Assembly: GCF_900115225.1 (NCBI RefSeq)
Contig: NZ_FOVR01000009.1
Location: forward strand, 1 to 64,000
Source: Cohaesibacter marisflavi
GTDB lineage: Bacteria > Pseudomonadota > Alphaproteobacteria > Rhizobiales > Cohaesibacteraceae
Length of the DNA: 64,000 bases
Direction of reading: 5' to 3'
The notes under the pieces were generated by a model. That model was not told the DNA's origin and did not search any database. It saw nothing but the letters and a program-made list of their open reading frames with translations. Below, piece by piece: positions 1-64,000 of this stretch (positions are counted from its first letter, which is position 1; every line of letters starts with the position of its first letter). Made by a program: the position numbers and the translations under genes.

Positions 1-16
1 TTGTATCTACATTAAA

Positions 17-35
17 CCTCCACCTACGGTGGAGG
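17..35. repeat. IS left-end hairpin
   Basis: Perfect 8-bp stem CCTCCACC (17-24) / GGTGGAGG (28-35) with the 3-base loop TAC. Its place upstream of the transposase fits the left-end imperfect palindrome bound by IS200/IS605 TnpA. Confidence 0.65.
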
Positions 36-65
36 ATTGGACAAGTTCTACATTTTCGGTAAGAG

Positions 66-114
66 ACCTCCTCACTTGAACCATTGGCGTGGTTATAAGA
101 TCAAATGAGGAGGT
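66..114 (+). promoter_or_regulatory. Hairpin sequestering the tnpA ribosome binding site
   Basis: ACCTCCTCA (66-74) is the exact complement of TGAGGAGGT (106-114), which contains the tnpA Shine-Dalgarno GAGGAGG (107-113). The stem continues inward with TTGA (76-79) / TCAA (101-104), and an apical AACCA (79-83) / TGGTT (90-94) is possible. In the mRNA this would bury the ribosome binding site just before the ATG at 119. IS200 is known to limit transposase translation with such a 5' stem-loop. Confidence 0.7.
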
Positions 115-118
115 TTTT

Positions 119-553
119 ATGGACGAAAATCACCTATCACACAGCACTTGGGACTGCAAATATCATATAGTATTCGGCTCTAAATATAGGACGAAACGTC
201 TATATGGGGACTTGCGCCTTGAGCTGAGAGATCAATTTACCAAATTGGCATCACAAAAGGGCTGTCACATTGAGGAAGGGCATCTTATGCCCGACCACGT
301 GCATATGCTGATCTCGATCCCACCCAAATATTCAGTGGCTCATATCGTTGGATTTCTCAAAGGAAAGACGGCTCTTTATGTGGCAAATAAGTATGCTAGA
401 AAGCGCCGCTACAAGGGATATCACTTTTGGGCTCGTGGATACTTTGTCTCGACAACGGGCTATCAAGAGGAGGTCGTCAGACGGTATATCCGCAATCAGG
501 AGAAGCAGGATAAGGCAACGGATTTTGCAGACCTGTTCAAGCCTAATTATTAA
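119..553 (+). CDS. tnpA: IS200/IS605-type Y1 transposase TnpA
   Basis: The 144-residue product is a single-domain HUH endonuclease that cuts and rejoins single-stranded IS ends. The metal-binding motif is in MPDHVHML (HVH) and the likely catalytic tyrosine is in RRYIRNQ near the C terminus; both are intact and the length matches IS200 transposases. I take the ATG at 119, preceded by GAGGAGG at 107-113. An in-frame GTG at 89 lies inside the 5' hairpin and has no ribosome binding site. Translation is probably held down by that hairpin. No frameshift is seen, so the copy may be active. Confidence 0.88.
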   Translation: MDENHLSHSTWDCKYHIVFGSKYRTKRLYGDLRLELRDQFTKLASQKGCHIEEGHLMPDHVHMLISIPPKYSVAHIVGFLKGKTALYVANKYARKRRYKGYHFWARGYFVSTTGYQEEVVRRYIRNQEKQDKATDFADLFKPNY

Positions 554-563
554 AGCGTAACAA

Positions 564-618
564 AACCACTTCCAGTGGTTCAAGCGTAGCGTTTCAAACC
601 TCCCCCTCTGGGGGAGGT
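564..618. repeat. IS right-end hairpins
   Basis: Two hairpins follow the transposase stop: AACCACT (564-570) / AGTGGTT (574-580), loop TCC, and ACCTCCCCC (598-606) / GGGGGAGGT (610-618), loop TCT. The second resembles the left-end hairpin in base composition and 3-base loop, as expected for the TnpA-recognised right end. Either could also act in transcription termination. Confidence 0.6.
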
Positions 619-672
619 CATGACTTGTTTGTGCCAGATCGCAAGAGGGCCTACGCAGCCCGGGTCAGATGC

Positions 673-2070
673 CTACACGATAAGATAGGCATAGATGAGA
701 ATCCAAACCGCCAATAAGCTGACAGCAACGAGAAAATAAGAACGGTTCCACACACGCCCGACATCAACAGTCGGGATACCACCAAAACGACCAATCATCA
801 TATTGGTTGCCGTGAAAGGAGATGTCAGCCCCGTAAGCGCCCAACCAGCCAGCATGGCAACGGCAAAGGTTGTCGGGTCCAGATCGAACAATGCCGCATC
901 CGGCAAAAGCGGAGCAACCAGAGACAGGGTCAAAATCGGGTTTCCGCCCAATTGCCCCAGAACAGGCATGATCCACAGAAGGGCGATCAGCAGCAGCCAG
1001 GGTGGCAAGACCGTAAGATCGATCCCCGCGCGCGCCATCAGCGGCACCAGCACGGACGATCCGACCACGCCGATATAGCCGGCGCTCATCAGCAAAAGCA
1101 GATCCCCACGAAAGGCTGGCAGCTCCTTGTGCACATAATTGACCATCCGCGCGCGCACGACCGCCGCATCGCGAAACTGGATATAGAGCCAACCAACAGA
1201 CAGCAAGGGCACCACCACCAGCACGATCCCCACAACGCGAATGCCCAGAAGCATTTCAAGTGCCAGCACCGGCAGCAGGATAACCACCAGCAACGCTGCC
1301 AGCGGCAAGAGTACCGTCCAGTGCAGATCGCTCTGCGCACGTTTGGGTGTGGCCGCGTTGGGTGAAAGCTTCGGCTTGAACACTGTATCCAGCGCCCAGC
1401 CGGTCCCAAGCAGGATCGCTGCCGTCCCAAGCCCTGGCAGCGCAATGCCCAGCCAGGTAATACCCGGAATGGTGGCTACAGCCATGGCTGTAGAAAAGGC
1501 CATCGGCGACCATGGCAAAGCTGAAATGAAGCCGCGCTGAATGGCCAGCAACATCCGTCTCGTGCGGATTTGCCGAATCTCCTCGTCAGGCTCATCCTTG
1601 CTACTGGCCAGCGCAAGCGTTCCCAACAGCTGGATCGAGCCGAAATTGAGCAAGAGTGCATAAATCTGCGTGCCGAAGGACAAAGATATATAACGGCGAC
1701 CGGGAGGTTGAGCGGCAAGAAAGCCCCCCGCTTTACCCATGGCAGGAGAAGCCGACGCAGCCTCACGCAACACCGCAAGGGCACTGAAGAAAGAGGCCAG
1801 AAAACCAGTTTTGACAATAGCCGCCTGCAGCGCAGGCTGCCAGTCGTCATTCACAAGCACCATAGCCAGTGTAAGACCAGCACAAACAAACAGAAAGATC
1901 CGCCCGCCGCGCTTCGCGCTGATGGCCATCATCCCAACCATGAAAATGAGTGCCACCATCAAAGGCCACTGCACCCATTCCACTCCTGTCCACTCCAACA
2001 AGGCCTGCATCACGATAACGGAGACAACAACCCAGCCAAAGAAGGGATCAACCAAACGCGAAAAATTCAT
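673..2070 (-). CDS. Multi-pass membrane protein, transporter-like, function unknown
   Basis: This 465-residue protein is almost entirely hydrophobic, with roughly 10-12 predicted membrane helices and short basic loops. Gly/Pro-rich helices near residues 190-230 and 385-440 and a central cytoplasmic loop around 235-250 suggest an ion-transporter-like fold. I do not recognise a diagnostic motif, so the substrate is unknown. The ATG at 2070 follows a weak AGG ribosome binding site. The gene lies between the insertion sequence and a tRNA gene; the stop is only about 50 bases from the IS right hairpin, so the insertion occurred just downstream of it without breaking it. Confidence 0.7.
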   Translation of the reverse strand: MNFSRLVDPFFGWVVVSVIVMQALLEWTGVEWVQWPLMVALIFMVGMMAISAKRGGRIFLFVCAGLTLAMVLVNDDWQPALQAAIVKTGFLASFFSALAVLREAASASPAMGKAGGFLAAQPPGRRYISLSFGTQIYALLLNFGSIQLLGTLALASSKDEPDEEIRQIRTRRMLLAIQRGFISALPWSPMAFSTAMAVATIPGITWLGIALPGLGTAAILLGTGWALDTVFKPKLSPNAATPKRAQSDLHWTVLLPLAALLVVILLPVLALEMLLGIRVVGIVLVVVPLLSVGWLYIQFRDAAVVRARMVNYVHKELPAFRGDLLLLMSAGYIGVVGSSVLVPLMARAGIDLTVLPPWLLLIALLWIMPVLGQLGGNPILTLSLVAPLLPDAALFDLDPTTFAVAMLAGWALTGLTSPFTATNMMIGRFGGIPTVDVGRVWNRSYFLVAVSLLAVWILIYAYLIV

Positions 2071-2298
2071 ATAGGCCTGCTTTCGTAGGGAAAAAACAAG
2101 AAGACGAACGGCTGCACACCACCGAACTGCCGAACATTATAACTGATAAAAGGGATAGGACCCCAAGCCAAAAACCGGTTTCAGCAATCACTTCGGGTGC
2201 AAACATGGATCATTCTGCCTAAAACGCATAAACCGAAACCATAAAATGGATCAAGTCCGACTTTGCAGAAATATGACCATCAGGAGAAAAAGAAGAAA

Positions 2299-2375
2299 TG
2301 GTGACCCCGGCGCGATTCGAACGCACGACCTACCGCTTAGGAGGCGGTTGCTCTATCCTGCTGAGCTACGGGGCC
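2299..2375 (-). tRNA. tRNA-Arg (anticodon CCT)
   Basis: The minus strand folds into a complete cloverleaf: acceptor GGCCCCG pairing with CGGGGTC (one G-T pair), D arm with AGCTCAG, anticodon arm CCGCC-TCCTAA-GCGG reading CCT, T arm with GTTCGAATC, and an encoded CCA at 2299-2301. The CCT anticodon decodes AGG. The mature part without CCA is 2302-2375. Confidence 0.95.
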
Positions 2376-2624
2376 TCGTTTTATTCGCCGAACAACCAAA
2401 AGGTGCAACATCAACAAACCCACAGCAAAAGTTTACTCCGGGTTCGCCAAGGCTTATCCATGCTTGAAGAATTTGCTAAACTTCAACTCAGCAACACCAA
2501 GCACGGATCGGCATTTCAAAAACGCTGACGCTCTGTATCATTTCAACAATCCCAGATCAACCAGCCACACTCGCAATTCAGCATAACCCTTTCGATTTAT
2601 TCAATTTCATGGTGCAACAGCTTC

Positions 2625-3458
2625 GTGCATAGATCTTCGTCCGCCCTCGCCATAAGCCTTTTTCTACTGACTGGTCATGCCTTTGCAGAAGAAAAGCATG
2701 TCGCAGCGTCTCCCTGCACTGAATCAGAAAAGCCTGTCACGCTAGGTAGCCCTCTGTCCTATAGCGCTCCTGTGGCTATCAAGCCGCGTGGGCAAGGCGG
2801 CTTCACCCTTAAGGGCCTTGTGCCGGACCTTTTTGCCAACTCCGAGCTTGAAAGACAAAAGCAAAAGGAAATCAGCCGCTTTTTAAGGAAAGCGCCAATA
2901 GAGGCCTATGTGACTGGCCATAAGAAACCAGACCGCTATGGACGACATGAAGCTTTTCTGGCTCACCTCAAAGATGGTAACGAGATCCTGCTTCAGGACA
3001 GTCTCGTCGCAAAAGGTCTGGCGCGGGTCTTGACCGACAGCCTTGAGGATGACTGTGCAGACCATCTTCTTTCTATCGAAGCAACAGCCCGCAAAACACA
3101 GAAAGGCTTGTGGAAAGAGGCTGCTTACCGCTTAAAAAAAGCTGATGATCTCCACCTTTCTGCCATTGTGTCCACCTACCAGATTGTGTCGGGCATCGTC
3201 TTATCCGTTCATCGCAAGGCAGATGGGACAAGCTATGTGAATTTTGGCGACAACTGGTATGAAGATTTCACAATCTCGCTAGGCAAGAAGGGCCTTCAAA
3301 GCTGGGAGGCCAAAAATAAATTTTTGGATGATTTACAAAACAAGCCCATATATGTTCGAGGCTGGGTAGAAGATCGTGGGGGGCCATTGATAGAGCTTCA
3401 GAATGCCAGCCAATTGACAGTGGCAGGCGAAACCAAAAGTCTCGGCGACACACGATAG
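2625..3458 (+). CDS. Secreted staphylococcal-nuclease-fold (SNase-like) protein
   Basis: The 277-residue product has a signal peptide (residues 1-21, ending HAFA). Residues about 60-170 resemble the SNase/thermonuclease OB-fold, with the typical run DRYGRHEAFL followed by a Leu-rich segment ending GLARV. A second conserved part (about 180-270) contains an OB-like strand pattern and is common in alphaproteobacterial members. The usual catalytic Asp/Glu near the first strand is not evident (LKGLVPDL stands where GIDAPE-like motifs are expected), so nuclease activity is doubtful. The only start in frame is GTG at 2625, without a strong ribosome binding site. It is followed 94 bases later by a metalloprotease lipoprotein, possibly co-transcribed. 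Confidence 0.7.
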   Translation: MHRSSSALAISLFLLTGHAFAEEKHVAASPCTESEKPVTLGSPLSYSAPVAIKPRGQGGFTLKGLVPDLFANSELERQKQKEISRFLRKAPIEAYVTGHKKPDRYGRHEAFLAHLKDGNEILLQDSLVAKGLARVLTDSLEDDCADHLLSIEATARKTQKGLWKEAAYRLKKADDLHLSAIVSTYQIVSGIVLSVHRKADGTSYVNFGDNWYEDFTISLGKKGLQSWEAKNKFLDDLQNKPIYVRGWVEDRGGPLIELQNASQLTVAGETKSLGDTR

Positions 3459-3512
3459 CCAATCGGCGATCTTTCCGACAAAAAAGATAGCATTATCCGC
3501 TTTGCGAACAGA

Positions 3513-3530
3513 GCAGGCAGGCAGGCAGGC
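3513..3530 (+). repeat. GCAG tetranucleotide tandem repeat (4.5 copies)
   Basis: GCAG is repeated four and a half times just upstream of the GTG start chosen for the M48 lipoprotein. It would be inside the coding frame if the upstream TTG at 3502 were used. A 4-base unit would shift frame on slippage, but the array is short. Confidence 0.8.
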
Positions 3531-3552
3531 AAGCGAGCATGGGAACAAAGAA

Positions 3553-5028
3553 GTGAGCAAGAAACGCATCGACAAGTTGAAGATGGCAGGAGCCCTTTGC
3601 CTTTCGCTCATGCTTCTTGCTGGCTGCAAAAGCCTGATGACTGGCTCGGAAGAACCGACCATTTCTGGCGTTGCGCCCGCTGGCCTTTCTCCCAATGATA
3701 GCGTTGAACGGGCCATCGGCGCCAAAGAACACCCCAAAATCGTCAAAGCCTATGGTGGTGCTTATGAGAATCGCAAGCTGGAGCAGATGGTCTCCAAGCT
3801 GGTCGGTCGCCTTGTGGGGTCTTCCAGCGAGCCAAGCCGTCCCTACCGCGTCACCATCCTCAATTCACCGACAGTCAATGCCTTCGCTTTGCCGGGCGGC
3901 TATCTCTATGTTACGCGCGGGCTCATTGCGCTAGCCAACGACAAGGCAGAGCTGGCAGCTGTACTGGCTCACGAGATGGCCCATGTCACCTCTCGCCACG
4001 CCATCGCAAGAGCCGCAGCCCGACAGAATTCTGAACTTGTATCCAAAGTCATGGACAAGATGGTCAGCGAACGGACGAAGGGGGCGACCATCAAGGCGCG
4101 CCACTTGGTCACACTCGCCAGCTTCAGCCAGGTGCAGGAGCTCGAGGCCGACAAGATCGGTATAGAAACCGCTTATCTTTCCGGTCTGGACCCATTCGCC
4201 GCAAGCCGCTTTTTGCAAACCATGGGCGATTATGCCGCCTATCTGACAGGACGCTCAGAGCAGGGCAACAAGGCCAACTTCCTATCCAGCCATCCCGCCA
4301 CACCGGAGCGCATCAAGGCTGCAGTATTCGCAGCCCGTCGATATGGCGGCCCCGAAATTGGAACGCGCGAAAGAGATGCCTATCTAGACGCGATTGATGG
4401 CATTCTATTTGGCGATGCGCCAGATGAGGGATTTGTGCGCGGCAATAGCTATATTCACCCGGCCTTGCGCATCCGTTTCAGCCCGCCAGAAGGCTATCGA
4501 CTGGAAAACACGTCAAAAGCCGTGCTGGCAGTCGCTCCGGATGGCTCAGCCATGCGGTTTGACGGGGTCAATGTGAGCCCGGATGTTCCCCTGACCAACT
4601 ATCTTACATCCGGCTGGGTAAGCGGCCTGATAACGGGTTCGATTCGCGAGCAGGTGATCAATGGCCATCCGGCTATTCTCGCGGCAGCTGAGGCCAAAGG
4701 CTGGACATTCCGCATTGCTCTTATTCGGGTAAAGTCAGCCACCTATCGTTTTGTCTTTGCGACCACCAAGCCCAATGCTACCTTCGAAAGCGCGATTGCG
4801 GAAACAGTCAATAGTTTCCAAACCCTCACGCATGATCAGGCGGCAGCTTTTAAACCGTTGCAGATCACGATCGTCACAGCCGGTTACGGCGATACGGTCC
4901 AGAAAATGGCGGCCCGCATGGCAGGTGCAAATGATGGCGAAACACTCTTTCGAATCTTAAATGACATCAAGACAGGCGAGCACCTCAAACGGGGACAAAA
5001 GCTGAAGCTTGTCACCCCCATGCGATAG
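3553..5028 (+). CDS. M48-family metalloprotease lipoprotein (BepA-like)
   Basis: The protein is a zinc peptidase probably acting in periplasmic quality control of outer-membrane proteins. From the GTG at 3553 the N terminus is a lipoprotein signal with lipobox LLAGC. The zinc motif HEMAH is followed by the third-ligand motif ELEAD, about 60 residues downstream. The roughly 200-residue C-terminal half ends in a LysM-like segment (YGDTVQKMAARM ... GQKLKLV) that may bind peptidoglycan. The total is 491 residues, close to the alphaproteobacterial family length. An upstream TTG at 3502 would put a poorly hydrophobic leader before the signal and is less likely. A terminator follows at 5065. Confidence 0.85.
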   Translation: MSKKRIDKLKMAGALCLSLMLLAGCKSLMTGSEEPTISGVAPAGLSPNDSVERAIGAKEHPKIVKAYGGAYENRKLEQMVSKLVGRLVGSSSEPSRPYRVTILNSPTVNAFALPGGYLYVTRGLIALANDKAELAAVLAHEMAHVTSRHAIARAAARQNSELVSKVMDKMVSERTKGATIKARHLVTLASFSQVQELEADKIGIETAYLSGLDPFAASRFLQTMGDYAAYLTGRSEQGNKANFLSSHPATPERIKAAVFAARRYGGPEIGTRERDAYLDAIDGILFGDAPDEGFVRGNSYIHPALRIRFSPPEGYRLENTSKAVLAVAPDGSAMRFDGVNVSPDVPLTNYLTSGWVSGLITGSIREQVINGHPAILAAAEAKGWTFRIALIRVKSATYRFVFATTKPNATFESAIAETVNSFQTLTHDQAAAFKPLQITIVTAGYGDTVQKMAARMAGANDGETLFRILNDIKTGEHLKRGQKLKLVTPMR

Positions 5029-5064
5029 CGCGCAATCTGCTTGAGCCAATGGCAGGCAAAAGAA

Positions 5065-5093
5065 AATCCCGGAAGCAAGCTTCCGGGATTTTT
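5065..5093 (+). terminator. Rho-independent terminator after the M48 gene
   Basis: An 11-bp stem AATCCCGGAAG (5065-5075) / CTTCCGGGATT (5080-5090) with loop CAAG is followed by a T run ending at 5093. It lies 37 bases after the protease stop. With A residues on the other side it could also serve carD, which converges on it. Confidence 0.85.
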
Positions 5094-5139
5094 CAAACAA
5101 CAACTGCCATTGCAGCAACCAAAGCCTTAAGCGGCTTCA

Positions 5140-5694
5140 TTAGGCTGCAACTTCCTCTTCGCTCTTGCCAGCACCACGACGGGGGCTTTTGGAGAGGTTT
5201 TTCTCAATCAGATGCACAGCTTCCGTGGTGGACAGCTTGCGAATAGCAGCCACTTCACGTGCCATCCGATCAATAGCAGCTTCATAAAGCTGACGTTCAG
5301 AATATGACTGCTCAGGCTGGGTGTCGGAGCGATAAAGATCGCGAACGACTTCTGCAATCGAGTGCAGATCGCCGGAGTTGATCTTTGCTTCATATTCCTG
5401 CGCGCGGCGACTCCACATGGTGCGCTTGATACGAGCGCGCCCTGTAACCGTCGTCAATGCTTTCTCAACAGACTCTTCATCCGAGAGTTTACGCATACCA
5501 ACCGAAGCAATTTTGCCCGTTGGAACACGCAAGGTCATTTTGTCCTGCTCAAAATTGATAACGAACAATTCAAGAGCGAGGCCAGCAACTTCCTGTTCCT
5601 CGATATTGACAATTTGACCCACACCATGAGCCGGATAGACAATAAATTCGTTGATTTTAAAGCCCTGACGTTGGGTGGCTTTTTTGATTGCCAT
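5140..5694 (-). CDS. carD: CarD-family transcriptional regulator
   Basis: The 184-residue protein has the CarD N-terminal RNA-polymerase-interaction domain (KINEFIVYPAHGVGQI at residues 12-27, then a Tudor-like beta domain to about 70) and a helical DNA-binding C-terminal domain. CarD/CdnL proteins bind the RNA polymerase beta subunit and stabilise open complexes at many promoters. The C terminus is Lys/Glu-rich and ends EEEVAA. The start ATG follows GGGAG. Its leader is unusual: a terminator-like hairpin sits about 60 bases upstream and a perfect FNR-type box about 330 bases upstream. CarD next to fdxA is a conserved alphaproteobacterial arrangement. Confidence 0.93.
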   Translation of the reverse strand: MAIKKATQRQGFKINEFIVYPAHGVGQIVNIEEQEVAGLALELFVINFEQDKMTLRVPTGKIASVGMRKLSDEESVEKALTTVTGRARIKRTMWSRRAQEYEAKINSGDLHSIAEVVRDLYRSDTQPEQSYSERQLYEAAIDRMAREVAAIRKLSTTEAVHLIEKNLSKSPRRGAGKSEEEVAA

Positions 5695-5754
5695 ACGCTT
5701 GAAACTCCCGCGTCACATAATTTCCAAGCGGACACATTGCCCGCCTGATCTTCC

Positions 5755-5783
5755 AAAAACAAAAGAGGGATCTCCCTCTTTGT
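5755..5783 (-). terminator. Terminator-like hairpin in the carD leader
   Basis: On the minus strand AAAGAGGG pairs with CCCTCTTT around a 4-base loop and is followed by TTTTGTTTTT. It lies 61-89 bases upstream of the carD start on the same strand. It could be an attenuator for carD or the end of an upstream transcript, with the carD promoter between or overlapping. Confidence 0.5.
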
Positions 5784-5926
5784 CGGCATCCTTAAAAGGT
5801 AAAACCGGTCTAAGGCCCGCCTACAACCGCAAGCCCATTCCGGTTTCACATTTTCGCATCAAAGTCAGATAGGCACACGCATGTGGATTGCGTACTTTCA
5901 CATTGCATCTTGCTCGAAATACGCAT

Positions 5927-5949
5927 AAAAAAACTCCTGAAGTAGGAGC
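5927..5949 (-). terminator. Rho-independent terminator-like hairpin upstream of carD
   Basis: On the minus strand CTCCT (5948-5944) pairs with AGGAG (5938-5934), loop ACTTC, and is followed at once by seven T residues (5933-5927). The fdxA message already has its own terminator at 6131-6169, so this one implies a separate short transcript starting in between. Confidence 0.5.
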
Positions 5950-5979
5950 TGTGTGAACCTTCCTTTATCAGCTGATTGA
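5927..5979 (-). ncRNA. Candidate FNR-controlled small RNA
   Basis: Between the fdxA terminator and the hairpin at 5927-5949 lies a perfect FNR/FixK box (6015-6028). Its spacing to a possible -10 element GATATT (5990-5985) and a start near 5979 is close to that of class II FNR promoters. The transcript would be about 50 nt, with a self-complementary ATCAGCTGAT, a purine-rich single-stranded stretch and a terminator. There is no convincing reading frame. Transcript ends are inferred. Confidence 0.3.
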
Positions 5980-6014
5980 GGGAGAATATCACATTTTTGC
6001 ACATTTTCCAAACT

Positions 6015-6028
6015 TTGATTGTGATCAA
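6015..6028 (-). promoter_or_regulatory. Perfect FNR/FixK/Anr-type box
   Basis: TTGAT-TGTG-ATCAA matches the oxygen-responsive FNR/FixK consensus TTGAT-N4-ATCAA at every position. It is palindromic, but the only genes that could be served lie leftward (a small transcript or carD), because fdxA transcription converges from the right. Another CRP/FNR-family member could be the real binder. Confidence 0.6.
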
Positions 6029-6130
6029 AAGTGCGCCCTACCACCCCCCTAGCCTGCCAGACAAGTTGTATAATGCAGTAGAACGCAGATTTCTGCCGAT
6101 TTCGACAGATTGAACGATGCTTTTTTATGC

Positions 6131-6169
6131 AAATAAAAAGCCGGTCGCTCAATAAATAGCGCCCGGCTT
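6131..6169 (-). terminator. Terminator after fdxA
   Basis: On the minus strand AAGCCGG and CGCT pair with AGCG and CCGGCTT around an 8-base loop with one internal mismatch, and a TTTTTATTT run follows. It starts 31 bases after the fdxA stop. Confidence 0.75.
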
Positions 6170-6199
6170 CGTTATACTAAAATTGCATAACTCCCATTC

Positions 6200-6535
6200 T
6201 TAATCCCCTTCTCCGGGATTGGTTGAGAGATATTGCAGTTTGTTTTCAACGCCGTCCCACTTCTTTGCTTCGGCCATCGGCTCTTTCTGAACCGTGATAT
6301 TAGGCCAGACTTCACAATATTTCGCGTTGATCTCGAGCCATTCTTCAAGCCCGGGCTCTGTATCCGGCTTGATCGCTTCTGCCGGACATTCCGGCTCACA
6401 CACACCACAGTCGATGCACTCATCCGGATTGATTACCAGAAAGTTTTCGCCCTCATAGAAACAGTCAACCGGGCAAACTTCCACACAATCGGTGTATTTG
6501 CATTTGACGCAATTATCGGTCACGACGTAAGTCAT
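6200..6535 (-). CDS. fdxA: 7Fe ferredoxin FdxA
   Basis: The 111-residue soluble electron carrier has the seven-iron ferredoxin pattern: [17 protein letters not shown] for the [3Fe-4S]/[4Fe-4S] pair, then [12 protein letters not shown], and the helical C-terminal extension typical of alphaproteobacterial FdxA. I chose ATG at 6535, 7 bases after GGAG; an adjacent in-frame GTG at 6538 is too close to the ribosome binding site. The order helicase-S4-fdxA-carD is conserved in relatives. Its redox partner is unknown. Confidence 0.93.
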
Positions 6536-6712
6536 CACAAACTCCGCATACGATGCAGCTTGGTCTCTGCAATCGCAAAATTGGTCTATTACGGGAGTGC
6601 CTCACGGCCACATCCCGCTCCTTGCCGATCAAATATGTCATTGATCAAAAAGCCGGAGCGGCAAACTCAACGTGACTGTATAAAGACCACTCCCATTCGA
6701 GTTATCTTCTAG

Positions 6713-6919
6713 CTATCGCTTTTGCGCCCGGCGTTCAAGCAATATCAAATCTCTTCGGCTCCAGCACTGAACTCTTTCAGGCCCGATTCCTAAAGCCTCA
6801 GGGGCAGTTCGCTTCAAGACGCCCAGTAAACCGGTAGCCTTAAACCGCGCCCCACTTTTGCAAATGAAAGATGCATTCACAAGTCCACATTTAGGGCAAA
6901 TGCGCAATTCCAACCGCAA
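6713..6919 (-). CDS. Small hypothetical protein (uncertain)
   Basis: A 68-codon frame lies between the S4 gene and fdxA on the same strand. It encodes a basic protein with one CPKCG motif and two further cysteines, which could be a degenerate zinc ribbon. The only start is TTG at 6919, without a clear ribosome binding site. I do not recognise the sequence, and a chance reading frame is quite possible. Confidence 0.28.
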   Translation of the reverse strand: MRLELRICPKCGLVNASFICKSGARFKATGLLGVLKRTAPEALGIGPERVQCWSRRDLILLERRAQKR

Positions 6920-6962
6920 TTAAGAAACAGAATTGGCTACCAACCAACTCTTTCCATTTGCC

Positions 6963-7352
6963 TCATTCAAAAGGCCCTTGCTTCAGCCGCATCAGCTGTC
7001 GGCGATCCCTTTTGGTAGGGCGCCCGGTATGAGCCTCATGGGCAATGCCGGTGTCCGTTTCATCCTGCTTCTTTTCAGGAGCTGGCGAATGATCGGTATA
7101 AAGAAGCTGAGCCTCCGGAGCCGGCCCTCTGCGAGTACCAAGAGCCACAACTTCAAGGATGCGGATATGGCCAGCTCTGGCAATCGTCAGCACGTCGCCG
7201 GGCTTGATCTGGCGACTGGCAGCAGACACCTTCTCTTTGTTCACACGCACATTGCCAGCCGTGACAAGTTTGGCCGCCAGGCTTCTGGTCTTGGCGACTC
7301 GGGCAAACCAGAGCCACTTGTCTATGCGCAGTTTGGCACTTTCTTCGCTCAT
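6963..7352 (-). CDS. S4-domain RNA-binding protein (Hsp15/HslR-like)
   Basis: The 129-residue protein starts with an S4 RNA-binding domain (about residues 8-70), shown by LRIDKWLWFARVAKTRSLA and GNVRVN, followed by PGDVLTI. The tail is basic and ends RRQLMRLKQGPFE, as in Hsp15-type proteins that bind stalled 50S-nascent chain complexes. ATG at 7352 is preferred over GTG at 7355, both after GGGTGAG. The gene lies 99 bases downstream of the large helicase and is probably co-transcribed with it. Confidence 0.85.
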   Translation of the reverse strand: MSEESAKLRIDKWLWFARVAKTRSLAAKLVTAGNVRVNKEKVSAASRQIKPGDVLTIARAGHIRILEVVALGTRRGPAPEAQLLYTDHSPAPEKKQDETDTGIAHEAHTGRPTKRDRRQLMRLKQGPFE

Positions 7353-7451
7353 CACTCACCCAATAAAAAGGCACGCCGGAAAGCCGCCCTGTAATGCGAC
7401 CTTGCGGCATGCCGATTGATTGATCCCGAACCGGTTCCCGTGGGAACAGGC

Positions 7452-10400
7452 TTATTTCTTGTTGTCCAGATTGGCCTTCAAGGCAGCCAATGCTGCAAAT
7501 GGCGAATCTGGATCTGCAACCTTCTCTGGCTTGCGAGAGGACTGATCACGTGGTTTGCCGCGGCCCTTATCGCCGCCACCAGAGCGATTGCCGCCCTTGA
7601 AACCGCCTTCAGAGCGAGGACCATTGCGCTTTCCACCCTTGCGGAAATCCTTTTGGCCATCTTTCTGCCCCTCATTACGCCCACCGGCGCGAACACCGGG
7701 CTTCTGACGCTGACCGGACCGATTCGGACGGCGATCGCCACGACCACCCGGACGCCAGATTTCAAGCCACTGCTCTTCTTCCTCTGCGGTCTCGGTCGCA
7801 GCATCTGAAGGGGTAGCTTCTGCATCTGATGAGCCATCAGCTACAGGTGTACTATCCTGTGGAGAACTTGCCTCTGCAGCCGCTTCAGCCGGAGTTTCAT
7901 CCGTTGAAGGAGCAGATTCGGCAGTCTTTTCAGCGGCCGCATCCCCATTGGAATCATCTTTGGCAGCATCCGCGTCAGCCGGTTTTGGCTCGATCTTGCG
8001 GCGCTCAACGCGATAACCCAACGACTTCAGGATGGTGGAGAAATCTTCCCCCGCACAACCCAGAAGAGACGTCATGGCAACCGTAACGGTGAAGCCACGA
8101 TCCATTACCCCTTCAGGTGGTTCAGGTGATTCCTCGGTTGGACGCCAGCTCAGGAGCGGACGAATAAGGTCTGCCAGACGCTCGAGAATATCGATGCGAA
8201 CAGCGCGCTTGCCATAGACACCAAAGCCCACGGTCTTGTAGAGCGCTGGAGAAACAGCCTCGTTGACCGGTATCGACGTACGCCCCGAAGCGGACAAGGA
8301 TGGCACCTCAACGACGCCTTCCTGATCGATCCCGCCATTATGCAGAGCCCACATCATCACCAGCAAAGTGCTGGGGGCAGGCTTCAGCAGCGCCGGAATA
8401 TAGATATGGTAGGCACCAAATCGAACTCCGAACTTGCGCAAGGAAGCACGGGCATCCTGATCCAGAGAACGCACGTCCTCCGCAACCGTCCTACGGTCCA
8501 GAATCCCAAGGTTTTCAACCAGTTGGAAAGCCAAGCCTTTGGCAATTCCATCCAATTCTTCCGTGCTGGACAGTTCAACCAGAGGCTGCAGCAGGAGATT
8601 GATATGGTTATTCAGCCAGAGGTTGATACGCGATTGGACATTTTCGAGTGCCACACCGCTTAGACCTTCATCTGCCAAGATGGTCAGACGCGGTTTCAAA
8701 ACCGTATCGCCAGCCACCATTTTGGCAATCGGGGCTCCCTGCCAACGCAGCATGCCGTCACCAGACAGCAAGAACTGATCATTGGCCGCTCCGGCTATTT
8801 TTTCCGATCTGTTTTCGAATTCGACAGACAGGACCTTCTGCGCAGCGGCATGAATGGCTTTGGCATCGTTGCCTTCGGCACTCACATCGGGCGCAAAGCG
8901 AAATCCATGCAATTGACCAACATGCTGGCCTTCTACCAGCACGTCACCGGCAGGAGTAATTTCCGCTTCGAGCATTGCTTTTTCTCTCAGACGTTTCATC
9001 AATACACTAGTGCGCCTATCCAGGAAGCGCTTGGTAAGTCGCTCATGCAGGGCGTCGGACAGACGATCCTCCACAGCTCTGGTTTTCTCTTGCCACAAAA
9101 CAGGATCATCTAGCCACCCCTTTTTGTTAGCAACAAAGGTCCAAGTGCGGATATGTGCAATTCTATTGGCGAGTGTGTCAATATCGCCATCAATTCTATC
9201 CGCATATGAAATTTGTGCAGCAAGCCATTCCTGAGACAAAGTGCCCCGCTCTTCAAGCTGCTGGAACAGCATACCAATCAATTCGGCATGATTGGTAGGC
9301 GCAATCTTGCGATAATCGGGAACTTGACACACATCCCACAGTAATTTGAGCTGATCGGGCTCATGAACCCGCCTTCGGATATCCCTGTTCTTGTATAACA
9401 GCTCCAAAGCCTGCACATCGCTGGCAGGTAAAGATCGCGTCAGACCCGGACGCCCCGGAGCGACTTCAAGCGACGCAATCAGATCGGTATAGCTCGAAAA
9501 GTCCAACAGCCGGTTACGCCATTGCAGCATCTTAATCGGTTGGAAGACATGCATCTCCAGCTGCTCGACCAGATCATCCTCAAATGGCGCGACCCGGCCC
9601 GTCACACCAAAGGTGCCATCGCGAGTGTGCCGCCCGGCACGACCCGCGATCTGGGCCAGCTCCGGCGCGGTCAGGCGTCGATGTTGGAAACCGTCAAATT
9701 TCTTCTCTGCCGCAAAGGCAATGTGATCAAGATCCAGATTGAGCCCCATACCAATCGCATCGGTTGCAATCAGATGCTCAACGTCTCCGTTCTGAAAGAG
9801 TTCCACCTGCGCGTTCCGCGTGCGCGGGCTAAGACTGCCCATAACAACCGCCGCCCCACCTCGCTGACGCCGGACAAGCTCCGCGATGGCATAGACATCA
9901 TTGACCGAGAAGGTGACAACCGCAGAGCGTCTTGGCAGGCGAGACAACTTTTTCTGCCCGATATAGGAAAGCTGTGAGAGCCTGGGACGGGAAATGATGG
10001 TCGCATGAGGTAGAAGCATCTCGATCATCGGCTTCATGGTCTCTGCGCCAAGCAGGAGCGTTTCTTCCCGTCCACGCAAATGCAGCAGCCGATCGGTAAA
10101 GACATGCCCGCGTTCGAAGTCAGACGCCAATTGCACCTCGTCAATCGCCACGAAGGCGACATCGGCCTGGGCGGGCATCGCTTCGACCGTGCAGACATGA
10201 TAGCGCGCCCCATCGGGAACGATTCGCTCTTCGCCTGTATGCAAGGCCACGAGATCCTTGCCCACCTTGTCCACCAGCTTGCCATAGACTTCGCGGGCCA
10301 GAAGGCGCAAGGGAAGCCCGATAATTCCCGAGGAATGAGCCACCATGCGCTCGATGGCCATATAGGTCTTGCCGGTATTGGTTGGCCCCAAAACAGCCGT

Positions 10401-10931
10401 TACGCGTCCCTGCGCCCCTGGATTGGAAGCCTTGCCCCCGAATTCATCGGCCCAGCCGGGCGCCCTGATGCCGAGCATCTCAGCCTGATTGGTCTTGTTC
10501 CGCGCAGAAGGGGCTGGCGCAGGCCGCACCACAGGCCTTGCAGGCTTGGCGGGTCGCTCACCCTCAAGATCTTTCGCAAATGCATCGGCAAAGGAAGACG
10601 ATCCCGTCGCATCGGACGTCGATGCCTTGGCCGTGTTTGCCTTCTTGGCTGCACTGGCCTTTGCCTTCTCTTCCATCTTGCGAAAGTCAACAGCATCGGG
10701 ATCTTCGCTCTGCCTCTTGGCCACTTGAGCGCCCTGCGAACGGGCGTGGCGCATAAGCTCCGCTTCGATGCCGGAAAATCCGCCAGCCGGATCGGCTTTC
10801 AATGCACGCTTCTTTTCCGCTGCCCGGCGGGCCTTGTCGGCCTCGGCCTTCCTGTCGAGTTCGGTTTTCAGGGATTGTCCGAATTCAGCCAGCGAAGCAA
10901 AGGGAGAATCGCTATCGTGTTTTTTGCTCAT
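7452..10931 (-). CDS. Suv3/MgpS-type superfamily 2 RNA helicase
   Basis: This 1159-residue protein has a charged N-terminal 170 residues, then a Suv3-like helicase core. Walker A is GPTNTGKT and the DEVQ box is in AIDEVQLA (motif II). Motif VI is recognisable in QIAGRAGRHTRDG. The family resembles mitochondrial Suv3, which works with exoribonucleases in RNA decay; the alphaproteobacterial version is usually about 1000-1200 residues. After the core, residues about 990-1070 are Ala/Glu/Ser-rich and about 1075-1145 are Arg/Gly/Lys-rich, an RGG-like tail likely to bind RNA. The ATG at 10931 is the natural start. It heads the helicase-S4 unit. Confidence 0.88.
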   Translation of the reverse strand: MSKKHDSDSPFASLAEFGQSLKTELDRKAEADKARRAAEKKRALKADPAGGFSGIEAELMRHARSQGAQVAKRQSEDPDAVDFRKMEEKAKASAAKKANTAKASTSDATGSSSFADAFAKDLEGERPAKPARPVVRPAPAPSARNKTNQAEMLGIRAPGWADEFGGKASNPGAQGRVTAVLGPTNTGKTYMAIERMVAHSSGIIGLPLRLLAREVYGKLVDKVGKDLVALHTGEERIVPDGARYHVCTVEAMPAQADVAFVAIDEVQLASDFERGHVFTDRLLHLRGREETLLLGAETMKPMIEMLLPHATIISRPRLSQLSYIGQKKLSRLPRRSAVVTFSVNDVYAIAELVRRQRGGAAVVMGSLSPRTRNAQVELFQNGDVEHLIATDAIGMGLNLDLDHIAFAAEKKFDGFQHRRLTAPELAQIAGRAGRHTRDGTFGVTGRVAPFEDDLVEQLEMHVFQPIKMLQWRNRLLDFSSYTDLIASLEVAPGRPGLTRSLPASDVQALELLYKNRDIRRRVHEPDQLKLLWDVCQVPDYRKIAPTNHAELIGMLFQQLEERGTLSQEWLAAQISYADRIDGDIDTLANRIAHIRTWTFVANKKGWLDDPVLWQEKTRAVEDRLSDALHERLTKRFLDRRTSVLMKRLREKAMLEAEITPAGDVLVEGQHVGQLHGFRFAPDVSAEGNDAKAIHAAAQKVLSVEFENRSEKIAGAANDQFLLSGDGMLRWQGAPIAKMVAGDTVLKPRLTILADEGLSGVALENVQSRINLWLNNHINLLLQPLVELSSTEELDGIAKGLAFQLVENLGILDRRTVAEDVRSLDQDARASLRKFGVRFGAYHIYIPALLKPAPSTLLVMMWALHNGGIDQEGVVEVPSLSASGRTSIPVNEAVSPALYKTVGFGVYGKRAVRIDILERLADLIRPLLSWRPTEESPEPPEGVMDRGFTVTVAMTSLLGCAGEDFSTILKSLGYRVERRKIEPKPADADAAKDDSNGDAAAEKTAESAPSTDETPAEAAAEASSPQDSTPVADGSSDAEATPSDAATETAEEEEQWLEIWRPGGRGDRRPNRSGQRQKPGVRAGGRNEGQKDGQKDFRKGGKRNGPRSEGGFKGGNRSGGGDKGRGKPRDQSSRKPEKVADPDSPFAALAALKANLDNKK

Positions 10932-11803
10932 GGGCCTGGCAATAGCCTATCTCTGAGCCAATCATCGTCAAATGTCGGCTCAGTCATTGTCTTAATCCAA
11001 GCGAGGTGGCAACGGCTTAAAGCTTCGCCAACCCATTTCACGTCAGATAGTGGCCCAAACGCCTAAACGCAACAACAAAGCACCAAGTCACATCTGCTTG
11101 ACCAATATCATGACAACAATTCACCCCATCCGCAACGGTCACGCGCATCTGCAGGCTTGACGAAGCCCTATTGGTAAAAACAATTACCCGCCGAGGCAAA
11201 TTAATAATTAGAACGAGTCTGGAACGAATCATGGCCGAATCGGCGACTCCCGCAGATTCCTATTTTGTTCTCAACAGATCTGGATGACATTTTTACGTCA
11301 GCCACTAAATCTGGTGCCGCCCAAATTTCAGATGCGAACAGGGCTTGAAATTCCTTAACCCGAGCCTTCGGAATTTTTAATCAAGACGCTCCAATATGAA
11401 ACAAACCCGCTTTTTCAATCCATTAAACAGATGGGCCCGCCGCCATGGCTGCTGTTAACCATTTGAACGCAGCCTGAACAAAATCAGCACGAATCGGCTA
11501 TGTACGCATGTTTTTGATTTGTTCTCACCAAATATACACAGAAAGAGAGATTGGTTACCATATCTAGTGATGCCCCCACAGCATCAAGACTATGAGATAT
11601 GGGCCTGTCGCAGCTTCGTTAAGACATTTTCCCGGAATGAGACACTTATGCAGGATTCCGCCAAAAGTCCGTTCGCAAATTGCAAACAGCCGGCTCCGGC
11701 CTTGTTGGCCACCAACAGCTTTAGCATTGATCTTAGGCTTTGAACTCAGGCAATAAAAAAGGGGCCCCAAGGCCCCTTGCACTCAATTCATATTGAAGAC
11801 CAT
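10932..11803. other. 872-bp region without a supported gene
   Basis: Several short frames occur here on both strands, but none has a recognisable domain, a good ribosome binding site or consistent codon use. The left part must hold the helicase promoter. A terminator for the DUF3108 gene lies at 11755-11778. I see no tRNA, repeat array or known RNA in the rest. Confidence 0.5.
11755..11778 (-). terminator. Terminator after the DUF3108 gene
   Basis: On the minus strand AAGGGGCC (11778-11771) pairs with GGCCCCTT (11766-11759), loop TTGG, followed by a T run. It begins 26 bases beyond the stop codon. Confidence 0.88.
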
Positions 11804-12670
11804 CTATTTGATGGTCAACTCCCGCGCTGACAACACCATGCGTCCAACCATCGTGCCGATCTGCAGCCTGTAGACGGCCACCACGGGTTCATCACCAACA
11901 GGAACGAACCAGGCTTCCAGATCCTTGTTCTCTTCCATATATTTGGTGCTCTTCTTGTTCGGGCGATGCCCAGCCACAAACCGGATGCGGGCACCACAGA
12001 CCGTTGCCGGGCCAGAATAGGCATTCTTGCGCGACGAGCGGATCTCTTTGGTTTCCTTGTAGAACAGCTCGATATTATAGCGCCAGCGGCCATCGAACAT
12101 GCGTACCGTGCGATTGCAGACAGACTTTCCGACCCTGTGCTTGTTGGAGCGCACTGACATCAACAGGCCGCTCAGCGGATCGACAATACCGCGCGTATGC
12201 ACACGCCGCAGCGGAATACGGTCCGAATGTTTAGAGAGCGGTGGAGAGGCGGAAAAATCACTCACATTGCCCGACCGCATCGCGATCTGAACAATATTGT
12301 GGATCTTGTCTTCCTTGGAATTGAGGGCATACATGGAGGGCAACATGCGATCGCCACGGAAAGAGCCCTCACTGACAGCCCGCCCCTTGCTATCGATAAA
12401 CAGGCGCGAGATACCAGACGTCTTGGCAAAAGCATCGATGGAATAGCGGTGCCCTTTAACCGAGGCCTCCACCGAGCCGCTTCCAACAGGGATGCCCGCA
12501 ATGGAAATGGCAAATTTCGCATCGATGTCCGTGGCTTGGGCCTGAGGCGCAAAGGCAGCAAAGCCCAGCGCAGCACCGGCAATAGCCACTGCGCGCAAGG
12601 GCACCGTCCATTTTGCGGCCCCAGCTGGAAAATTTTTGCCAAGTGAGGTCATGCGTTTTCGTTCAAGCAT
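11804..12670 (-). CDS. DUF3108-family secreted protein
   Basis: The 288-residue protein has an N-terminal signal segment (hydrophobic run ending AQAT) and then a DUF3108 beta-rich domain covering most of the chain, with the features YSIDAFAKTSG and a paired cysteine region (CNRT, VCGAR). Such proteins are found in the periplasm or outer membrane of Gram-negatives; their function is not known. I chose ATG at 12670, 5 bases after GGGGA. A TTG at 12682 and an ATG at 12652 are alternatives. It is divergent from rpmB, as in many Hyphomicrobiales. Confidence 0.8.
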   Translation of the reverse strand: MLERKRMTSLGKNFPAGAAKWTVPLRAVAIAGAALGFAAFAPQAQATDIDAKFAISIAGIPVGSGSVEASVKGHRYSIDAFAKTSGISRLFIDSKGRAVSEGSFRGDRMLPSMYALNSKEDKIHNIVQIAMRSGNVSDFSASPPLSKHSDRIPLRRVHTRGIVDPLSGLLMSVRSNKHRVGKSVCNRTVRMFDGRWRYNIELFYKETKEIRSSRKNAYSGPATVCGARIRFVAGHRPNKKSTKYMEENKDLEAWFVPVGDEPVVAVYRLQIGTMVGRMVLSARELTIK

Positions 12671-13189
12671 GGTTTTCCCCAAACACCCTAAAATCTACAG
12701 CCCGGTTGTCTTATTGAACAATTCGGCTTTGTTGACCAATTGGATTTGATGACAATCTGTCCCCAGCCCTGAGAAACAAAGCGGTGCCAATAGACCAATC
12801 ACCAGATATCTCTGTCCCACTCTCACTGAATATGGTTAACAAATTACAATCACGCGTCCTACGCAAAGTTCGGTATAAGAAAAGTGACCGGGAACTGCGC
12901 TACTTATGCAACGCTACACACAAGTCTGCAGCGCATCCGCTCAACAAGAGCGTGCATAATGAAGCGCAATCGCCTATTGAAAACCAACAATGGCGCAGGG
13001 GTTATTCGCAAAATAAGTCAGAATCTTGAAAAGAACACGCGAAACCACCCAGAAATGCTTGACGAGCGGCGCAAGGATCACTATACCGAGGCAACTTTCC
13101 GCCGTCGAGCATCCTAGCAAAACGGCAGAACACAGAACAGAAAATGAGCGGGCGCCATTGGCGTCCTACTAATTTGTGAGGGATTTTCC
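12671..13189. other. Intergenic region between the DUF3108 gene and rpmB
   Basis: This 519-bp divergent interval must contain promoters for both genes. Short frames here have no support. I see no clear regulator palindrome; the rpmB ribosome binding site GTGAGGGAT lies just before 13190. Confidence 0.5.
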
Positions 13190-13480
13190 ATGGCACGTCG
13201 CTGTGAACTGACCGGCAAAGGCGTTCAGTCCGGTAACAATGTCAGCCACGCAAAAAACAGAACCCGCCGTCGCTTTCTGCCAAATCTGGTGAATGTGACT
13301 CTGCTGAGCGATACACTCGGCACAGGTTTCAAGATGCGCGTCAGCGCTCACGCTTTGCGTTCTGTTGAACATCGTGGCGGCCTTGACGCTTTCCTGGCCA
13401 AAGCCAAAGAAGCAGATCTGTCAGCCAATGCGCAGCTGATCAAAAAGAAAATTGAAAAAGCACAGGTTGCTGCATCTTAA
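13190..13480 (+). CDS. rpmB: 50S ribosomal protein L28
   Basis: The 96-residue basic protein starts [20 protein letters not shown], the signature of bacterial L28, and has the [10 protein letters not shown] rRNA-binding segment. The C-terminal Lys-rich helix is typical of alphaproteobacterial L28, which is longer than the 78-residue E. coli form. The gene stands alone, with a terminator 45 bases downstream. Confidence 0.97.
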
Positions 13481-13525
13481 TGCAGTTTCGGATTAGTCCG
13501 AAAATCTGGCTTGATCGTTAAGAAG

Positions 13526-13549
13526 CAGCGCCTCTTTTGGCGCTGTTTT
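13526..13549 (+). terminator. Terminator after rpmB
   Basis: CAGCGCC (13526-13532) pairs with GGCGCTG (13539-13545) around loop TCTTTT, then TTTT. Confidence 0.85.
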
Positions 13550-13610
13550 CATATCCAACGCTGCTTTGGGCTATTCTCCCATTCGCGGCCAACATCAAGG
13601 AGGGTGACAT

Positions 13611-14246
13611 ATGGTTGCTACTCGTAAAACCCTTGGCCTTTCCGTTCTGGCCATGGTGGGCGTCGTTGCTGCGTCCAACTATCTCGTTCAATTCCCGTTC
13701 AAACCGTTTGGCCTGCAGGATCTGTTGACCTGGGGTGCCTTCACCTATCCGATGGCGTTTCTGGTAACCGACCTGACCAACCGCAAATGCGGCTCCAGGA
13801 ATGCACGCATAGTGGTCGCCGCCGGTTTTGCCATCGCGGTTCTGATCTCTATCTGGCTTGCCACCCCGCGCATTGCCATAGCATCCGGCTCAGCCTTTCT
13901 GGTCGCCCAACTGCTCGATATCACGGTCTTCAACCGTCTGCGCCGCAACAGCTGGTGGAAAGCCCCGCTGGCTTCTTCCTTCTTCGGTTCGGTTCTCGAC
14001 ACGGTGATCTTTTTCGGCTTCAGCTTTGCTGCGTCCTTTGCCTTTCTTGATACAAGCTTTGGCATGACACCGGATGTCTTCCCGACAGAAGCCTCTTCTC
14101 TGCTGAGCCTTGGCCTGATTGATGCGCCGCGCTGGGTCAGCTGGGCAATCGTCGATTATTCCTGCAAGATGTTTGTCGCACTCCTGATGCTGGCGCCTTA
14201 CAGATTGCTGCTCAGCCGTCAGGACGCTCTGCCAGCAACCGCTTGA
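13611..14246 (+). CDS. Queuosine precursor transporter (VUT/YhhQ family)
   Basis: The 211-residue membrane protein belongs to the VUT/ECF-related family that imports queuosine precursors such as preQ0 or preQ1. It has about six membrane helices and the family features FTYPMAFLVTDLTNRKCG (residues 43-60), ASFFGSVLDTVIFF and the C-terminal VDYSCKM. The start ATG has a strong AAGGAGGG ribosome binding site. The gene is separated from rpmB by a terminator and has its own terminator. I could not recognise a preQ1 riboswitch in the 60-base leader. Confidence 0.9.
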   Translation: MVATRKTLGLSVLAMVGVVAASNYLVQFPFKPFGLQDLLTWGAFTYPMAFLVTDLTNRKCGSRNARIVVAAGFAIAVLISIWLATPRIAIASGSAFLVAQLLDITVFNRLRRNSWWKAPLASSFFGSVLDTVIFFGFSFAASFAFLDTSFGMTPDVFPTEASSLLSLGLIDAPRWVSWAIVDYSCKMFVALLMLAPYRLLLSRQDALPATA

Positions 14247-14281
14247 AAGAAGCGGGAGTAAGAATAGAACCCCATCCATGC

Positions 14282-14312
14282 AAAAAGCCGGTCAATTCCA
14301 GACCGGCTTTTT
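14282..14312. terminator. Bidirectional terminator
   Basis: AAAAAGCCGGTC (14282-14293) pairs perfectly with GACCGGCTTTTT (14301-14312), loop of 7. It lies between two convergent genes and has A and T runs suited to both. Confidence 0.88.
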
Positions 14313-14368
14313 CTATATCCCTTACCGTCATTGTCACCCGTTGTCAGCCATGTTTGCTTACATACGGG

Positions 14369-15433
14369 TTAGCGATTCGCAGGCAGACGAAACTGCAACA
14401 ACAGTGTGCTCTGTAGAAAATTGAAATTATCATCAGACATGAGCGTAATCAGATTGTCTCCCGCCCCGCCCATCGGCTGAATATCCAGCGCTTCCATGTT
14501 ATCCATACCATCGCCCAGATTGGCGCGGAACAGCAAATCGGTGTGAGCGATCGGTCCGGCCTGGAAGTCCTCTGCCCGCACCCGCCGCATTTGCACGACG
14601 AGCCCACCCAGAATGGAAAAATTCCGCTCAAGAATAACGAGGTCACCCTCTTGGGTGAAATCCGCATCCGCAGCCAGCAATTCCCCGGACTGAGGCAATG
14701 AGAAAGCCAGTGGAGCCCCTGCACCAACAATCCAGCCCAAGATGCGTCCATTCTTCGGCTTCTCGGAAAGAACCACAAAACCTCCGGCAAAAGGGTGTCC
14801 GTCGGGAATGGTCGCGATGGACTCCAGCCCCCGGTTGGCCTGATTGGCTTCACCGATCTCGCGCGACAAGGGAAGATGTCCCTCAAGCCGAAACAATTCG
14901 TTACCCTTGAGGCTATAGCGTGTCACCCGCGTCTCGCCCTCAAAGCTCACGAAGGCCTCACCGCCCTTGATCGCAAGTCCTTCGGAATCCCTGCGCCATC
15001 TTGGTAGCTCGACGCCGACACCGGGCAAGGGACGTATGGACGTATCCGCAAGCGTGATGGGGCGTTCCCCCTCACGGACAAGACGGGCAGACAGAACACT
15101 GCCCCTGTCACTGATCGCCAGAAAATGATCTGGATCCACGAAGGCAAGACCGGAAAAGCCACCAAAGGTCGGCTCATCGCTGGAAAGCGTGAGGCCACCA
15201 AGCCATTCCAACTGACCATAGGTTGTCCGCCCTGAAGAAAACCGCCCGAGACGGTCGATAATCTGGGCAGAAACATCAATGGCAATGCTGCTCGGCGCAG
15301 CCTTGGGCAACGCCTCCATAGGGGCCGTGTGCCCTTGCACAGAAAGGCTGGTCGCAATGGTCACCAAAATAGAAAAGCAGACTGACAATCGCAGTCTGCT
15401 TTTACTGAATAAGCCGGTCTTGCTGGACTGCAT
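14369..15433 (-). CDS. Esterase-like/phytase-like beta-propeller secreted protein
   Basis: The 354-residue protein has a signal peptide (hydrophobic run LSVCFSILVTIATSLSVQG) and an esterase-like activity of phytase domain (PF13449 type), seen in EWLGGLTLSSDEPTFGGFSG, RDSEGLAIKGG, LESIATIPDG and the C-terminal DGMDNMEALDIQ/LMSDDNFN. The substrate is unknown. I place the start at ATG 15433, directly after the cobT stop (4 bases apart) and behind AGGAGG; an earlier frame start at 15487 would overlap cobT. It is probably the last gene of a cobS-cobT unit although not a B12 gene. Confidence 0.83.
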   Translation of the reverse strand: MQSSKTGLFSKSRLRLSVCFSILVTIATSLSVQGHTAPMEALPKAAPSSIAIDVSAQIIDRLGRFSSGRTTYGQLEWLGGLTLSSDEPTFGGFSGLAFVDPDHFLAISDRGSVLSARLVREGERPITLADTSIRPLPGVGVELPRWRRDSEGLAIKGGEAFVSFEGETRVTRYSLKGNELFRLEGHLPLSREIGEANQANRGLESIATIPDGHPFAGGFVVLSEKPKNGRILGWIVGAGAPLAFSLPQSGELLAADADFTQEGDLVILERNFSILGGLVVQMRRVRAEDFQAGPIAHTDLLFRANLGDGMDNMEALDIQPMGGAGDNLITLMSDDNFNFLQSTLLLQFRLPANR

Positions 15434-15437
15434 GCCC

Positions 15438-17333
15438 TTACCGCCTCCTGAGGCGACGCGACGGTGCATGGGGTTCCTGAGACACATTCTCGTCGAACAA
15501 TTCCGCCAGCTTTTCGGTCATGGCGCCGCCAAGCTCTTCGGCATCGATGATCGTCAACGCACGCTTGTAATAGCGTGTCACATCATGGCCGATACCAATC
15601 GCCAACAAATTGACCGGAGAACGTGTTTCAATCTCTTCGATCACTTCGCGCAGATGCTTCTCAAGATAGGTGCCTGCATTGACGGACAGGGTGGAATCAT
15701 CGACCGGTGCCCCGTCCGAGATCATCATCAGAATCTTGCGCTGTTCAGGCCGCATCAGCAAACGCTTGTGCGCCCAATCCAGAGCCTCCCCGTCGATATT
15801 TTCCTTAAGAAGACCTTCACGCATCATAAGGCCCAGATTGCGCCGCGACCGGCGCCATGGACTATCGGCAGACTTGTAGATGATGTGGCGCAAATCATTC
15901 AGACGCCCCGGATTGGCAGGCTTGTCAGCCTTCAGCCACGCCTCGCGGGATTGACCGCCCTTCCAGGCCTTGGTCGTAAAGCCAAGGATCTCGACCTTCA
16001 CATTGCACCGTTCCAGCGTGCGCGCCAGAATATCGGCACAGACAGCAGCAATGGAGATCGGACGCCCACGCATAGAGCCCGAATTATCCAGCAGCAGGGT
16101 CACAACCGTGTCGCGGAATTCAGTCTCCTGCTCCCATTTGAAAGAGAGCGGCCGCATGGGATCGGTGACGACGCGGGTCAGCCTTGCGGTATCCAGCAGG
16201 CCTTCTTCCAGATCGAAATCCCAGCCGCGATTCTGCTGAGCCAAAAGCCGGCGCTGCAAACGGTTGGCCAGACGGGCAACAACCTGATGCATATTCTGCA
16301 ATTGCTTGTCCAGATGTCCGCGCAAGCGATCCAGCTCGGCCTGCTCGCACAATTCCTCGGCATGAATGACCTCATCAAAGGCACGGGTAAACACCTTGTA
16401 GCCCTTGTCCGGTTCATTCTTGCCATAGTCCGGTGGCATGACGGATTCGCCGGTATCATCGCCATCCAGCTCATCAAAGTCATCCATGTCCTGACTGAGC
16501 TGCTCGTCAGCCTCGGACTGGCCACCTTCAAGATCGTCGGCACCGGCTTCTGCCTGTTGCTGTTCTTCCTGCTCACCGCCTTCGGCATCTTCGGAATTGT
16601 TGCTGCTATCAGCATTTTCTTCCGCGCCATTGTCGGTGTCGTCAGCATTCTCTTCGCTGTCTTCAGCCTCACCGCCAAGATCATCGGCCACATCGAGATC
16701 CGCCAGAACCCGCCGCAGATGCCGTGCAAATTTGGTCTGGTCGAGCATATCCTCGCCGATAGTGTCCAGACTGTCGCCAGCGGTCTCTTCCACCCAGCCG
16801 CGCCATTGCTCCACCAGATGATGGGCAGAATCAGGAATTGGCGCGCCGGTCAACTTCTCGCGCACCAAGAGGGACAACACATGATCAAGCGGCGCTTCTT
16901 CCACACGGGAGGAATCGCCACTAACAAAGCGGCTGTAGCGGTCTTCGAGCATGGCAGAGACATTTTGCGCCAATCCCGCCATCTGTTGGGAGCCGATGGC
17001 TTCCACGCGCGCTTGCTCAACGGCATCAAAAACACCGCGTGCCCTTGCCCCATCCGGAGCAAGCTTGGCATGCACCCGCGGATCATGGCAGGCCACACGC
17101 ATGGCCAGACTGTCCGCCTGTCCACGCAGAATTGCCGCCTTTTCCTTGGTCAGCGCACGCGGCGGTTCAGGCAGGCGAGCCTGCCCGTTGATCAGCATCG
17201 GGCGGTCCGCCGAAAAATGCACATCCAACTCGACGGGCCCGGCAATCGCCTTGAGCGTACCGCCCACCGATTGCTTGAACCGTTCGTTTGGATCAACAGA
17301 TCCGCCCAGTTTGGATGAAGACTTGCTCGACAT
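15438..17333 (-). CDS. cobT: Cobaltochelatase subunit CobT
   Basis: CobT (631 residues) forms the large ring complex with CobS that drives ATP-dependent cobalt insertion by CobN into hydrogenobyrinate a,c-diamide in the aerobic B12 pathway. The N-terminal ~200 residues are typical CobT, residues about 215-320 are extremely acidic (Glu/Asp/Gln tracts), and the C-terminal ~220 residues are a von Willebrand A domain with the MIDAS motif DNSGSM near residue 410. The length matches the family. A long open frame on the opposite strand here is a by-product of codon bias. cobS lies 52 bases upstream; cobN is not in the window. Confidence 0.95.
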
Positions 17334-17384
17334 GCCTTGTTATTCCTGCCTGTTCCCTCTTGATCGATGCAGTGACGACAAGCC

Positions 17385-18362
17385 TTAGCTTACGGCCACA
17401 TTCAGGGATGATTCTGGCAATTCCTCACCGAAACACCGCTGATAGAATTCAGCCACCAAAGGCTGTTCTAGCTCATCGCATTTATTGAGGAACGTAACCC
17501 GGAAGGCAAAGCCAAGGTCGCCGAAGATATCGGCATTTTCAGCCCATGTGATCACCGAACGCGGGCTCATGACCGTCGACAGATCGCCATTCATGAAGGC
17601 ATTACGGGTCAAATCGGCTACACGCACCATCTTGTTGGCGGTGTCCTTGCCATCGTCACCGATAAGGGATTTGACCTTGGCCAGCACAATATTCACTTCG
17701 TTATCGTGCGGCAGATAGTTAAGCGTGGTCACGATAGACCAGCGGTCCATCTGGCCCTGGTTGATCTGCTGCGTACCATGATACAGTCCCGACGTATCCC
17801 CAAGGCCAACCGTGTTGGCCGTTGCGAACAGGCGGAAAGCCGGATGCGGACGAATGACGCGGTTCTGGTCGAGCAGGGTCAGGCGACCGGCCACTTCCAG
17901 CACGCGCTGAATAACGAACATCACGTCTGGACGACCGGCATCATATTCGTCGAACACCAGCGCCACATTATTCTGCAATGCCCATGGCAGAATGCCATCA
18001 CGGAATTCGGTGATCTGCTTGCCATCCTTCAGGACAATCGCATCCTTGCCGATCAGATCGATTCGGGAGATGTGGCTATCGAGGTTGACGCGCACGCAAG
18101 GCCAGTTGAGGCGCGCTGCGACCTGTTCGATATGAGAGGACTTACCCGTGCCGTGATAACCGGAAATCATCACGCGGCGGTTGTGGGCAAAACCCGCAAG
18201 GATCGCCAGCGTGGTCTCCCTGTCAAACAGATAATCAGGATCAAAATCAGGCACATGATCGCTTTTTTCACTGAAGGCAGGAACCATCAGATCGATATCA
18301 AGGCCGAATACATCGCGCACAGACACCTCGGTATCCGGCAAATTGGAAATCTCGTTGCTCAT
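17385..18362 (-). CDS. cobS: Cobaltochelatase subunit CobS (AAA+ ATPase)
   Basis: CobS is the AAA+ motor of the CobNST cobaltochelatase. Walker A is GYHGTGKS (residues 68-75 from the chosen start), Walker B is ALVFDEYD, and sensor features lie in [14 protein letters not shown]. From ATG 18362 the protein is 325 residues, beginning [20 protein letters not shown], which matches the usual CobS N terminus. In-frame starts at 18371, 18407 and 18416 are possible but add unconserved residues. It is first in the cobS-cobT-phytase-like unit. Confidence 0.95.
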
Positions 18363-18638
18363 ATCATTCATAACACTGCTCTGGATGAGGCCGCTCTCGA
18401 CTCGCATATACGTCACTGGAAAGGGTTGTGATCAACACCTGAAGATGGCCTTCTGGAAAAGCCTAGCTGTTCAGTTGGGCAACTTAAAGCAAACGCGACC
18501 GAAAAGGAAAGGAAAGATTATGTCTTTCTGCCTACAACGCGAAAAAAGGATACGAAGCGCGAAGCAGACTAGAAGCGTAAAAAGGCACCAGCTGGGCCTC
18601 GGGTGGTCTGGCCAATGAAGGCCAGACACCGGGCATGA

Positions 18639-19271
18639 CTATCCAACATAGCCGCCTGCACGCAAGGTATTATAGGCCGCGATCACGTCTTGCAGACGTT
18701 CTTCACAAGCCCGATCCCCTTTATTGAGGTCCGGATGGTTCTCTTTGAGCAGGCGCTTATAGGCGCGCTTCACATCATCTGCGGTAGCAGGCAGCGTCAA
18801 GCCGAGCGTTTCAAAAGCCTTGGCCTCCAATGGACGCAATTTGCGGGTTTGGTCCTGGTGACGGGAGCGACGTTTCATGCGCTCTGCGGCACGCTGGGCC
18901 CGACCATTGGAAAAGCCGGTTGTCTCCCAGCTCTTGCCCATGGTTTCACCCGCCTTGTCAGTCGCATTACCCCATGCGTTGACACCCATTTTCCAGGTTG
19001 GACGTTCGCCAGTGACCGTGCTTGCCTTGGCGGTATCGGCAGTGTCGTCATCCATACCGGTAAAATAGTTGTAGTTCTTGTTGAACTCACGGGCATGCGC
19101 CTCACAGAAATTGTGAAACTCGCGACCACCCGAGCCACGCTTTGGAGCCTTGCAGCCGCCCTTCTTTTCACACCCAGGCCACTCGCACGTTTCTTCTTGC
19201 TGTTTCTTTTTACGACGATCCGTATCAGGCTTGATGCGGATAGAGTCGAACAGTTTCGAGTCGAGGTTCAT
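18639..19271 (-). CDS. C-terminal J-domain protein
   Basis: The 210-residue protein has a J domain at its C terminus (about residues 150-205) with the HPD motif in KENHPDLNKGD, so it should stimulate a DnaK-type Hsp70. The N-terminal part has a four-cysteine cluster (CEWPGCEKKGGCKAP, then FCEAH) that looks like a metal-binding site and is conserved in alphaproteobacterial relatives of this gene, which often neighbours cobS. There is no Gly/Phe region or canonical DnaJ zinc repeats, so it is not DnaJ itself. Confidence 0.85.
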   Translation of the reverse strand: MNLDSKLFDSIRIKPDTDRRKKKQQEETCEWPGCEKKGGCKAPKRGSGGREFHNFCEAHAREFNKNYNYFTGMDDDTADTAKASTVTGERPTWKMGVNAWGNATDKAGETMGKSWETTGFSNGRAQRAAERMKRRSRHQDQTRKLRPLEAKAFETLGLTLPATADDVKRAYKRLLKENHPDLNKGDRACEERLQDVIAAYNTLRAGGYVG

Positions 19272-19586
19272 GAATCTAATCTTGTCTCCGGACGCCGGTT
19301 ATCTCTCGTGTCGGTTTCTCTAGTGTATGATCATGGAGGCAAACTGCGCCGAAAACACAGCGCTGAAACACTCCAAGTTGCTCTTTTGGCAGCCATCTCG
19401 AAAAGAAAAGCCATCAAAGGCCCTTCCAAGATGCCGCCAAGGATGACAGGATCACAAATTGCAAATGAGCAATTCGAACTTGAACTCTATTGCAAAACGG
19501 GAAAATCGTTCCCATTTGCGTAAAGATAACAAAGAGACCCAAATCACCCCAAAATCAGGAAGTGCGACAGTTCACCATTCCCAGCC
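19272..19586. other. Divergent promoter region between J-domain gene and bolA
   Basis: This 315-bp interval separates two divergent genes and must hold both promoters. I found no supported gene, repeat or clear operator in it. Confidence 0.5.
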
Positions 19587-19847
19587 ATGACCGTCAAGCA
19601 GAACATCGAGAAAAAATTGAACAATCAACTTCAGCCCACAATGTTAGAGGTGATTGATGAATCAGACCTTCACATAGGTCACGAGCACGCGCGCCCCGAA
19701 GGGGAATCCCACTTCAGAGTCCGCATAGCAAGCCCTCTCTTTGCAAACCTCTCTCGGGTCCAGGCCCACAGAATGGTGCATGATGTTATCAAAGAAGAGC
19801 TAAAAGGTCCAATCCATGCGCTCGCGCTGGAAACCATAAAGCCCTGA
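19587..19847 (+). CDS. bolA: BolA-family protein
   Basis: The 86-residue protein has the BolA fold: an N-terminal helix, then EVIDESDLHIGHEHA, SHFRVRIASP and the helical segment RVQAHRMVHDVIKEEL, ending in HALALETIKP. BolA proteins bind monothiol glutaredoxins through a [2Fe-2S] cluster and affect cell shape and iron handling. The conserved His residues of the HxHA region are present. It converges on the CNNM/CorC gene with a 29-base gap. Confidence 0.92.
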   Translation: MTVKQNIEKKLNNQLQPTMLEVIDESDLHIGHEHARPEGESHFRVRIASPLFANLSRVQAHRMVHDVIKEELKGPIHALALETIKP

Positions 19848-19876
19848 AGGATAAGCGGCGAGAAAAGCCGCCCCCC

Positions 19877-21148
19877 CTATTGTACCGGCTGCACCGGCGT
19901 GATCCGCAAAGACGTAATCCTGTTTCTTTCCTTGCGCAACACACGGAAGCGGAAATTATAGAAAGTGAAGCCCTGCCCCGGCTCGGGGATCTGGCGGGCT
20001 TCATGGATGACAAGCCCGGCAATCGTCGTGGCTTCTTCATCGGGCAATTCCCAATCAAGCGCCCTGTTGAGGTCGCGGATCGGTACCGATCCATCCACCA
20101 ATACAGAGCCGTCAGGCTCCTTGCGCACACCCTTGACGTCGATATCATGCTCGTCGGCAATGTCGCCGACAATTTCCTCGATGATGTCCTCAAGAGTGAC
20201 CAGCCCCATCACCTCACCATATTCATCAACCACCAGCGCGAAGTGACTCTTGCGCTTCAGAAAGGCATTGAGCTGCGCCTTGAGGCTCGTCGTATCCGGC
20301 ACATACCATGGCTCGGATGCCACAGCGACAATATCCAGATCCTTGGCTTCGCCCTTCACTTCGGATAGCGCCCGCAACACATCCTTGGCATGCAGAATAC
20401 CAATGAAATTGTCTTGCTCACCCTGCCAGAGGGGAATGCGGGTATATTGGCTCTTCAGCACCTGCTCGACGATGGATTCCGGCCCGTCATCCAGATTGAT
20501 GGACTTGACGCCCGTGCGGTGAACCATCACGTCAGATACATCCAGCTCGGCCAAATCCAGCAAACCGCCAAAGCGGTCCTTGTCGGCCTTGACCACACTG
20601 CCTTCCATATGCAGCAAATCAACCGCACCGCGCAATTCATCCTGCCCCGACTGGGCATGATTGTCTTTGGCCTCAATGCCCAGCATGGCGATAATGCGCG
20701 TCACGATCCATTCAACAGCCGCCATGGCAGGGCCAAAGACCTTGGTGATCACATTGACATAGGGTCCAACCCGCAAGGCAAAGCTGTCCGGATCCGAGAT
20801 CGCCCATGTTTTCGGCAAAACCTCGGCAAAGACCAGCACAACGAGGGTCATGACCAACGTTGCATAAACAACGCCGGTTTGCCCGAACAGATTGATGAAC
20901 AGGCTGGTGGCCAGCGCAGACGCGAGAATATTGACCAGATTGTTGCCCAACAGCAGCGACCCGATCATCCGCTCTTTGATCTGGAGCAGTTGGTTGACGG
21001 CCTGCGCGCCCGGTTCGCCATTTTTCTCCTTCTGGTGCATGCGAGCACGAGAAGCAGCGGTCAGCGCCGTTTCAGAGCCGGAAAAGAAGCCCGACATCAC
21101 AATCAAGATCAGTATAGCCAGAGCAATCAGCCAAAGCCCGGTAGCCAT
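19877..21148 (-). CDS. CNNM/CorC-family membrane protein (HlyC/CorC)
   Basis: The 423-residue protein has an N-terminal DUF21/CNNM membrane domain (about residues 1-190, four hydrophobic segments, with FFSGSETALTAASRAR), a tandem CBS pair (about 205-330; MVHRTGVKSINLDD and LVVDEYGEVMGLVTLEDI) and a C-terminal CorC_HlyC domain (about 345-420). Such proteins are linked to Mg2+/Co2+ efflux. The ATG overlaps the aroB stop by one base (TGATG), which indicates translational coupling in an aroK-aroB-CNNM operon, an order common in Hyphomicrobiales. Confidence 0.92.
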   Translation of the reverse strand: MATGLWLIALAILILIVMSGFFSGSETALTAASRARMHQKEKNGEPGAQAVNQLLQIKERMIGSLLLGNNLVNILASALATSLFINLFGQTGVVYATLVMTLVVLVFAEVLPKTWAISDPDSFALRVGPYVNVITKVFGPAMAAVEWIVTRIIAMLGIEAKDNHAQSGQDELRGAVDLLHMEGSVVKADKDRFGGLLDLAELDVSDVMVHRTGVKSINLDDGPESIVEQVLKSQYTRIPLWQGEQDNFIGILHAKDVLRALSEVKGEAKDLDIVAVASEPWYVPDTTSLKAQLNAFLKRKSHFALVVDEYGEVMGLVTLEDIIEEIVGDIADEHDIDVKGVRKEPDGSVLVDGSVPIRDLNRALDWELPDEEATTIAGLVIHEARQIPEPGQGFTFYNFRFRVLRKERNRITSLRITPVQPVQ

Positions 21149-22266
21149 CAGCCCAGTTTCTCCTCAAGGAAAGCACGCACCGCAGCTGGCTCTACACCCT
21201 TCTCCACGAAGGATTGGCCAAGGCCACGCGTCAGAATGAAATTCAGATTTCCCCGGGACACTTTCTTGTCCTGAGCGATATAGTCCATCAAAAGGTCCAC
21301 TTTCGGCAATTGTCCCGGAATGTCCCTTATATGGGTAGGCAACCCTACTGCTTGCAAGTGGGCAACCACACGATCTGTCACCGCCGCATCGCAAAGCCCT
21401 AGTCGGGACGAAAACTCATGGGCCAGAACCATGCCGATGGCCACGCCTTCTCCATGCACAATGCGCTCGGCATCATATTCGGCCATGCCTTCCAGGGCGT
21501 GCCCGAAGGTATGCCCCAGATTAAGCAAGGCACGCTGGTCGGCCTCTTTTTCATCGGCAGCCACCACATCGGCCTTTGCCTGACAGGAACGCGCAATCGC
21601 TTCTTCCCGCTCCGGTCCCCCATCAAAAATGCCCTGCCAGTGACGTTCCAGCCACTCAAAGAAATCCGGATCATTGATCAGGCCATATTTGGCCACTTCC
21701 GCATATCCAGCCTTGAAATCGCGTGGCGTCAGGGTATCCAGAACAGCCGTATCAGCCAGCACCAGATGCGGCTGATTAAAAAGCCCGATCAGGTTTTTGC
21801 CATGACTGGTGTTGATCCCCGTCTTGCCACCGACTGACGAATCCACTTGTGACAGCAGCGTTGTGGGCACCTGAATGAAGCGCATACCACGCCGGACAAT
21901 TCCGGCGACAAAGCCTGCCAGATCGCCGATGACACCGCCGCCGAGCGCAATGACGATATCGCCCCGCTCCAGCTTGCTATCCAGAACGGCATCTGCGGCC
22001 TTCATCAGGCCCTTGTAGCTCTTGCTCTTCTCTCCCGGCTCCATGACGATCACATAAGGATCGACACCAACCTCCCGCAAAGAGGCCTCGGCGGTATCCA
22101 GATGCAATCCGGCCACGTTGGAATCGGTAATGATGACGGCTTCGGATGAGGGAAACAGCGTCTTGAATGCCTCCCCTAGGCCGGAAAGGATCGACCGTCC
22201 GATCAGGATGTCATAACTGCGTTCACCAAGATCGACGCGCACCGTGCGCTTCACACCATCTATCAT
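21148..22266 (-). CDS. aroB: 3-dehydroquinate synthase
   Basis: AroB (372 residues) converts DAHP to 3-dehydroquinate in the shikimate pathway, using NAD+ and a divalent metal. Visible family motifs are ALGGGVIGDLAGFVAG (NAD binding), PTTLLSQVDSSVGGKTGIN, and metal-ligand segments EVAKYGLI and LNLGHTFGHALE. Length is normal. aroK lies 168 bases upstream on the same strand and the CNNM gene overlaps downstream. Confidence 0.97.
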   Translation of the reverse strand: MIDGVKRTVRVDLGERSYDILIGRSILSGLGEAFKTLFPSSEAVIITDSNVAGLHLDTAEASLREVGVDPYVIVMEPGEKSKSYKGLMKAADAVLDSKLERGDIVIALGGGVIGDLAGFVAGIVRRGMRFIQVPTTLLSQVDSSVGGKTGINTSHGKNLIGLFNQPHLVLADTAVLDTLTPRDFKAGYAEVAKYGLINDPDFFEWLERHWQGIFDGGPEREEAIARSCQAKADVVAADEKEADQRALLNLGHTFGHALEGMAEYDAERIVHGEGVAIGMVLAHEFSSRLGLCDAAVTDRVVAHLQAVGLPTHIRDIPGQLPKVDLLMDYIAQDKKVSRGNLNFILTRGLGQSFVEKGVEPAAVRAFLEEKLG

Positions 22267-22433
22267 TTTATTCCCTCAATCCTCAAAAAAGCCCCAGAAA
22301 AGCAACCTCGCCCCCCACCTAACGGTCGATCAGACCGTCGCGACAGACTGCTGCTGTCAGGCGCTCGCGCAGCGATCTCCAAAGATCTTTCATTCAGCAC
22401 CATCATTTGCCAAGAGACCAAACGGCCTTCCGG

Positions 22434-23024
22434 TCACCCCTTGTCGGCAATACCGGTGTGGCTCTCCAGAGCCTCGATGACGGATGTTACAATACGATCA
22501 TGGGGGGCCTCTTTCGAAAGCACCATAACATCGGCCGTTGCATAGACAGGATAGCGTTCATCCATCAGGCGGCGCATGACACCCTCGGGGTCGGGATCTT
22601 TAAGCAAAGGGCGATGGGATCTGCGCCGGACGCGCTCCATCAACACATCGAATTCGGCCTTCAGCCAAACGGAAACACCACGTTCGGCAACCAATGCCCG
22701 CGTTTCATCATTCATCCACGCGCCGCCCCCGGTGGCAATCACCTGATCGCCTTCATCAAGCAGGCGCGCAATCACGCGTTTTTCGCCATCGCGGAAATGA
22801 GCTTCCCCATGCTGCGCAAAAATTTCGGCAATGGTCATATTGGCAGCTGCTTCGATCTCATGGTCGGCATCGCGAAAAGGGATGGACAACCGTTTGGCCA
22901 GACGTCGTCCAATCGTTGTCTTGCCAGCGCCCATGAGCCCGACGAGCACGATCGGGCGCCCGCCAAGGGCTGCCACAACGCGTGCTTCCCGTTCTTTGTT
23001 ACCAGCTGTCTTCGTATCCGCCAT
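22434..23024 (-). CDS. aroK: Shikimate kinase
   Basis: AroK (196 residues) phosphorylates shikimate at the 3-hydroxyl. The P-loop GLMGAGKT is at residues 29-36, the shikimate-binding DADHEIE follows, the GGG motif is in ATGGGAW, and the adenine-lid arginines are in RRRSHRPLL. The N-terminal extension of about 20 residues is usual in this class. It heads the aroK-aroB-CNNM unit; a 167-bp gap before aroB is longer than typical but holds no supported gene. Confidence 0.96.
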   Translation of the reverse strand: MADTKTAGNKEREARVVAALGGRPIVLVGLMGAGKTTIGRRLAKRLSIPFRDADHEIEAAANMTIAEIFAQHGEAHFRDGEKRVIARLLDEGDQVIATGGGAWMNDETRALVAERGVSVWLKAEFDVLMERVRRRSHRPLLKDPDPEGVMRRLMDERYPVYATADVMVLSKEAPHDRIVTSVIEALESHTGIADKG

Positions 23025-23252
23025 ATGCGTCCCTGCGCCCGTACACCCTGTCCCGTTAACGATTGGCCCAGATTTGCGCTGGAAAGGTCAAATCTGTCAA
23101 GCAACCATTTCAAATTCAACGCTTTCAAAGCGCTACCGTCCCCAATTCAACCAAAAGGGATTGGAAAGGCTCGCCAAATAAATGACATTAACAAACTATT
23201 GATGCTAGGTTGGCACGATAATATCGCAAAAACCAAAATCAAGGATTGTTCA

Positions 23253-23393
23253 ATGCCTAGTCTGATCAAAGCACTTGTGTTTCTTCTCGTTCTGGGCGGA
23301 CTGGTCGCGGGGGGCATCTTTGCGCTGGCCAATTTTGTTGAGCCGACACAGCGCGAAATGGTCGTCCGCATCCCGTCCCGAACCATCAACTGA
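23253..23393 (+). CDS. Small single-pass membrane protein upstream of xerD
   Basis: This 46-residue protein has one membrane helix (about residues 5-28) and a short conserved-looking tail with EPTQREMVVRIPSRTIN. The ATG at 23253 is preceded by AAGGA. Short proteins of this type commonly lie between divergent aroK and xerD in Hyphomicrobiales; the function is unknown. The frame is open far upstream, but that extension lies antisense to aroK and is not real. Confidence 0.65.
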   Translation: MPSLIKALVFLLVLGGLVAGGIFALANFVEPTQREMVVRIPSRTIN

Positions 23394-23475
23394 TCCCTAG
23401 TCATTCTCTTGACCCGAGCAATTCTTGAACCCGACAAGCACCCAATCTGACGTCCCCTTTAGCTGAGATACCGAC

Positions 23476-24438
23476 GTGACACTGGCAAACCATCAGGCCA
23501 TTCATCTCTTTCTGGATTCCATGAGCGCGGAAAAAGGCGCCTCGGGCAACACGCTCGATGCTTACCAGCGCGATCTGGACGATCTGGACAGCACGTTATC
23601 AGCCAAGGGCATAAAATTCGAAAGCTGCGCCAGCGAGCATCTGCGTGACTATCTGGCGGATTTAGCCGATCGCGATCTGGCCGCCTCCAGCGTGGCACGC
23701 AAGATCTCGTCCATTCGTCAGCTCTTCCGCTTTCTTTATCGCGACGGTTTCCGCTCTGACGATCCCTCCACTATGCTCAAGGCCCCCAAACGGTCGCGGC
23801 CATTGCCGAAAATCCTGACCGTGCAGGAAGTGGATCGCCTGATTGAAGCGGCCCGTTTCAATGCATCGCTGGAAGGCCCTACCCCGAAACGGCAAATTCG
23901 CGCCATGCGGCTTTATGTGCTGCTGGAGCTGCTCTATGCCACAGGCTTGCGCGTCTCTGAACTGGTAACGCTCCCCAGTTCAGCCGCCCATATGGACGGG
24001 CAGTTTCTCTCTATTATCGGCAAGGGCAACAAGGAACGTCTGGTGCCTTTGTCTGAGCGGGCAAAGGAAGCCATGCGCGATTACCGCGCCATGCTCAAGG
24101 AAACTGGTGCCCCCAAAAGTGCCAGCGCACAGCCATGGCTTTTCCCCTCATCCGGCAAGGAGGGGCACTATACCCGACAGGCCTTCGCCCGCGAGCTGAA
24201 GGCCTTGGCAGGCGATGTTGGTCTTGATGCGGGCTCCGTTTCTCCCCATGTTCTGCGCCATGCATTTGCCAGCCATCTGCTGCAAAATGGTGCCAACCTG
24301 CGCGCCGTGCAAAAATTATTGGGCCACAGTGATATTTCAACAACCCAGATCTATACCCATATTCTGGATGAGAGACTGATTGAGCTGGTGGAGCACCACC
24401 ACCCGCTGTCCGATCACTTCGAACCGAAAGCAGAATAA
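23476..24438 (+). CDS. xerD: Site-specific tyrosine recombinase XerD
   Basis: XerD (320 residues, GTG start) resolves chromosome dimers at dif together with XerC and FtsK. The N-terminal SAM-like core-binding domain covers about residues 5-95 and the catalytic domain 110-305. The catalytic set is complete: R159 (TGLRVSEL), K183 (GKGNKERL), H258 and R261 (HVLRHAF), H284 (LLGHSDI) and Y293 (QIYTHI). It is not linked to a mobile element, so it is taken as the housekeeping enzyme. Confidence 0.93.
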   Translation: MTLANHQAIHLFLDSMSAEKGASGNTLDAYQRDLDDLDSTLSAKGIKFESCASEHLRDYLADLADRDLAASSVARKISSIRQLFRFLYRDGFRSDDPSTMLKAPKRSRPLPKILTVQEVDRLIEAARFNASLEGPTPKRQIRAMRLYVLLELLYATGLRVSELVTLPSSAAHMDGQFLSIIGKGNKERLVPLSERAKEAMRDYRAMLKETGAPKSASAQPWLFPSSGKEGHYTRQAFARELKALAGDVGLDAGSVSPHVLRHAFASHLLQNGANLRAVQKLLGHSDISTTQIYTHILDERLIELVEHHHPLSDHFEPKAE

Positions 24439-24715
24439 ATCCGGCGCGACCTATTTCCGCCATTGTCTTAATCATAGTTGTTGTTAATGGCTCAAAGCTG
24501 AGACCGAACCATGTCTGTTGCTTGACAGCCGGACCGAAAAAAGGCCAACGTGGCCGCGACATTTTATTCATGCCTCCTGATGGATCAGGACGGGCAAGAA
24601 AATGGCCCCGCTCTGCCGTTCAGAGTCTCGTCCAATGTGCATCTGCGCTGGGCAAGACAGCCAGAGCGCAAGGTGCCTTGGATACCAATAGGAAAGAAGT
24701 TGGATCAAACCCGCT

Positions 24716-25669
24716 ATGCATAGTTATCTGGAATTCGAGAAACCCGTCGCTGATCTTGAAGGCAAAGTACAAGAGCTGCTTGTCTTGCAGGAAACCGGGG
24801 AAGCCGTAGATGTGGGCGACGAGATCAAACGTTTGCAAACCAAAGCGGACAATGCCCTCAAGGACCTCTATGCCAATCTGACCCCCTGGCACAAAACCCA
24901 GATCGCCCGTCATCCGGACCGTCCGCATTTCAAGGAATATGTGTCCGGGCTGATTGAAGAGTTCACGCCTCTCGCCGGCGACCGCAAATTTGCCGAAGAC
25001 GAAGCCATTCAGGCCGGTTTTGGCCGCTTTCGCGGACGTCCTGTTGCCGTGATCGGGCAGGAAAAGGGCAGCGACACCGAAAGCCGCCTGCGCCATAATT
25101 TCGGCATGGCCCGCCCTGAAGGCTATCGCAAGGCCGTGCGCATCATGGAACTGGCGAACCGCTTCAACATGCCCCTCATCACCTTTGTGGATACCGCTGG
25201 TGCTTATCCCGGTATCGGCGCAGAAGAGCGAGGCCAGTCCGAAGCCATCGCCCGCTCCACCGACGCCTGCCTTGCCCTTGGAACGCCAAGCGTTGCCACA
25301 ATCATTGGTGAAGGCGGCTCCGGCGGCGCCATCGCCATCGCCACGGCCAACCGTGTTTTGATGCTGGAGCATTCCATCTACAGCGTCATCTCGCCAGAAG
25401 GGGCCGCTTCCATTCTGTGGCGGGATTCCACCCGCGCTGAAGATGCAGCCACCAATATGAAGATCACCGCGCAGGACCTGATGGATTTCAAGATCATCGA
25501 CCGGATCATTTCCGAGCCGGTTGGCGGTGCCCATCGCGACAAGGAAAAGGTCATCAAGCGCGCAGGCAACATGATCGCTGATTGCCTTGCCGAATTTGAC
25601 GGCTTGAGCTCAGACGACATTCGCAAACAGCGCCGCGAAAAGTTTCTGACCATCGGAACAAAGCTTTAA
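24716..25669 (+). CDS. accA: Acetyl-CoA carboxylase carboxyltransferase subunit alpha
   Basis: AccA (317 residues) pairs with AccD to transfer the carboxyl group from biotin to acetyl-CoA in fatty acid synthesis. Family signatures include FLEFEKPVADLE-like N terminus (YLEFEKPVADLE), HPDRPHFKEYV, FVDTAGAYPGIGAEERGQSE and IGEGGSGGAIAI, the oxyanion-hole region. Length is normal. It stands after xerD, as in many Hyphomicrobiales, and ends at a strong terminator. Confidence 0.97.
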   Translation: MHSYLEFEKPVADLEGKVQELLVLQETGEAVDVGDEIKRLQTKADNALKDLYANLTPWHKTQIARHPDRPHFKEYVSGLIEEFTPLAGDRKFAEDEAIQAGFGRFRGRPVAVIGQEKGSDTESRLRHNFGMARPEGYRKAVRIMELANRFNMPLITFVDTAGAYPGIGAEERGQSEAIARSTDACLALGTPSVATIIGEGGSGGAIAIATANRVLMLEHSIYSVISPEGAASILWRDSTRAEDAATNMKITAQDLMDFKIIDRIISEPVGGAHRDKEKVIKRAGNMIADCLAEFDGLSSDDIRKQRREKFLTIGTKL

Positions 25670-25698
25670 GCGCGCTTAGACAATAGCAGACAGTCACA

Positions 25699-25726
25699 AG
25701 GCGGCAGAGCACTCTGCCGCCTTTTT
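25699..25726 (+). terminator. Terminator after accA
   Basis: A 10-bp stem AGGCGGCAGA (25699-25708) / TCTGCCGCCT (25713-25722) with a 4-base loop is followed by T residues. Confidence 0.92.
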
Positions 25727-25991
25727 GCGACCTGCGCCAGATTTGCACCAGATCTTTGCCTGACCTATTCCCCTGACATCTCACAAACTTGCGATCCTGC
25801 CTGCCACACTCTGGCCCGATTGCCCTTGCAAAAGTCGGTAACCATCTATCAATCTGTTTTGGTTAACGTTTGGTCAAAGACTATTGCCCGGAGAATGGCT
25901 CTTTGCCAGTCTTGAGCCATCGGAACTGCTCCCGATTATGTGACCGGCTTCTCCTTGAATGAAACCGCACAGCATGGCAGAAGGGGAATAG

Positions 25992-27266
25992 TTGGAGCAA
26001 ACAAACGTGAGTCAGGATTACTGCGTGAAAAAGCACCACCGGCATTGGGTCCGCAATATCGCTCTAGTGACAACGCTGATGGGCAGCCTTGCCTTGAGCG
26101 CTTGCAACCCTGAACTGATAGAAGATGGCAAGGCTTCGCAGCCACTGCCGATCAAGCTCAAACACGAAATCCAGAAAATCGGGTCCACCGAGGGCGCGCC
26201 GCTCTATATCCGCATCTTCAAGGAGGAAGCGGTGTTGGAGGCATGGAAGCAGACCAAGGATGGAACCTATGCGTTGCTGAAAAGCTATCCGATCTGCGCC
26301 TATTCCGGTAAAATCGGCCCCAAGAAGAAAGAGGGAGACCGACAGGCTCCCGAGGGCTTCTATACCATCACACCGGGCCAGATGAACCCGCATTCCAGCT
26401 ATTATCTGTCCTTTAATATCGGCTACCCGAACAAGTTCGACCGTTCCTACGGGCGCACCGGCAAGCATCTCATGGTGCATGGGTCCTGCTCATCACGCGG
26501 CTGCTACGCCATGGAAGACGACCAGATTGCAGAAATCTATGCTCTTGGACGCGAATCCTTCGAGGGCGGACAACGCTCCTTTGCCGTACATGCCTTTCCG
26601 TTTCGCATGACGCCGGAAAATATGGCACGCGTGCGCAACAGCGACAACTTCGCCTTCTGGCAGAATCTGAAAAATGGTTATGACCATTTCCAGATCACCC
26701 ATGTGCCGCCCAAGGTAGAAGTATGCAATCGCACCTATGTCTTCGACCCGCAAGGCGCCAACCATTTCAATGCCTCTGCCCCATGCCCTGATTATACGCT
26801 CGAGCCGACCCTTCTGGCCTCTTTGCAAAAGCTGCGCTCGCAAGAAAATGTCCGCTTCAGTCAGGCCGTGCAGAAACAGGATGCAGCCGACCAGAAGGCT
26901 GAAACCAAAGCCAACAACCAGATGCTTGAAGCACAGTTGGAGGTTTTGCAGCGCAAAGAACGCATTGCCGAAGGAAAAAATCCTGATGGCTTTCTGGCAG
27001 GCCTGCTAAAAGGCAATCCGGCTCCTGCCGCAGCGCCCGCTCAGCCGGTTGCAACGCAATCAACTCAGACATCAACAGCTCAGGCAGAGACACCTCAGAC
27101 GGTTACTGCTCAAACGCAGCCCAATGCCGGGGCACCCGCCTCCAACAGCTTTTTCTCAAAGCTGGGCTCGGCCATCAGCAAGCCTTTCAAACCCTTGACG
27201 GGAGACAGCAGCCAGAGCACAAGCAAGGAAACCGCGACCCTGACAACGCTACCACAGGCCCGCTAG
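25992..27266 (+). CDS. L,D-transpeptidase (YafK-like, YkuD catalytic domain)
   Basis: The protein is about 424 residues with a lipoprotein-type signal (lipobox LSAC near residue 38). Residues about 65-240 form a YkuD-type catalytic domain of the YafK/DpaA-like branch: the active-site region is VHGSCSSRGCYAM, with the nucleophilic Cys in RGCYA. These enzymes form or cut L,D bonds in peptidoglycan or release attached lipoproteins. Residues 285-330 are a charged coiled-coil-like stretch and the last 90 residues are Ala/Gln/Thr/Pro-rich and unstructured. The start is TTG 25992 or GTG 26007; both have plausible ribosome binding sites. Confidence 0.85.
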   Translation: MEQTNVSQDYCVKKHHRHWVRNIALVTTLMGSLALSACNPELIEDGKASQPLPIKLKHEIQKIGSTEGAPLYIRIFKEEAVLEAWKQTKDGTYALLKSYPICAYSGKIGPKKKEGDRQAPEGFYTITPGQMNPHSSYYLSFNIGYPNKFDRSYGRTGKHLMVHGSCSSRGCYAMEDDQIAEIYALGRESFEGGQRSFAVHAFPFRMTPENMARVRNSDNFAFWQNLKNGYDHFQITHVPPKVEVCNRTYVFDPQGANHFNASAPCPDYTLEPTLLASLQKLRSQENVRFSQAVQKQDAADQKAETKANNQMLEAQLEVLQRKERIAEGKNPDGFLAGLLKGNPAPAAAPAQPVATQSTQTSTAQAETPQTVTAQTQPNAGAPASNSFFSKLGSAISKPFKPLTGDSSQSTSKETATLTTLPQAR

Positions 27267-27368
27267 CAAGAGTGCTTGCACCTTCTGCCCATCTAGACCG
27301 ATAGAGATAGTGTCGAGTGGATTTCAAGCTGAGTAGTGGTCAGGAAGCTGAAAAGAAATCAAAAGAAT

Positions 27369-27388
27369 AAGGGGGCTTTCGCCCCTTT
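27369..27388. terminator. Bidirectional terminator
   Basis: GGGGC (27372-27376) pairs with GCCCC (27381-27385), loop TTTC, extended by a G-T and two A-T pairs. T-rich sequence follows on both strands. It sits between the convergent transpeptidase and chemoreceptor genes. Confidence 0.75.
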
Positions 27389-27417
27389 ATTTATATCCTC
27401 TGACAATATATCGCGCG

Positions 27418-28923
27418 CTAGGTCACCCGGTATCCCATGCGCAGCCCGCCCCAATGGCGCCCCTGCACATAGATCGGGGCAGAAACATCCTTCATCAAAA
27501 CATAGCTGCCGCCGCCCATATCCCGACGATAGGTTTGCAGCAGGAAGGGCTCGGTATTCTGCCCGGCGGCCAGCCCAACCCGATCATCAAAGATGCGACG
27601 GTTGCGGCAATTGGCGGCATTCCAGACAGGATCATCGCCTTGCGACTTGGAAAAGGCCTTGTTGTGGGTCGGCAGATAGCCGTTTTTGTCAACGGCCGCC
27701 ACAAAGACCACATTGTCATTCTCAGCCACAATCGGTTCCTGAAACTGCGGCATAACCCTGTCGGTCATTTCAGTGAACGGCGTCATCACCTGCTCGGGAT
27801 TGGTTCCCGGAATTGGCGTGTAAGAGGAGTCAAACAGATCAGCAAGGGAAATGCGCCCTGCCTTGACCTCTTCTTCAAAGGCCTGCCCGATCTCTCCGGC
27901 CAAACGCTGAATAGATTGGATACAGAAGGTATTTTCCGTCTCCACGCCGTCAAGGGAGGTTTCCGCGATCATCTTGTCGGACTTGGCCACGGACTGCAAA
28001 AGCCGCTTGCTGGCCTTGTTGAGACCGGAATGGGTAAGATCAAAGGCTTTGTGCACCGCATCCACATCCCCCACAAGGCTCCCCAGAGAGCTGTTATTCT
28101 CGGAGACCTGCGTTTCAATGGAAGCCGACGCCTCACGGATTGTCGAGAAGGCCTGATCCAGATCCTGAATGACGTCTTGCATCGAGGCCGTGCTGCTTTC
28201 AACCTCCCCCATGAAGCTTGTCGCTTCATCGCTGAGAGAAATGAGCGCCTGTGCCTCGCTATCGAGATCGCTGAGGGTCGCCCCAATCGTCTCTGTTGCT
28301 TTACTGGTCTGGCTGGCCAGCGCTTTTACCTCGGTTGCCACCACGGCAAACCCCTTGCCCGCCTCGCCTGCTCGGGCAGCTTCGATGGTGGCATTAAGCG
28401 CCAGAAGGTTGGTCTGTCGCGCGATTGCATCGATCACACCGGCCACATCCCGCACGGACGAAAAGGCCGTCTGCAACCCTTGCAACTGCTCACTAATGCC
28501 GGTGATCGCCTGCATCAGTTCTCCCACCTTTTCAAGCGTCGTCTCAGACATCTGGCGACTACGCCCGACATCACTGGAGGTCTGTTCGGCTATGGCAAAG
28601 GACCGGCTGGCGGAATCCAGAATCTGATCGTTGGTCTTCTGCACTTCGCTCGAAGCCGAGACCAGTTGCGACAGGGACTGGAAACAGGCTTCTGTTTCCA
28701 TATTGATCATCTCGACTTCCCCGGCCACATCGGCCATATCCTGCCCCAAACCATTGAGGTCTCCCATCAGCCTGACAAGGCCGACATTATCTTTTGAAGA
28801 TGTGCCCACCGCCTTTTCCAAGGCGTCGGCATCACCATATTGGTCTACAGAAGCATTATTCGCGCGCGTCACCATATTTTGGTTGTCTTTCGTGACTATT
28901 TTGTTTTTAGCGAAATTAAACAA
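27418..28923 (-). CDS. Soluble methyl-accepting chemotaxis protein with C-terminal sensor region
   Basis: This 501-residue chemoreceptor has no membrane segment. The methyl-accepting signalling domain is N-terminal to central (about residues 60-330), with the conserved hairpin tip [20 protein letters not shown] at residues 165-184 that binds CheA/CheW. The last 140 residues (about 360-501) form a separate globular region with a PAS/Cache-like look, containing GNTEPF-like [19 protein letters not shown] and [16 protein letters not shown]. So signalling and sensing parts are in reverse order from classical receptors. The start is TTG 28923 with a strong GGGAGGAG ribosome binding site. No other che genes are near. 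Confidence 0.85.
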
Positions 28924-29194
28924 TTCCCGCTCCTCCCGGTGCGCTCTTGACGTTTCACATTTTATTCAAATTGCGAAACCTCAACCCGAGGTAAACAATG
29001 CTGGTTAATAAAAATATTTATTTCAGGAATACTGCTTCTCTTAACATAAGAAAAAACGAATCTATATTGTCTCAATGTGTTTAAAACAATATGGAAACCA
29101 AAATTTTGCTTGGACCTATTAAGAAACTCTTTTTGGAGATGTGCTCTAGAGTGAATAAAATGACGCTTGACAGGATCAAAGCAAGCCTATAAAT

Positions 29195-29212
29195 GAAACG
29201 TTATAACATATC
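29195..29212 (+). promoter_or_regulatory. Candidate Zur operator upstream of znuA
   Basis: GAAACGTTATAACATATC is an imperfect palindrome centred on GTTATAAC, similar to the alphaproteobacterial Zur box (AT-rich, TGTTATAACA core). It lies 53-70 bases before the znuA start, where repression by zinc-loaded Zur would be expected. Confidence 0.55.
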
Positions 29213-29264
29213 AATTCACTAAATACTCATCGCACAAGACACCTGAAGGGCATCGTATCAAACC

Positions 29265-30299
29265 ATGAAAAACAGAACCAGACGGACCATGCTCGCTGCC
29301 GCATCGGCCTTGTTTCTCTCGACAGTTGCCAACCATGCCGCACAAGCAGCCCCAAAGGTCGCCACATCCATCGCGCCGGTCTATTCGATCACAGCTGCGA
29401 TCATGAAGGATGTTGGCACCCCAAGCCTGCTCATTGATCAGGCCACCTCTCCGCATGCTGCGAAACTCCGTCCTTCGGACGCAAAGGCACTGCAAGAAGC
29501 AGACCTCGTTATTTGGATTGGTGGAAACCTGACACCAAGCCTGGAAAAACCTATCGAAACCCTTCCTGCGAAGGCGCAGATCCTCACATTGGGCGAGTTA
29601 GATGGCCTGATCGAACTAGAGGTTAGAACCGGCGGCAATTGGGAAAAGCATGTTCACGATCACGATGATCATCATGACCATGACGCCCATGAAGAAGACC
29701 ATGATGAGCATGAGGCCGATCATGGCGACCACGAACATGACGAGCATGAGCATGAAGATCACGACCATGACGCTCACGACCATGGGGATCACGACCCGCA
29801 TGTCTGGCTAGACCCGCAGAATGGCCTGACAATGGCAAAAGCCATTACAGCTGCACTCAGCAAGCTTGATGCTGAAAACGCGGACAAATATGCCGCCAAT
29901 GGAAAGGCTTTCGAGGAAAAACTGACCAGCACGACGCAAAGCATCAAGGCCGAGCTGGCCGCGATCAAGGACAAGCCCTATATCGTGTTCCATGACGCCT
30001 ATCACTATTATGAAAATCGCTTCGGCATTGCGGCCGTTGGTTCCGTGATGCTACAGCCCGGTGTCGCCCCTGGCGTTGCGCGTGTCCGCGAAATTCGCTC
30101 AAAGCTCAAGGAACTTAATGTGGTCTGCATCATGGCTGAGCCACAATTCTCCGACAAGATCCTCTCAACCCTGATTGAAGGAACGGATACCAAAATCGGC
30201 CAACTTGACCCGCTTGGCACCAATCTCGATCTTGGCCCGAACCTGTATGTCGAGCTGATGCGCTATAACGCAGACAAGCTGACCGAATGCCTCCAGTGA
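29265..30299 (+). CDS. znuA: Zinc ABC transporter substrate-binding protein ZnuA
   Basis: The 344-residue periplasmic cluster-9 metal-binding protein delivers Zn2+ to ZnuBC. After a signal peptide (ending AAQA), zinc-ligand positions include the His in SPHAAKLRPSDAKAL, and His in VFHDAYHYYENRF, plus Asp near the C terminus. A loop at about residues 126-183 is extremely rich in His, Asp and Glu, the hallmark of zinc rather than manganese binding proteins. znuB and znuC, usually divergent from znuA in this group, are not adjacent: the left neighbour is a chemoreceptor and the right one ppk2. A Zur-like site precedes it and a terminator follows. Confidence 0.94.
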   Translation: MKNRTRRTMLAAASALFLSTVANHAAQAAPKVATSIAPVYSITAAIMKDVGTPSLLIDQATSPHAAKLRPSDAKALQEADLVIWIGGNLTPSLEKPIETLPAKAQILTLGELDGLIELEVRTGGNWEKHVHDHDDHHDHDAHEEDHDEHEADHGDHEHDEHEHEDHDHDAHDHGDHDPHVWLDPQNGLTMAKAITAALSKLDAENADKYAANGKAFEEKLTSTTQSIKAELAAIKDKPYIVFHDAYHYYENRFGIAAVGSVMLQPGVAPGVARVREIRSKLKELNVVCIMAEPQFSDKILSTLIEGTDTKIGQLDPLGTNLDLGPNLYVELMRYNADKLTECLQ

Positions 30300-30385
30300 G
30301 ATATCCGACAGCGATCCCGATCAGATTGTTGGATAGTGCCGCAGTTTCCCGATCAAGTCACGAGCGGCAGAGACATTTGGAACGA

Positions 30386-30415
30386 GAAAAGCGGGTAGCA
30401 ATACCCGCTTTTCTT
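30386..30415. terminator. Bidirectional terminator between znuA and ppk2
   Basis: GAAAAGCGGGTA (30386-30397) pairs perfectly with TACCCGCTTTTC (30402-30413), loop GCAA, with flanking A and T runs. Confidence 0.88.
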
Positions 30416-30440
30416 ATATCTGGCGTATGTCCGCGCGCCC

Positions 30441-31283
30441 TCAATCGCCATCCTTGAGGAAGTCATAGCCAAAACCGAGAATTTTCGGATCGATCGGCTC
30501 AAGCAAGGATTGGTCTTTCTTTGGATAAGGCAACTCGTTGAGAAGATAGCGCATCATGTTGAGCCGGGCCCGACGCTTGTCATTGGCGCGAATGACGATC
30601 CATGGCGAATGATCCTTGTGCGTCTCCTTGAGCATCCGGTTGCGGGCAGCGGTATAATCGTCCCATTTTTCCAGCGCCTCCAGATCAATAGGCGACAGCT
30701 TCCAATGCTTTAGCGGACTATGGCGGCGATCATGGAACCGCTTCCACTGCATTTCCCGTCCGATATTGAGCCAGAACTTGAAAAGCCGGGTTCCGCTATC
30801 ACGCACCATCTTTTCAAAGCGCGGCGCATCCACAAGAAATTTTTCCGTCTGCTCGGGTGTACTAAACCCCATCACCGGCTCAACACCCGCACGGTTATAC
30901 CAGGAGCGATCGAACAAGACGATTTCACCACGTGTGGGCATTTGTGCAGCATAGCGCTGGAAATACCATTGCCCGCGCTCGACATCGCTGGGCTTGGAAA
31001 GCGCAACAGAACGTACATTTCTTGGGTTGGTATATTGGGTCAGCACCTTGATGCAGCCCCCCTTGCCCGCCGCATCACGACCCTCGAATACGCAGACGAC
31101 CCGTTCCCCGGTTTCCTTAACCCACTCCTGAGCCTTCACCAGCTCGATTTGCAGAGCTTCAAGTTCCTTTTCATATTTCTTGCGTTTGAGCTTGCTCTTA
31201 TAGGGGTACCCCCCGCTCTGCATGATTTCTTTTTCAATTTTTTCGGGAAATACCGGATCATCCAGATCAAATGATAGCGTCAT
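30441..31283 (-). CDS. ppk2: Polyphosphate kinase 2
   Basis: The 280-residue cytosolic enzyme uses polyphosphate to phosphorylate nucleoside diphosphates (class I PPK2). Walker A is GRDAAGKG (residues 68-75) and Walker B is [12 protein letters not shown] with Asp125. The lid region has the family [18 protein letters not shown]. Length matches one-domain PPK2. It is a single gene ending at the terminator shared with znuA. Confidence 0.94.
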
Positions 31284-31508
31284 CTTTTTGTCTCAACCTC
31301 TTTAATCAAGCATCTTGAAGGGAATCCTACTGCTGGGACAACCATGACACCAGTAGGGAAGTTCCAAAAAGACATATTTCCTTCATATTTGGCGTATGGT
31401 TTGATTGACCCATCGAAGCAATTGAGTTCACCTTCGATTTCCATTAGACAAAATATACACTTTGCTCAGCGGGCTCGGCCTGTTTCGTTTTTGCATGAGG
31501 ATCACTGC

Positions 31509-34178
31509 GTGGCATATTTCAAACCTGTTCATCGCTTCCTGATCATTGCCAATCTGGCGATCTGTCTTTTTCTCGCGGCTTTCTCCTTTGCCAGCGCACA
31601 AGCCATACCAACCTCCGGAGCCAGCAGTACAGAGTCTCTCATTGCCCGGCTTGATCAGGTGGAAGCCACTCTGTCGCGCGCATCTTTATCCGATCAGACC
31701 TATGCCGAACTGAGGACAGAGCTCAACGCCATCAAGACCGAGGCAACCGCCCAGAAAGAACGTCTGGAGCCCCAACTGCAGGAGGCTCAGGCCCGGTTCG
31801 ATGCGCTCAAACCGGCAGCGCCAGCGCAAGACGGAGAAGCCAAGAGCGACACGCAAGCCCCCTCTCTCACAGATCCCTTGCAATTGCAGCAATCCTCAGG
31901 CGATGAGCAGGACAATGCAGAGCCAACCACGGCAGCCGCACCGCCAGCCATCGCCGGTCCGAATAGCGAAACTGAAGAACTCGCCAAACGGCGCAATGAG
32001 CTTGAAGCCCATATCTCGGAGCTGGATGCCCAGCTGAAGCTGGTCACTTCCACGCTTGTGCGAGCCGAACAGCTGAGCAACCGCATTACGGTGGCCCGTC
32101 AGCAGCGTTTCACCAGCCAGTTGCTTGAGCGCAGCAACTCGATCCTCGATCCGACCCTCTGGGTGAAGGGGCTGGCTGGCCTTGCCACAACTTGGCGCGT
32201 CGCTGTGACCCTAATGACGGACTGGAGCCACTATATCTCCAACAAGGCCTCCGAACAGATCTGGCAGATACTCGCCACACTGACCTTCGTCTTCTTGTTG
32301 ATCTTTGGCCCCTTGCGTATCCTGCTCTTTAGAGGCTTATCGCGCCTTGCAAGCCTTGAATCACCAACGGCCCTACAACGCAGCTATTTTGCTAGCTGGG
32401 CTATGCTGGTCTATACAATTTTCCCCATTTTCGTTTTCTGGGCGATCACACTCATCCTGATCAACGCGAATCTATTACCAGATCGCATTGAGCTATTGTT
32501 CAAGCATCTGTCCTTTGTGATCTTCGCTGGCTCGCTATCCTACGGCCTTGCGCGGGTGTTGCTGGCACCTGGACGACCAAGTTATCGCCCCCTCAATCTG
32601 GAAACAGGCGATGCGACCCGGCTCTTCAGCATTGCGTTGGCCCTGATCATCACCTTCATGGTGGAAACCCTATTTGATGAAGTGGACGAGCTGCTCTTCG
32701 CACCATTGGAAACCACCATTGTCATCAACGGTGTAACATCTTTCCTTGTTGCCCTGCTTGTTTCCCTCGGTTTGCGCATGCTGATTGCGGCACAGCCGGA
32801 GAATGATGGCACAACGGTACTGGAAGAAGAAAAACAGGGCGGCTTTTCCTTGCCGCGCTTCATCCGCTTTCTGCAACCGCTGATCTGGCTGATCTGCCTG
32901 ATCACTGCCACGGCTCCTATTCTGGGCTATGTCTCGCTGGGGGCTTTCGTGGCCGAACAGCTGGGGCGCCTGTTCATCATTCTGGGCCTGTTGGGCATTT
33001 TCTCGGCCCTCATAGACAATTTCCTGCTCGAACACCTCAGCTCGGCGGAAGGCCCCCAAAAGCGCATCTCCAAGGCTATGGGCGTTTCTACCAGTGCAGT
33101 CAATCAGTTGGGCGTGCTGCTGAATGGTATCGTCCGGATCTTCCTTTATATCACAGCAGCCCTGTTGATCTTCACCCCGTGGGGCGTTGAATCAACCGAT
33201 TTCATAACCTCTCTGCAAAACGCCATTTTCAGCGTCAAGCTGGGCGATTTGACCATATCGCCGATCAATATCGTTGGCGCTCTTGTGGTCTTTATCATTG
33301 CCATCGTTCTGCTCAAGAGCGTTGAACGCTGGATAGAACAGCGCTGGTTGCCGGCCACCAATCTCGATTCAGGGCTCAAAAGCTCCATCCAGACCAGCCT
33401 TGGTTATCTGGGAGTGATCATCGCGGCTATGGTCTCCTTCTCCTATATGGGGCTGGATCTTTCCAACATCGCATTGGTAGCCGGTGCCCTGTCGGTTGGT
33501 ATCGGTTTTGGCTTACAGAGCATCGTCAACAACTTTGTCTCCGGCCTCATCCTGTTGGTTGAACGCCCCATCAAGACCGGCGACTGGGTCGTTGTAGGTG
33601 CTGATCAGGGCTACATAAAAAAAATCTCGGTGCGCGCCACCAAGATCGAAACCTTCGATCGGGCGACGGTTGTGGTGCCAAACTCGGAGCTGATCTCCAA
33701 CCGGGTCATGAACTGGATGCATAATGGCTCCATGGGCCGCATCATCGTGCCCATTGGCGTATCCTATGATGCCGATCCGGACCGCGTACGCGAAATCCTG
33801 CTCGCAGTGGCCGATGCCAATGACTATGTTACAAGCTATCCGGCCCCTGTCGTCTATTTCATGGATTTTGGCGCATCTTCGCTCGATTTCGATTTGCGCT
33901 GCTACGTGCAGGACGTCAACAACTCGCTGACAGCAAAGAGCGATTTGCGCTTTGAGATTTTCCGCGCCCTGAAAGAGGCAAATATCGAAATTCCATTCCC
34001 GCAGCGCGACGTTCATGTGCGTTCGGTCACCCTTCCTGAAGAATTAAAGGCCGCCGCATCACAGCAGGCGAAAAAGCCGCGCAAAAGACGCGCGCGCCCT
34101 AAAGCCGACGAAATTGATATCGATGATGCCCAGACCATAGACACAGCAGAAGGTGACGCCGATGCGGCCGATGACTAA
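31509..34178 (+). CDS. Large MscS-family mechanosensitive channel with DUF3772 domain
   Basis: From GTG 31509 the protein has 889 residues: a signal peptide (ending ASAQA), a periplasmic coiled-coil DUF3772 region (about 35-180) with an acidic/Gln-rich insert, roughly ten membrane helices, and a C-terminal MscS core with pore helix GLDLSNIALVAGALSVGIGFG and the beta domain GDWVVVGADQGYIKKI. The tail is Lys/Arg-rich, then acidic. It is a MscK/YbiO-like channel that likely releases solutes on hypo-osmotic shock. The frame is open 165 bases farther upstream, but that part lacks family features. The next gene overlaps its 3' end. Confidence 0.88.
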   Translation: MAYFKPVHRFLIIANLAICLFLAAFSFASAQAIPTSGASSTESLIARLDQVEATLSRASLSDQTYAELRTELNAIKTEATAQKERLEPQLQEAQARFDALKPAAPAQDGEAKSDTQAPSLTDPLQLQQSSGDEQDNAEPTTAAAPPAIAGPNSETEELAKRRNELEAHISELDAQLKLVTSTLVRAEQLSNRITVARQQRFTSQLLERSNSILDPTLWVKGLAGLATTWRVAVTLMTDWSHYISNKASEQIWQILATLTFVFLLIFGPLRILLFRGLSRLASLESPTALQRSYFASWAMLVYTIFPIFVFWAITLILINANLLPDRIELLFKHLSFVIFAGSLSYGLARVLLAPGRPSYRPLNLETGDATRLFSIALALIITFMVETLFDEVDELLFAPLETTIVINGVTSFLVALLVSLGLRMLIAAQPENDGTTVLEEEKQGGFSLPRFIRFLQPLIWLICLITATAPILGYVSLGAFVAEQLGRLFIILGLLGIFSALIDNFLLEHLSSAEGPQKRISKAMGVSTSAVNQLGVLLNGIVRIFLYITAALLIFTPWGVESTDFITSLQNAIFSVKLGDLTISPINIVGALVVFIIAIVLLKSVERWIEQRWLPATNLDSGLKSSIQTSLGYLGVIIAAMVSFSYMGLDLSNIALVAGALSVGIGFGLQSIVNNFVSGLILLVERPIKTGDWVVVGADQGYIKKISVRATKIETFDRATVVVPNSELISNRVMNWMHNGSMGRIIVPIGVSYDADPDRVREILLAVADANDYVTSYPAPVVYFMDFGASSLDFDLRCYVQDVNNSLTAKSDLRFEIFRALKEANIEIPFPQRDVHVRSVTLPEELKAAASQQAKKPRKRRARPKADEIDIDDAQTIDTAEGDADAADD

Positions 34179-34737
34179 GACCAAAATGATGGCCGCAGCA
34201 ATGGCGACATTGCTTGTTGCAAACTGCTCGGGCGGCCCAGGGCCAAGCTCTCCGGCCATGTATGACAATCTTGGCCGAGGCGATGTGAGCGTCAATCCGC
34301 AAGAGGCGCTGAATATGCTCAACGCCTACCGCAAACGCCATGGCCTCTCCACCCTCACGTTGAGTGAGAAGCTTAACGCAGCCGCTCAGGAAGAGGCTGA
34401 CGCCATGGCCAAGGCCGTAAAGGTCAGCCACGCGCTCACGCCGGATCTCACCCTCATCAAGCGCCTCAAGCGCGCGAACTATGATCCGGTTCTGGCCACA
34501 GAGAATATCGGTGCAGGATACTGGACCCTTGCGGAAGCCTTTTCCGGCTGGCGGGATTCGCGCAGCCACAACAAGAATATGCTCAAGGAAGGTGTAACCG
34601 AAATGGGCATCGCCACTCAGTTCAGGGGTGACGCAAAATACAAGGTTTTCTGGTCACTCATTCTGGCCAAGCCGGATGATGGCATCAACCGACGGCCGCT
34701 CAGTCAAACGCGCCCAAGCGCTCTCTTTGCCCAATAG
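34162..34737 (+). CDS. CAP/SCP-domain lipoprotein
   Basis: The 191-residue protein has a lipoprotein signal (LLVANC) and a CAP/SCP (PR-1-like) domain, with NAYRKRHGLSTLTLSEKLNAAA, SHAL, ENIGAGYWTLAEAFSGWRDS and SHNKNML as the conserved blocks. The role of bacterial secreted SCP proteins is mostly unknown. ATG 34162 is chosen (ATG 34171 is an alternative); both overlap the MscS-type channel stop, so the two are coupled. Its 3' end overlaps the convergent acetyltransferase gene by 34 bases. Confidence 0.82.
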   Translation: MRPMTKTKMMAAAMATLLVANCSGGPGPSSPAMYDNLGRGDVSVNPQEALNMLNAYRKRHGLSTLTLSEKLNAAAQEEADAMAKAVKVSHALTPDLTLIKRLKRANYDPVLATENIGAGYWTLAEAFSGWRDSRSHNKNMLKEGVTEMGIATQFRGDAKYKVFWSLILAKPDDGINRRPLSQTRPSALFAQ

Positions 34738-35906
34738 CGGGCACTGTCTCTGGCGACATATGCCGTGCGCAGTCCGCGCGCGGCAAGCGTTCCGCGCCGG
34801 TTGAGCGGAACAAACAACAAGGCCATGGACCGCCGTCCCGCCCAAATATGCTCTGCAATGGGGTGGCCACTATCTGCCAGACTGTCGATATAATCGATGC
34901 CCGGATCGGCGATGGCCTGCCGGCTTGCCTCCAGGAGAATCTGCACGCCGGGGGAATAGCGCTTATAGACATCGTCCATTCCGGTCTTCCACGTAAAGAG
35001 ACCGCGCCCCACCCTGAAACTCACCAGACCGCCAATACACCGACCGTCAAGCGATAGTAGATCAATCCGCGCACGATCTTTAGCCATCATTTCAGAAAAG
35101 ACCTTATGCACAAAGGCATTCAACCGCTCATCGACAGCCAGAGCCGTGCCCTTGGACGCCTTCCAGCCAGATGCTTCGACATGCAGAAAGCTCTCAATGG
35201 CCTCTCCATAGTCCAACCCATCTTGCGTCGAGAGAACCTCAAGCTTGCCAAGATCTGAAAGCCTGCGCCATTGACGCCCGGTGGTCTTGCGCTTGTTTCG
35301 GCTTAAACTCATCCCGCCATCTTCCGCAGCAACATTATCGGATGCACAATTGAGATAGGCCCGCTTATGGCGCCGGGCCATGGGAATGACGTCGGATGCA
35401 TCGGAACGACCCAAACGAGTTACCAGCCATTTTTCCAGCCAGCCATATTCCCGCGCTTCCAGCGGGAAAAAGGGCCAAAGTAAAACATCTGCCCGCGCTT
35501 CAGCGGTGAGTTGATCAAGGGCAGCATGGAATGCCGCTTCCTCACGAACATGTACCCCGTCAGGATTGAAAAAGGCCCCGCCGATAGGACTACTGCCATG
35601 AGCAAGAAACCGCACGATGGGTACCCCAAGCGAACTGGCATTCCGCACATGCTCAAAGGGCAGACGATATCCGCCTGACTGCACACAATCGAGCGCGCTC
35701 GCCGTGAAAAAGCCCTCACTGGCGCGCATAAATGTGTCATCGACAAACGGATTATCAAACTGATCGGTCAAACTGGCAATTTTCTGAATGAACCTCGTTT
35801 GCTGGAGCATCTGATCAACTTCCCCAAAAACGGCGGTCATACGTTTGGATAATGGCTTTGCGTAAATCGCCATACTTTCACAATTCCGTTTCCAAATGGC
35901 AAACAT
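34704..35906 (-). CDS. GNAT-type acetyltransferase (BioF2-like/CelD family)
   Basis: The 400-residue protein resembles the GNAT family with a BioF2-like domain (PF13480) in its second half: FLHVEASGWKASKGTAL, then RIDLLSLDGRCIGGLVSFRVG and TWKTGMDDVYKRYSPGVQILLEA, the usual acyl-CoA-binding pattern. Such proteins occur in polysaccharide or cell-envelope acylation. The substrate is unknown. Starts at 35906 or 35873 are possible. It is convergent with and overlaps the SCP lipoprotein gene. Confidence 0.75.
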   Translation of the reverse strand: MFAIWKRNCESMAIYAKPLSKRMTAVFGEVDQMLQQTRFIQKIASLTDQFDNPFVDDTFMRASEGFFTASALDCVQSGGYRLPFEHVRNASSLGVPIVRFLAHGSSPIGGAFFNPDGVHVREEAAFHAALDQLTAEARADVLLWPFFPLEAREYGWLEKWLVTRLGRSDASDVIPMARRHKRAYLNCASDNVAAEDGGMSLSRNKRKTTGRQWRRLSDLGKLEVLSTQDGLDYGEAIESFLHVEASGWKASKGTALAVDERLNAFVHKVFSEMMAKDRARIDLLSLDGRCIGGLVSFRVGRGLFTWKTGMDDVYKRYSPGVQILLEASRQAIADPGIDYIDSLADSGHPIAEHIWAGRRSMALLFVPLNRRGTLAARGLRTAYVARDSARYWAKRALGRV

Positions 35907-36050
35907 TAGAAAGCTTCTGACGAACTACGGCTGCGACCGCCTAAATCGCACCTTCCCCTATTTGGCGTCCAAACTATACGCAAAAACCCAGAGGCGAAAG
36001 AAAATCCTTAAATTTTAGTTAATTGTGAGCCAAACACTTTGCTCGCTATG

Positions 36051-36590
36051 CTAGCCAGAAAAACCGCCACTGGTGAGGAAAGCACGCTCAGTCTCTGTCG
36101 TTTCCCGCCCCAATGCGGCATTGCGGTGCGGAAAACGTCCGAACCGCTCGATAATGTCATAATGCTCCTGCGCAGCATTGATCGCCGCTTCTATGCCAAT
36201 CTGCTTCATCCATGCCAGACAATTTTTCTGATCCTCCAGTGCCTCCGAATGCATCATCGGCATAACTGCGAATTGCTGCTCGGCTGCATTGAGATCGTCC
36301 CAATCGGGCATATCAACCATCTCATAGGCCAGCCTCAGGGCGACCTCATCATGGGAGAATGCCTCGGGAAGCCCCCGGAAGAGGTTGCGTGAAAATTGAT
36401 CGAGCAGAATGATCAGCGCCTGCTTGCCCCGAAGCTCCTCTTCCCAATGCTGAAGGCGCCCCGCACGGGCATCGTCCAGCGCCAACCCGAACGACACACG
36501 GATGCACATGTCAAAGGCCGCATTCTTGCTGAACCAGAGCTTCGGATCAGCGGAAAACCAGAAATTCAATACATCATGTGGTTCGGTCAT
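36051..36590 (-). CDS. DUF924-family protein
   Basis: The 179-residue soluble helical protein has the DUF924 signatures: VLNFWFSADPKLWF at the N terminus, LIILLDQFSRNLFRG in the middle, MPMMHSEALEDQ and FGRFPHRNAALGRE near the end. The TPR-like family is widespread in proteobacteria and has no assigned function. It is a single gene. Confidence 0.88.
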   Translation of the reverse strand: MTEPHDVLNFWFSADPKLWFSKNAAFDMCIRVSFGLALDDARAGRLQHWEEELRGKQALIILLDQFSRNLFRGLPEAFSHDEVALRLAYEMVDMPDWDDLNAAEQQFAVMPMMHSEALEDQKNCLAWMKQIGIEAAINAAQEHYDIIERFGRFPHRNAALGRETTETERAFLTSGGFSG

Positions 36591-36745
36591 ATCTTGTCTC
36601 GCAAAATTATGTAAAAACGCATATAGATTTCTTGCAGAGTTGAATGAAACAGTGAAGACAAAGCAAGGCCTTTCAGAAGCCTCGCCCGAACATGTCTTCG
36701 TGCCTCGTCACAGGCAGCCCCGCGCAAGAGGAATAGGAGCCGCAG

Positions 36746-36982
36746 ATGAAAGATCTGGATCTTACAGGCCTCAAATGCCCCTTGCCTGTTCTGCATACCC
36801 AGAAAGCCCTCGGACAAATGCCTGCAGGCACTCAACTGCGTGTTGTCGCAACCGACCCCATGGCAGCGATCGACCTACCCCATTTCTGCAATCAGAAAGG
36901 CCACAAACTGCTGGAAAGCAGCAAGAAAAGCAACGCCCTGACCTTTCTCATTGAAAAGGGAACACAGGCGACAGAAAGCTGA
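36746..36982 (+). CDS. tusA: TusA-family sulfur carrier protein
   Basis: The 78-residue protein has the TusA/SirA fold with the sulfur-carrying cysteine in LKCPLPVL (Cys11 region), then MPAGTQLRVVATDP and the C-terminal strand. It may relay persulfide sulfur for tRNA thiolation or molybdenum cofactor biosynthesis. A strong AGGAG precedes the ATG. Other tus genes are not nearby, so the exact pathway is unclear. Confidence 0.85.
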   Translation: MKDLDLTGLKCPLPVLHTQKALGQMPAGTQLRVVATDPMAAIDLPHFCNQKGHKLLESSKKSNALTFLIEKGTQATES

Positions 36983-36995
36983 GCTCAAGAAAAAA

Positions 36996-38219
36996 TCATG
37001 GCTTGGCGCGCGGCAGCTGAGCCAGCTTGATCTGCGAGCCCTTCTGCTGCTTGAGCGGCAGCACAGACTTGTCCCTCGGAGCATACAAAGGCAACTGAGC
37101 CAGATTTTCCGGCAAGATCACCGGCCGTTCCACCGACCGCGCCCCCGCATAGACCCGCACCGGCTCCATGAGTTTGAAGCGCGGCGACAGATAGCTGGAG
37201 CTATATTTCACGGTCGGATTCCATTTCACCTGACCATTGGGACAGACCTCAGAGCGCATATTGCCAGCCGAGGCGATAGGCCCGAAGGCGGCTTCCTGCG
37301 TGATCGGCACACCAGCACCACTGCGCATATCCTGCCGCTGGAAGCCTTCGCTTAGCAGAAAAGCGGCCGTTTCAGCGCGGATTTGCGCGTTGGGAGCCCC
37401 CATGACCACAGCCAGCAACTGTCGCCCGCCACGGGTGGCCGAGGCAACGATATTATACCCTGACGCACAGACAAAGCCGGTCTTCATGCCGTTGGCACCG
37501 CGAAAATGTTCCAGCAAGGTATTGTAGGAGCGCAGCACCTTCTTGCCATGCCGGATGGCCGGTATCTGGAACAGGGTGCGATATTGTGGAAACTCAACGA
37601 GAATCTGCCGCGCCACCAGCGCCATGTCCCGCGCCGAAGACACATGCCCCGAAGCATAAAGCCCGTTGGCATTGACAAAATGAGACGCATGCATGCCGAG
37701 CCGCTGCGCCTCGGCATTCATACGCTTGGCAAAGGCAGGCTCGCTACCAGCAACCCGCTCGGCGAGAGCGGCGGCAATATCATTGGCCGATTTAACCAGC
37801 ATCATGCGCAGCGCATTGCCAACAGTGAGCTTTGTGCCCACCGGGAAACCCATTTTGGAAGGCGGATAGGAGAGCGCATGCTTGGAAACGGTCAACACAC
37901 TGTCTTCGGAAATCTCACCCGCCTCGATGGCTTTGAAAATGACATAGGCCGACATCAACTTGGTCAGAGAGGCAGGATACCATTTCTTGTTAGCATCTCG
38001 CTGATAAAGCACATTGCCCGTGGCCACATCCATCAGCAGCAGCGGATTGGGGGAAATCTCCAGATCCGGCAAAGTCCCCTGTCCATTGGCGGCAGCATTG
38101 GCCAACGCAAGATGGGCATGAAAGATGCCAGCCAGCATGAGAAAGGCCAGAACAACGGGTCGGTAGACCGCCCGTTTGATGGACAGACGCGGGCATCTGA
38201 TGACAGAAAGGTCGATCAT
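36996..38219 (-). CDS. D-alanyl-D-alanine carboxypeptidase (DacF/PBP5-like)
   Basis: The 407-residue low-molecular-weight penicillin-binding protein trims the terminal D-Ala from peptidoglycan pentapeptides. A signal anchor (about residues 18-40) precedes the S11 peptidase domain with all motifs: S84-x-x-K87 (ASLTKLMSAY), S144-A-N146 and K246-T-G. The C-terminal ~70 residues are Pro/Lys-rich rather than an amphipathic anchor. It converges on tusA with a 13-base gap. Confidence 0.93.
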   Translation of the reverse strand: MIDLSVIRCPRLSIKRAVYRPVVLAFLMLAGIFHAHLALANAAANGQGTLPDLEISPNPLLLMDVATGNVLYQRDANKKWYPASLTKLMSAYVIFKAIEAGEISEDSVLTVSKHALSYPPSKMGFPVGTKLTVGNALRMMLVKSANDIAAALAERVAGSEPAFAKRMNAEAQRLGMHASHFVNANGLYASGHVSSARDMALVARQILVEFPQYRTLFQIPAIRHGKKVLRSYNTLLEHFRGANGMKTGFVCASGYNIVASATRGGRQLLAVVMGAPNAQIRAETAAFLLSEGFQRQDMRSGAGVPITQEAAFGPIASAGNMRSEVCPNGQVKWNPTVKYSSSYLSPRFKLMEPVRVYAGARSVERPVILPENLAQLPLYAPRDKSVLPLKQQKGSQIKLAQLPRAKP

Positions 38220-38535
38220 GAAGAAAGAGAACTCCCAAAAGCAGCGGGCAATGGCTTGGCAAATTATCCTGTCCCTTCTCTAACCCAAGATCATGGCACG
38301 AACAAGAGAGCAGCGCGCCAAAGATCCATTCTTTGGCCTCCCATGATGGAGGCAAGAAAGGGAGCGAAGAAGGTTCGATTTTACAACAAAAGCGCTTGCC
38401 CCCTCCTAGCCATATGACTAATCTGCTCTCAAATGCATGGAAAACCTCATCACCATGCAGTCTTATCCAGACATAAAAATCGCCGTAAATTGACGACGTG
38501 CGAGAAGCCTCCCGGAAAAGCAAAAGGTTACTTCA
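38220..38535. other. Divergent promoter region, no gene seen
   Basis: This 316-bp interval separates the divergent carboxypeptidase and M20 peptidase genes. I see no supported gene; both promoters must be here. Confidence 0.5.
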
Positions 38536-39702
38536 ATGCCTATCATCAACCGAATTGCCGAGTTTCAGAATCAGATCAAGAAAGTACGTCAGGACCTTCA
38601 CGAATATCCGGAACTGCAATATGACGTCCACAAGACAACAACCCGCGTCATCGCCGAGTTGAAATCCTATGGCATTACCAACATCACCTCCGGCGTTGGC
38701 CAGTCCGGTGTTGTTGCCGTCATTCAGGGCAAGAGCAACAAGTCCGGCCGCACCATCGGCCTGCGCGCCGATATGGACGCCCTGCCGCTGCATGAGGCGA
38801 CCGGCAAACCTTACGCCTCCAAGGTTGAAGGCAAAATGCATGCCTGTGGCCATGATGGACACACATCCATGCTATTGGCGGCTGCCAAATATCTTCAGGA
38901 AACCCGCAACTTTGATGGCGAAGTGGTGCTCATCTTCCAGCCTGCTGAAGAAGGGGGCGGCGGTGCCCGTGCCATGGTGGAAGACGGTTTGATGGACCGC
39001 TGGAACATCGAACAGGTCTATGGCATGCACAACTGGCCCGGCGTGCCTGCCGGTACGTTCCAGATTCGTCCCGGCTCACTGATGGCATCGGCCGACCGCA
39101 TTTATATCAATGTTGAAGGCAGTGGCGGGCATGCAGCCAAGCCGCATGAATGCATCGACACGGTGGTGGTCATTTCCGCCATCATTCAGGCCATTCAGAC
39201 CATCGCCAGCCGCAATGTCGACCCGCAAGATTCCATCGTCATTTCCCTTTGCCATGTCGAAGCAGGTTTTACCGACAACGTCATCCCGCAAACCGGCCTC
39301 ATTGAGGGGACTGTCCGCACACTAAATCCTGAAACTCGCGCCTTGGCTGAAAAACGCCTGAAGGAAATAGTCGAAGGCACCGCAGCTATTTATGGCGCAA
39401 AGGCAAGCCTCAATTACAAGCGCGATTATCCAGTGACCGTGAACCATGAGGCCCAGACGGAAACTGCCGTCAAGGTGGCCAAGTCCATCGCGGGAGCGGA
39501 TAAGGTGGTTGATGACGTGGTTGCCACCATGGGCGCCGAAGATTTTTCCTTCATGCTGCAAGAACGCCCCGGAGCCTTCATCTTTATCGGCAACGGCGAC
39601 TCTGCTCCGCTTCATCACCCCAACTATGATTTCAATGATGAAGTCATTCCGGTTGGCGCTTCCTACTGGGCCAAACTGGTCGAAGAGCTGCTGCCAGCTT
39701 AA
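38536..39702 (+). CDS. M20-family amidohydrolase (hippurate hydrolase-like)
   Basis: The 388-residue metal-dependent hydrolase cleaves amino-acid amides or N-acyl amino acids. The family pattern is intact: HEYPELQYDVH at the N terminus, GLRADMDALPL, HACGHDGHTSMLL (metal site), FQPAEEGGGGA, YGMHNWPG and the C-terminal TMGAEDFSFML with final His-rich HHPNYDFND. The dimerisation domain sits at about residues 185-300. Substrate cannot be told from sequence. It ends at a strong terminator. Confidence 0.92.
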   Translation: MPIINRIAEFQNQIKKVRQDLHEYPELQYDVHKTTTRVIAELKSYGITNITSGVGQSGVVAVIQGKSNKSGRTIGLRADMDALPLHEATGKPYASKVEGKMHACGHDGHTSMLLAAAKYLQETRNFDGEVVLIFQPAEEGGGGARAMVEDGLMDRWNIEQVYGMHNWPGVPAGTFQIRPGSLMASADRIYINVEGSGGHAAKPHECIDTVVVISAIIQAIQTIASRNVDPQDSIVISLCHVEAGFTDNVIPQTGLIEGTVRTLNPETRALAEKRLKEIVEGTAAIYGAKASLNYKRDYPVTVNHEAQTETAVKVAKSIAGADKVVDDVVATMGAEDFSFMLQERPGAFIFIGNGDSAPLHHPNYDFNDEVIPVGASYWAKLVEELLPA

Positions 39703-39715
39703 CGCAAGCCATTTG

Positions 39716-39747
39716 AAAGAGCCGGCGTCACCCCCGGCTCTTTTTTT
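39716..39747 (+). terminator. Terminator after the M20 gene
   Basis: AAAGAGCCGG (39716-39725) pairs with CCGGCTCTTT (39734-39743), loop of 8, followed by T residues to 39747. Confidence 0.9.
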
Positions 39748-39793
39748 CAACGCGGCATAATCAAAATATCCAACGCAAAAGAGACAATCGCCT

Positions 39794-40561
39794 TTGCTGG
39801 AAACCTTGCCCCTCTTTGCCCATACCCAGCTTACCGAGGTGACGCTCTGGGGGCTCATCATCGCGAGCTTCTTCACATCTGCATTCACGGCCGCCTTTGG
39901 CATTGGCGGCGGCGTGACCCTTCTGGCGATTTTAGGCATGGTCATTCCCGTGACCACGCTCATTCCCGTGCATGGCACCGTGCAGATGGGGTCCAACGCC
40001 GGGCGCGCTTGGCATCTGCGCAATCACATCCATTGGCGCCTGATCGGCCTTATCGCGCTGGGCGCTATTGTCGGCACCCTTCTTGGGTCTCAGATCGTCG
40101 TCGCCCTACCCGATGCCCTTCTCAAGACCATTCTTGCCCTGTTTGTTCTGGCAATCACCTGGCTGCCCACCCCAAGGCGAGTGAAAAGCGGAGATCGCAC
40201 TGTTGGAGTTGGCGCTTTTATCGCTTCTCTGGCAGGTATGTTTGTGGGCGCCACCGGGCCGCTGCTTGCTGCCCTCATTTCCGGCCGGATCGACAACCGG
40301 CAAGGGGTCGTTGCCACTCATGCAGCAGCCATGACACTCTCCCATGCCTTGAAGATCATCGCCTTCGGTTTTATCGGCTTTGCCTATACCAACTGGCTGG
40401 GCCTTATCGGCGCCATGATTCTGTCTGGATATCTGGGCACCCGCACCGGCAGCAAACTTCTCCATGTCATGGATGAGGTGCTGTTTCGCAAGATTTTCAG
40501 AGTGATCATCACGGCGCTGGCGCTGCTCATGCTTTTGGGCGCGGCCCGAAGCGTCCTGTGA
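39794..40561 (+). CDS. TauE/SafE-family anion exporter
   Basis: The 255-residue membrane protein has about eight helices and the two TauE/SafE repeats, each with a glycine-rich signature: FTAAFGIGGGVTLLA near residue 35 and AGMFVGATGPLLAAL near residue 150. Members export sulfite, sulfoacetate or other organic anions. The start is TTG 39794. Its 3' end overlaps by 35 bases the convergent ABC ATPase gene of a NitT/TauT-type importer, so a shared link to sulfonate metabolism is possible but unproven. Confidence 0.88.
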   Translation: MLETLPLFAHTQLTEVTLWGLIIASFFTSAFTAAFGIGGGVTLLAILGMVIPVTTLIPVHGTVQMGSNAGRAWHLRNHIHWRLIGLIALGAIVGTLLGSQIVVALPDALLKTILALFVLAITWLPTPRRVKSGDRTVGVGAFIASLAGMFVGATGPLLAALISGRIDNRQGVVATHAAAMTLSHALKIIAFGFIGFAYTNWLGLIGAMILSGYLGTRTGSKLLHVMDEVLFRKIFRVIITALALLMLLGAARSVL

Positions 40562-41270
40562 CATCCCCCATCAGAGCGTGCTCAATCTCATCGGCCAGCG
40601 CCAATTCCTGTTGCCGATTGCCCCGACCATAATTCTCAAAACGGGTCACGATGCGTGTCGGTGCGGATGTCAGCAACAAGATTTCATCGGCCAGCGCCAC
40701 AGCATGGCGGGCATCATGGGTCACCATCAACAGGCCCATTCCGTGTGCATCAACATGATGACACAACAGCGCCTGCATCTGTTGGACCAAACTGAAATCA
40801 AGCCCGTGGAATGGCTCATCCAACAGCAGCATATCCGGCTCGACAACGAGGGCCCGCGCCAACGAGACCCGTTGACGCATACCGCCCGAAAGCTGATCGG
40901 GAAATTGCCGATAATGCTCCTCAGGCAACTCCACGGCCTTCAGCATAGCCGCCGCCTTTTCCTCCCGCTCACGACGAGCAGCAACCTGCCCCTTCAAGGC
41001 AAAAGCCACATTGTCGATGGCCGTCCGCCATGGCAACAAGAGTGGCTCTTGAAACATCACTGAAAGGCGCTGCACAGCACAGACAATCCGGCCAGCATCG
41101 GGATTCAAAAGTCCAAGCATCAGAGACAGCAAAGTTGTCTTGCCGCATCCCGAAGGCCCCATAAGCGCCACCACTCCCTGTGTCGAGCAGGTCAGCGATA
41201 TATCCGCGAGCACCGGTTGGGAGCCATAGGCAAAATGAACATTCTCGATCAAGAGCAGATTATCCCCCAT
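40527..41270 (-). CDS. ABC transporter ATP-binding protein (NitT/TauT type)
   Basis: The 247-residue ATPase has Walker A GPSGCGKT, Q-loop MFQEPLLLPW, signature LSGGMRQRVSLARAL, Walker B LLLDEPF and the switch His in VTHDAR. The N terminus is MGDNLLLIENVHF from ATG 41270, which overlaps the permease stop by 11 bases, indicating tight coupling. It belongs to the taurine/nitrate/aliphatic sulfonate-like group. Confidence 0.93.
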   Translation of the reverse strand: MGDNLLLIENVHFAYGSQPVLADISLTCSTQGVVALMGPSGCGKTTLLSLMLGLLNPDAGRIVCAVQRLSVMFQEPLLLPWRTAIDNVAFALKGQVAARREREEKAAAMLKAVELPEEHYRQFPDQLSGGMRQRVSLARALVVEPDMLLLDEPFHGLDFSLVQQMQALLCHHVDAHGMGLLMVTHDARHAVALADEILLLTSAPTRIVTRFENYGRGNRQQELALADEIEHALMGDVTGRFGPRPKA

Positions 41271-42057
41271 GATTGCCCCTTTCCTCCTGCCTGCGCCAGA
41301 CATGCATGCGCTCGCGCACAAGGCGCAACAGCAGATGGTCAAGCACAATCAGGATAAAGACGACGACAACCACCCACGCCAGCAATTGGGCCGTATCCAC
41401 CCGCGCCCGCGCAGCTGCGATGCCATCGCCGATGCCACCCGAGCCAGAGAGCAGCTCAGCCATAATGGAAACTTTCCATGACATGGCCAACGTTGTGGCC
41501 AGCGCCGGATAGAGATAGGCCAGCATATGAGGCCCATAGACATCGCTTACCATCGCCCGTGGTGGCGCATGGAAGGCGCGAGCCATCCGCGCCAGATCCC
41601 CATCAAGGCTGCGCACAGCTTGCAAGGCGGCAGCAAAGATCATCGGCGCGGTCGCCACGGCAACCGTGAAGACCACCGCCCACCGGCCACCAAACCACAG
41701 CAGAGCCAACACGATCCACGCGATCGCCGGAATGCCAAGAAGGATGATGGACACCGGCTGCAACACAAAACGCACATCTTTGAAGCGACCGGCCATACCT
41801 CCTGCCATCACACCCATCACGACACTGATGCACCAGCCTAAAAGCGCATTGAAGGTCGTGGTCTGAAGCGCAACCACCACCTCCCCTGCCCTGATCATCC
41901 TGCCAAGCATGACGAAGGTTTCGCCGACGCCGGGCAGCACGAGCGAGCCATAGGCAACATGGCCCGCCTGCCACAGCGCCAGCATTCCCCCAACGCCGAC
42001 AGCAAACAGCAGCCACCGCTTCAGATATCCGGATCTTTGTCGATCACGCTTGGCCAC
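41260..42057 (-). CDS. ABC transporter permease (NitT/TauT type)
   Basis: The 265-residue permease has about six membrane helices and the EAA-type coupling loop in ARMARAFHAPPRAMVSDVYGP (about residues 160-180). It is the SsuC/TauC-like membrane subunit between its substrate-binding protein (3 bases upstream) and ATPase (11-base overlap). The substrate is not evident. Confidence 0.92.
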   Translation of the reverse strand: MAKRDRQRSGYLKRWLLFAVGVGGMLALWQAGHVAYGSLVLPGVGETFVMLGRMIRAGEVVVALQTTTFNALLGWCISVVMGVMAGGMAGRFKDVRFVLQPVSIILLGIPAIAWIVLALLWFGGRWAVVFTVAVATAPMIFAAALQAVRSLDGDLARMARAFHAPPRAMVSDVYGPHMLAYLYPALATTLAMSWKVSIMAELLSGSGGIGDGIAAARARVDTAQLLAWVVVVVFILIVLDHLLLRLVRERMHVWRRQEERGNHGG

Positions 42058-42060
42058 CCG

Positions 42061-43074
42061 TTACCCCCAGTAAAAATCCGGCGTCGGCTTCCTACCACCA
42101 ACAATGCCCGGATCAAGGCTCATCAGATGCTCAAAATAAAGCTCGATATCCGCACGCGCCTCTTTGGCCGACTGCACATCCAGATGTACATAGGGCAGAG
42201 ACTGGGCGATCACCGGCGCAGGCAGGGGAAGAGATTGCGCAGCCAGCTTACCCGCCTCATCCCAGTTGGCCTTTGTCCACTCGCCCGCCTCAACGCAGGC
42301 CTGATGCACGGCGGCAACGACCTCCGGCTTCTCTTCAAGAAAGGCAGGGTTGACCGCCAACCCCACCTGCGGAATGCGTGGCCCTCGCCCCGTGTGAGCG
42401 CCGTAAACCTTTGTGATATCGATGGCGCGATAGAGAGGCAGCCCGGCTTTTTGGGCCCGAAACAGCGCCGCAGTCGATGCAGGTTCATGCAACACCGCCA
42501 CATCGCCGCGCCCTGAGAGATAAAGCGGCACCGCTTCCCCCGGCGAGCCGACATAATCCAGCGTCACATCCTTGTCCGGATCCAGTCCGGCCCACATAAG
42601 CACAAGACGAAACAGCAAATCGGGCGCTTCATTCTTGTTGGACAGCAAAACCCGCTTGCCCGCCAGATCCTCAATTCTGGTTATGCCCTCCTCACGCGCC
42701 ATCACATAGAGCACACCCCATGTCACCACATTGAGCATCACCGTGCCTGCGCCGCGATTGAAGAAATTGGCAGCAGCATAGGTGGAGGTTGCAAACAGCT
42801 TGAAGTCGCCAGAGGCAATGCCCGCGCGCATCTGGTCGGTGCTTTTCCAAACATCAAACCGTAAATCCGGCGCGATCCCCTCCAATGCACCAGAGGCCAC
42901 TGCGCGGGCAAAGACGGCAGAAGGAGAGGCAGGAATGCCCCACAGGGTCAGACCACCAGAAGCGGCCTTGGCCGACAGACCACCCAGAGAGAAAGGAGCC
43001 CCCGCGATAGCCAACCCAACGGCCCATTTGAGCAACGAACGCCTTTCGAGCGGCATGTCCGACGGTAAAAACAT
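42061..43074 (-). CDS. ABC transporter substrate-binding protein (SsuA/NMT1-like)
   Basis: The 337-residue protein has a twin-arginine-type leader (ERRSLLKWAVG, then a hydrophobic stretch ending AKAA), suggesting Tat export. The mature part is an SsuA/NMT1-type two-lobed binding protein, with FDVWKSTDQMRAGIASGDFK, RIEDLAGKRVLLSN and LHEPASTAAL. Relatives bind nitrate, sulfonates or pyrimidine precursors; the ligand is unknown. It is first in its three-gene operon, and its promoter region is shared with the divergent hydrogenase operon. Confidence 0.88.
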   Translation of the reverse strand: MFLPSDMPLERRSLLKWAVGLAIAGAPFSLGGLSAKAASGGLTLWGIPASPSAVFARAVASGALEGIAPDLRFDVWKSTDQMRAGIASGDFKLFATSTYAAANFFNRGAGTVMLNVVTWGVLYVMAREEGITRIEDLAGKRVLLSNKNEAPDLLFRLVLMWAGLDPDKDVTLDYVGSPGEAVPLYLSGRGDVAVLHEPASTAALFRAQKAGLPLYRAIDITKVYGAHTGRGPRIPQVGLAVNPAFLEEKPEVVAAVHQACVEAGEWTKANWDEAGKLAAQSLPLPAPVIAQSLPYVHLDVQSAKEARADIELYFEHLMSLDPGIVGGRKPTPDFYWG

Positions 43075-43437
43075 CTCCCAACCTCCCTTTTTACCTTAAG
43101 CTGCCCCACCGACTAGAACACCACTAAAATCCAAAGAGAAAAACAGAATTCAAGGCAATTTCTGGCAAACCGACCCCAAAGGACCATATTCAACAAGTCT
43201 TTCACACTTATAAGACGAAAGTATTGAATACATCGTACTTCCGCCAAAAACAAACAATTCTCAGTATTCTTACCGCGACAAAACAACATTCTGGAAAAAT
43301 TTGAGAATTTACCATAACACCCTCAATCTAATCACATTTTCAAAAAAATTATATAGATAAAAAACAAACAGATAAATATTTCACACATTGAATTAAAAAT
43401 ATTTCTCTTCAGATCCGACGGGTTGCTTTGTAGCAGT

Positions 43438-43451
43438 TTGACTTACCGCAA
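43438..43451 (+). promoter_or_regulatory. Degenerate FNR/FixK-like site
   Basis: TTGAC-TTAC-CGCAA matches the FNR core TTGA-N6-TCAA at seven of eight positions. It lies about 180 bases before the hydrogenase partner gene. Anaerobic control would make sense, but the match is imperfect. Confidence 0.3.
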
Positions 43452-43523
43452 GATTTTTACCCTTTTCTGGCCGAACATAGCCACAGACAAGAAAACGGCT
43501 TTGTCCAAAGGGTGGATCTACAA

Positions 43524-43590
43524 GGAAGGCACCGTATCAGCTGCGGGGCGCTCTGCCTTCTTGCTTCGCATCTAACCATAGATGCCTTCC
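43524..43590 (+). promoter_or_regulatory. Leader with mutually exclusive pairings
   Basis: GAAGGCA (43525-43531) can pair with TGCCTTC at 43554-43560 or, as GGAAGGCA, with TGCCTTCC at 43583-43590. The second choice overlaps one arm of a perfect 7-bp hairpin GCATCTA (43568-43574) / TAGATGC (43579-43585). The fold lies 37-103 bases before the GTG at 43627. Function is inferred only. Confidence 0.35.
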
Positions 43591-43626
43591 GGTTTATGAT
43601 GGTTATTCTACGCGACGGGGGTCAGT

Positions 43627-45624
43627 GTGGCACAAGTGGTGTATGGCGTTTGGGATGGGGTTGTTCATGATGCACGGCGCAATTTGCCCGGCACGGACAC
43701 GCCACTCGCAGCCTTGCGAAATTTCGACGAATTTGACGAAGGAAATGCAGTCCGTGCCTTTTTTGCGGACAGGGGCTTTTTCGTCTTTGATGAGAGCGTC
43801 AGTCTGGTCGACGGGCTTTTTCATTATATCAACAAGGCTGCGGAACAATCCTGCGGTGCCTGCACGCCCTGCCGCATGGGCACAGTGCTGATACGGGACG
43901 CGCTGGACAAGATGCGCCGCGGGCTGGATTCCCCGCTCGATTTCGATGATATCGAAATGCTGGCTGACCAAATGAAGGAAACCTCCCTTTGTGGCCTGGG
44001 ACAGACCTGCTGCATCGCCCTGTTGGAGGTCATCCATCACTTCCGCGAGCAGATCGAGAAGGAAGTGGCCGATCATATGCCCATCCGCGCCCAGCATGGC
44101 ATGGCCTATATGACAGCCCCCTGCATCGAGGCTTGCCCCTCCAAGGTCAATGTGCCGCGCTATATCGACTATATCCGCGATGGCAAACCGGAAAACTCAC
44201 TGGGTGTGTTGCTACAGAAATACCCCATGGCCGCCACCTGTGGCCGTGTCTGTGTGCGCTATTGCGAGCAGGCCTGCCGACGTAAATTCGTGGACGAGGC
44301 AGTGGGTATCAAAACCCTCAAGCGCTTTGTCGCAGACCAGCAGAAAGGGCCGCATGCCCTCAAATTCACTCGGGAAATGATCCAGAAGCCCCTTGCCGAT
44401 GGCATGAAGGTTGCCGTCATTGGCGCCGGACCAGCAGGCATTTCCTGTGCCTATCACCTGCTGCTACACGGCTATCATGTGGATGTGTTTGAAAAGCAGG
44501 ATAAAGCCGGCGGCATGGCCCAGATCGGCATTCCGAATTATCGCCTGCCCAAGGATACCCTCGCCATGGAAACCGACATCATCGTTGATCTGGGGGGCCG
44601 TTTCCTGTTTGGCCAGCAATTGGGAGCCGATTTCACCATCGACGATCTGTTCCAGCGCGGCTACAAGGCGGTTTTCCTTGGCCTTGGCTGTCAGGAAGGC
44701 ACCATGTTGGGCCTCAAGAATGAAGAACAGGTACGCGAAGGCTATTTCACCGGCATCGATTTCCTGCTCAAGGTACATGACCATGTGGATGGCATTAACA
44801 CCTTCCAGCTCAAGGGCGATGTGGTGGTCGTAGGCGGCGGCAACGTTGCCATGGACTGCGTCCGCTCGGCGGTCCGCCTTGGTGCCGACAATGCTCACCT
44901 CATCTATCGCCGCACCCGCGATGCCATGCCCGCCGACACTGAAGAGGTGGAAGAGGCAGAGAAGGAAGATATCGACTTTCATACCCTTTGCACACCGACC
45001 CGTATTATCAGCGAGAATGGCAAGATTACCGGCATTGAACTGGTTGAGATGGAAGAAACGGAGCCGGACGAAAGCGGTCGCCGAAGCGTGCGCCCCATCC
45101 CCGGCACGGAACATGTCATGGCCTGCTCAACGGTCATTGCCGCCATCGGCCAGCAGGTGGAAAGTCAGGAACGCATTGCCGAGGAAGGCATCGACTTCAA
45201 CCATTGGAAATGCGTGGAAGCGGACAAGTCTCTGACCACCTCCCGACCTGGCGTCTTTGCCGGTGGGGACTGCGTTACCGGCCCCTCTACTCTCATCTAC
45301 GCCATGTCGGCAGGGTTGAAGGCCGCACGCAGCATCGACGACTGGATCCAGTTCGGCACGCCGCGCTTCTTCAAGCGCTCTCGTATGCGCGAGCTGATCA
45401 ACGAGAATGCCTTCCTCGCCAATGACGCGGTGGAAACGCCGGTGCGCAATGGCTATCGGGTGCATAATCCGGCGCTTGATCCGGATTTGCGCAAGAAAAT
45501 GTTCAGCGAGGTGGAACAGACCATCAGTCTGGAAGACGCCTATACCGAGGCGCAACGCTGCATGCGCTGCTATCGCCTCTATTCCGTCATCACCAAGCAT
45601 TCCATCCCCGAAGGAGCGGCCTGA
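43627..45624 (+). CDS. NuoF C-terminal domain / GltD-type flavin oxidoreductase fusion (hydrogenase partner)
   Basis: The 665-residue protein has three parts. Residues about 60-145 match the iron-sulfur domain of NuoF: SCGACTPCRMGT (Cys76, 79, 82) and Cys122, the N3-type [4Fe-4S] ligands; the NADH/FMN-binding half of NuoF is absent. Residues about 160-235 are a GltD/NfnB-like cluster domain (Cys166, 170, 205, 209, 213, 217). Residues about 260-620 are the FAD/NAD(P)H domains, with GAGPAG (266-271), VVGGGNVAMDCVRSAV and VFAGGDCVTGPSTL. CMRCYR near the end adds two cysteines. The GTG follows a GGGGG ribosome binding site, and the hydrogenase gene starts 3 bases downstream. It likely passes electrons between NAD(P)H and the hydrogenase. 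Confidence 0.85.
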   Translation: MAQVVYGVWDGVVHDARRNLPGTDTPLAALRNFDEFDEGNAVRAFFADRGFFVFDESVSLVDGLFHYINKAAEQSCGACTPCRMGTVLIRDALDKMRRGLDSPLDFDDIEMLADQMKETSLCGLGQTCCIALLEVIHHFREQIEKEVADHMPIRAQHGMAYMTAPCIEACPSKVNVPRYIDYIRDGKPENSLGVLLQKYPMAATCGRVCVRYCEQACRRKFVDEAVGIKTLKRFVADQQKGPHALKFTREMIQKPLADGMKVAVIGAGPAGISCAYHLLLHGYHVDVFEKQDKAGGMAQIGIPNYRLPKDTLAMETDIIVDLGGRFLFGQQLGADFTIDDLFQRGYKAVFLGLGCQEGTMLGLKNEEQVREGYFTGIDFLLKVHDHVDGINTFQLKGDVVVVGGGNVAMDCVRSAVRLGADNAHLIYRRTRDAMPADTEEVEEAEKEDIDFHTLCTPTRIISENGKITGIELVEMEETEPDESGRRSVRPIPGTEHVMACSTVIAAIGQQVESQERIAEEGIDFNHWKCVEADKSLTTSRPGVFAGGDCVTGPSTLIYAMSAGLKAARSIDDWIQFGTPRFFKRSRMRELINENAFLANDAVETPVRNGYRVHNPALDPDLRKKMFSEVEQTISLEDAYTEAQRCMRCYRLYSVITKHSIPEGAA

Positions 45625-45627
45625 GCC

Positions 45628-47487
45628 ATGTGCACCACTGAGCCCATCAGCTATGCCGGACGCGATCCTGCCGAGGCAACCATCAAGCTTCAGATCAACA
45701 ACAAGCAGTGCATGGCCTTTCCCAACGAGACCATCCTGTCCTGCGCGCGGCGCCACGATATCTACATCCCAACCCTGTGCGAACTGGATGATATCGATCA
45801 CACGCCGGGCACATGCCGCGTCTGCGTCGTGGAAATCACCCATTCAAAACACAATGGCGCGCAGATCGTTACCTCTTGCAACACTCCGGTGCGTGAAGGG
45901 ATGACCGTCCAGACACGATCCAAAAAGGCGCGCGACATGCAGAAGCTGCAGGTCGAACTGCTCATGGCGGACCATCTGCAGGACTGCGCCACCTGCATCC
46001 GTCATGGTGATTGCGAGTTGCAGGACGTGGCCCAATATGTGGGCCTGACGGAAAACCGCTTCTTTGACCGGCTTCTGGCCGAGAGCCGCCCGGTGGACGA
46101 AGCCTCCACATCCATGATCCGCGACATGCGCCGCTGTATCCGCTGTCAGCGTTGCGTTGCCATTTGTCGCGATCATCAGGGCATTGATGCCCTCGTCATG
46201 GAAGGCACCGGCAACAACCGCGTCGTTGCTCTGCGCGATAGCACCGATCCGATGAGCAATATCTGCGTCTCCTGCGGGCAATGCGTTCTGGTCTGCCCCA
46301 CCGGGGCGCTGGGCGAGAGAGACGAAATCGACAAGGCTCTCGATTATATCTGTGATCCGGACATCACAACAGTGGTCCAGTTTGCACCAGCCGTGCGCGT
46401 TGCCTTTGGCGAAGAATTCGGCATGCCTGCGGGCACCAATGTAGAAGGCCATGTCATAGCAGCCTGCCGCAAAATCGGCGTCGATATCGTGCTCGACACC
46501 AACTTCGCCGCTGACGTCGTTATCATGGAAGAAGGCACCGAGCTGCTCGGCCGCCTCAAGGAGGGCCGCAAGCCAACCTTTACCTCTTGCTGCCCGGCAT
46601 GGATCAATTTTGCAGAAACTCACTATCCCGATATCCTGCCTCTGCTGTCGTCAACCAAATCACCCCAACAGGTGCTTTCGACCATTGCCAAGACTTACCT
46701 ACCGGAAAAACAGGATATTGCAGCCGACAAGATCCGCGTCATCTCAATCATGCCCTGCATCGCCAAAAAAGACGAAGCAGCCCGCCCGCAATTGGGTGAA
46801 GCAGGCAAGCAGGATACGGATGTGGTGCTGACCACCCGAGAATTCGCCCGCCTTTTACGGCGTGAAGGGATTGACCTCAAGACCATCAAGCCTTCCAGCT
46901 TCGACAACCCGTATATGAGCGAATATTCTGGCGCTGCCGCCATCTTCGGCACCACGGGCGGCGTCATGGAAGCCGCCGTGCGGACCATTTATTCGGTGGT
47001 CAACGGCAAGGAGCTCGACAAAGTGGAGCTTACGCAGTTGCGCGGCTTTGAAGGGGTACGCGAAGCAACGGTTGATCTTGGTGGCCCGATCGGCGCGGTC
47101 AAGGTCGCCATGGTCCATGGGCTCGGTGACACGCGCAAACTGGTGGAAATGGTCCGCTCTGGTGAAGCCGATTATGACTTTATCGAGGTCATGGCCTGTC
47201 CGGGGGGATGCGTCGATGGCGGAGGCTCCTTGCGTTCCAAGAAAGCCTATTTACCGCTGGCCATGGCGCGGCGGGAAACCATCTATAATGTCGACCGGAA
47301 AACCAACGTGCGCCAGTCGCACAAGAATATGCAGGTGCAGGCCCTTTACAGGGATTTTCTGCAAGCACCAAACTCGGAAAAAGCCCATCACCTGCTGCAT
47401 ACGCACTATGAGGATCGCCGCAAGGACCTTCGGCATACGGTGAAGGAAATCTGGGACAATCTGTCCATGAGCTCGGTTCTTTACTGA
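45628..47487 (+). CDS. hydA: [FeFe]-hydrogenase catalytic subunit
   Basis: The 619-residue enzyme makes or oxidises H2 at an H-cluster. N-terminal relay: [2Fe-2S] ligands Cys51, 63, 66, 84; a His-ligated [4Fe-4S] (His116, Cys120, 123, 129); two ferredoxin-type clusters (Cys170, 173, 176, 180 and Cys213, 216, 219, 223). H-domain signatures are all present: L1 TSCCPAW (Cys322 ligand, Cys321 the proton-relay Cys), L2 MPCIAKKDE (Cys377), L3 EVMACPGGCVDGGG (Cys524, Cys528). The C-terminal small-subunit-like tail includes LHTHYED. The architecture is that of clostridial CpI-like (M3) enzymes. No hydE, hydF or hydG maturase gene is in the window, so they must be elsewhere if it is active. Base composition is like its neighbours. 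Confidence 0.95.
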   Translation: MCTTEPISYAGRDPAEATIKLQINNKQCMAFPNETILSCARRHDIYIPTLCELDDIDHTPGTCRVCVVEITHSKHNGAQIVTSCNTPVREGMTVQTRSKKARDMQKLQVELLMADHLQDCATCIRHGDCELQDVAQYVGLTENRFFDRLLAESRPVDEASTSMIRDMRRCIRCQRCVAICRDHQGIDALVMEGTGNNRVVALRDSTDPMSNICVSCGQCVLVCPTGALGERDEIDKALDYICDPDITTVVQFAPAVRVAFGEEFGMPAGTNVEGHVIAACRKIGVDIVLDTNFAADVVIMEEGTELLGRLKEGRKPTFTSCCPAWINFAETHYPDILPLLSSTKSPQQVLSTIAKTYLPEKQDIAADKIRVISIMPCIAKKDEAARPQLGEAGKQDTDVVLTTREFARLLRREGIDLKTIKPSSFDNPYMSEYSGAAAIFGTTGGVMEAAVRTIYSVVNGKELDKVELTQLRGFEGVREATVDLGGPIGAVKVAMVHGLGDTRKLVEMVRSGEADYDFIEVMACPGGCVDGGGSLRSKKAYLPLAMARRETIYNVDRKTNVRQSHKNMQVQALYRDFLQAPNSEKAHHLLHTHYEDRRKDLRHTVKEIWDNLSMSSVLY

Positions 47488-47528
47488 AAGAGTAAAATCA
47501 GATCATTAAAACCAGTCGGGCCTGCGCA

Positions 47529-48728
47529 TCAGGACAGGCCCGATCCCCGCTCCTGCAACAGATCCGCATTGAGCGGAATCCGGCAGCTGATTTCAAGATT
47601 GCGGTTCGCGTAGCCAACCGTCCAGTCTCCTCCCAGAATCTGCAGGATATGTTCAGCCAGCAGAAGGCTGCCCGCCCGTTCGGTGCCAAACAGATAGGCC
47701 AGACTGATGGTGCCGGAAACATCAAATTGACGAATATCCTGCGCCTGATCCTCTGCGGTGCCAAACTCGGAGATAAAGATATCGAGCGTCTCGGAGCCGA
47801 GTTCATAACTCACGGCGACATCAGAGCTTTCGCTCGCGTAGCGCACGGCTCCGCGCAGCAGAACAAACAGCAGTTCCCTGAGTAGCCCCTCGTCACTGAG
47901 AATGATCGAATCAGCAACATGCTCGCAAAAGCTCAGCGTCTTGCCAAATTGCTCGGCTTCAAAGCGACATTCCTCAACCACTTCGGTCAAGACGGTGCTG
48001 ACGTCAAACGGCTTGAGTTTGAGGGCACTCTCCTTGTTCAGCATGGATATGCCCACGCCGACATAGGACACCTCATTCCGCAGCGCGGCAATCCGTTCGA
48101 GTGCATCGGAGATGAGGCCCTCGGCCTCCTGTCCGCGTCCAGCCTTAAGCGCATCAAGGGCCAGAACGGCGAATCCGTGAGACTGATCGAGCCCGCCATT
48201 GATATGCTTCAGCCAACCGCCAATCTTGTCCGCATCAAGCTGTTTCTGATGATAGTTCAAGCGGGTGTTCGATGCGATCTGGGCGATGTTGCGCAGCATC
48301 AGTTCAAGCGTCTTGGCTGAAAGCTCCTGTTTGGCCAGAAACATGTCCGCGCCGGAATTGAGGCTGACCTCCTGAAAAGACGTATCATCAAGCGACGACA
48401 TGACAACGATCGTACCGGCAGTGTCGCCTCCCTCTCTCAGAGAGGAAACAAGGGAAACAGAGGAATCCTCCCCCATCCAGTAGTCGAAAAGATAGAGATC
48501 AAAATGATTGTCTGAGCAAAGTTTCTCAGCTTCTTTCAAACTGTCGGCAAAGGTCACGTCAAACCGAAACCCTGTCAGCTGTTGCAGCAACCAATGCACA
48601 TAGCGCCTGTCAATCGGATCATCATCCAGCAGAAGACATGAAAGATGAATATCTTCTCCAGCGGCTTGAGATATCCGCTCGAGTTCGCTCGCCATTCCCT
48701 GAGAATAGCTCATCCAGGCCGCACACAT
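47529..48728 (-). CDS. Response-regulator/degenerate histidine kinase protein
   Basis: The 399-residue protein starts with a receiver domain (about residues 27-150): acidic pocket LLLDDDPIDR, phospho-acceptor Asp in LFDYWMGEDS, Ser in VVMSS and Lys in LAKQEL. The rest resembles a kinase DHp plus ATP-binding region, but the expected H-box histidine context (HDLRTP-like) and the N and G boxes are not recognisable, so catalysis is doubtful. ATG 48728 follows GGGGG. The receiver shares the unusual D-[YF]-W-x-G motif with the REC-kinase at 54842-56062, which suggests a common origin. It lies just past the hydrogenase gene, convergent, with a 41-base gap. Confidence 0.75.
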   Translation of the reverse strand: MCAAWMSYSQGMASELERISQAAGEDIHLSCLLLDDDPIDRRYVHWLLQQLTGFRFDVTFADSLKEAEKLCSDNHFDLYLFDYWMGEDSSVSLVSSLREGGDTAGTIVVMSSLDDTSFQEVSLNSGADMFLAKQELSAKTLELMLRNIAQIASNTRLNYHQKQLDADKIGGWLKHINGGLDQSHGFAVLALDALKAGRGQEAEGLISDALERIAALRNEVSYVGVGISMLNKESALKLKPFDVSTVLTEVVEECRFEAEQFGKTLSFCEHVADSIILSDEGLLRELLFVLLRGAVRYASESSDVAVSYELGSETLDIFISEFGTAEDQAQDIRQFDVSGTISLAYLFGTERAGSLLLAEHILQILGGDWTVGYANRNLEISCRIPLNADLLQERGSGLS

Positions 48729-48785
48729 CTGAAACCCCCGTGATCAGAATATCGGTCCAGAAGAGGATAGTTAAAAATCTGTAAA

Positions 48786-49472
48786 TCACAAACAGATATT
48801 CACCCTGAGCACATCATCTCCGTTCTTCTCCATGTAAAGCGCCCAACCATGCCGGAGGCAAATCTCACTACACTCATGAAGACAAAGAAGTTCGAACAGA
48901 TCTCCAGATTTATACTGCGCCAACTCGCTCAACTGGAGTTTCTCCGAAAAATCAATGCTGCAAGGCGAGAAATCGAGACGAATATGAGCGGCAGATGCCT
49001 CATCGTGACAAACGGAAAGAACCAGTTCTGCGGATTGCTCTTTGGCAACATCGAAGGGAATGCTTCTCAAGAGCCGCTGGATAAACTGCCGCAAAAACTG
49101 GGGATCGGCGGTCACCGAGATCGAATTTTCCCTTTTGAACAAAACTGTTTCAAATTGGAGTGATTCTATTTCCGTCGACAGAGCAGCCGCAAAATTGGCC
49201 TCCTGCAGTGCAAGAGGCTTGCACATGGCATCAGAATACGCACGCACGGCCTGTGTCATTTCGGACAACTGTCTGGTCTTGTCTTGCACCATCCCCAGAA
49301 TGACCTGCGCATCCTCATCAAGCGAGTCAGCATGCTCTGCCTTAAAAATCTCGATCAACTGGGCAATCTGCCTGATGGGGGCCATGGTGTCATGGGCAAT
49401 CCGGCGGCTAAGCTCATAGCGCGCTTTCATGCTCTGTTCGGAAGAGGATACGCCGCCGTCCTCATTGGTCAT
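48786..49472 (-). CDS. Histidine-kinase-like protein lacking a clear ATPase domain
   Basis: The 228-residue protein (ATG 49472, 8 bases after GGGAGGG) has a DHp/HisKA helix pair with the phospho-acceptor motif RRIAHDTMAPIRQIAQL. Downstream, about residues 110-228, no N-, G1- or G2-box can be seen, although the secondary-structure pattern looks ATPase-like. It may be a pseudokinase or a histidine phosphotransfer protein. It is 57 bases upstream of the REC/kinase-like gene on the same strand and is probably co-transcribed; the giant sensor gene is divergent. Confidence 0.7.
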   Translation of the reverse strand: MTNEDGGVSSSEQSMKARYELSRRIAHDTMAPIRQIAQLIEIFKAEHADSLDEDAQVILGMVQDKTRQLSEMTQAVRAYSDAMCKPLALQEANFAAALSTEIESLQFETVLFKRENSISVTADPQFLRQFIQRLLRSIPFDVAKEQSAELVLSVCHDEASAAHIRLDFSPCSIDFSEKLQLSELAQYKSGDLFELLCLHECSEICLRHGWALYMEKNGDDVLRVNICL

Positions 49473-49707
49473 CACAATAGCCCTCCCGATACCGTGAAAA
49501 ATCAACAACCAAACAACCTTAAGATGTATAGACATATTTAACTATGGTTAATTTGATGTTAATCTTCCCTCTAAGTTTCGGATATGTCTAGATAAAACTG
49601 ATCATTTATAGTGATTACAAAAGCCTTCGCTCAATGGATCATCAGCCGAGCGCAAGGCGACATTGCATCGAAAACCGTGTTTTTCATTCCTTGGGGGAGG
49701 ATTGATC

Positions 49708-52700
49708 ATGAGTAAAGATACTGATTCCGAACAGCTTTCGGCGACACCGGCCCAAGAAGCGCTCGACCAGAAAGTGCAGAACAGCTCAGCCCCTTCGGAA
49801 AACACCAAAGTGGATGCATCTGAACAGCTATCGCATCCGCCCGCAGAAGAAACAGCTCTGGACGATCCGCAAACAGAGCCCGGTCAACAAGGCAATACGA
49901 TTCGCATCGTTGCGATCGGCGCCTCGGCCGGTGGTTTGGAGCCAATAGAGCAGTTTTTTGATGCCTTACCCACAGATCCCAATGTGGCATTTGTCATCAT
50001 TCAACACCTCTCCCCCAACTTCCAGTCGATGATGGATCAGTTGATCGCCCGCCACACGCATATGCGCATCGTCCATGCGGAAGATCAGATGGCCATCGAG
50101 CCCAACGTCATCTATCTCAATCCGCCCCGAACCGAGCTCTCGGTCAAAGAGGGCAAACTCTCGGCAACCGCTTATCCCGACAATGATATGCTGAGCCTGC
50201 CCATCGATGCCTTTTTCACCTCTCTCGCCAAAGAAGAGGGGGAACACGCCATCGGGATTGTCCTGTCGGGAACAGGATCGGACGGCACCAGAGGCAGCTT
50301 GCAGATCGTGCAACATGGGGGTGTCGTCATTGCGCAAGAGCCATCCAAGGCCAAGTTCGACTCCATGCCCCGCAAAGTCATCGACACCATCAACACCGCC
50401 TATGTTGCCGACGTGACGGATATGCCGGAAATCCTCGCGGCGGTGATCAGCGGCTCAGAAGTACCCCGCCCAGAACCGGAAGCCATTGATACGGAGATAG
50501 GCAATCCTGAATCCCGTATTCTGGCCATTTTGCAAAAATCCTACGGCACGGATTTCACCTTCTACAAGAACGCGACCATCCATCGCAGAATCCAGCGCCG
50601 CGCCCTGCTCAAGCGCGAGGCCAGCCTCGACAAATATTGCGAGAGCCTACTGTTTGACAAGGAAGAAATGGACACCCTTTATTGTGACTTGCTGATTGGG
50701 GTCACCGAATTTTTCCGCGACAAGGAAGCCTTCGAGGCAATCAAGTCGAAGGTTCTGCCCGACCTTGTTGCAAATATGACTGAGGAGAGACAAATCCGGA
50801 TCTGGGTGCCCGGCTGTGCAACCGGTGAGGAAGCCTATTCCATCGCCATACTGGTGAGCGAAATCGCCAAGCGCAACGGTATCACGCCCAACCTCAAAAT
50901 ATTCGCAACCGACATCCATTTCAGATCCCTCGAAATTGCGGCAGAAGGAAGCTACAACGCCGAGAGCGTGGCCCATATTCCAGAGACATTGCTCAAAACC
51001 TATTTTGATTTTGTCGACAACCGCTATCAGGTGAAGAAAAGCCTCAGGCGCAAGGTCGTCTTCTCGACGCAAAATCTGCTAAAAGATCCGCCCTTTACCA
51101 AAATAGACCTGGTTACCTGTCGCAATTTGTTGATTTACTTTAATGAATTGGCCCAGCGCAAGGTGTTGTCGCTGTTTCATTTTGCCCTCAAGGAGAAAGG
51201 ACACCTCTTCCTGGGATCAAGCGAAACCGTGGGCAATCTGGATGAAGAATTTACCTCCATCGACAAGAGATGGCGCATCTTCCAGAAAAAACACAACAGC
51301 CAGATCCGCGATGCAGCCTTCTTGATGCCCGCCACGTCACGCTCACAAGAGGACACGGAAAATGGCCTTTCCCTAAGAGAAACGCGCTCTCACAATCTGG
51401 CAGCAGCCAAAAAGGAAAGCCTCACCCGCCAAGCCCTCTATGGCGCCTATGACAGGTTGCTAGAGCGGTATGCGCCGACAGGGTTCCTGATCAATGACCT
51501 TGGCGAATTGATGCATATCTTTGGCAATGCGGACAAATTCCTGCAAGTCCGCAAGGGGTTGTTCAGCAATCGCATCACAGATCTGGTGCAGACGGATCTC
51601 AAACTCGCGATCACGTCTGGCATCGAACGCGCCATGACGATCAACCACGAACCAGACTTCGAACGCTCCGTCCAGATCAAGGAATCCGAAGACAATCTGA
51701 CCCGTCTGACCATCCGGGTCACCAAGATCCTGAATGTGGAAAGCCACAGTGTTTTCCTGCTGATCACACTGGAAGAGAGGAAATCCCCGCTTTCCGAGCG
51801 CACAATCAAGAACAGCAACGCCCCCATATTGGGCCATGAAGAGATCTATGTCAGCCGCATTGCCGAACTGGAAAATGAACTTCGCTCCACGGGTGAAAGC
51901 CTTCAGACAACCATCGAAGAGCTGGAAACGAGCAACGAGGAACTGCAGGCGACAAACGAAGAACTAACCGCCTCCAACGAGGAACTGCAAAGCACCAACG
52001 AAGAGCTGCATTCGGTCAACGAAGAGCTCTATACCGTCAGCGCCGAGCATCAGCGCAAGATTGTCGAACTGACCGAAATGACGGATGACATGGAGAATCT
52101 GCTGCGCAGCACGCAAATCGGAACCATCTTTCTTGATGAAGAGGCGAGAATCCGCCGCTTCACACCAGCCTCAACAAAAGCCTTCAACCTGATGCCTCAT
52201 GACGTAGGCCGCCCCATCGGCCATGTCACCTGCCGTTTTGACAGCACCGACTTGCTGACCCACACGCAGGAAACCATCACCAGAGGCACCGAACATTCAA
52301 GAGAAGTCGAATGCGATGGCATCATCTATCTGCTGAATATTCTACCCTATAAGACCGAGCTGGAAACCATCACCGGCGCCGTCATTACTGTGTTTGAAAT
52401 TGATGAATTGAAACGCGCGCAGGAGCGTGTGAAACAAGAACGCGAATTCTACAAAACCGTCGTCGATCTTCAGAGCGACCTCATCTGCCGCTTCAAGCCG
52501 GACACGACCATCACCTACGCCAACAGTGCCTTTCATGCCTTTTTCGACATCACCCCGGACGCCATAAAGGGAACCCTTTTCAAAAATCTTTTGAAAACCC
52601 CGCAAAAGGAAGATCTGGTCAATGCGATTGAAAATCTGGAGCAGGATGTCTCCATCGAATGGGAGTTCAAACAGGCAGACAAGTCCAGCAAATGGCTGCA

Positions 52701-54384
52701 ATGCCGCTTCAACATCCTGCGAGACGAGCATGGAGCGATTTTCGAGATTCAGGCGGTCTTGCACAATGTGACGGAAATTGTCGAACGGGAGAATTTGATT
52801 AGCGAGTTCAACCGCATAGCGGCCAGCACCAATCTTGACCTCAACGACAAGATCGAGCGTATTCTAACCCGCGTATCCGAGGTCTCAAGGCTACCTGCTG
52901 CGCTGAAAATAAGTTTCGAAAATCAGCAGATCGCAATCGACACCATTATCGGGATGAAAAAGGGCAAGCTCTCGGTTGGGCAGACCTTCTCAACCCCGTG
53001 CGCTTCTTGCCAGCATGCTCTGACCTCTGACGAGGGCATACCCTATCGGGACTATTTCATCGCCTGCATTGTCAGGACCACAGACATATTCCATTCCAAA
53101 GGCTATCAAACAGTCATCGGCGCGCCGACCATAAGCAATGGCGAGGCCAACGGAGCCATTCTCCTTGCCTCGAAATTCCACATCAGCAAAAGCTATCTTG
53201 AAAATTACCAGCCAATAGTCGACCGCATTGCCGACTGGATCGGCTATGAGCTGTTTCGCAGAGACCAGCAAGAGAAGCTGGAAATGCTCAATAACATGTT
53301 CATGGAAGAAGAAGAGCGCTTCCGCAAGCTCTATATGGAAACCCCGGTCATTATGCATTCCCTCGACAAGGATGGCATTATTGTTGAGGCCAATGAAGAA
53401 TGGCTCACAACGCTGGGCTATGAACGCGAGGACGTCATCGGTCACCATTGGGAAGAATTCATGACGGAGGCCTCAACGCAATATGCCTATGAGGTGGTAT
53501 TGCCCGAGACCACCAAGAACAAGCAAGCCGACAATGTGCCCTTCCAGATGGTTAAAAAGGACGGGGGCATCATAGATGTCGAAATGTCGACCATCATCGT
53601 TGCAGACGGAAAAGGCGTTGAGCAGACTCGCACCGTACTCGCCGATGTGTCCGACAGGGTGCGCGCTGAAAAGGAACTCGAAGCACACAATCAGGAACTC
53701 AAGCTGATCAACGAGAATCTCAATCAGTTCACCCATATCATCAGCCACGATTTGGCTGGCCCGCTCCGCGCCATCCAGCATACCGCGACCTGGATCGAGG
53801 AAGATCTGGACGAAAACACCCAAAACGAAATCCAGGAGCATATCGACCGGCTAAAGGACCAGATTTCGCATCTGGGCAGCCTGATCGCAGATCTGTCAGA
53901 TTATTCCAAAGCCGGTTCTAATGTTCAGGAAGCTGAAGAAATCCATCTGACAGTCAATCTGCAAAGCATCTTCGATATCGTGGACGGCAGCGACGCCATC
54001 CGCTTTGAGACCAGCTTGCCACAGGAGAGCATTCTTACCTACCGCGCGCCCCTGTTACTCGTGCTGCGTAACCTGATTGAAAACGCCATTAAATATCATG
54101 ACAAGGACAATGGTATTGTGAAGGTCTGGCAGGAAGATCTGGGCGATGCATGGGCCTTTGCTGTCTGCGATGATGGGCCGGGCATCGACCCCAAACATCA
54201 CGGCAAGATCCTGCTCCCCTTCAGGAAGCTGGAACGCAAGGACAAGGTTCCCGGAAACGGCATGGGACTGGCATTGGTCAAGAAAGCCATTGAGTCCGTA
54301 GGCGGAACGCTGACAATCCTCTCGGATCCATCCATAGAGCCGGGAACGACATTTCGTTTCACCTGGCCCAAACAAGGGAAATAG
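49708..54384 (+). CDS. CheB-CheR-PAS-GAF histidine kinase
   Basis: This 1558-residue multidomain sensor starts at ATG 49708 after TTGGGGGAGG. Order: CheB methylesterase (about 65-245; Ser in GASAGG, His in IQHLSP, Asp in GTGSDGT), CheR methyltransferase (about 266-520; [16 protein letters not shown] site, and TCRNLLIYF), a long coiled coil (about 715-790) of Glu/Asn heptads, PAS (about 800-900), PAS (about 910-1030), GAF-like (about 1045-1195, with a CASC motif), PAS (about 1200-1325), HisKA with HDLAGPLRA near residue 1345 and an intact HATPase (N box [26 protein letters not shown]). There is no membrane segment. It probably autophosphorylates and feeds one of the nearby receivers. Confidence 0.92.
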
Positions 54385-54401
54385 CCTGCCGCTAGCAACA
54401 T

Positions 54402-54845
54402 TCAGGATGGCAAGCGGATGATCTCGCAAAAATCGAACAGCAGCTGCATGGAGCGCGCCATCTTGGCAGGCTCCATTTCCTTGACGATATAGCCGGACGC
54501 AAAATGCTGATAGGCAAGATTGACATCTTCGGCCAGATTTGAGCTGGAAATGACAAAGATGATGCTGTCTCTCAAAGCGGCATCTGCCCTGATTTCATCA
54601 AGGAATTCATAGCCCGACATACCCGGCATGTTGAGATCGGACAAGATGACGAACGGTCGCTCGATCTCTCCCCCACGCAACATCTCCAGCGCCTCCGCCC
54701 CGTCCCGGGCATTGACAAGCGCGATGTTCCCACCATGCTTTGCCAGCGCACGCTTGACCAGAAACACATCCGCCTGATCGTCTTCAATCAGAAACAGGGT
54801 CGCCTTGCTGTCATTTTGTGAAGTCAATGGCCGGGTTTCTTTCAC
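54402..54845 (-). CDS. Single-domain response regulator
   Basis: The 147-residue protein is a CheY/Rcp1-like receiver: acidic pair in FLIEDDQADV, phospho-acceptor Asp in ILSDLNMPGMSG, Ser in FVISSS and Lys in GYIVKEM. No output domain. I choose GTG 54845, which overlaps the upstream kinase stop as GTGA (4 bases), a classic coupling; a GTG at 54860 is also in frame. Proteins of this type commonly serve bacteriophytochrome-like or PAS kinases. It converges on the giant kinase gene with a 17-base gap. Confidence 0.9.
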   Translation of the reverse strand: MKETRPLTSQNDSKATLFLIEDDQADVFLVKRALAKHGGNIALVNARDGAEALEMLRGGEIERPFVILSDLNMPGMSGYEFLDEIRADAALRDSIIFVISSSNLAEDVNLAYQHFASGYIVKEMEPAKMARSMQLLFDFCEIIRLPS

Positions 54846-56062
54846 GCCCGCACGCGGCACAGACGCAGGGAAACACAGGTTCCCTCACCCGGCGTACTCT
54901 CTATCAGAACCGCGCCACCGTGGCCGTCCATGATCTTCTCAACGATCGGCAGCCCGAGCCCTGTTCCCTCCTGTGTCAACTCGGCAGAGGGTAGCACACG
55001 TCCATAAGGCTTGCGTGCCAACTCGATCTCTTCGGGACTCATTCCCGGACCGTTATCCCTGACCGCAATGCAATAGCCATCCGATGTCGCGGCCAGTGAC
55101 ACATCAATCCGGCCATCTGCCGGGGTATATTTGATCGCATTAGACAGGAGGTTCACCAGCGCCTGGGTCATCAACGATCGGTGACAGTGCGCGCAGAGCC
55201 TTTCCTTGTGCAATTGCACAGCAAGCTCAATCCCCTTGTCTGAAGCAAAGAACTGGACCAGTTCGACCGCTCGGGCAATGACTTCATCAAGATAGACATC
55301 TTCAAGCTGTTGCTTGACCGTCTCAAGCGCATTGCCATTCTGCAGCATCAGATTGTTAATGACCTCAAGCAGATGCAGGCCGCCGGTATGAATTTTAGTG
55401 GCAAATTTTTGATATTCTTCTGGCACTTGCAGATTGAGACTGTTGCCCAAAATCATTTCCGAATAGCCCAGTATGGCATTCAGAGGCGTACGCAAATCAT
55501 GCCCCATGGTGGCATAAAAGCGATCCTTGGCTTCATTGGCCTTCTTGAGATTGTCTATGGTTTGCTGCAGCTGCTGTTCCAATCGATGGGTATGGCGCGC
55601 GCTGCGAATGGTCGCCTCCAGCAACACAGGCGTCAGCTGGTTTTTGTTGATACAGTGCCTGGCCCCTGCCTTGAGCGCGATTTTCTGCACATCTTCTCCG
55701 GGCATTCCCGTCAGCAAAATGACAACCGAATTGGAATTGATGTCCCCGATAGCATTGATCGCAGCCACGCCTGTTTCCATGCCAACCCAGAAATCCACCA
55801 GCACGACATCATAATGCGTCTTTCTGGCAGCAATCACCGCATCAGAAACAGACGTCACCCAGTCCAGATCCACCCTGTAGGAATCCAGATAGAGAAGCGC
55901 CTTCTTGGTGATCAGGAAGTCGGTTTCGTCATCTTCCAGTACCAACACGCGAAGCGTCTTTTCAAGCGGGAGCTGCTCCTCTGAGAATATATCGACAGAA
56001 GTAACCTCACTTAATGCCTCACTCGATGATAATCCCCCCAGATCCCATCCCTCCAAGTGCAT
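54842..56062 (-). CDS. REC-histidine kinase
   Basis: The 406-residue cytosolic protein has an N-terminal receiver (about residues 36-155; LEDDETD, acceptor Asp in LVDFWVGMET, Lys in INKNQL), a short coiled coil (about 160-185), HisKA with H box GHDLRTPLNA (near residue 190) and an intact HATPase (LLSNAIKYTP, DNGPGMS, GTGLGLPIVE). The ligand may be received through phosphotransfer into the receiver. It is followed by the 4-base-overlapping single-domain regulator. Its receiver resembles that of the degenerate kinase at 47529-48728. Confidence 0.92.
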   Translation of the reverse strand: MHLEGWDLGGLSSSEALSEVTSVDIFSEEQLPLEKTLRVLVLEDDETDFLITKKALLYLDSYRVDLDWVTSVSDAVIAARKTHYDVVLVDFWVGMETGVAAINAIGDINSNSVVILLTGMPGEDVQKIALKAGARHCINKNQLTPVLLEATIRSARHTHRLEQQLQQTIDNLKKANEAKDRFYATMGHDLRTPLNAILGYSEMILGNSLNLQVPEEYQKFATKIHTGGLHLLEVINNLMLQNGNALETVKQQLEDVYLDEVIARAVELVQFFASDKGIELAVQLHKERLCAHCHRSLMTQALVNLLSNAIKYTPADGRIDVSLAATSDGYCIAVRDNGPGMSPEEIELARKPYGRVLPSAELTQEGTGLGLPIVEKIMDGHGGAVLIESTPGEGTCVSLRLCRVRA

Positions 56063-56401
56063 GGCTAACCCCCTGTCAGCAACACTGCCTTATCACCGGA
56101 AACAACAAATAAAGCCAAGTTTAGAATCAATTCAGTTATTAACAAATAATTAACATATTTGTACTTTGGAATCAAACACCTATTGGATTTCAGGAAATTC
56201 CATTGCTCTAAAATAATAAACAACGCTGAACATAAACACTGTTTTCACCAAGGAAAAAACAGCCAGATAACATCAGACGATCCCAATAGCTTCATCTACA
56301 CTTACGCATGGATAATCTACCTCTACACTCTGCTCGTTAGCACTTGGATTGAGGTCTTATCCCCTCCTCTTGCCTTTCCGCCAAGGCGCATACACAAACG
56401 C
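56063..56401. other. Intergenic region upstream of the REC-kinase
   Basis: This 339-bp AT-rich stretch contains the promoter of the REC-kinase operon (leftward). The short frame at 56159-56422 has no support. I see no operator or RNA in it. Confidence 0.5.
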
Positions 56402-56438
56402 AAAAAACCACCCGACCATTGAAGGTCTGAGTGGTTTT
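56402..56438 (-). terminator. Terminator after tRNA-Leu
   Basis: On the minus strand AAAACCAC (56438-56431) pairs with GTGGTTTT (56411-56404), with an inner GACC/GGTC stem, followed by a T run. It begins about 20 bases after the tRNA 3' end. Confidence 0.8.
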
Positions 56439-56456
56439 GATGATCCATAAAATGGA

Positions 56457-56543
56457 TGGTGCCCCTGGCCCGACTCGAACGGGCACTCCGGTGAAGGAAA
56501 CGGATTTTGAATCCGTCGCGTCTACCAGTTCCGCCACAGGGGC
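56457..56543 (-). tRNA. tRNA-Leu (anticodon CAA)
   Basis: The minus strand folds as a type II tRNA: acceptor GCCCCTG / CAGGGGC, D arm with GGCGGAACTGGTAGACGC, anticodon stem ACGGA / TCCGT with loop TTCAAAA reading CAA, a long variable arm, T loop GTTCGAGTC, and encoded CCA at 56457-56459. It decodes TTG. Confidence 0.96.
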
Positions 56544-56793
56544 TATTTGAGGGCCGAATATAGAAGCAAAATTTGTCCCGTCAACTCATAACCGTCATAA
56601 ATTTCTTATAGTCAACACGAATTGACACTTGTTTGCACCTTCAGATATGAACGCGACTGGTATTAGCACGCGCAATTGCTTACTTATAACCAACACAACA
56701 AAAAGTCAGAGCCGATGAGAATGAGACCACGGGCGACTAAAAAAGTACCGTAGTGTCTTCACTTGACGCATGAAATCAAGGATAAGAACGGGC

Positions 56794-57375
56794 ATGCTTC
56801 GCAAACTATATGATTGGACGATGGGGCTGGCCAGCAGCCGACGAGCCACTTGGGCGCTCGCTGGCGTTTCCTTCGTTGAAAGCTCCGTTTTCCCCATTCC
56901 GCCCGACACACTGCTCGTGCCCATGGTCATTGCCAAGAAGGAAAAGGCATGGTTTTACGGAGCAATATGCACCGTTGCTTCGGTGATTGGCGGCCTGTTG
57001 GGCTACACCATCGGGGCGTTGCTCTTCACACAGGTGGCAGAGCCTATTCTAGCTTTCTATGGATATGCAGACAAATTCGCATCATTCACCGAGCGCTACA
57101 ATGACTGGGGAGTCTGGATCGTGTTGATCGCAGGGCTCACACCCTTCCCCTACAAGGTAATCACCATTGCCTCAGGCGCAACCGGGCTTTCCCTGCCCGT
57201 CTTCATGGTCGCTTCCATCGTGGCGCGTGGTTTGCGCTTTTTCATTTTGGCCGCCCTGCTCTACTGGCTAGGCCCTCCAATCCGCGATTTCATCGAAAAG
57301 CGCCTCGGGCTTGTCTTCACCATTCTCATGCTTCTGCTCGTGGGCGGTTTCGCTGCCGTCAAGTATCTCTTGTGA
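56794..57375 (+). CDS. YqaA-family membrane protein (DedA/SNARE-associated-like)
   Basis: The 193-residue protein has about four to five membrane helices and the SNARE-associated (VTT) domain pattern: SFVESSVFPIPPDTLLVPMV near residues 26-45 and LTPFPYKVITIASGA near 116-130. It belongs to the YqaA branch near DedA flippase-like proteins. Start ATG 56794 gives MLRKLYDWTMGLASSR, which fits family N termini; ATG 56770 has no ribosome binding site. A DsbB-like gene follows 109 bases downstream. Confidence 0.85.
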   Translation: MLRKLYDWTMGLASSRRATWALAGVSFVESSVFPIPPDTLLVPMVIAKKEKAWFYGAICTVASVIGGLLGYTIGALLFTQVAEPILAFYGYADKFASFTERYNDWGVWIVLIAGLTPFPYKVITIASGATGLSLPVFMVASIVARGLRFFILAALLYWLGPPIRDFIEKRLGLVFTILMLLLVGGFAAVKYLL

Positions 57376-57484
57376 TCCACCCCCGCCCTTGAGACGAATT
57401 GCAGCAGCCATGGCCATTGACAAAATTTGGACACGGTTGCTCTTTAGCGACATATCGGAAGATATATTTCTGAAAGATAGTTTT

Positions 57485-58069
57485 ATGAACCTGACCGCTC
57501 CAATTGGCAAATCCCAAGCGCTGGCTGGTACACTTCTCGTACTGGGCGCACTTTTCATGTCCGCCTGTTCTCTGGGCTTTGAGCATATCGGCGGCTATCA
57601 GCCCTGCCAACTATGTTATGTTCAACGCCATGTCCACTATGCTTTGATTCCGCTAACGCTGATCACCCTGCTCACGGTCTGGCGCAGTCTGCCGCCAATC
57701 GTCGTGCGCCTTGCCTTCATCATTTTGGCTGGAGTGCTGGTCTATGGAGCAGGCGTTGGCGTTTATCAGGCTGGCGCGGAATGGGAATTCTGGCTTGGCC
57801 CGAATGATTGCGCCAATACCATTCCTGTCACCAAAGACGCCTCTAATCTTCTGGCTCAGCTCAAGACAACCAAGCTGATCAGCTGCGATGTCGCCCAGTT
57901 GCGCATTCTTGGCCTCTCCTTTGGCGGTTGGAACGCGGTTCTGTCTTCCATCGAGGTCATCATAGCCCTGTGCGGCGCCTTCCTTTCCAAAGATGCTCTG
58001 GCGCCCTTGTTTGCGCGCCTGCCCTTCCTTGGCAACTGGATGCAGGCCATCGTCAAGAACCGTGCCTGA
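57485..58069 (+). CDS. dsbB: DsbB-family disulfide bond formation protein
   Basis: The 194-residue membrane protein has four helices and the DsbB first-pair motif in GYQPCQLCYVQR. A second pair is plausible: Cys in GPNDCANT and Cys in ISCDVAQL, as in DsbB which passes electrons from DsbA to quinone. The ATG at 57485 places the first helix directly after the start; an upstream ATG at 57410 would add 25 residues. It is probably co-transcribed with the YqaA gene. Confidence 0.85.
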   Translation: MNLTAPIGKSQALAGTLLVLGALFMSACSLGFEHIGGYQPCQLCYVQRHVHYALIPLTLITLLTVWRSLPPIVVRLAFIILAGVLVYGAGVGVYQAGAEWEFWLGPNDCANTIPVTKDASNLLAQLKTTKLISCDVAQLRILGLSFGGWNAVLSSIEVIIALCGAFLSKDALAPLFARLPFLGNWMQAIVKNRA

Positions 58070-58094
58070 TTGCCCCACTTACGGATAAATAATC

Positions 58095-58135
58095 AAGGGC
58101 GTGCGGGTTATAAAATACCCTCGCGCCCTTTCTTT
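58095..58135 (+). terminator. Terminator after dsbB
   Basis: AAGGGCG (58095-58101) pairs with CGCCCTT (58124-58130), with an inner GGGT/ACCC stem, then TCTTT. It overlaps the last codons of the convergent glycosylase gene. Confidence 0.65.
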
Positions 58136-58752
58136 ATCTGCCGATAGAAGGCCCAGAAAAGATGAGCCGCCGCTCCACGCTCGGGCGCCCAAAGCGCTTC
58201 AGCCATAGCCGCAAGAGGTTTCTCACCGGGACGATCATCCAATCCCAGCGCCGAGGCCACGGAAACCTGCAAAGCCAGATCGCCAGCAGGGAATATATCA
58301 GCCTGCCCCAAACAGAAAAGCAAATAGACATCCGCCGTCCATGGCCCAACGCCGTGGAGAGATATAAGCGCACGCCGGATCTCCGATGGGTCCCGCTTTG
58401 CCAACGCATCAAGATCAAATTCGTCTCTGATGGCCTCAACGATCCGTTGCACCGTCTTGATCTTGGGACGCGAGAGCGTACAGGCCCGCAAGTCCTCTTC
58501 GCTAGCATCCGCTAACAGTTGGACATCGCATACCGGAAAACGCGTTGTGAATTTTTGCCAGATTGCGCGGGCGGACGCCACCGAAACCTGCTGGGCTAGA
58601 ATGATCTGCAACAGCCCCTCCAGCCCTGCGGGCTGACGTCGCAAGGCAATCGGCTTACACTGCTCCAGAAGAGGCACAAGACGCGAATCAAGCGCAACCA
58701 ACCGCGTAAGCGACGCATCAAGATCTGCCTGACAATGCAAATAGGACACCAA
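58108..58752 (-). CDS. DNA-3-methyladenine glycosylase II (AlkA-like)
   Basis: The 214-residue enzyme removes alkylated bases from DNA. It is an HhH-GPD protein: the helix-hairpin-helix is LISLHGVGPWTADVYL and the catalytic Asp lies in FPAGDLALQ about 20 residues later. It lacks the N-terminal TBP-like domain of E. coli AlkA, which is usual for short alphaproteobacterial forms. A divergent gluQRS starts 116 bases away. Confidence 0.9.
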   Translation of the reverse strand: MVSYLHCQADLDASLTRLVALDSRLVPLLEQCKPIALRRQPAGLEGLLQIILAQQVSVASARAIWQKFTTRFPVCDVQLLADASEEDLRACTLSRPKIKTVQRIVEAIRDEFDLDALAKRDPSEIRRALISLHGVGPWTADVYLLFCLGQADIFPAGDLALQVSVASALGLDDRPGEKPLAAMAEALWAPERGAAAHLFWAFYRQIKKGREGIL

Positions 58753-58867
58753 GCCCTCTCCTTTTCAAAGATGGATGCTGCCCTGATGCAGCCAATATGC
58801 TGGACGAACCCCACATCTAGAGGCTATCAATGCAGCACGCAACACCAGCCGGACCCCATTTCGCCTC

Positions 58868-59761
58868 ATGCCTGCACTCTTCCGCTTTGCCCCCAGCCCG
58901 AACGGCGCCCTGCATCTGGGCCATGCCCTTTCGGCGCTACTGAATTTCGAGGCCGCAAAACAGACCGATGGCCGTTTCCGGTTGCGCATTGAAGACATCG
59001 ACACCGTACGCTGCACTGAGGACAAGATCACGCAGATGCTTGATGATCTTGACTGGCTCGGCATCCGTTGGGAAGAACCGGTCATGCGCCAATCCGAACG
59101 GTTTGCCTTTTATGAAGATCACCTGCAAGACCTTAAGGCGAAGGGGCTGCTTTATCCATCGCAGGCAAGCCGCAAGGACATTCAAAGGGCCGTAAAAGAA
59201 TGGGAGACAACAGCCAAAAGCCCTTGGCCGCGAGATCCCGACGGCGCGGTTCACTATCCGCGCGCCCTTCTGTTTGAAAAAGAAAAGGATGGGGGCAATG
59301 CAGCTTGGCGGCTCAATATGGAAAAAGCGCAGGCCGCCTATAGCCACCCGCTATTCTGGCAAGAGACCGGCCCTCTTGCCCCCACCTATCCGCAAGCCAC
59401 CCAAATCGCAGCATCCCCACAGGAGTGGGGCGACGTCATTCTGGCGCGCAAGGATTGCCCGACAAGCTATCATCTCTCGGTGGTGCTTGATGACGCCGCC
59501 CAAGGCATCACCCATGTGGTGCGCGGTCAGGATCTCTATGCCGCAACAAGTCTGCACAGGCTGTTGCAAAGCCTGCTCGATCTGCCCGCCCCGCTTTATC
59601 ATCATCACCGGCTACTCACTGACATTGGGGGGCAGAAGCTGTCAAAATCGCGCCAGAGCCTCAGCCTCAGGGCATTACGCAAAGACGGCGTCACCCCTTC
59701 CCAGATCAAAAAGCTGATCCGTTGGAGCGACGCCGACCTTGAAGCCTTTACGGCTGTCTAG
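58868..59761 (+). CDS. gluQ: Glutamyl-Q tRNA(Asp) synthetase
   Basis: GluQRS (297 residues) loads glutamate onto queuosine 34 of tRNA-Asp. The class I HIGH-like motif is PNGALHLGH and the KMSKS-like motif is GGQKLSKSRQ. It lacks the C-terminal anticodon-binding domain of GluRS, as expected. The zinc-site region, which is usually Y-x-C-x-C-S/T-R, reads LLYPSQASRKDI, so the two cysteines are absent. The presence of a queuosine-precursor transporter in the same window fits. Confidence 0.92.
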   Translation: MPALFRFAPSPNGALHLGHALSALLNFEAAKQTDGRFRLRIEDIDTVRCTEDKITQMLDDLDWLGIRWEEPVMRQSERFAFYEDHLQDLKAKGLLYPSQASRKDIQRAVKEWETTAKSPWPRDPDGAVHYPRALLFEKEKDGGNAAWRLNMEKAQAAYSHPLFWQETGPLAPTYPQATQIAASPQEWGDVILARKDCPTSYHLSVVLDDAAQGITHVVRGQDLYAATSLHRLLQSLLDLPAPLYHHHRLLTDIGGQKLSKSRQSLSLRALRKDGVTPSQIKKLIRWSDADLEAFTAV

Positions 59762-59793
59762 AGCCTAGCGATGGTCTAGAGAGTGGCGACGAC

Positions 59794-60750
59794 CTAGTGG
59801 CCCATGATGGTATGCGCCACCGAAATCCAGAAAGGCAGCGTCACAAGACTGACCAGCACGGACAGGGAAATTGTGTTGGCTGACAATCTGTGGCCCACGC
59901 CGAAATGGTTCGCCAGAAGATAGGCATTGACCCCGGTCGGGCTGGCAGCCCCCAAAAGGATCACCGCGGTCCATGCATTGGGCAAAGGCAGAATGGTGGC
60001 CGTAACCAGATAGAACAGCGCAGGAAAAGCCACTGTCTTGATGATTGCCAGCGCAAGGCCGTTGAGGATATCCCCCTGCAAACCATATTCACGCATGCTC
60101 ATGCCCATGGCCATCAGGGCCAAAGGCACAGTCACCGGCACAATTCGGTCAATCACGCCCGAGGCCAGCTCGGGGATCGGCAGCCCGATGAAGCCCCAGA
60201 TACCACCGGCCAGAATGCCCAGAATGATGGCGTTGCGCATCAGCCCCTTGCCAACCTTGAGCAGAATGGCGCCAAAATGCAATGCTTGGCCGGGCTCACG
60301 CGCATAAACCTCAACCATGATGGAGCTGAGCAAGGTCATGATCGGCAGATGGATCGTCAGCAACATGACCAGCGGCACCAGTGAATCCTCCCCGAACACG
60401 GCCGAAATAACCGGAATCCCCAGCAACACCAGATTGGAAAAGCCGCTCGAGATACCAGCCACTGCCAACACGCTTCCTTCCCTCCCAAAAAGAAAGCGTG
60501 TGACAAGCATGCCCAGACCAAACATGGCAAAGACACAAAGAAAGAAGGCGCCCCAAAGGGACCATGGCGCCTGCTCGGACAGGTTGGCCGTGGCCAAAGA
60601 GCGGAACATGGTCAGGGGCAAGGGGACGGTGAAGACGAATTTCGACAAGGCAGCGCCTGCTTCCTTGGGAATAAGACCGCTGAAGATCAGCCCATAGCCA
60701 ATGGCTATCAAGGCAAAAATCGGGAAGACAATATTAAAAATATCGAGCAT
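59794..60750 (-). CDS. AEC-family (auxin efflux carrier-like) transporter
   Basis: The 318-residue membrane protein has about ten helices in two inverted repeats and AEC-type features (FVFTVPLPLTMFRSLA, PLALMAMGMSMREYGL, GAASPTGVNAYLLA). Bacterial members export organic acids such as malate or malonate; the substrate is unknown. ATG 60750 follows GGAG by 7 bases and gives MLDIFNIVFPIF; an earlier frame start at 60822 is less likely. Confidence 0.9.
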   Translation of the reverse strand: MLDIFNIVFPIFALIAIGYGLIFSGLIPKEAGAALSKFVFTVPLPLTMFRSLATANLSEQAPWSLWGAFFLCVFAMFGLGMLVTRFLFGREGSVLAVAGISSGFSNLVLLGIPVISAVFGEDSLVPLVMLLTIHLPIMTLLSSIMVEVYAREPGQALHFGAILLKVGKGLMRNAIILGILAGGIWGFIGLPIPELASGVIDRIVPVTVPLALMAMGMSMREYGLQGDILNGLALAIIKTVAFPALFYLVTATILPLPNAWTAVILLGAASPTGVNAYLLANHFGVGHRLSANTISLSVLVSLVTLPFWISVAHTIMGH

Positions 60751-60949
60751 ATAAGAGCTCCGGAAGGAAGGGGTCGTTCGAGGGGCGTTGTTCCCGGACA
60801 TTAGCAAAAGAACCCACGACAAAGGACCATTGACCGAAAAGACAAGCGGTTCGAGGAAAATTGTGTTGGAACCTGCCGAAAATACAGGGCATCTTAGGAT
60901 GCATGCCCGTACTCTAATGAAACAACAATGTGTGCCTATAGCATAGATT

Positions 60950-62098
60950 ATGACAAGAAACAGCCTGAATACCGATACAAAAAGACAAAAAACGGACAGC
61001 TTTCGTCACGACTTGCGCACACATTTGAGCGCCATTGTGTCTCTGACTGACCTTATCCGCAAATCCGAAGATCAGGAGAAAATAGCCGCCCTTATCGAGG
61101 CTCTGCATTTTGCTGCCAGCAATGCCATGACCATGGTGGAAGGTGGGGCTGAACTATTCAAACAGCCCAAACAGGAGACGATCCTGCTCAGTTGCTGGCT
61201 AAAAGAGTTCGAAGGTCTGGCGTCGCTGCTGGCCAATTCCCATGGCGCGCGGTTTCAACTGGCAATTTCTCCAGATCTTGAAGAGGGTGCCCCCCTGGCC
61301 CCTGCGCCGAGCTACCTGCACCGCACCCTGATGCTATTGCTCGATAATGCCCTCAAATATGCGCAGCAGGCGACGATCACGCTAACCGCCGCGCTCAAGT
61401 CGGACACCGAAATTCTGCTCACCTTATGCGACGATGGCCCGGGCTTTCGGGAGGAAAATCCCGAATTGCTGTTCGAGCCCTATCATCGCGGCGAAGGACA
61501 AGATGCCTCAGATGGCAAGGGCCTCGGCCTGTGGAGCGCACGCCACATTCTTTCCGTCATGGGAGGCACCATCACCGCACAGGAAAACACGCCACACGGA
61601 GCCTGCTTTCTCATAACACTGCCCTTGGAACAAGCCCGCCTTCCCGAGCCGGAAAAGTCGAAGCCATCCAGACCCAGCATCAAGCACGCCCTAACCGAGA
61701 AGCAAGGTAATGAAAAAGAGCGAGCAAAAATCCTCATCGTCGATGACAATAAAACCAATCTGCTTATTCTGGCCGAAATCCTTAAGGCGTTGGGCTTTAG
61801 CCCGATCACCGCACAATCAGGCAGCGAAGCGCTTGAATTATTGAAACACATCCAGCCGGATCTGGCGATCTTTGATATCCGCATGGATGGCATGAGCGGA
61901 TGGGACCTGATCAAGCACATACAGCAAAAGAAAAATCACGCGGCTCTGCCCGTCATCGCCATTTCCGCAGACGACGCCCCTCAAACGATTGCGCCCTTCA
62001 AGGCGTGGCTCAGACGCCCGATTGAAGCGGATACGCTCTATGAGCTGCTGACATCCTGCCTTGCAGACAGCACTCTCGCTCGGCCTAAAAGCCAGTAA
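60950..62098 (+). CDS. Hybrid histidine kinase (HisKA-HATPase-REC)
   Basis: The 382-residue cytosolic protein has no sensor domain: HisKA with FRHDLRTHLSAIV (about residues 18-30), HATPase with LLLLDNALKYA, DDGPGFRE and GKGLGLWSA (to about 230), then a C-terminal receiver (about 260-378) with ILIVDDNKTN, acceptor Asp in LAIFDIRMDGMSGW, Ser in AISADD; the Lys expected near FKAWLRRP is replaced by Arg. It stands apart from the larger signalling island, so it is an independent system; its partner is unknown. Confidence 0.9.
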   Translation: MTRNSLNTDTKRQKTDSFRHDLRTHLSAIVSLTDLIRKSEDQEKIAALIEALHFAASNAMTMVEGGAELFKQPKQETILLSCWLKEFEGLASLLANSHGARFQLAISPDLEEGAPLAPAPSYLHRTLMLLLDNALKYAQQATITLTAALKSDTEILLTLCDDGPGFREENPELLFEPYHRGEGQDASDGKGLGLWSARHILSVMGGTITAQENTPHGACFLITLPLEQARLPEPEKSKPSRPSIKHALTEKQGNEKERAKILIVDDNKTNLLILAEILKALGFSPITAQSGSEALELLKHIQPDLAIFDIRMDGMSGWDLIKHIQQKKNHAALPVIAISADDAPQTIAPFKAWLRRPIEADTLYELLTSCLADSTLARPKSQ

Positions 62099-62137
62099 AA
62101 TAACGGGCCACTAAGCCAGCATCGGTAAAACACCATG

Positions 62138-62165
62138 AAAAAGGGTCCGTAATACGGGCCCTTTG
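62138..62165. terminator. Bidirectional terminator
   Basis: An 11-bp stem (one T-G pair) AAAGGGTCCGT (62140-62150) / ACGGGCCCTTT (62154-62164), loop AAT, with an A run on the left and T on the right. It sits between the convergent hybrid kinase and mutase genes. Confidence 0.85.
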
Positions 62166-62212
62166 TATGTGCCAGCATTTTCATATGCTGGGAGGCTTGT
62201 TTTAAAACAGGC

Positions 62213-64000
62213 TCAGGTCACCAGCTCGGCGATATTCTTCATGATTTCGTTGATCTGGAAATTCTTCGGCGTGTAAACGGCCGCAACTCCATAGCCCTTG
62301 AGGATCTCCTCATCTGCAGGTGGAATGATCCCCCCCACCACCACCGGCACATCATCGAGCTCGGCTTCCTTCATCAGTTTCATGACATCGCCCACCAGTG
62401 CCAGATGCGAACCGGACAGAATGGATAGACCAACCACATGAACACCCTCTTCAAGCGCGGTATTGACGATCTGCTCCGGCGTCAGGCGAATGCCCTGATA
62501 GACAACTTCCATGCCAGCGTCCCGCGCCCGCACGGCAATCTGCTCCGCACCGTTGGAATGACCATCAAGGCCCGGTTTGCCGACCAAAATCTTGAGGCGC
62601 CGCCCAAGCGTTTCAGAGGCCTTGTTGACCGCTTCGCGTACATCGGAAACATCGTCCCCCTCCATGCGAGCGGATTTGCCAACGCCGGTTGGCGCTCGAT
62701 ATTCCCCAAAAACATCTCGCAACACGGCGGCCCATTCGCCGGTTGTCACGCCTGCCTTGGCGCAAGAAATGGAAGGCTCCATGATGTTGGCCCCGGCCTC
62801 GGCCGCCTCGCGCAAAGCTGTCAGCGCATCTTCAACAGCAAGATCATCGCGCGCCTCGCGCCAAGCCTTGATCTTGTTAATGGCTTCCTCTTCAACAGCT
62901 GGATCAACGGTCAGGATGCCACTATCTTCGCCGGATGAGAGCGGGGAAGGCTCGCTTTCCTGATATCTGTTGACGCCGACAAGAACCTGCTCACCACTCT
63001 CGATCCCCTCAAGGCGCTTGGCGTTTGATTCAACGAGCTTCTGCTTCATATAGCTTGATTCAATGGCCGAAATCGCGCCGCCCATTTCTTCAATGCGGAC
63101 CATTTCCTCGCGGGCCTCAGCCTTGAGCGCCTTGACCTTGGCATCAATCGCGGATGACCCGTCAAACAGATCCCCATATTCCAGAAGGTCTGTCTCAAAA
63201 GCCATGATCTGCTGCATCCTCAAAGACCATTGCTGATCCCACGGGCGGGGCAAGCCCAACGCTTCGTTCCAGGCGGGAAGCTGAACCGCGCGGGCGCGGG
63301 CATTCTTGGACAGCACCACCGCCAGCATCTCGATCAGAATACGGTAGACGTTATTTTCGGGCTGTTGTTCGGTAAGCCCCAACGAATTGACCTGCACTCC
63401 GTAGCGGAAGCGGCGATAGCGTTCCTCTTCCACCCCATAACGCTCGTGGCAGATCTCATCCCACAATTCCGCAAAGGCGCGCATCTTGCAGATTTCGGTC
63501 ACAAAGCGCATGCCCGCATTGACGAAAAAGGAAATGCGCCCCACAGCCTTTGGGAAGTCCTCTTCGCTGAGCACATCGCTTGCCTTGACGGCATCCAGCA
63601 CGGCGATCGCCGTTGACAGCGCATAGGCCAACTCTTGCACCGGTGTCGCGCCCGCTTCCTGCAAATGATAGGAGCAGACATTCATCGGGTTGAACTTGGG
63701 CATATGGCTGTAGGTAAAGCCGATGATATCGGTTGTCAGCTTCAGGGATGGCTTGGGCGGGAAGACATAGGTCCCCCGCGAGAGATATTCCTTGATAAGA
63801 TCATTCTGCGTAGTGCCTGCAAGCTTGGCTCTGTCAGCTCCCTGCTCGTCAGCCACGGCTATATAGAGCGCCAGCAGCCAGGCAGCCGTTGCATTGATCG
63901 TCATCGAGGTATTCATCTGATCGAGCGGTATCTGGTCAAACAGTTCCCGCATATCGCCGATATTGGCAATAGGCACACCAACCTTGCCCACTTCACCACG
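62213..64000 (-). CDS. meaA: Ethylmalonyl-CoA mutase-type B12-dependent mutase (MeaA/Ecm), 5' end outside window
   Basis: The visible 595 codons are the C-terminal part of a coenzyme B12-dependent acyl-CoA mutase; the frame remains open to the window edge, so the N terminus is missing. The barrel part has DQIPLDQMNTSMTINATAAW and YSHMPKFNPMNVCSYHLQEAG; the B12-binding Rossmann domain (from about 130 residues before the end) has the base-off signature GLDGHSNGAEQ (DxHxxG). Single-chain length and the acidic linker fit ethylmalonyl-CoA mutase of the EMC pathway for acetate assimilation, rather than methylmalonyl-CoA mutase, but the two can be confused. It links to cobST. A terminator lies between it and the hybrid kinase gene. 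Confidence 0.85.
   Translation of the reverse strand, partial: RGEVGKVGVPIANIGDMRELFDQIPLDQMNTSMTINATAAWLLALYIAVADEQGADRAKLAGTTQNDLIKEYLSRGTYVFPPKPSLKLTTDIIGFTYSHMPKFNPMNVCSYHLQEAGATPVQELAYALSTAIAVLDAVKASDVLSEEDFPKAVGRISFFVNAGMRFVTEICKMRAFAELWDEICHERYGVEEERYRRFRYGVQVNSLGLTEQQPENNVYRILIEMLAVVLSKNARARAVQLPAWNEALGLPRPWDQQWSLRMQQIMAFETDLLEYGDLFDGSSAIDAKVKALKAEAREEMVRIEEMGGAISAIESSYMKQKLVESNAKRLEGIESGEQVLVGVNRYQESEPSPLSSGEDSGILTVDPAVEEEAINKIKAWREARDDLAVEDALTALREAAEAGANIMEPSISCAKAGVTTGEWAAVLRDVFGEYRAPTGVGKSARMEGDDVSDVREAVNKASETLGRRLKILVGKPGLDGHSNGAEQIAVRARDAGMEVVYQGIRLTPEQIVNTALEEGVHVVGLSILSGSHLALVGDVMKLMKEAELDDVPVVVGGIIPPADEEILKGYGVAAVYTPKNFQINEIMKNIAELVT

Follow-up and report, generated by a model that had tools for sequence, protein, structure and literature searches.

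A conserved [FeFe]-hydrogenase-like HydBA pair in Alphaproteobacteria whose genomes lack the maturases HydE, HydF and HydG

How can an [FeFe]-hydrogenase gene be intact and constrained in a genome that lacks the enzymes for maturing its active site? According to the available text of a review (PMC6212873), every microorganism that has an [FeFe]-hydrogenase also has maturases, and HydE, HydF and HydG (HydEFG) are described there as universal, yet the HydA described here is strongly constrained without them. The gene lies in a 64,000-nucleotide stretch of the Cohaesibacter marisflavi genome (the window), where hydA (45628–47487, + strand) encodes a 619-residue catalytic subunit of group A, with an ATG start, no internal stops, and a NuoG-like relay, an H-domain and an SSU domain in that order. 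The initial annotation had called it a complete [FeFe]-hydrogenase, and profile searches bore this out. The protein scored 522 bits against TIGR02512 ([FeFe] hydrogenase group A; cut-off 405.95), 300 bits against Fe_hyd_lg_C (PF02906) and 75.5 bits against Fe_hyd_SSU; its score against NF040763, the NCBIfam model for NADH-dependent [FeFe] hydrogenase of group A6, was 722.4 bits, below the cut-off of 765. The reading frame is not a chance one, since its product is 79% identical over residues 1–619 to a Rhodovulum adriaticum protein. Its best matches by sequence in the PDB were 8a6t and 7q4v (505 and 499 bits), with CpI next.

The residues expected of a working enzyme are in place. The H-cluster ligands Cys322, Cys377, Cys524 and Cys528, the relay Cys321 and the full N-terminal relay, all listed as intact in the initial annotation, were found in the alignment. 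The relay comprises a 2Fe-2S site (Cys 51/63/66/84), a His-Cys 4Fe-4S site (His116/Cys120/123/129) and two further 4Fe-4S motifs. Glu302, Glu305 and Ser341 are also intact and correspond to E279, E282 and S319 of CpI, whose numbering we mapped onto HydA through an alignment with CpI. Narf/Nar1-like proteins have an H-domain without an N-terminal NuoG-like relay and with an altered diiron pocket. A Narf-like identity fails for HydA, in which both relay and pocket are complete; its family matches are not Narf-like and it groups with group A proteins, in a tree that contains no Narf row. The assignment to group A is one of sequence and makes no claim to an active hydrogenase.

The presumed partner of HydA is encoded by hydB (43627–45624, + strand), which starts with GTG and ends 3 bp upstream of hydA. 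The 665-residue HydB resembles a diaphorase, with the C-terminal 4Fe-4S domain of NuoF (PF10589), a Fer4_20 domain and a GltD-like FAD/NAD(P)H oxidoreductase, but no NuoF FMN/NADH domain. We found a full-length HydB match in all 48 loci whose genomes had maturase tests, and the Cys motifs of its clusters were conserved in 14 aligned homologues. HydBA should connect the H-domain electronically with NAD(P)H; electrons would pass, in one direction or the other, along NAD(P)H, the FAD and 4Fe-4S clusters of HydB, the NuoG-like relay of HydA and the H-cluster. Open frames of 1,096–1,411 residues had suggested a HydB–HydA fusion in Rhodoplanes-type loci; this was ruled out by a stop that ends HydB at its usual length in 10 of 10 loci checked, seven of them from clade II (defined below). 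One maturase-less alphaproteobacterial metagenome-assembled genome carries a NuoE–NuoF fusion gene just 3′ of hydA (L051, 12337–14331, + strand).

The pair fits neither of the two known systems that it most resembles. In the bifurcating HydABC enzymes of group A3, HydB has a NuoF-type FMN/NADH domain and is joined by a NuoE-type HydC. The closest PDB relatives of HydA are of this kind (8a6t is so named, and 7q4v is bifurcating as well) and HydB shares the NuoF tail domain with them, but it lacks the FMN/NADH domain, and no NuoE-like HydC was found among ten neighbours scanned with Pfam. In the putative, glutamate synthase-linked group A2 of HydDB, a HydA with a NuoG-like N terminus likewise stands beside a GltD-type oxidoreductase. 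The available text of HydDB defines A2 by an adjacent downstream gene of GltA/GltD type with no NuoF domain (PMC5037454); here, the GltD-type gene lies upstream of hydA and carries the C-terminal cluster domain of NuoF, and the window genome is without maturases. That source gives the role of A2 as undetermined and suggests that it might couple the oxidation of H2 to the reduction of NAD (PMC5037454).

The initial annotation had noted no hydE, hydF or hydG in the window, and a profile search extended this to the whole genome (5.34 Mb, 98.5% complete). No match exceeded the cut-off anywhere: the best scores were 79 bits for HydF (cut-off 325.6), 27.9 bits for HydG (312.2) and 44.4 bits for HydE (254.6). 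Matches to the HydF model below its cut-off occurred likewise in 13 of 14 control genomes. Two radical-SAM proteins matched by the HydE and HydG models were considered as divergent maturases and identified as CofG and CofH, which in the window genome are encoded by adjoining genes for coenzyme F420 precursor synthesis (L010, G000:C28, 267–2772).

We extended the search to 48 genomes, with 50 of 80 loci with HydA homologues chosen. All candidates were scored in the window genome and in this set, bar one in one maturase-bearing genome. HydG was over its cut-off in 22 of the 48 and HydF in 25; both were found in 22, HydF alone in 3 (L106, L108 and L117, counted as maturase-bearing on HydF alone) and neither in 23. 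HydE had no match at E 1e-15 in any of those 23 genomes or in those of L068 and L089, where it was the sole maturase tested, and it exceeded its cut-off in all four of the other genomes searched for it (two Pleomorphomonas, two Ancalomicrobiaceae). HydA proteins from HydG-positive genomes were 62–71% identical to that of the window. Across 397 sampled genomes of the window's order, HydA was present in 34 and HydF (E 1e-40, with the best four to five first-look candidates scored per genome) in 18, all of them within the 34. Sixteen HydA-bearing genomes were thus without HydF among those best candidates: 13 from the window's genus, a match by coordinates to Rhodobium orientis and its genus-mate, and one match by coordinates to Blastochloris sulfoviridis. 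Coordinates also show that four genomes are common to this set and the first. Six of the 16, all from the window's genus, are single contigs. We conclude that the absence of maturases is real and not an assembly gap, since 23 of 48 homologue-bearing genomes lacked HydG, HydF and HydE and six single-contig genomes lacked HydF. Comparison of the hydBA flanks, up to 10 kb, identified no substitute maturation gene. Two genomes in which HydF and HydG were not over cut-off encode a second, different HydA (G408, Blastochloris sulfoviridis, C18:44368–45321; G392, C13:2222–3067), so the maturase-less state may extend beyond the hydBA cassette.

A tree of 79 HydA rows, built by a quick method with SH-aLRT support and no bootstrap and excluding L065 and L110 for their internal stops, resolved the maturase-less proteins into two clades, each with an SH-aLRT value of 100. 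Clade I (19 rows, 17 of them maturase-tested, with L044 and L116 counted without that test) contains Cohaesibacter, Rhodovulum, Tropicimonas, Aliiruegeria, Rhodopseudomonas and Rhodobium, and adjoins the maturase-bearing Pleomorphomonas side. Clade II (7 rows) contains Blastochloris, Rhodoplanes, Rhodovulum sp. PH10 and a Xanthobacteraceae strain. The closest named homologue of the window protein is from Cohaesibacter haloalkalitolerans (94% identity), followed by clade I proteins from Rhodovulum, Tropicimonas, Rhodopseudomonas and Rhodobium (76–81%) and then Pleomorphomonas (69–71%). Families are mixed within clade I, with Rhodopseudomonas inside Rhodovulum and Cohaesibacter copies at no fewer than two places, and its deeper forks have moderate support. 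Read by itself, the HydA tree suggests that hydBA moved between families without maturases. Seven maturase-bearing genomes have one HydA only; among them, HydG and the H-domain are no more than 1 kb apart in G419, G420, G423 and G430 and share a contig in G422 and G428. Given this proximity, HydA presumably descends from an ordinary hydrogenase.

The initial annotation had also described such enzymes as rare in Alphaproteobacteria and the flanking genes as chromosomal. Both descriptions held. An [FeFe] H-domain occurred in 24 of 385 sampled genomes of the class (22 of the 24 being genomes of 0.9–2.3 Mb), which makes HydA uncommon but not unheard of, and a close relative (L234, G736:C1) carries hydBA among the same neighbours on a contig of 5.39 Mb. 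PLSDB held no plasmid record above 60% identity for HydA among 15 records matched.

Active-site constraint was compared between maturase-less and maturase-bearing proteins. All 27 pocket positions of the H-domain were invariant across the 19 clade I and 7 clade II rows, none of them told maturase-less from maturase-bearing rows, and 26 were as in CpI, with the remaining one (CpI S232) being Ala in all five groups compared. The 16 relay ligands of HydA were invariant in both clades. The window protein was matched at 42 of 42 positions by 15 HydF-less rows from the order, and 11 of these rows belong to genomes outside the first set. Within clade I, 163 of 285 H-domain columns were invariant, and the hypergeometric value for pocket enrichment of 1e-7 overstates the effect because the pocket residues belong to the structural core and were selected with their function already known. 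Median pairwise ratios of H-domain to N-domain divergence were 0.77 in clade I and 0.85 in clade II, compared with 0.78, 0.79 and 0.65 in three comparison groups (four of the eight rows of the 'Prop' group entering without a maturase test), and slopes through zero were 0.74 and 0.76 compared with 0.61, 0.78 and 0.66. The comparison rows share 128 invariant H-domain columns. Clade I retains 115 of these and clade II 118, and leave-one-group-out controls kept 128/139, 128/156 and 128/146. On ratios, slopes and retained columns together, the maturase-less clades show little or no relaxation of the H-domain.

Estimates of dN/dS for hydA were 0.04–0.18 in eight maturase-less pairs, two of which had dS above 1, and 0.05–0.09 in five comparison pairs; one pair (L107–L112) entered without a maturase test. 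The two clade II pairs (0.15 and 0.18) lay above all five comparison pairs. Clade II also has residues of its own at positions 130, 166 and 319. Position 319 lies two residues ahead of the relay Cys and is Ser in place of Thr, which together with the higher dN/dS makes some relaxation possible in this clade. Both maturase-less clades have Ala237 and mostly Val250; maturase-bearing rows have mostly Val at 237 and mostly Phe or Leu at 250. This may be a convergent change in both clades.

Divergently upstream of hydBA in the window lies an ABC importer (40527–43074, − strand), which the initial annotation, as with HydB, had left unmentioned. It consists of an ATPase (40527–41348; assigned by Pfam and flank comparison), a permease (BPD_transp_1, distantly SaoP/SsuC-like; 41260–42057; profile matches) and a substrate-binding protein of the SsuA/NMT1-like type (42061–43074; profiles and predicted structure), all on the − strand. 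The binding protein has an invariant, Tat-like Arg-Arg near its N terminus. Its predicted structure (pLDDT 89) matched 3hn0 best (Z 31.9), with PqqT, NrtA, CmpA and SsuA among the further matches (Z 26–27). In the first set, every one of the 19 clade I rows had the binding protein and permease next to hydBA, placed divergently upstream in 5, downstream and co-directional in 13, and upstream and co-directional in 1. These two genes were also next to hydBA in 9 of 13 rows on the sister side, which comprises Pleomorphomonas and its neighbours and includes one row on a short contig. When the best five candidates per genome were scored across the order, the binding-protein orthologue (514–587 bits) was found in 24 of 397 genomes. 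The next matches reached at most 361 bits, which sets the HydA-linked version apart as a class of its own by score. All 24 genomes also have HydA, and we conclude that the importer is a lineage-linked partner of hydBA. As a specific substitute for the maturases it was rejected: on the same best five candidates per genome, it occurs in 12 of 16 HydF-less and 12 of 18 HydF-bearing HydA genomes, and is therefore not a marker of maturase loss.

The link has exceptions. Three clade I genomes (G519, G631 and G789) have neither the orthologue among those best five candidates nor an importer beside hydBA. A replacement gene at its place in G519 and G789 was considered and dropped, as no pattern emerged among the neighbours (DctM, DUF459, MBOAT, GDSL, Pta-like, SelO, Fe-ADH and one unmatched protein, the last also found 3′ of hydA in G631). 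The importer was missing from the flanks of six of seven clade II loci, two of these flanks ending at a contig edge; in the clade II locus L075, a copy 46% identical lies about 4 kb past hydA. Between importer and hydBA, the divergent intergenic region (43075–43626) contains a weak, putative FNR/FixK-like site, TTGACTTACCGCAA, at 43438–43451. The motif TTG(A/C)N6(T/G)CAA occurred in 5 of 19 clade I upstream regions (0.5 expected, in related rows), in none of 7 from clade II, in none of 7 from Pleomorphomonas and Oryzibacter and in 3 of 14 others (0.45 expected); a sigma-54 scan of the hydBA upstream regions gave nothing consistent.

Paralogues of the importer keep different company. The window genome has a paralogue cluster with two SsuA-like binding proteins (L245, G000:C40:1–18000, 5243–15224), together with an ABC ATPase, NnrS, a TonB-dependent receptor and a Crp-family regulator. 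A paralogue cluster in G690 has NnrS and a TonB receptor; at the G747 paralogue, the scan covered two unmatched ORFs, neither of them NnrS or a TonB receptor. PLSDB held no record above 60% identity to the binding protein among 49 matched, and in three of the 49 a plasmid paralogue of 37–45% identity adjoins NnrS genes, accompanied by Nap, pseudoazurin or a TonB receptor in one record each. As a lead only, this company suggests nitric-oxide or iron-complex chemistry. The NnrS-linked importers are paralogous to the HydA-linked one, which, unlike them, has no NnrS or TonB gene among the Pfam-scanned clade I neighbours.

What, then, does HydBA do? A dead HydA does not by itself follow from the absence of maturases, because the active site is under strong constraint. 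Fermentative H2 metabolism, which the initial annotation had predicted from the gene, is not simply predictable either: with maturases absent genome-wide and from two whole clades, the protein would need either a HydEFG-independent route to the diiron site or a diiron-free function. Of the two signs that the initial annotation had named as pointing to an inactive or differently used protein, missing maturases and no H2 activity under anoxia, the first is thus what the searches found. Presence and use of the diiron site would be the simplest account of the constraint on proton relay and diiron pocket. The reading that we favour, tentatively and short of calling it probable, makes the product of hydBA an [FeFe]-hydrogenase linked to NAD(P)H, with the cassette kept, and seemingly passed between families, without HydE, HydF and HydG. 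HydA would still bear an H-cluster-type diiron site, obtained by a route independent of HydEFG, and would reduce protons or oxidize H2 under low oxygen. Its diiron unit might come from an unrecognized biosynthetic route or from uptake of a precursor released by neighbouring organisms. To our knowledge, no HydEFG-independent assembly of the site has been described, and an invariant pocket is also expected if it binds something else.

We rank as nearly as likely a diiron-free function, in which HydBA, having lost the diiron site together with the maturases, would serve as an NAD(P)H oxidoreductase that is not a hydrogenase and uses the [4Fe-4S] part of its pocket; its substrate might be the compound that the importer brings in. 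A 'different role' was proposed for the Rhodospirillum rubrum protein in literature cited in the available text of PMC4967309. The missing maturases fit such a function, the slightly higher dN/dS of clade II would agree with it, and a substrate-handling role is plausible given that all 19 clade I rows in the first set keep the binding protein and permease next to hydBA, across three different arrangements. It is harder to reconcile with the residues C299, E279, E282, S319, K358, M353 and M497 of CpI, which have known roles at the diiron site or in the proton relay and which never vary in clades I and II, or with the finding that no pocket position separates maturase-less from maturase-bearing rows and that the H-domain is little relaxed if at all.

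It is unlikely that maturases are present after all, either too divergent for the TIGRFAM models or encoded on unassembled DNA. Some of the genomes are drafts, and three maturase-bearing genomes have HydF over and HydG under the cut-off, but the same models score 490–648 bits (HydG, 22 genomes) and 493–559 bits (HydF, 25 genomes) where maturases are present, HydF, HydG and HydE fail jointly in 23 genomes, and the six single-contig genomes have no HydF. We also consider as a long shot that clade I organisms scavenge their cofactor: the importer would bring in an iron–diatomic (CO/CN) precursor or ligand source from HydEFG-bearing neighbours, and HydA would complete the diiron site. The NnrS and TonB-receptor company of the paralogues would fit a transporter family for iron–diatomic complexes, and the idea parallels the in vitro activation of recombinant [FeFe]-hydrogenases by synthetic precursors, as reported in the available text of PMC6212873. 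That hydA is a decaying relic being lost, as its patchy occurrence within the window's genus (13 genomes out of 18) might suggest, is scarcely credible and already contradicted by the low dN/dS (0.04–0.18), the retention of all ligands, the occurrence in several families and the lack of internal stops in any PF02906 match that the search of 397 genomes listed.

Part of this puzzle has been glimpsed before. Earlier work cited in the available text of PMC4967309 describes an [FeFe]-hydrogenase in the alphaproteobacterium R. rubrum, likewise in a genome without maturases, and judges it probably inactive or differently used; the same text reports maturases in Pleomorphomonas and Phaeospirillum, in agreement with our searches for Pleomorphomonas and Magnetospirillum (Phaeospirillum) molischianum. 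The R. rubrum protein is not among the rows of our tree. Beyond that remark (PMC4967309), the available text of the open-licence literature searched describes no maturase-less proteobacterial clade, nor did we find there the breadth, the two clades, the constraint or the importer link. An intact HydA without maturases suggests another way of making the active site or a second job for the protein. If the former is true, a source of the diiron site other than HydEFG would alter the picture of hydrogenase biogenesis and engineering; if the latter, the presence of HydA alone would be no proof of H2 metabolism in genome surveys. Bearers of maturase-less HydA include Cohaesibacter, Rhodovulum, Rhodobium, Rhodopseudomonas and Rhodoplanes, many of them with strain names.

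The surroundings of hydA vary beyond the importer. The scanned neighbours of clade II hydBA include an M28 peptidase, TctC (two loci), an autotransporter and an EAL protein. An ORF of 734–737 residues lies 5′ of hydBA in two clade II loci (L078, 5361–7574, + strand; L100, 5381–7585, + strand) and is matched in four further ones; the L078 copy had no match in Pfam, and the ORF might be either a genuine gene or antisense to one. Elsewhere in the class, a 3.7-Mb genome encodes a group A HydA with a C-terminal SnoaL-like domain (L241, G183:C1, 8382–10454, − strand), with no HydB homologue in the 18 kb around it. In the window, hydA is followed by a receiver-domain protein (47529–48728, − strand), an ORF without a match (48786–49535, − strand) and a 1,573-residue CheB–CheR–PAS–histidine kinase fusion (49663–54384, + strand). 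Among the loci compared, the three stand together beside hydA only in L042 and L235, and the fusion is also found near hydA in L234.
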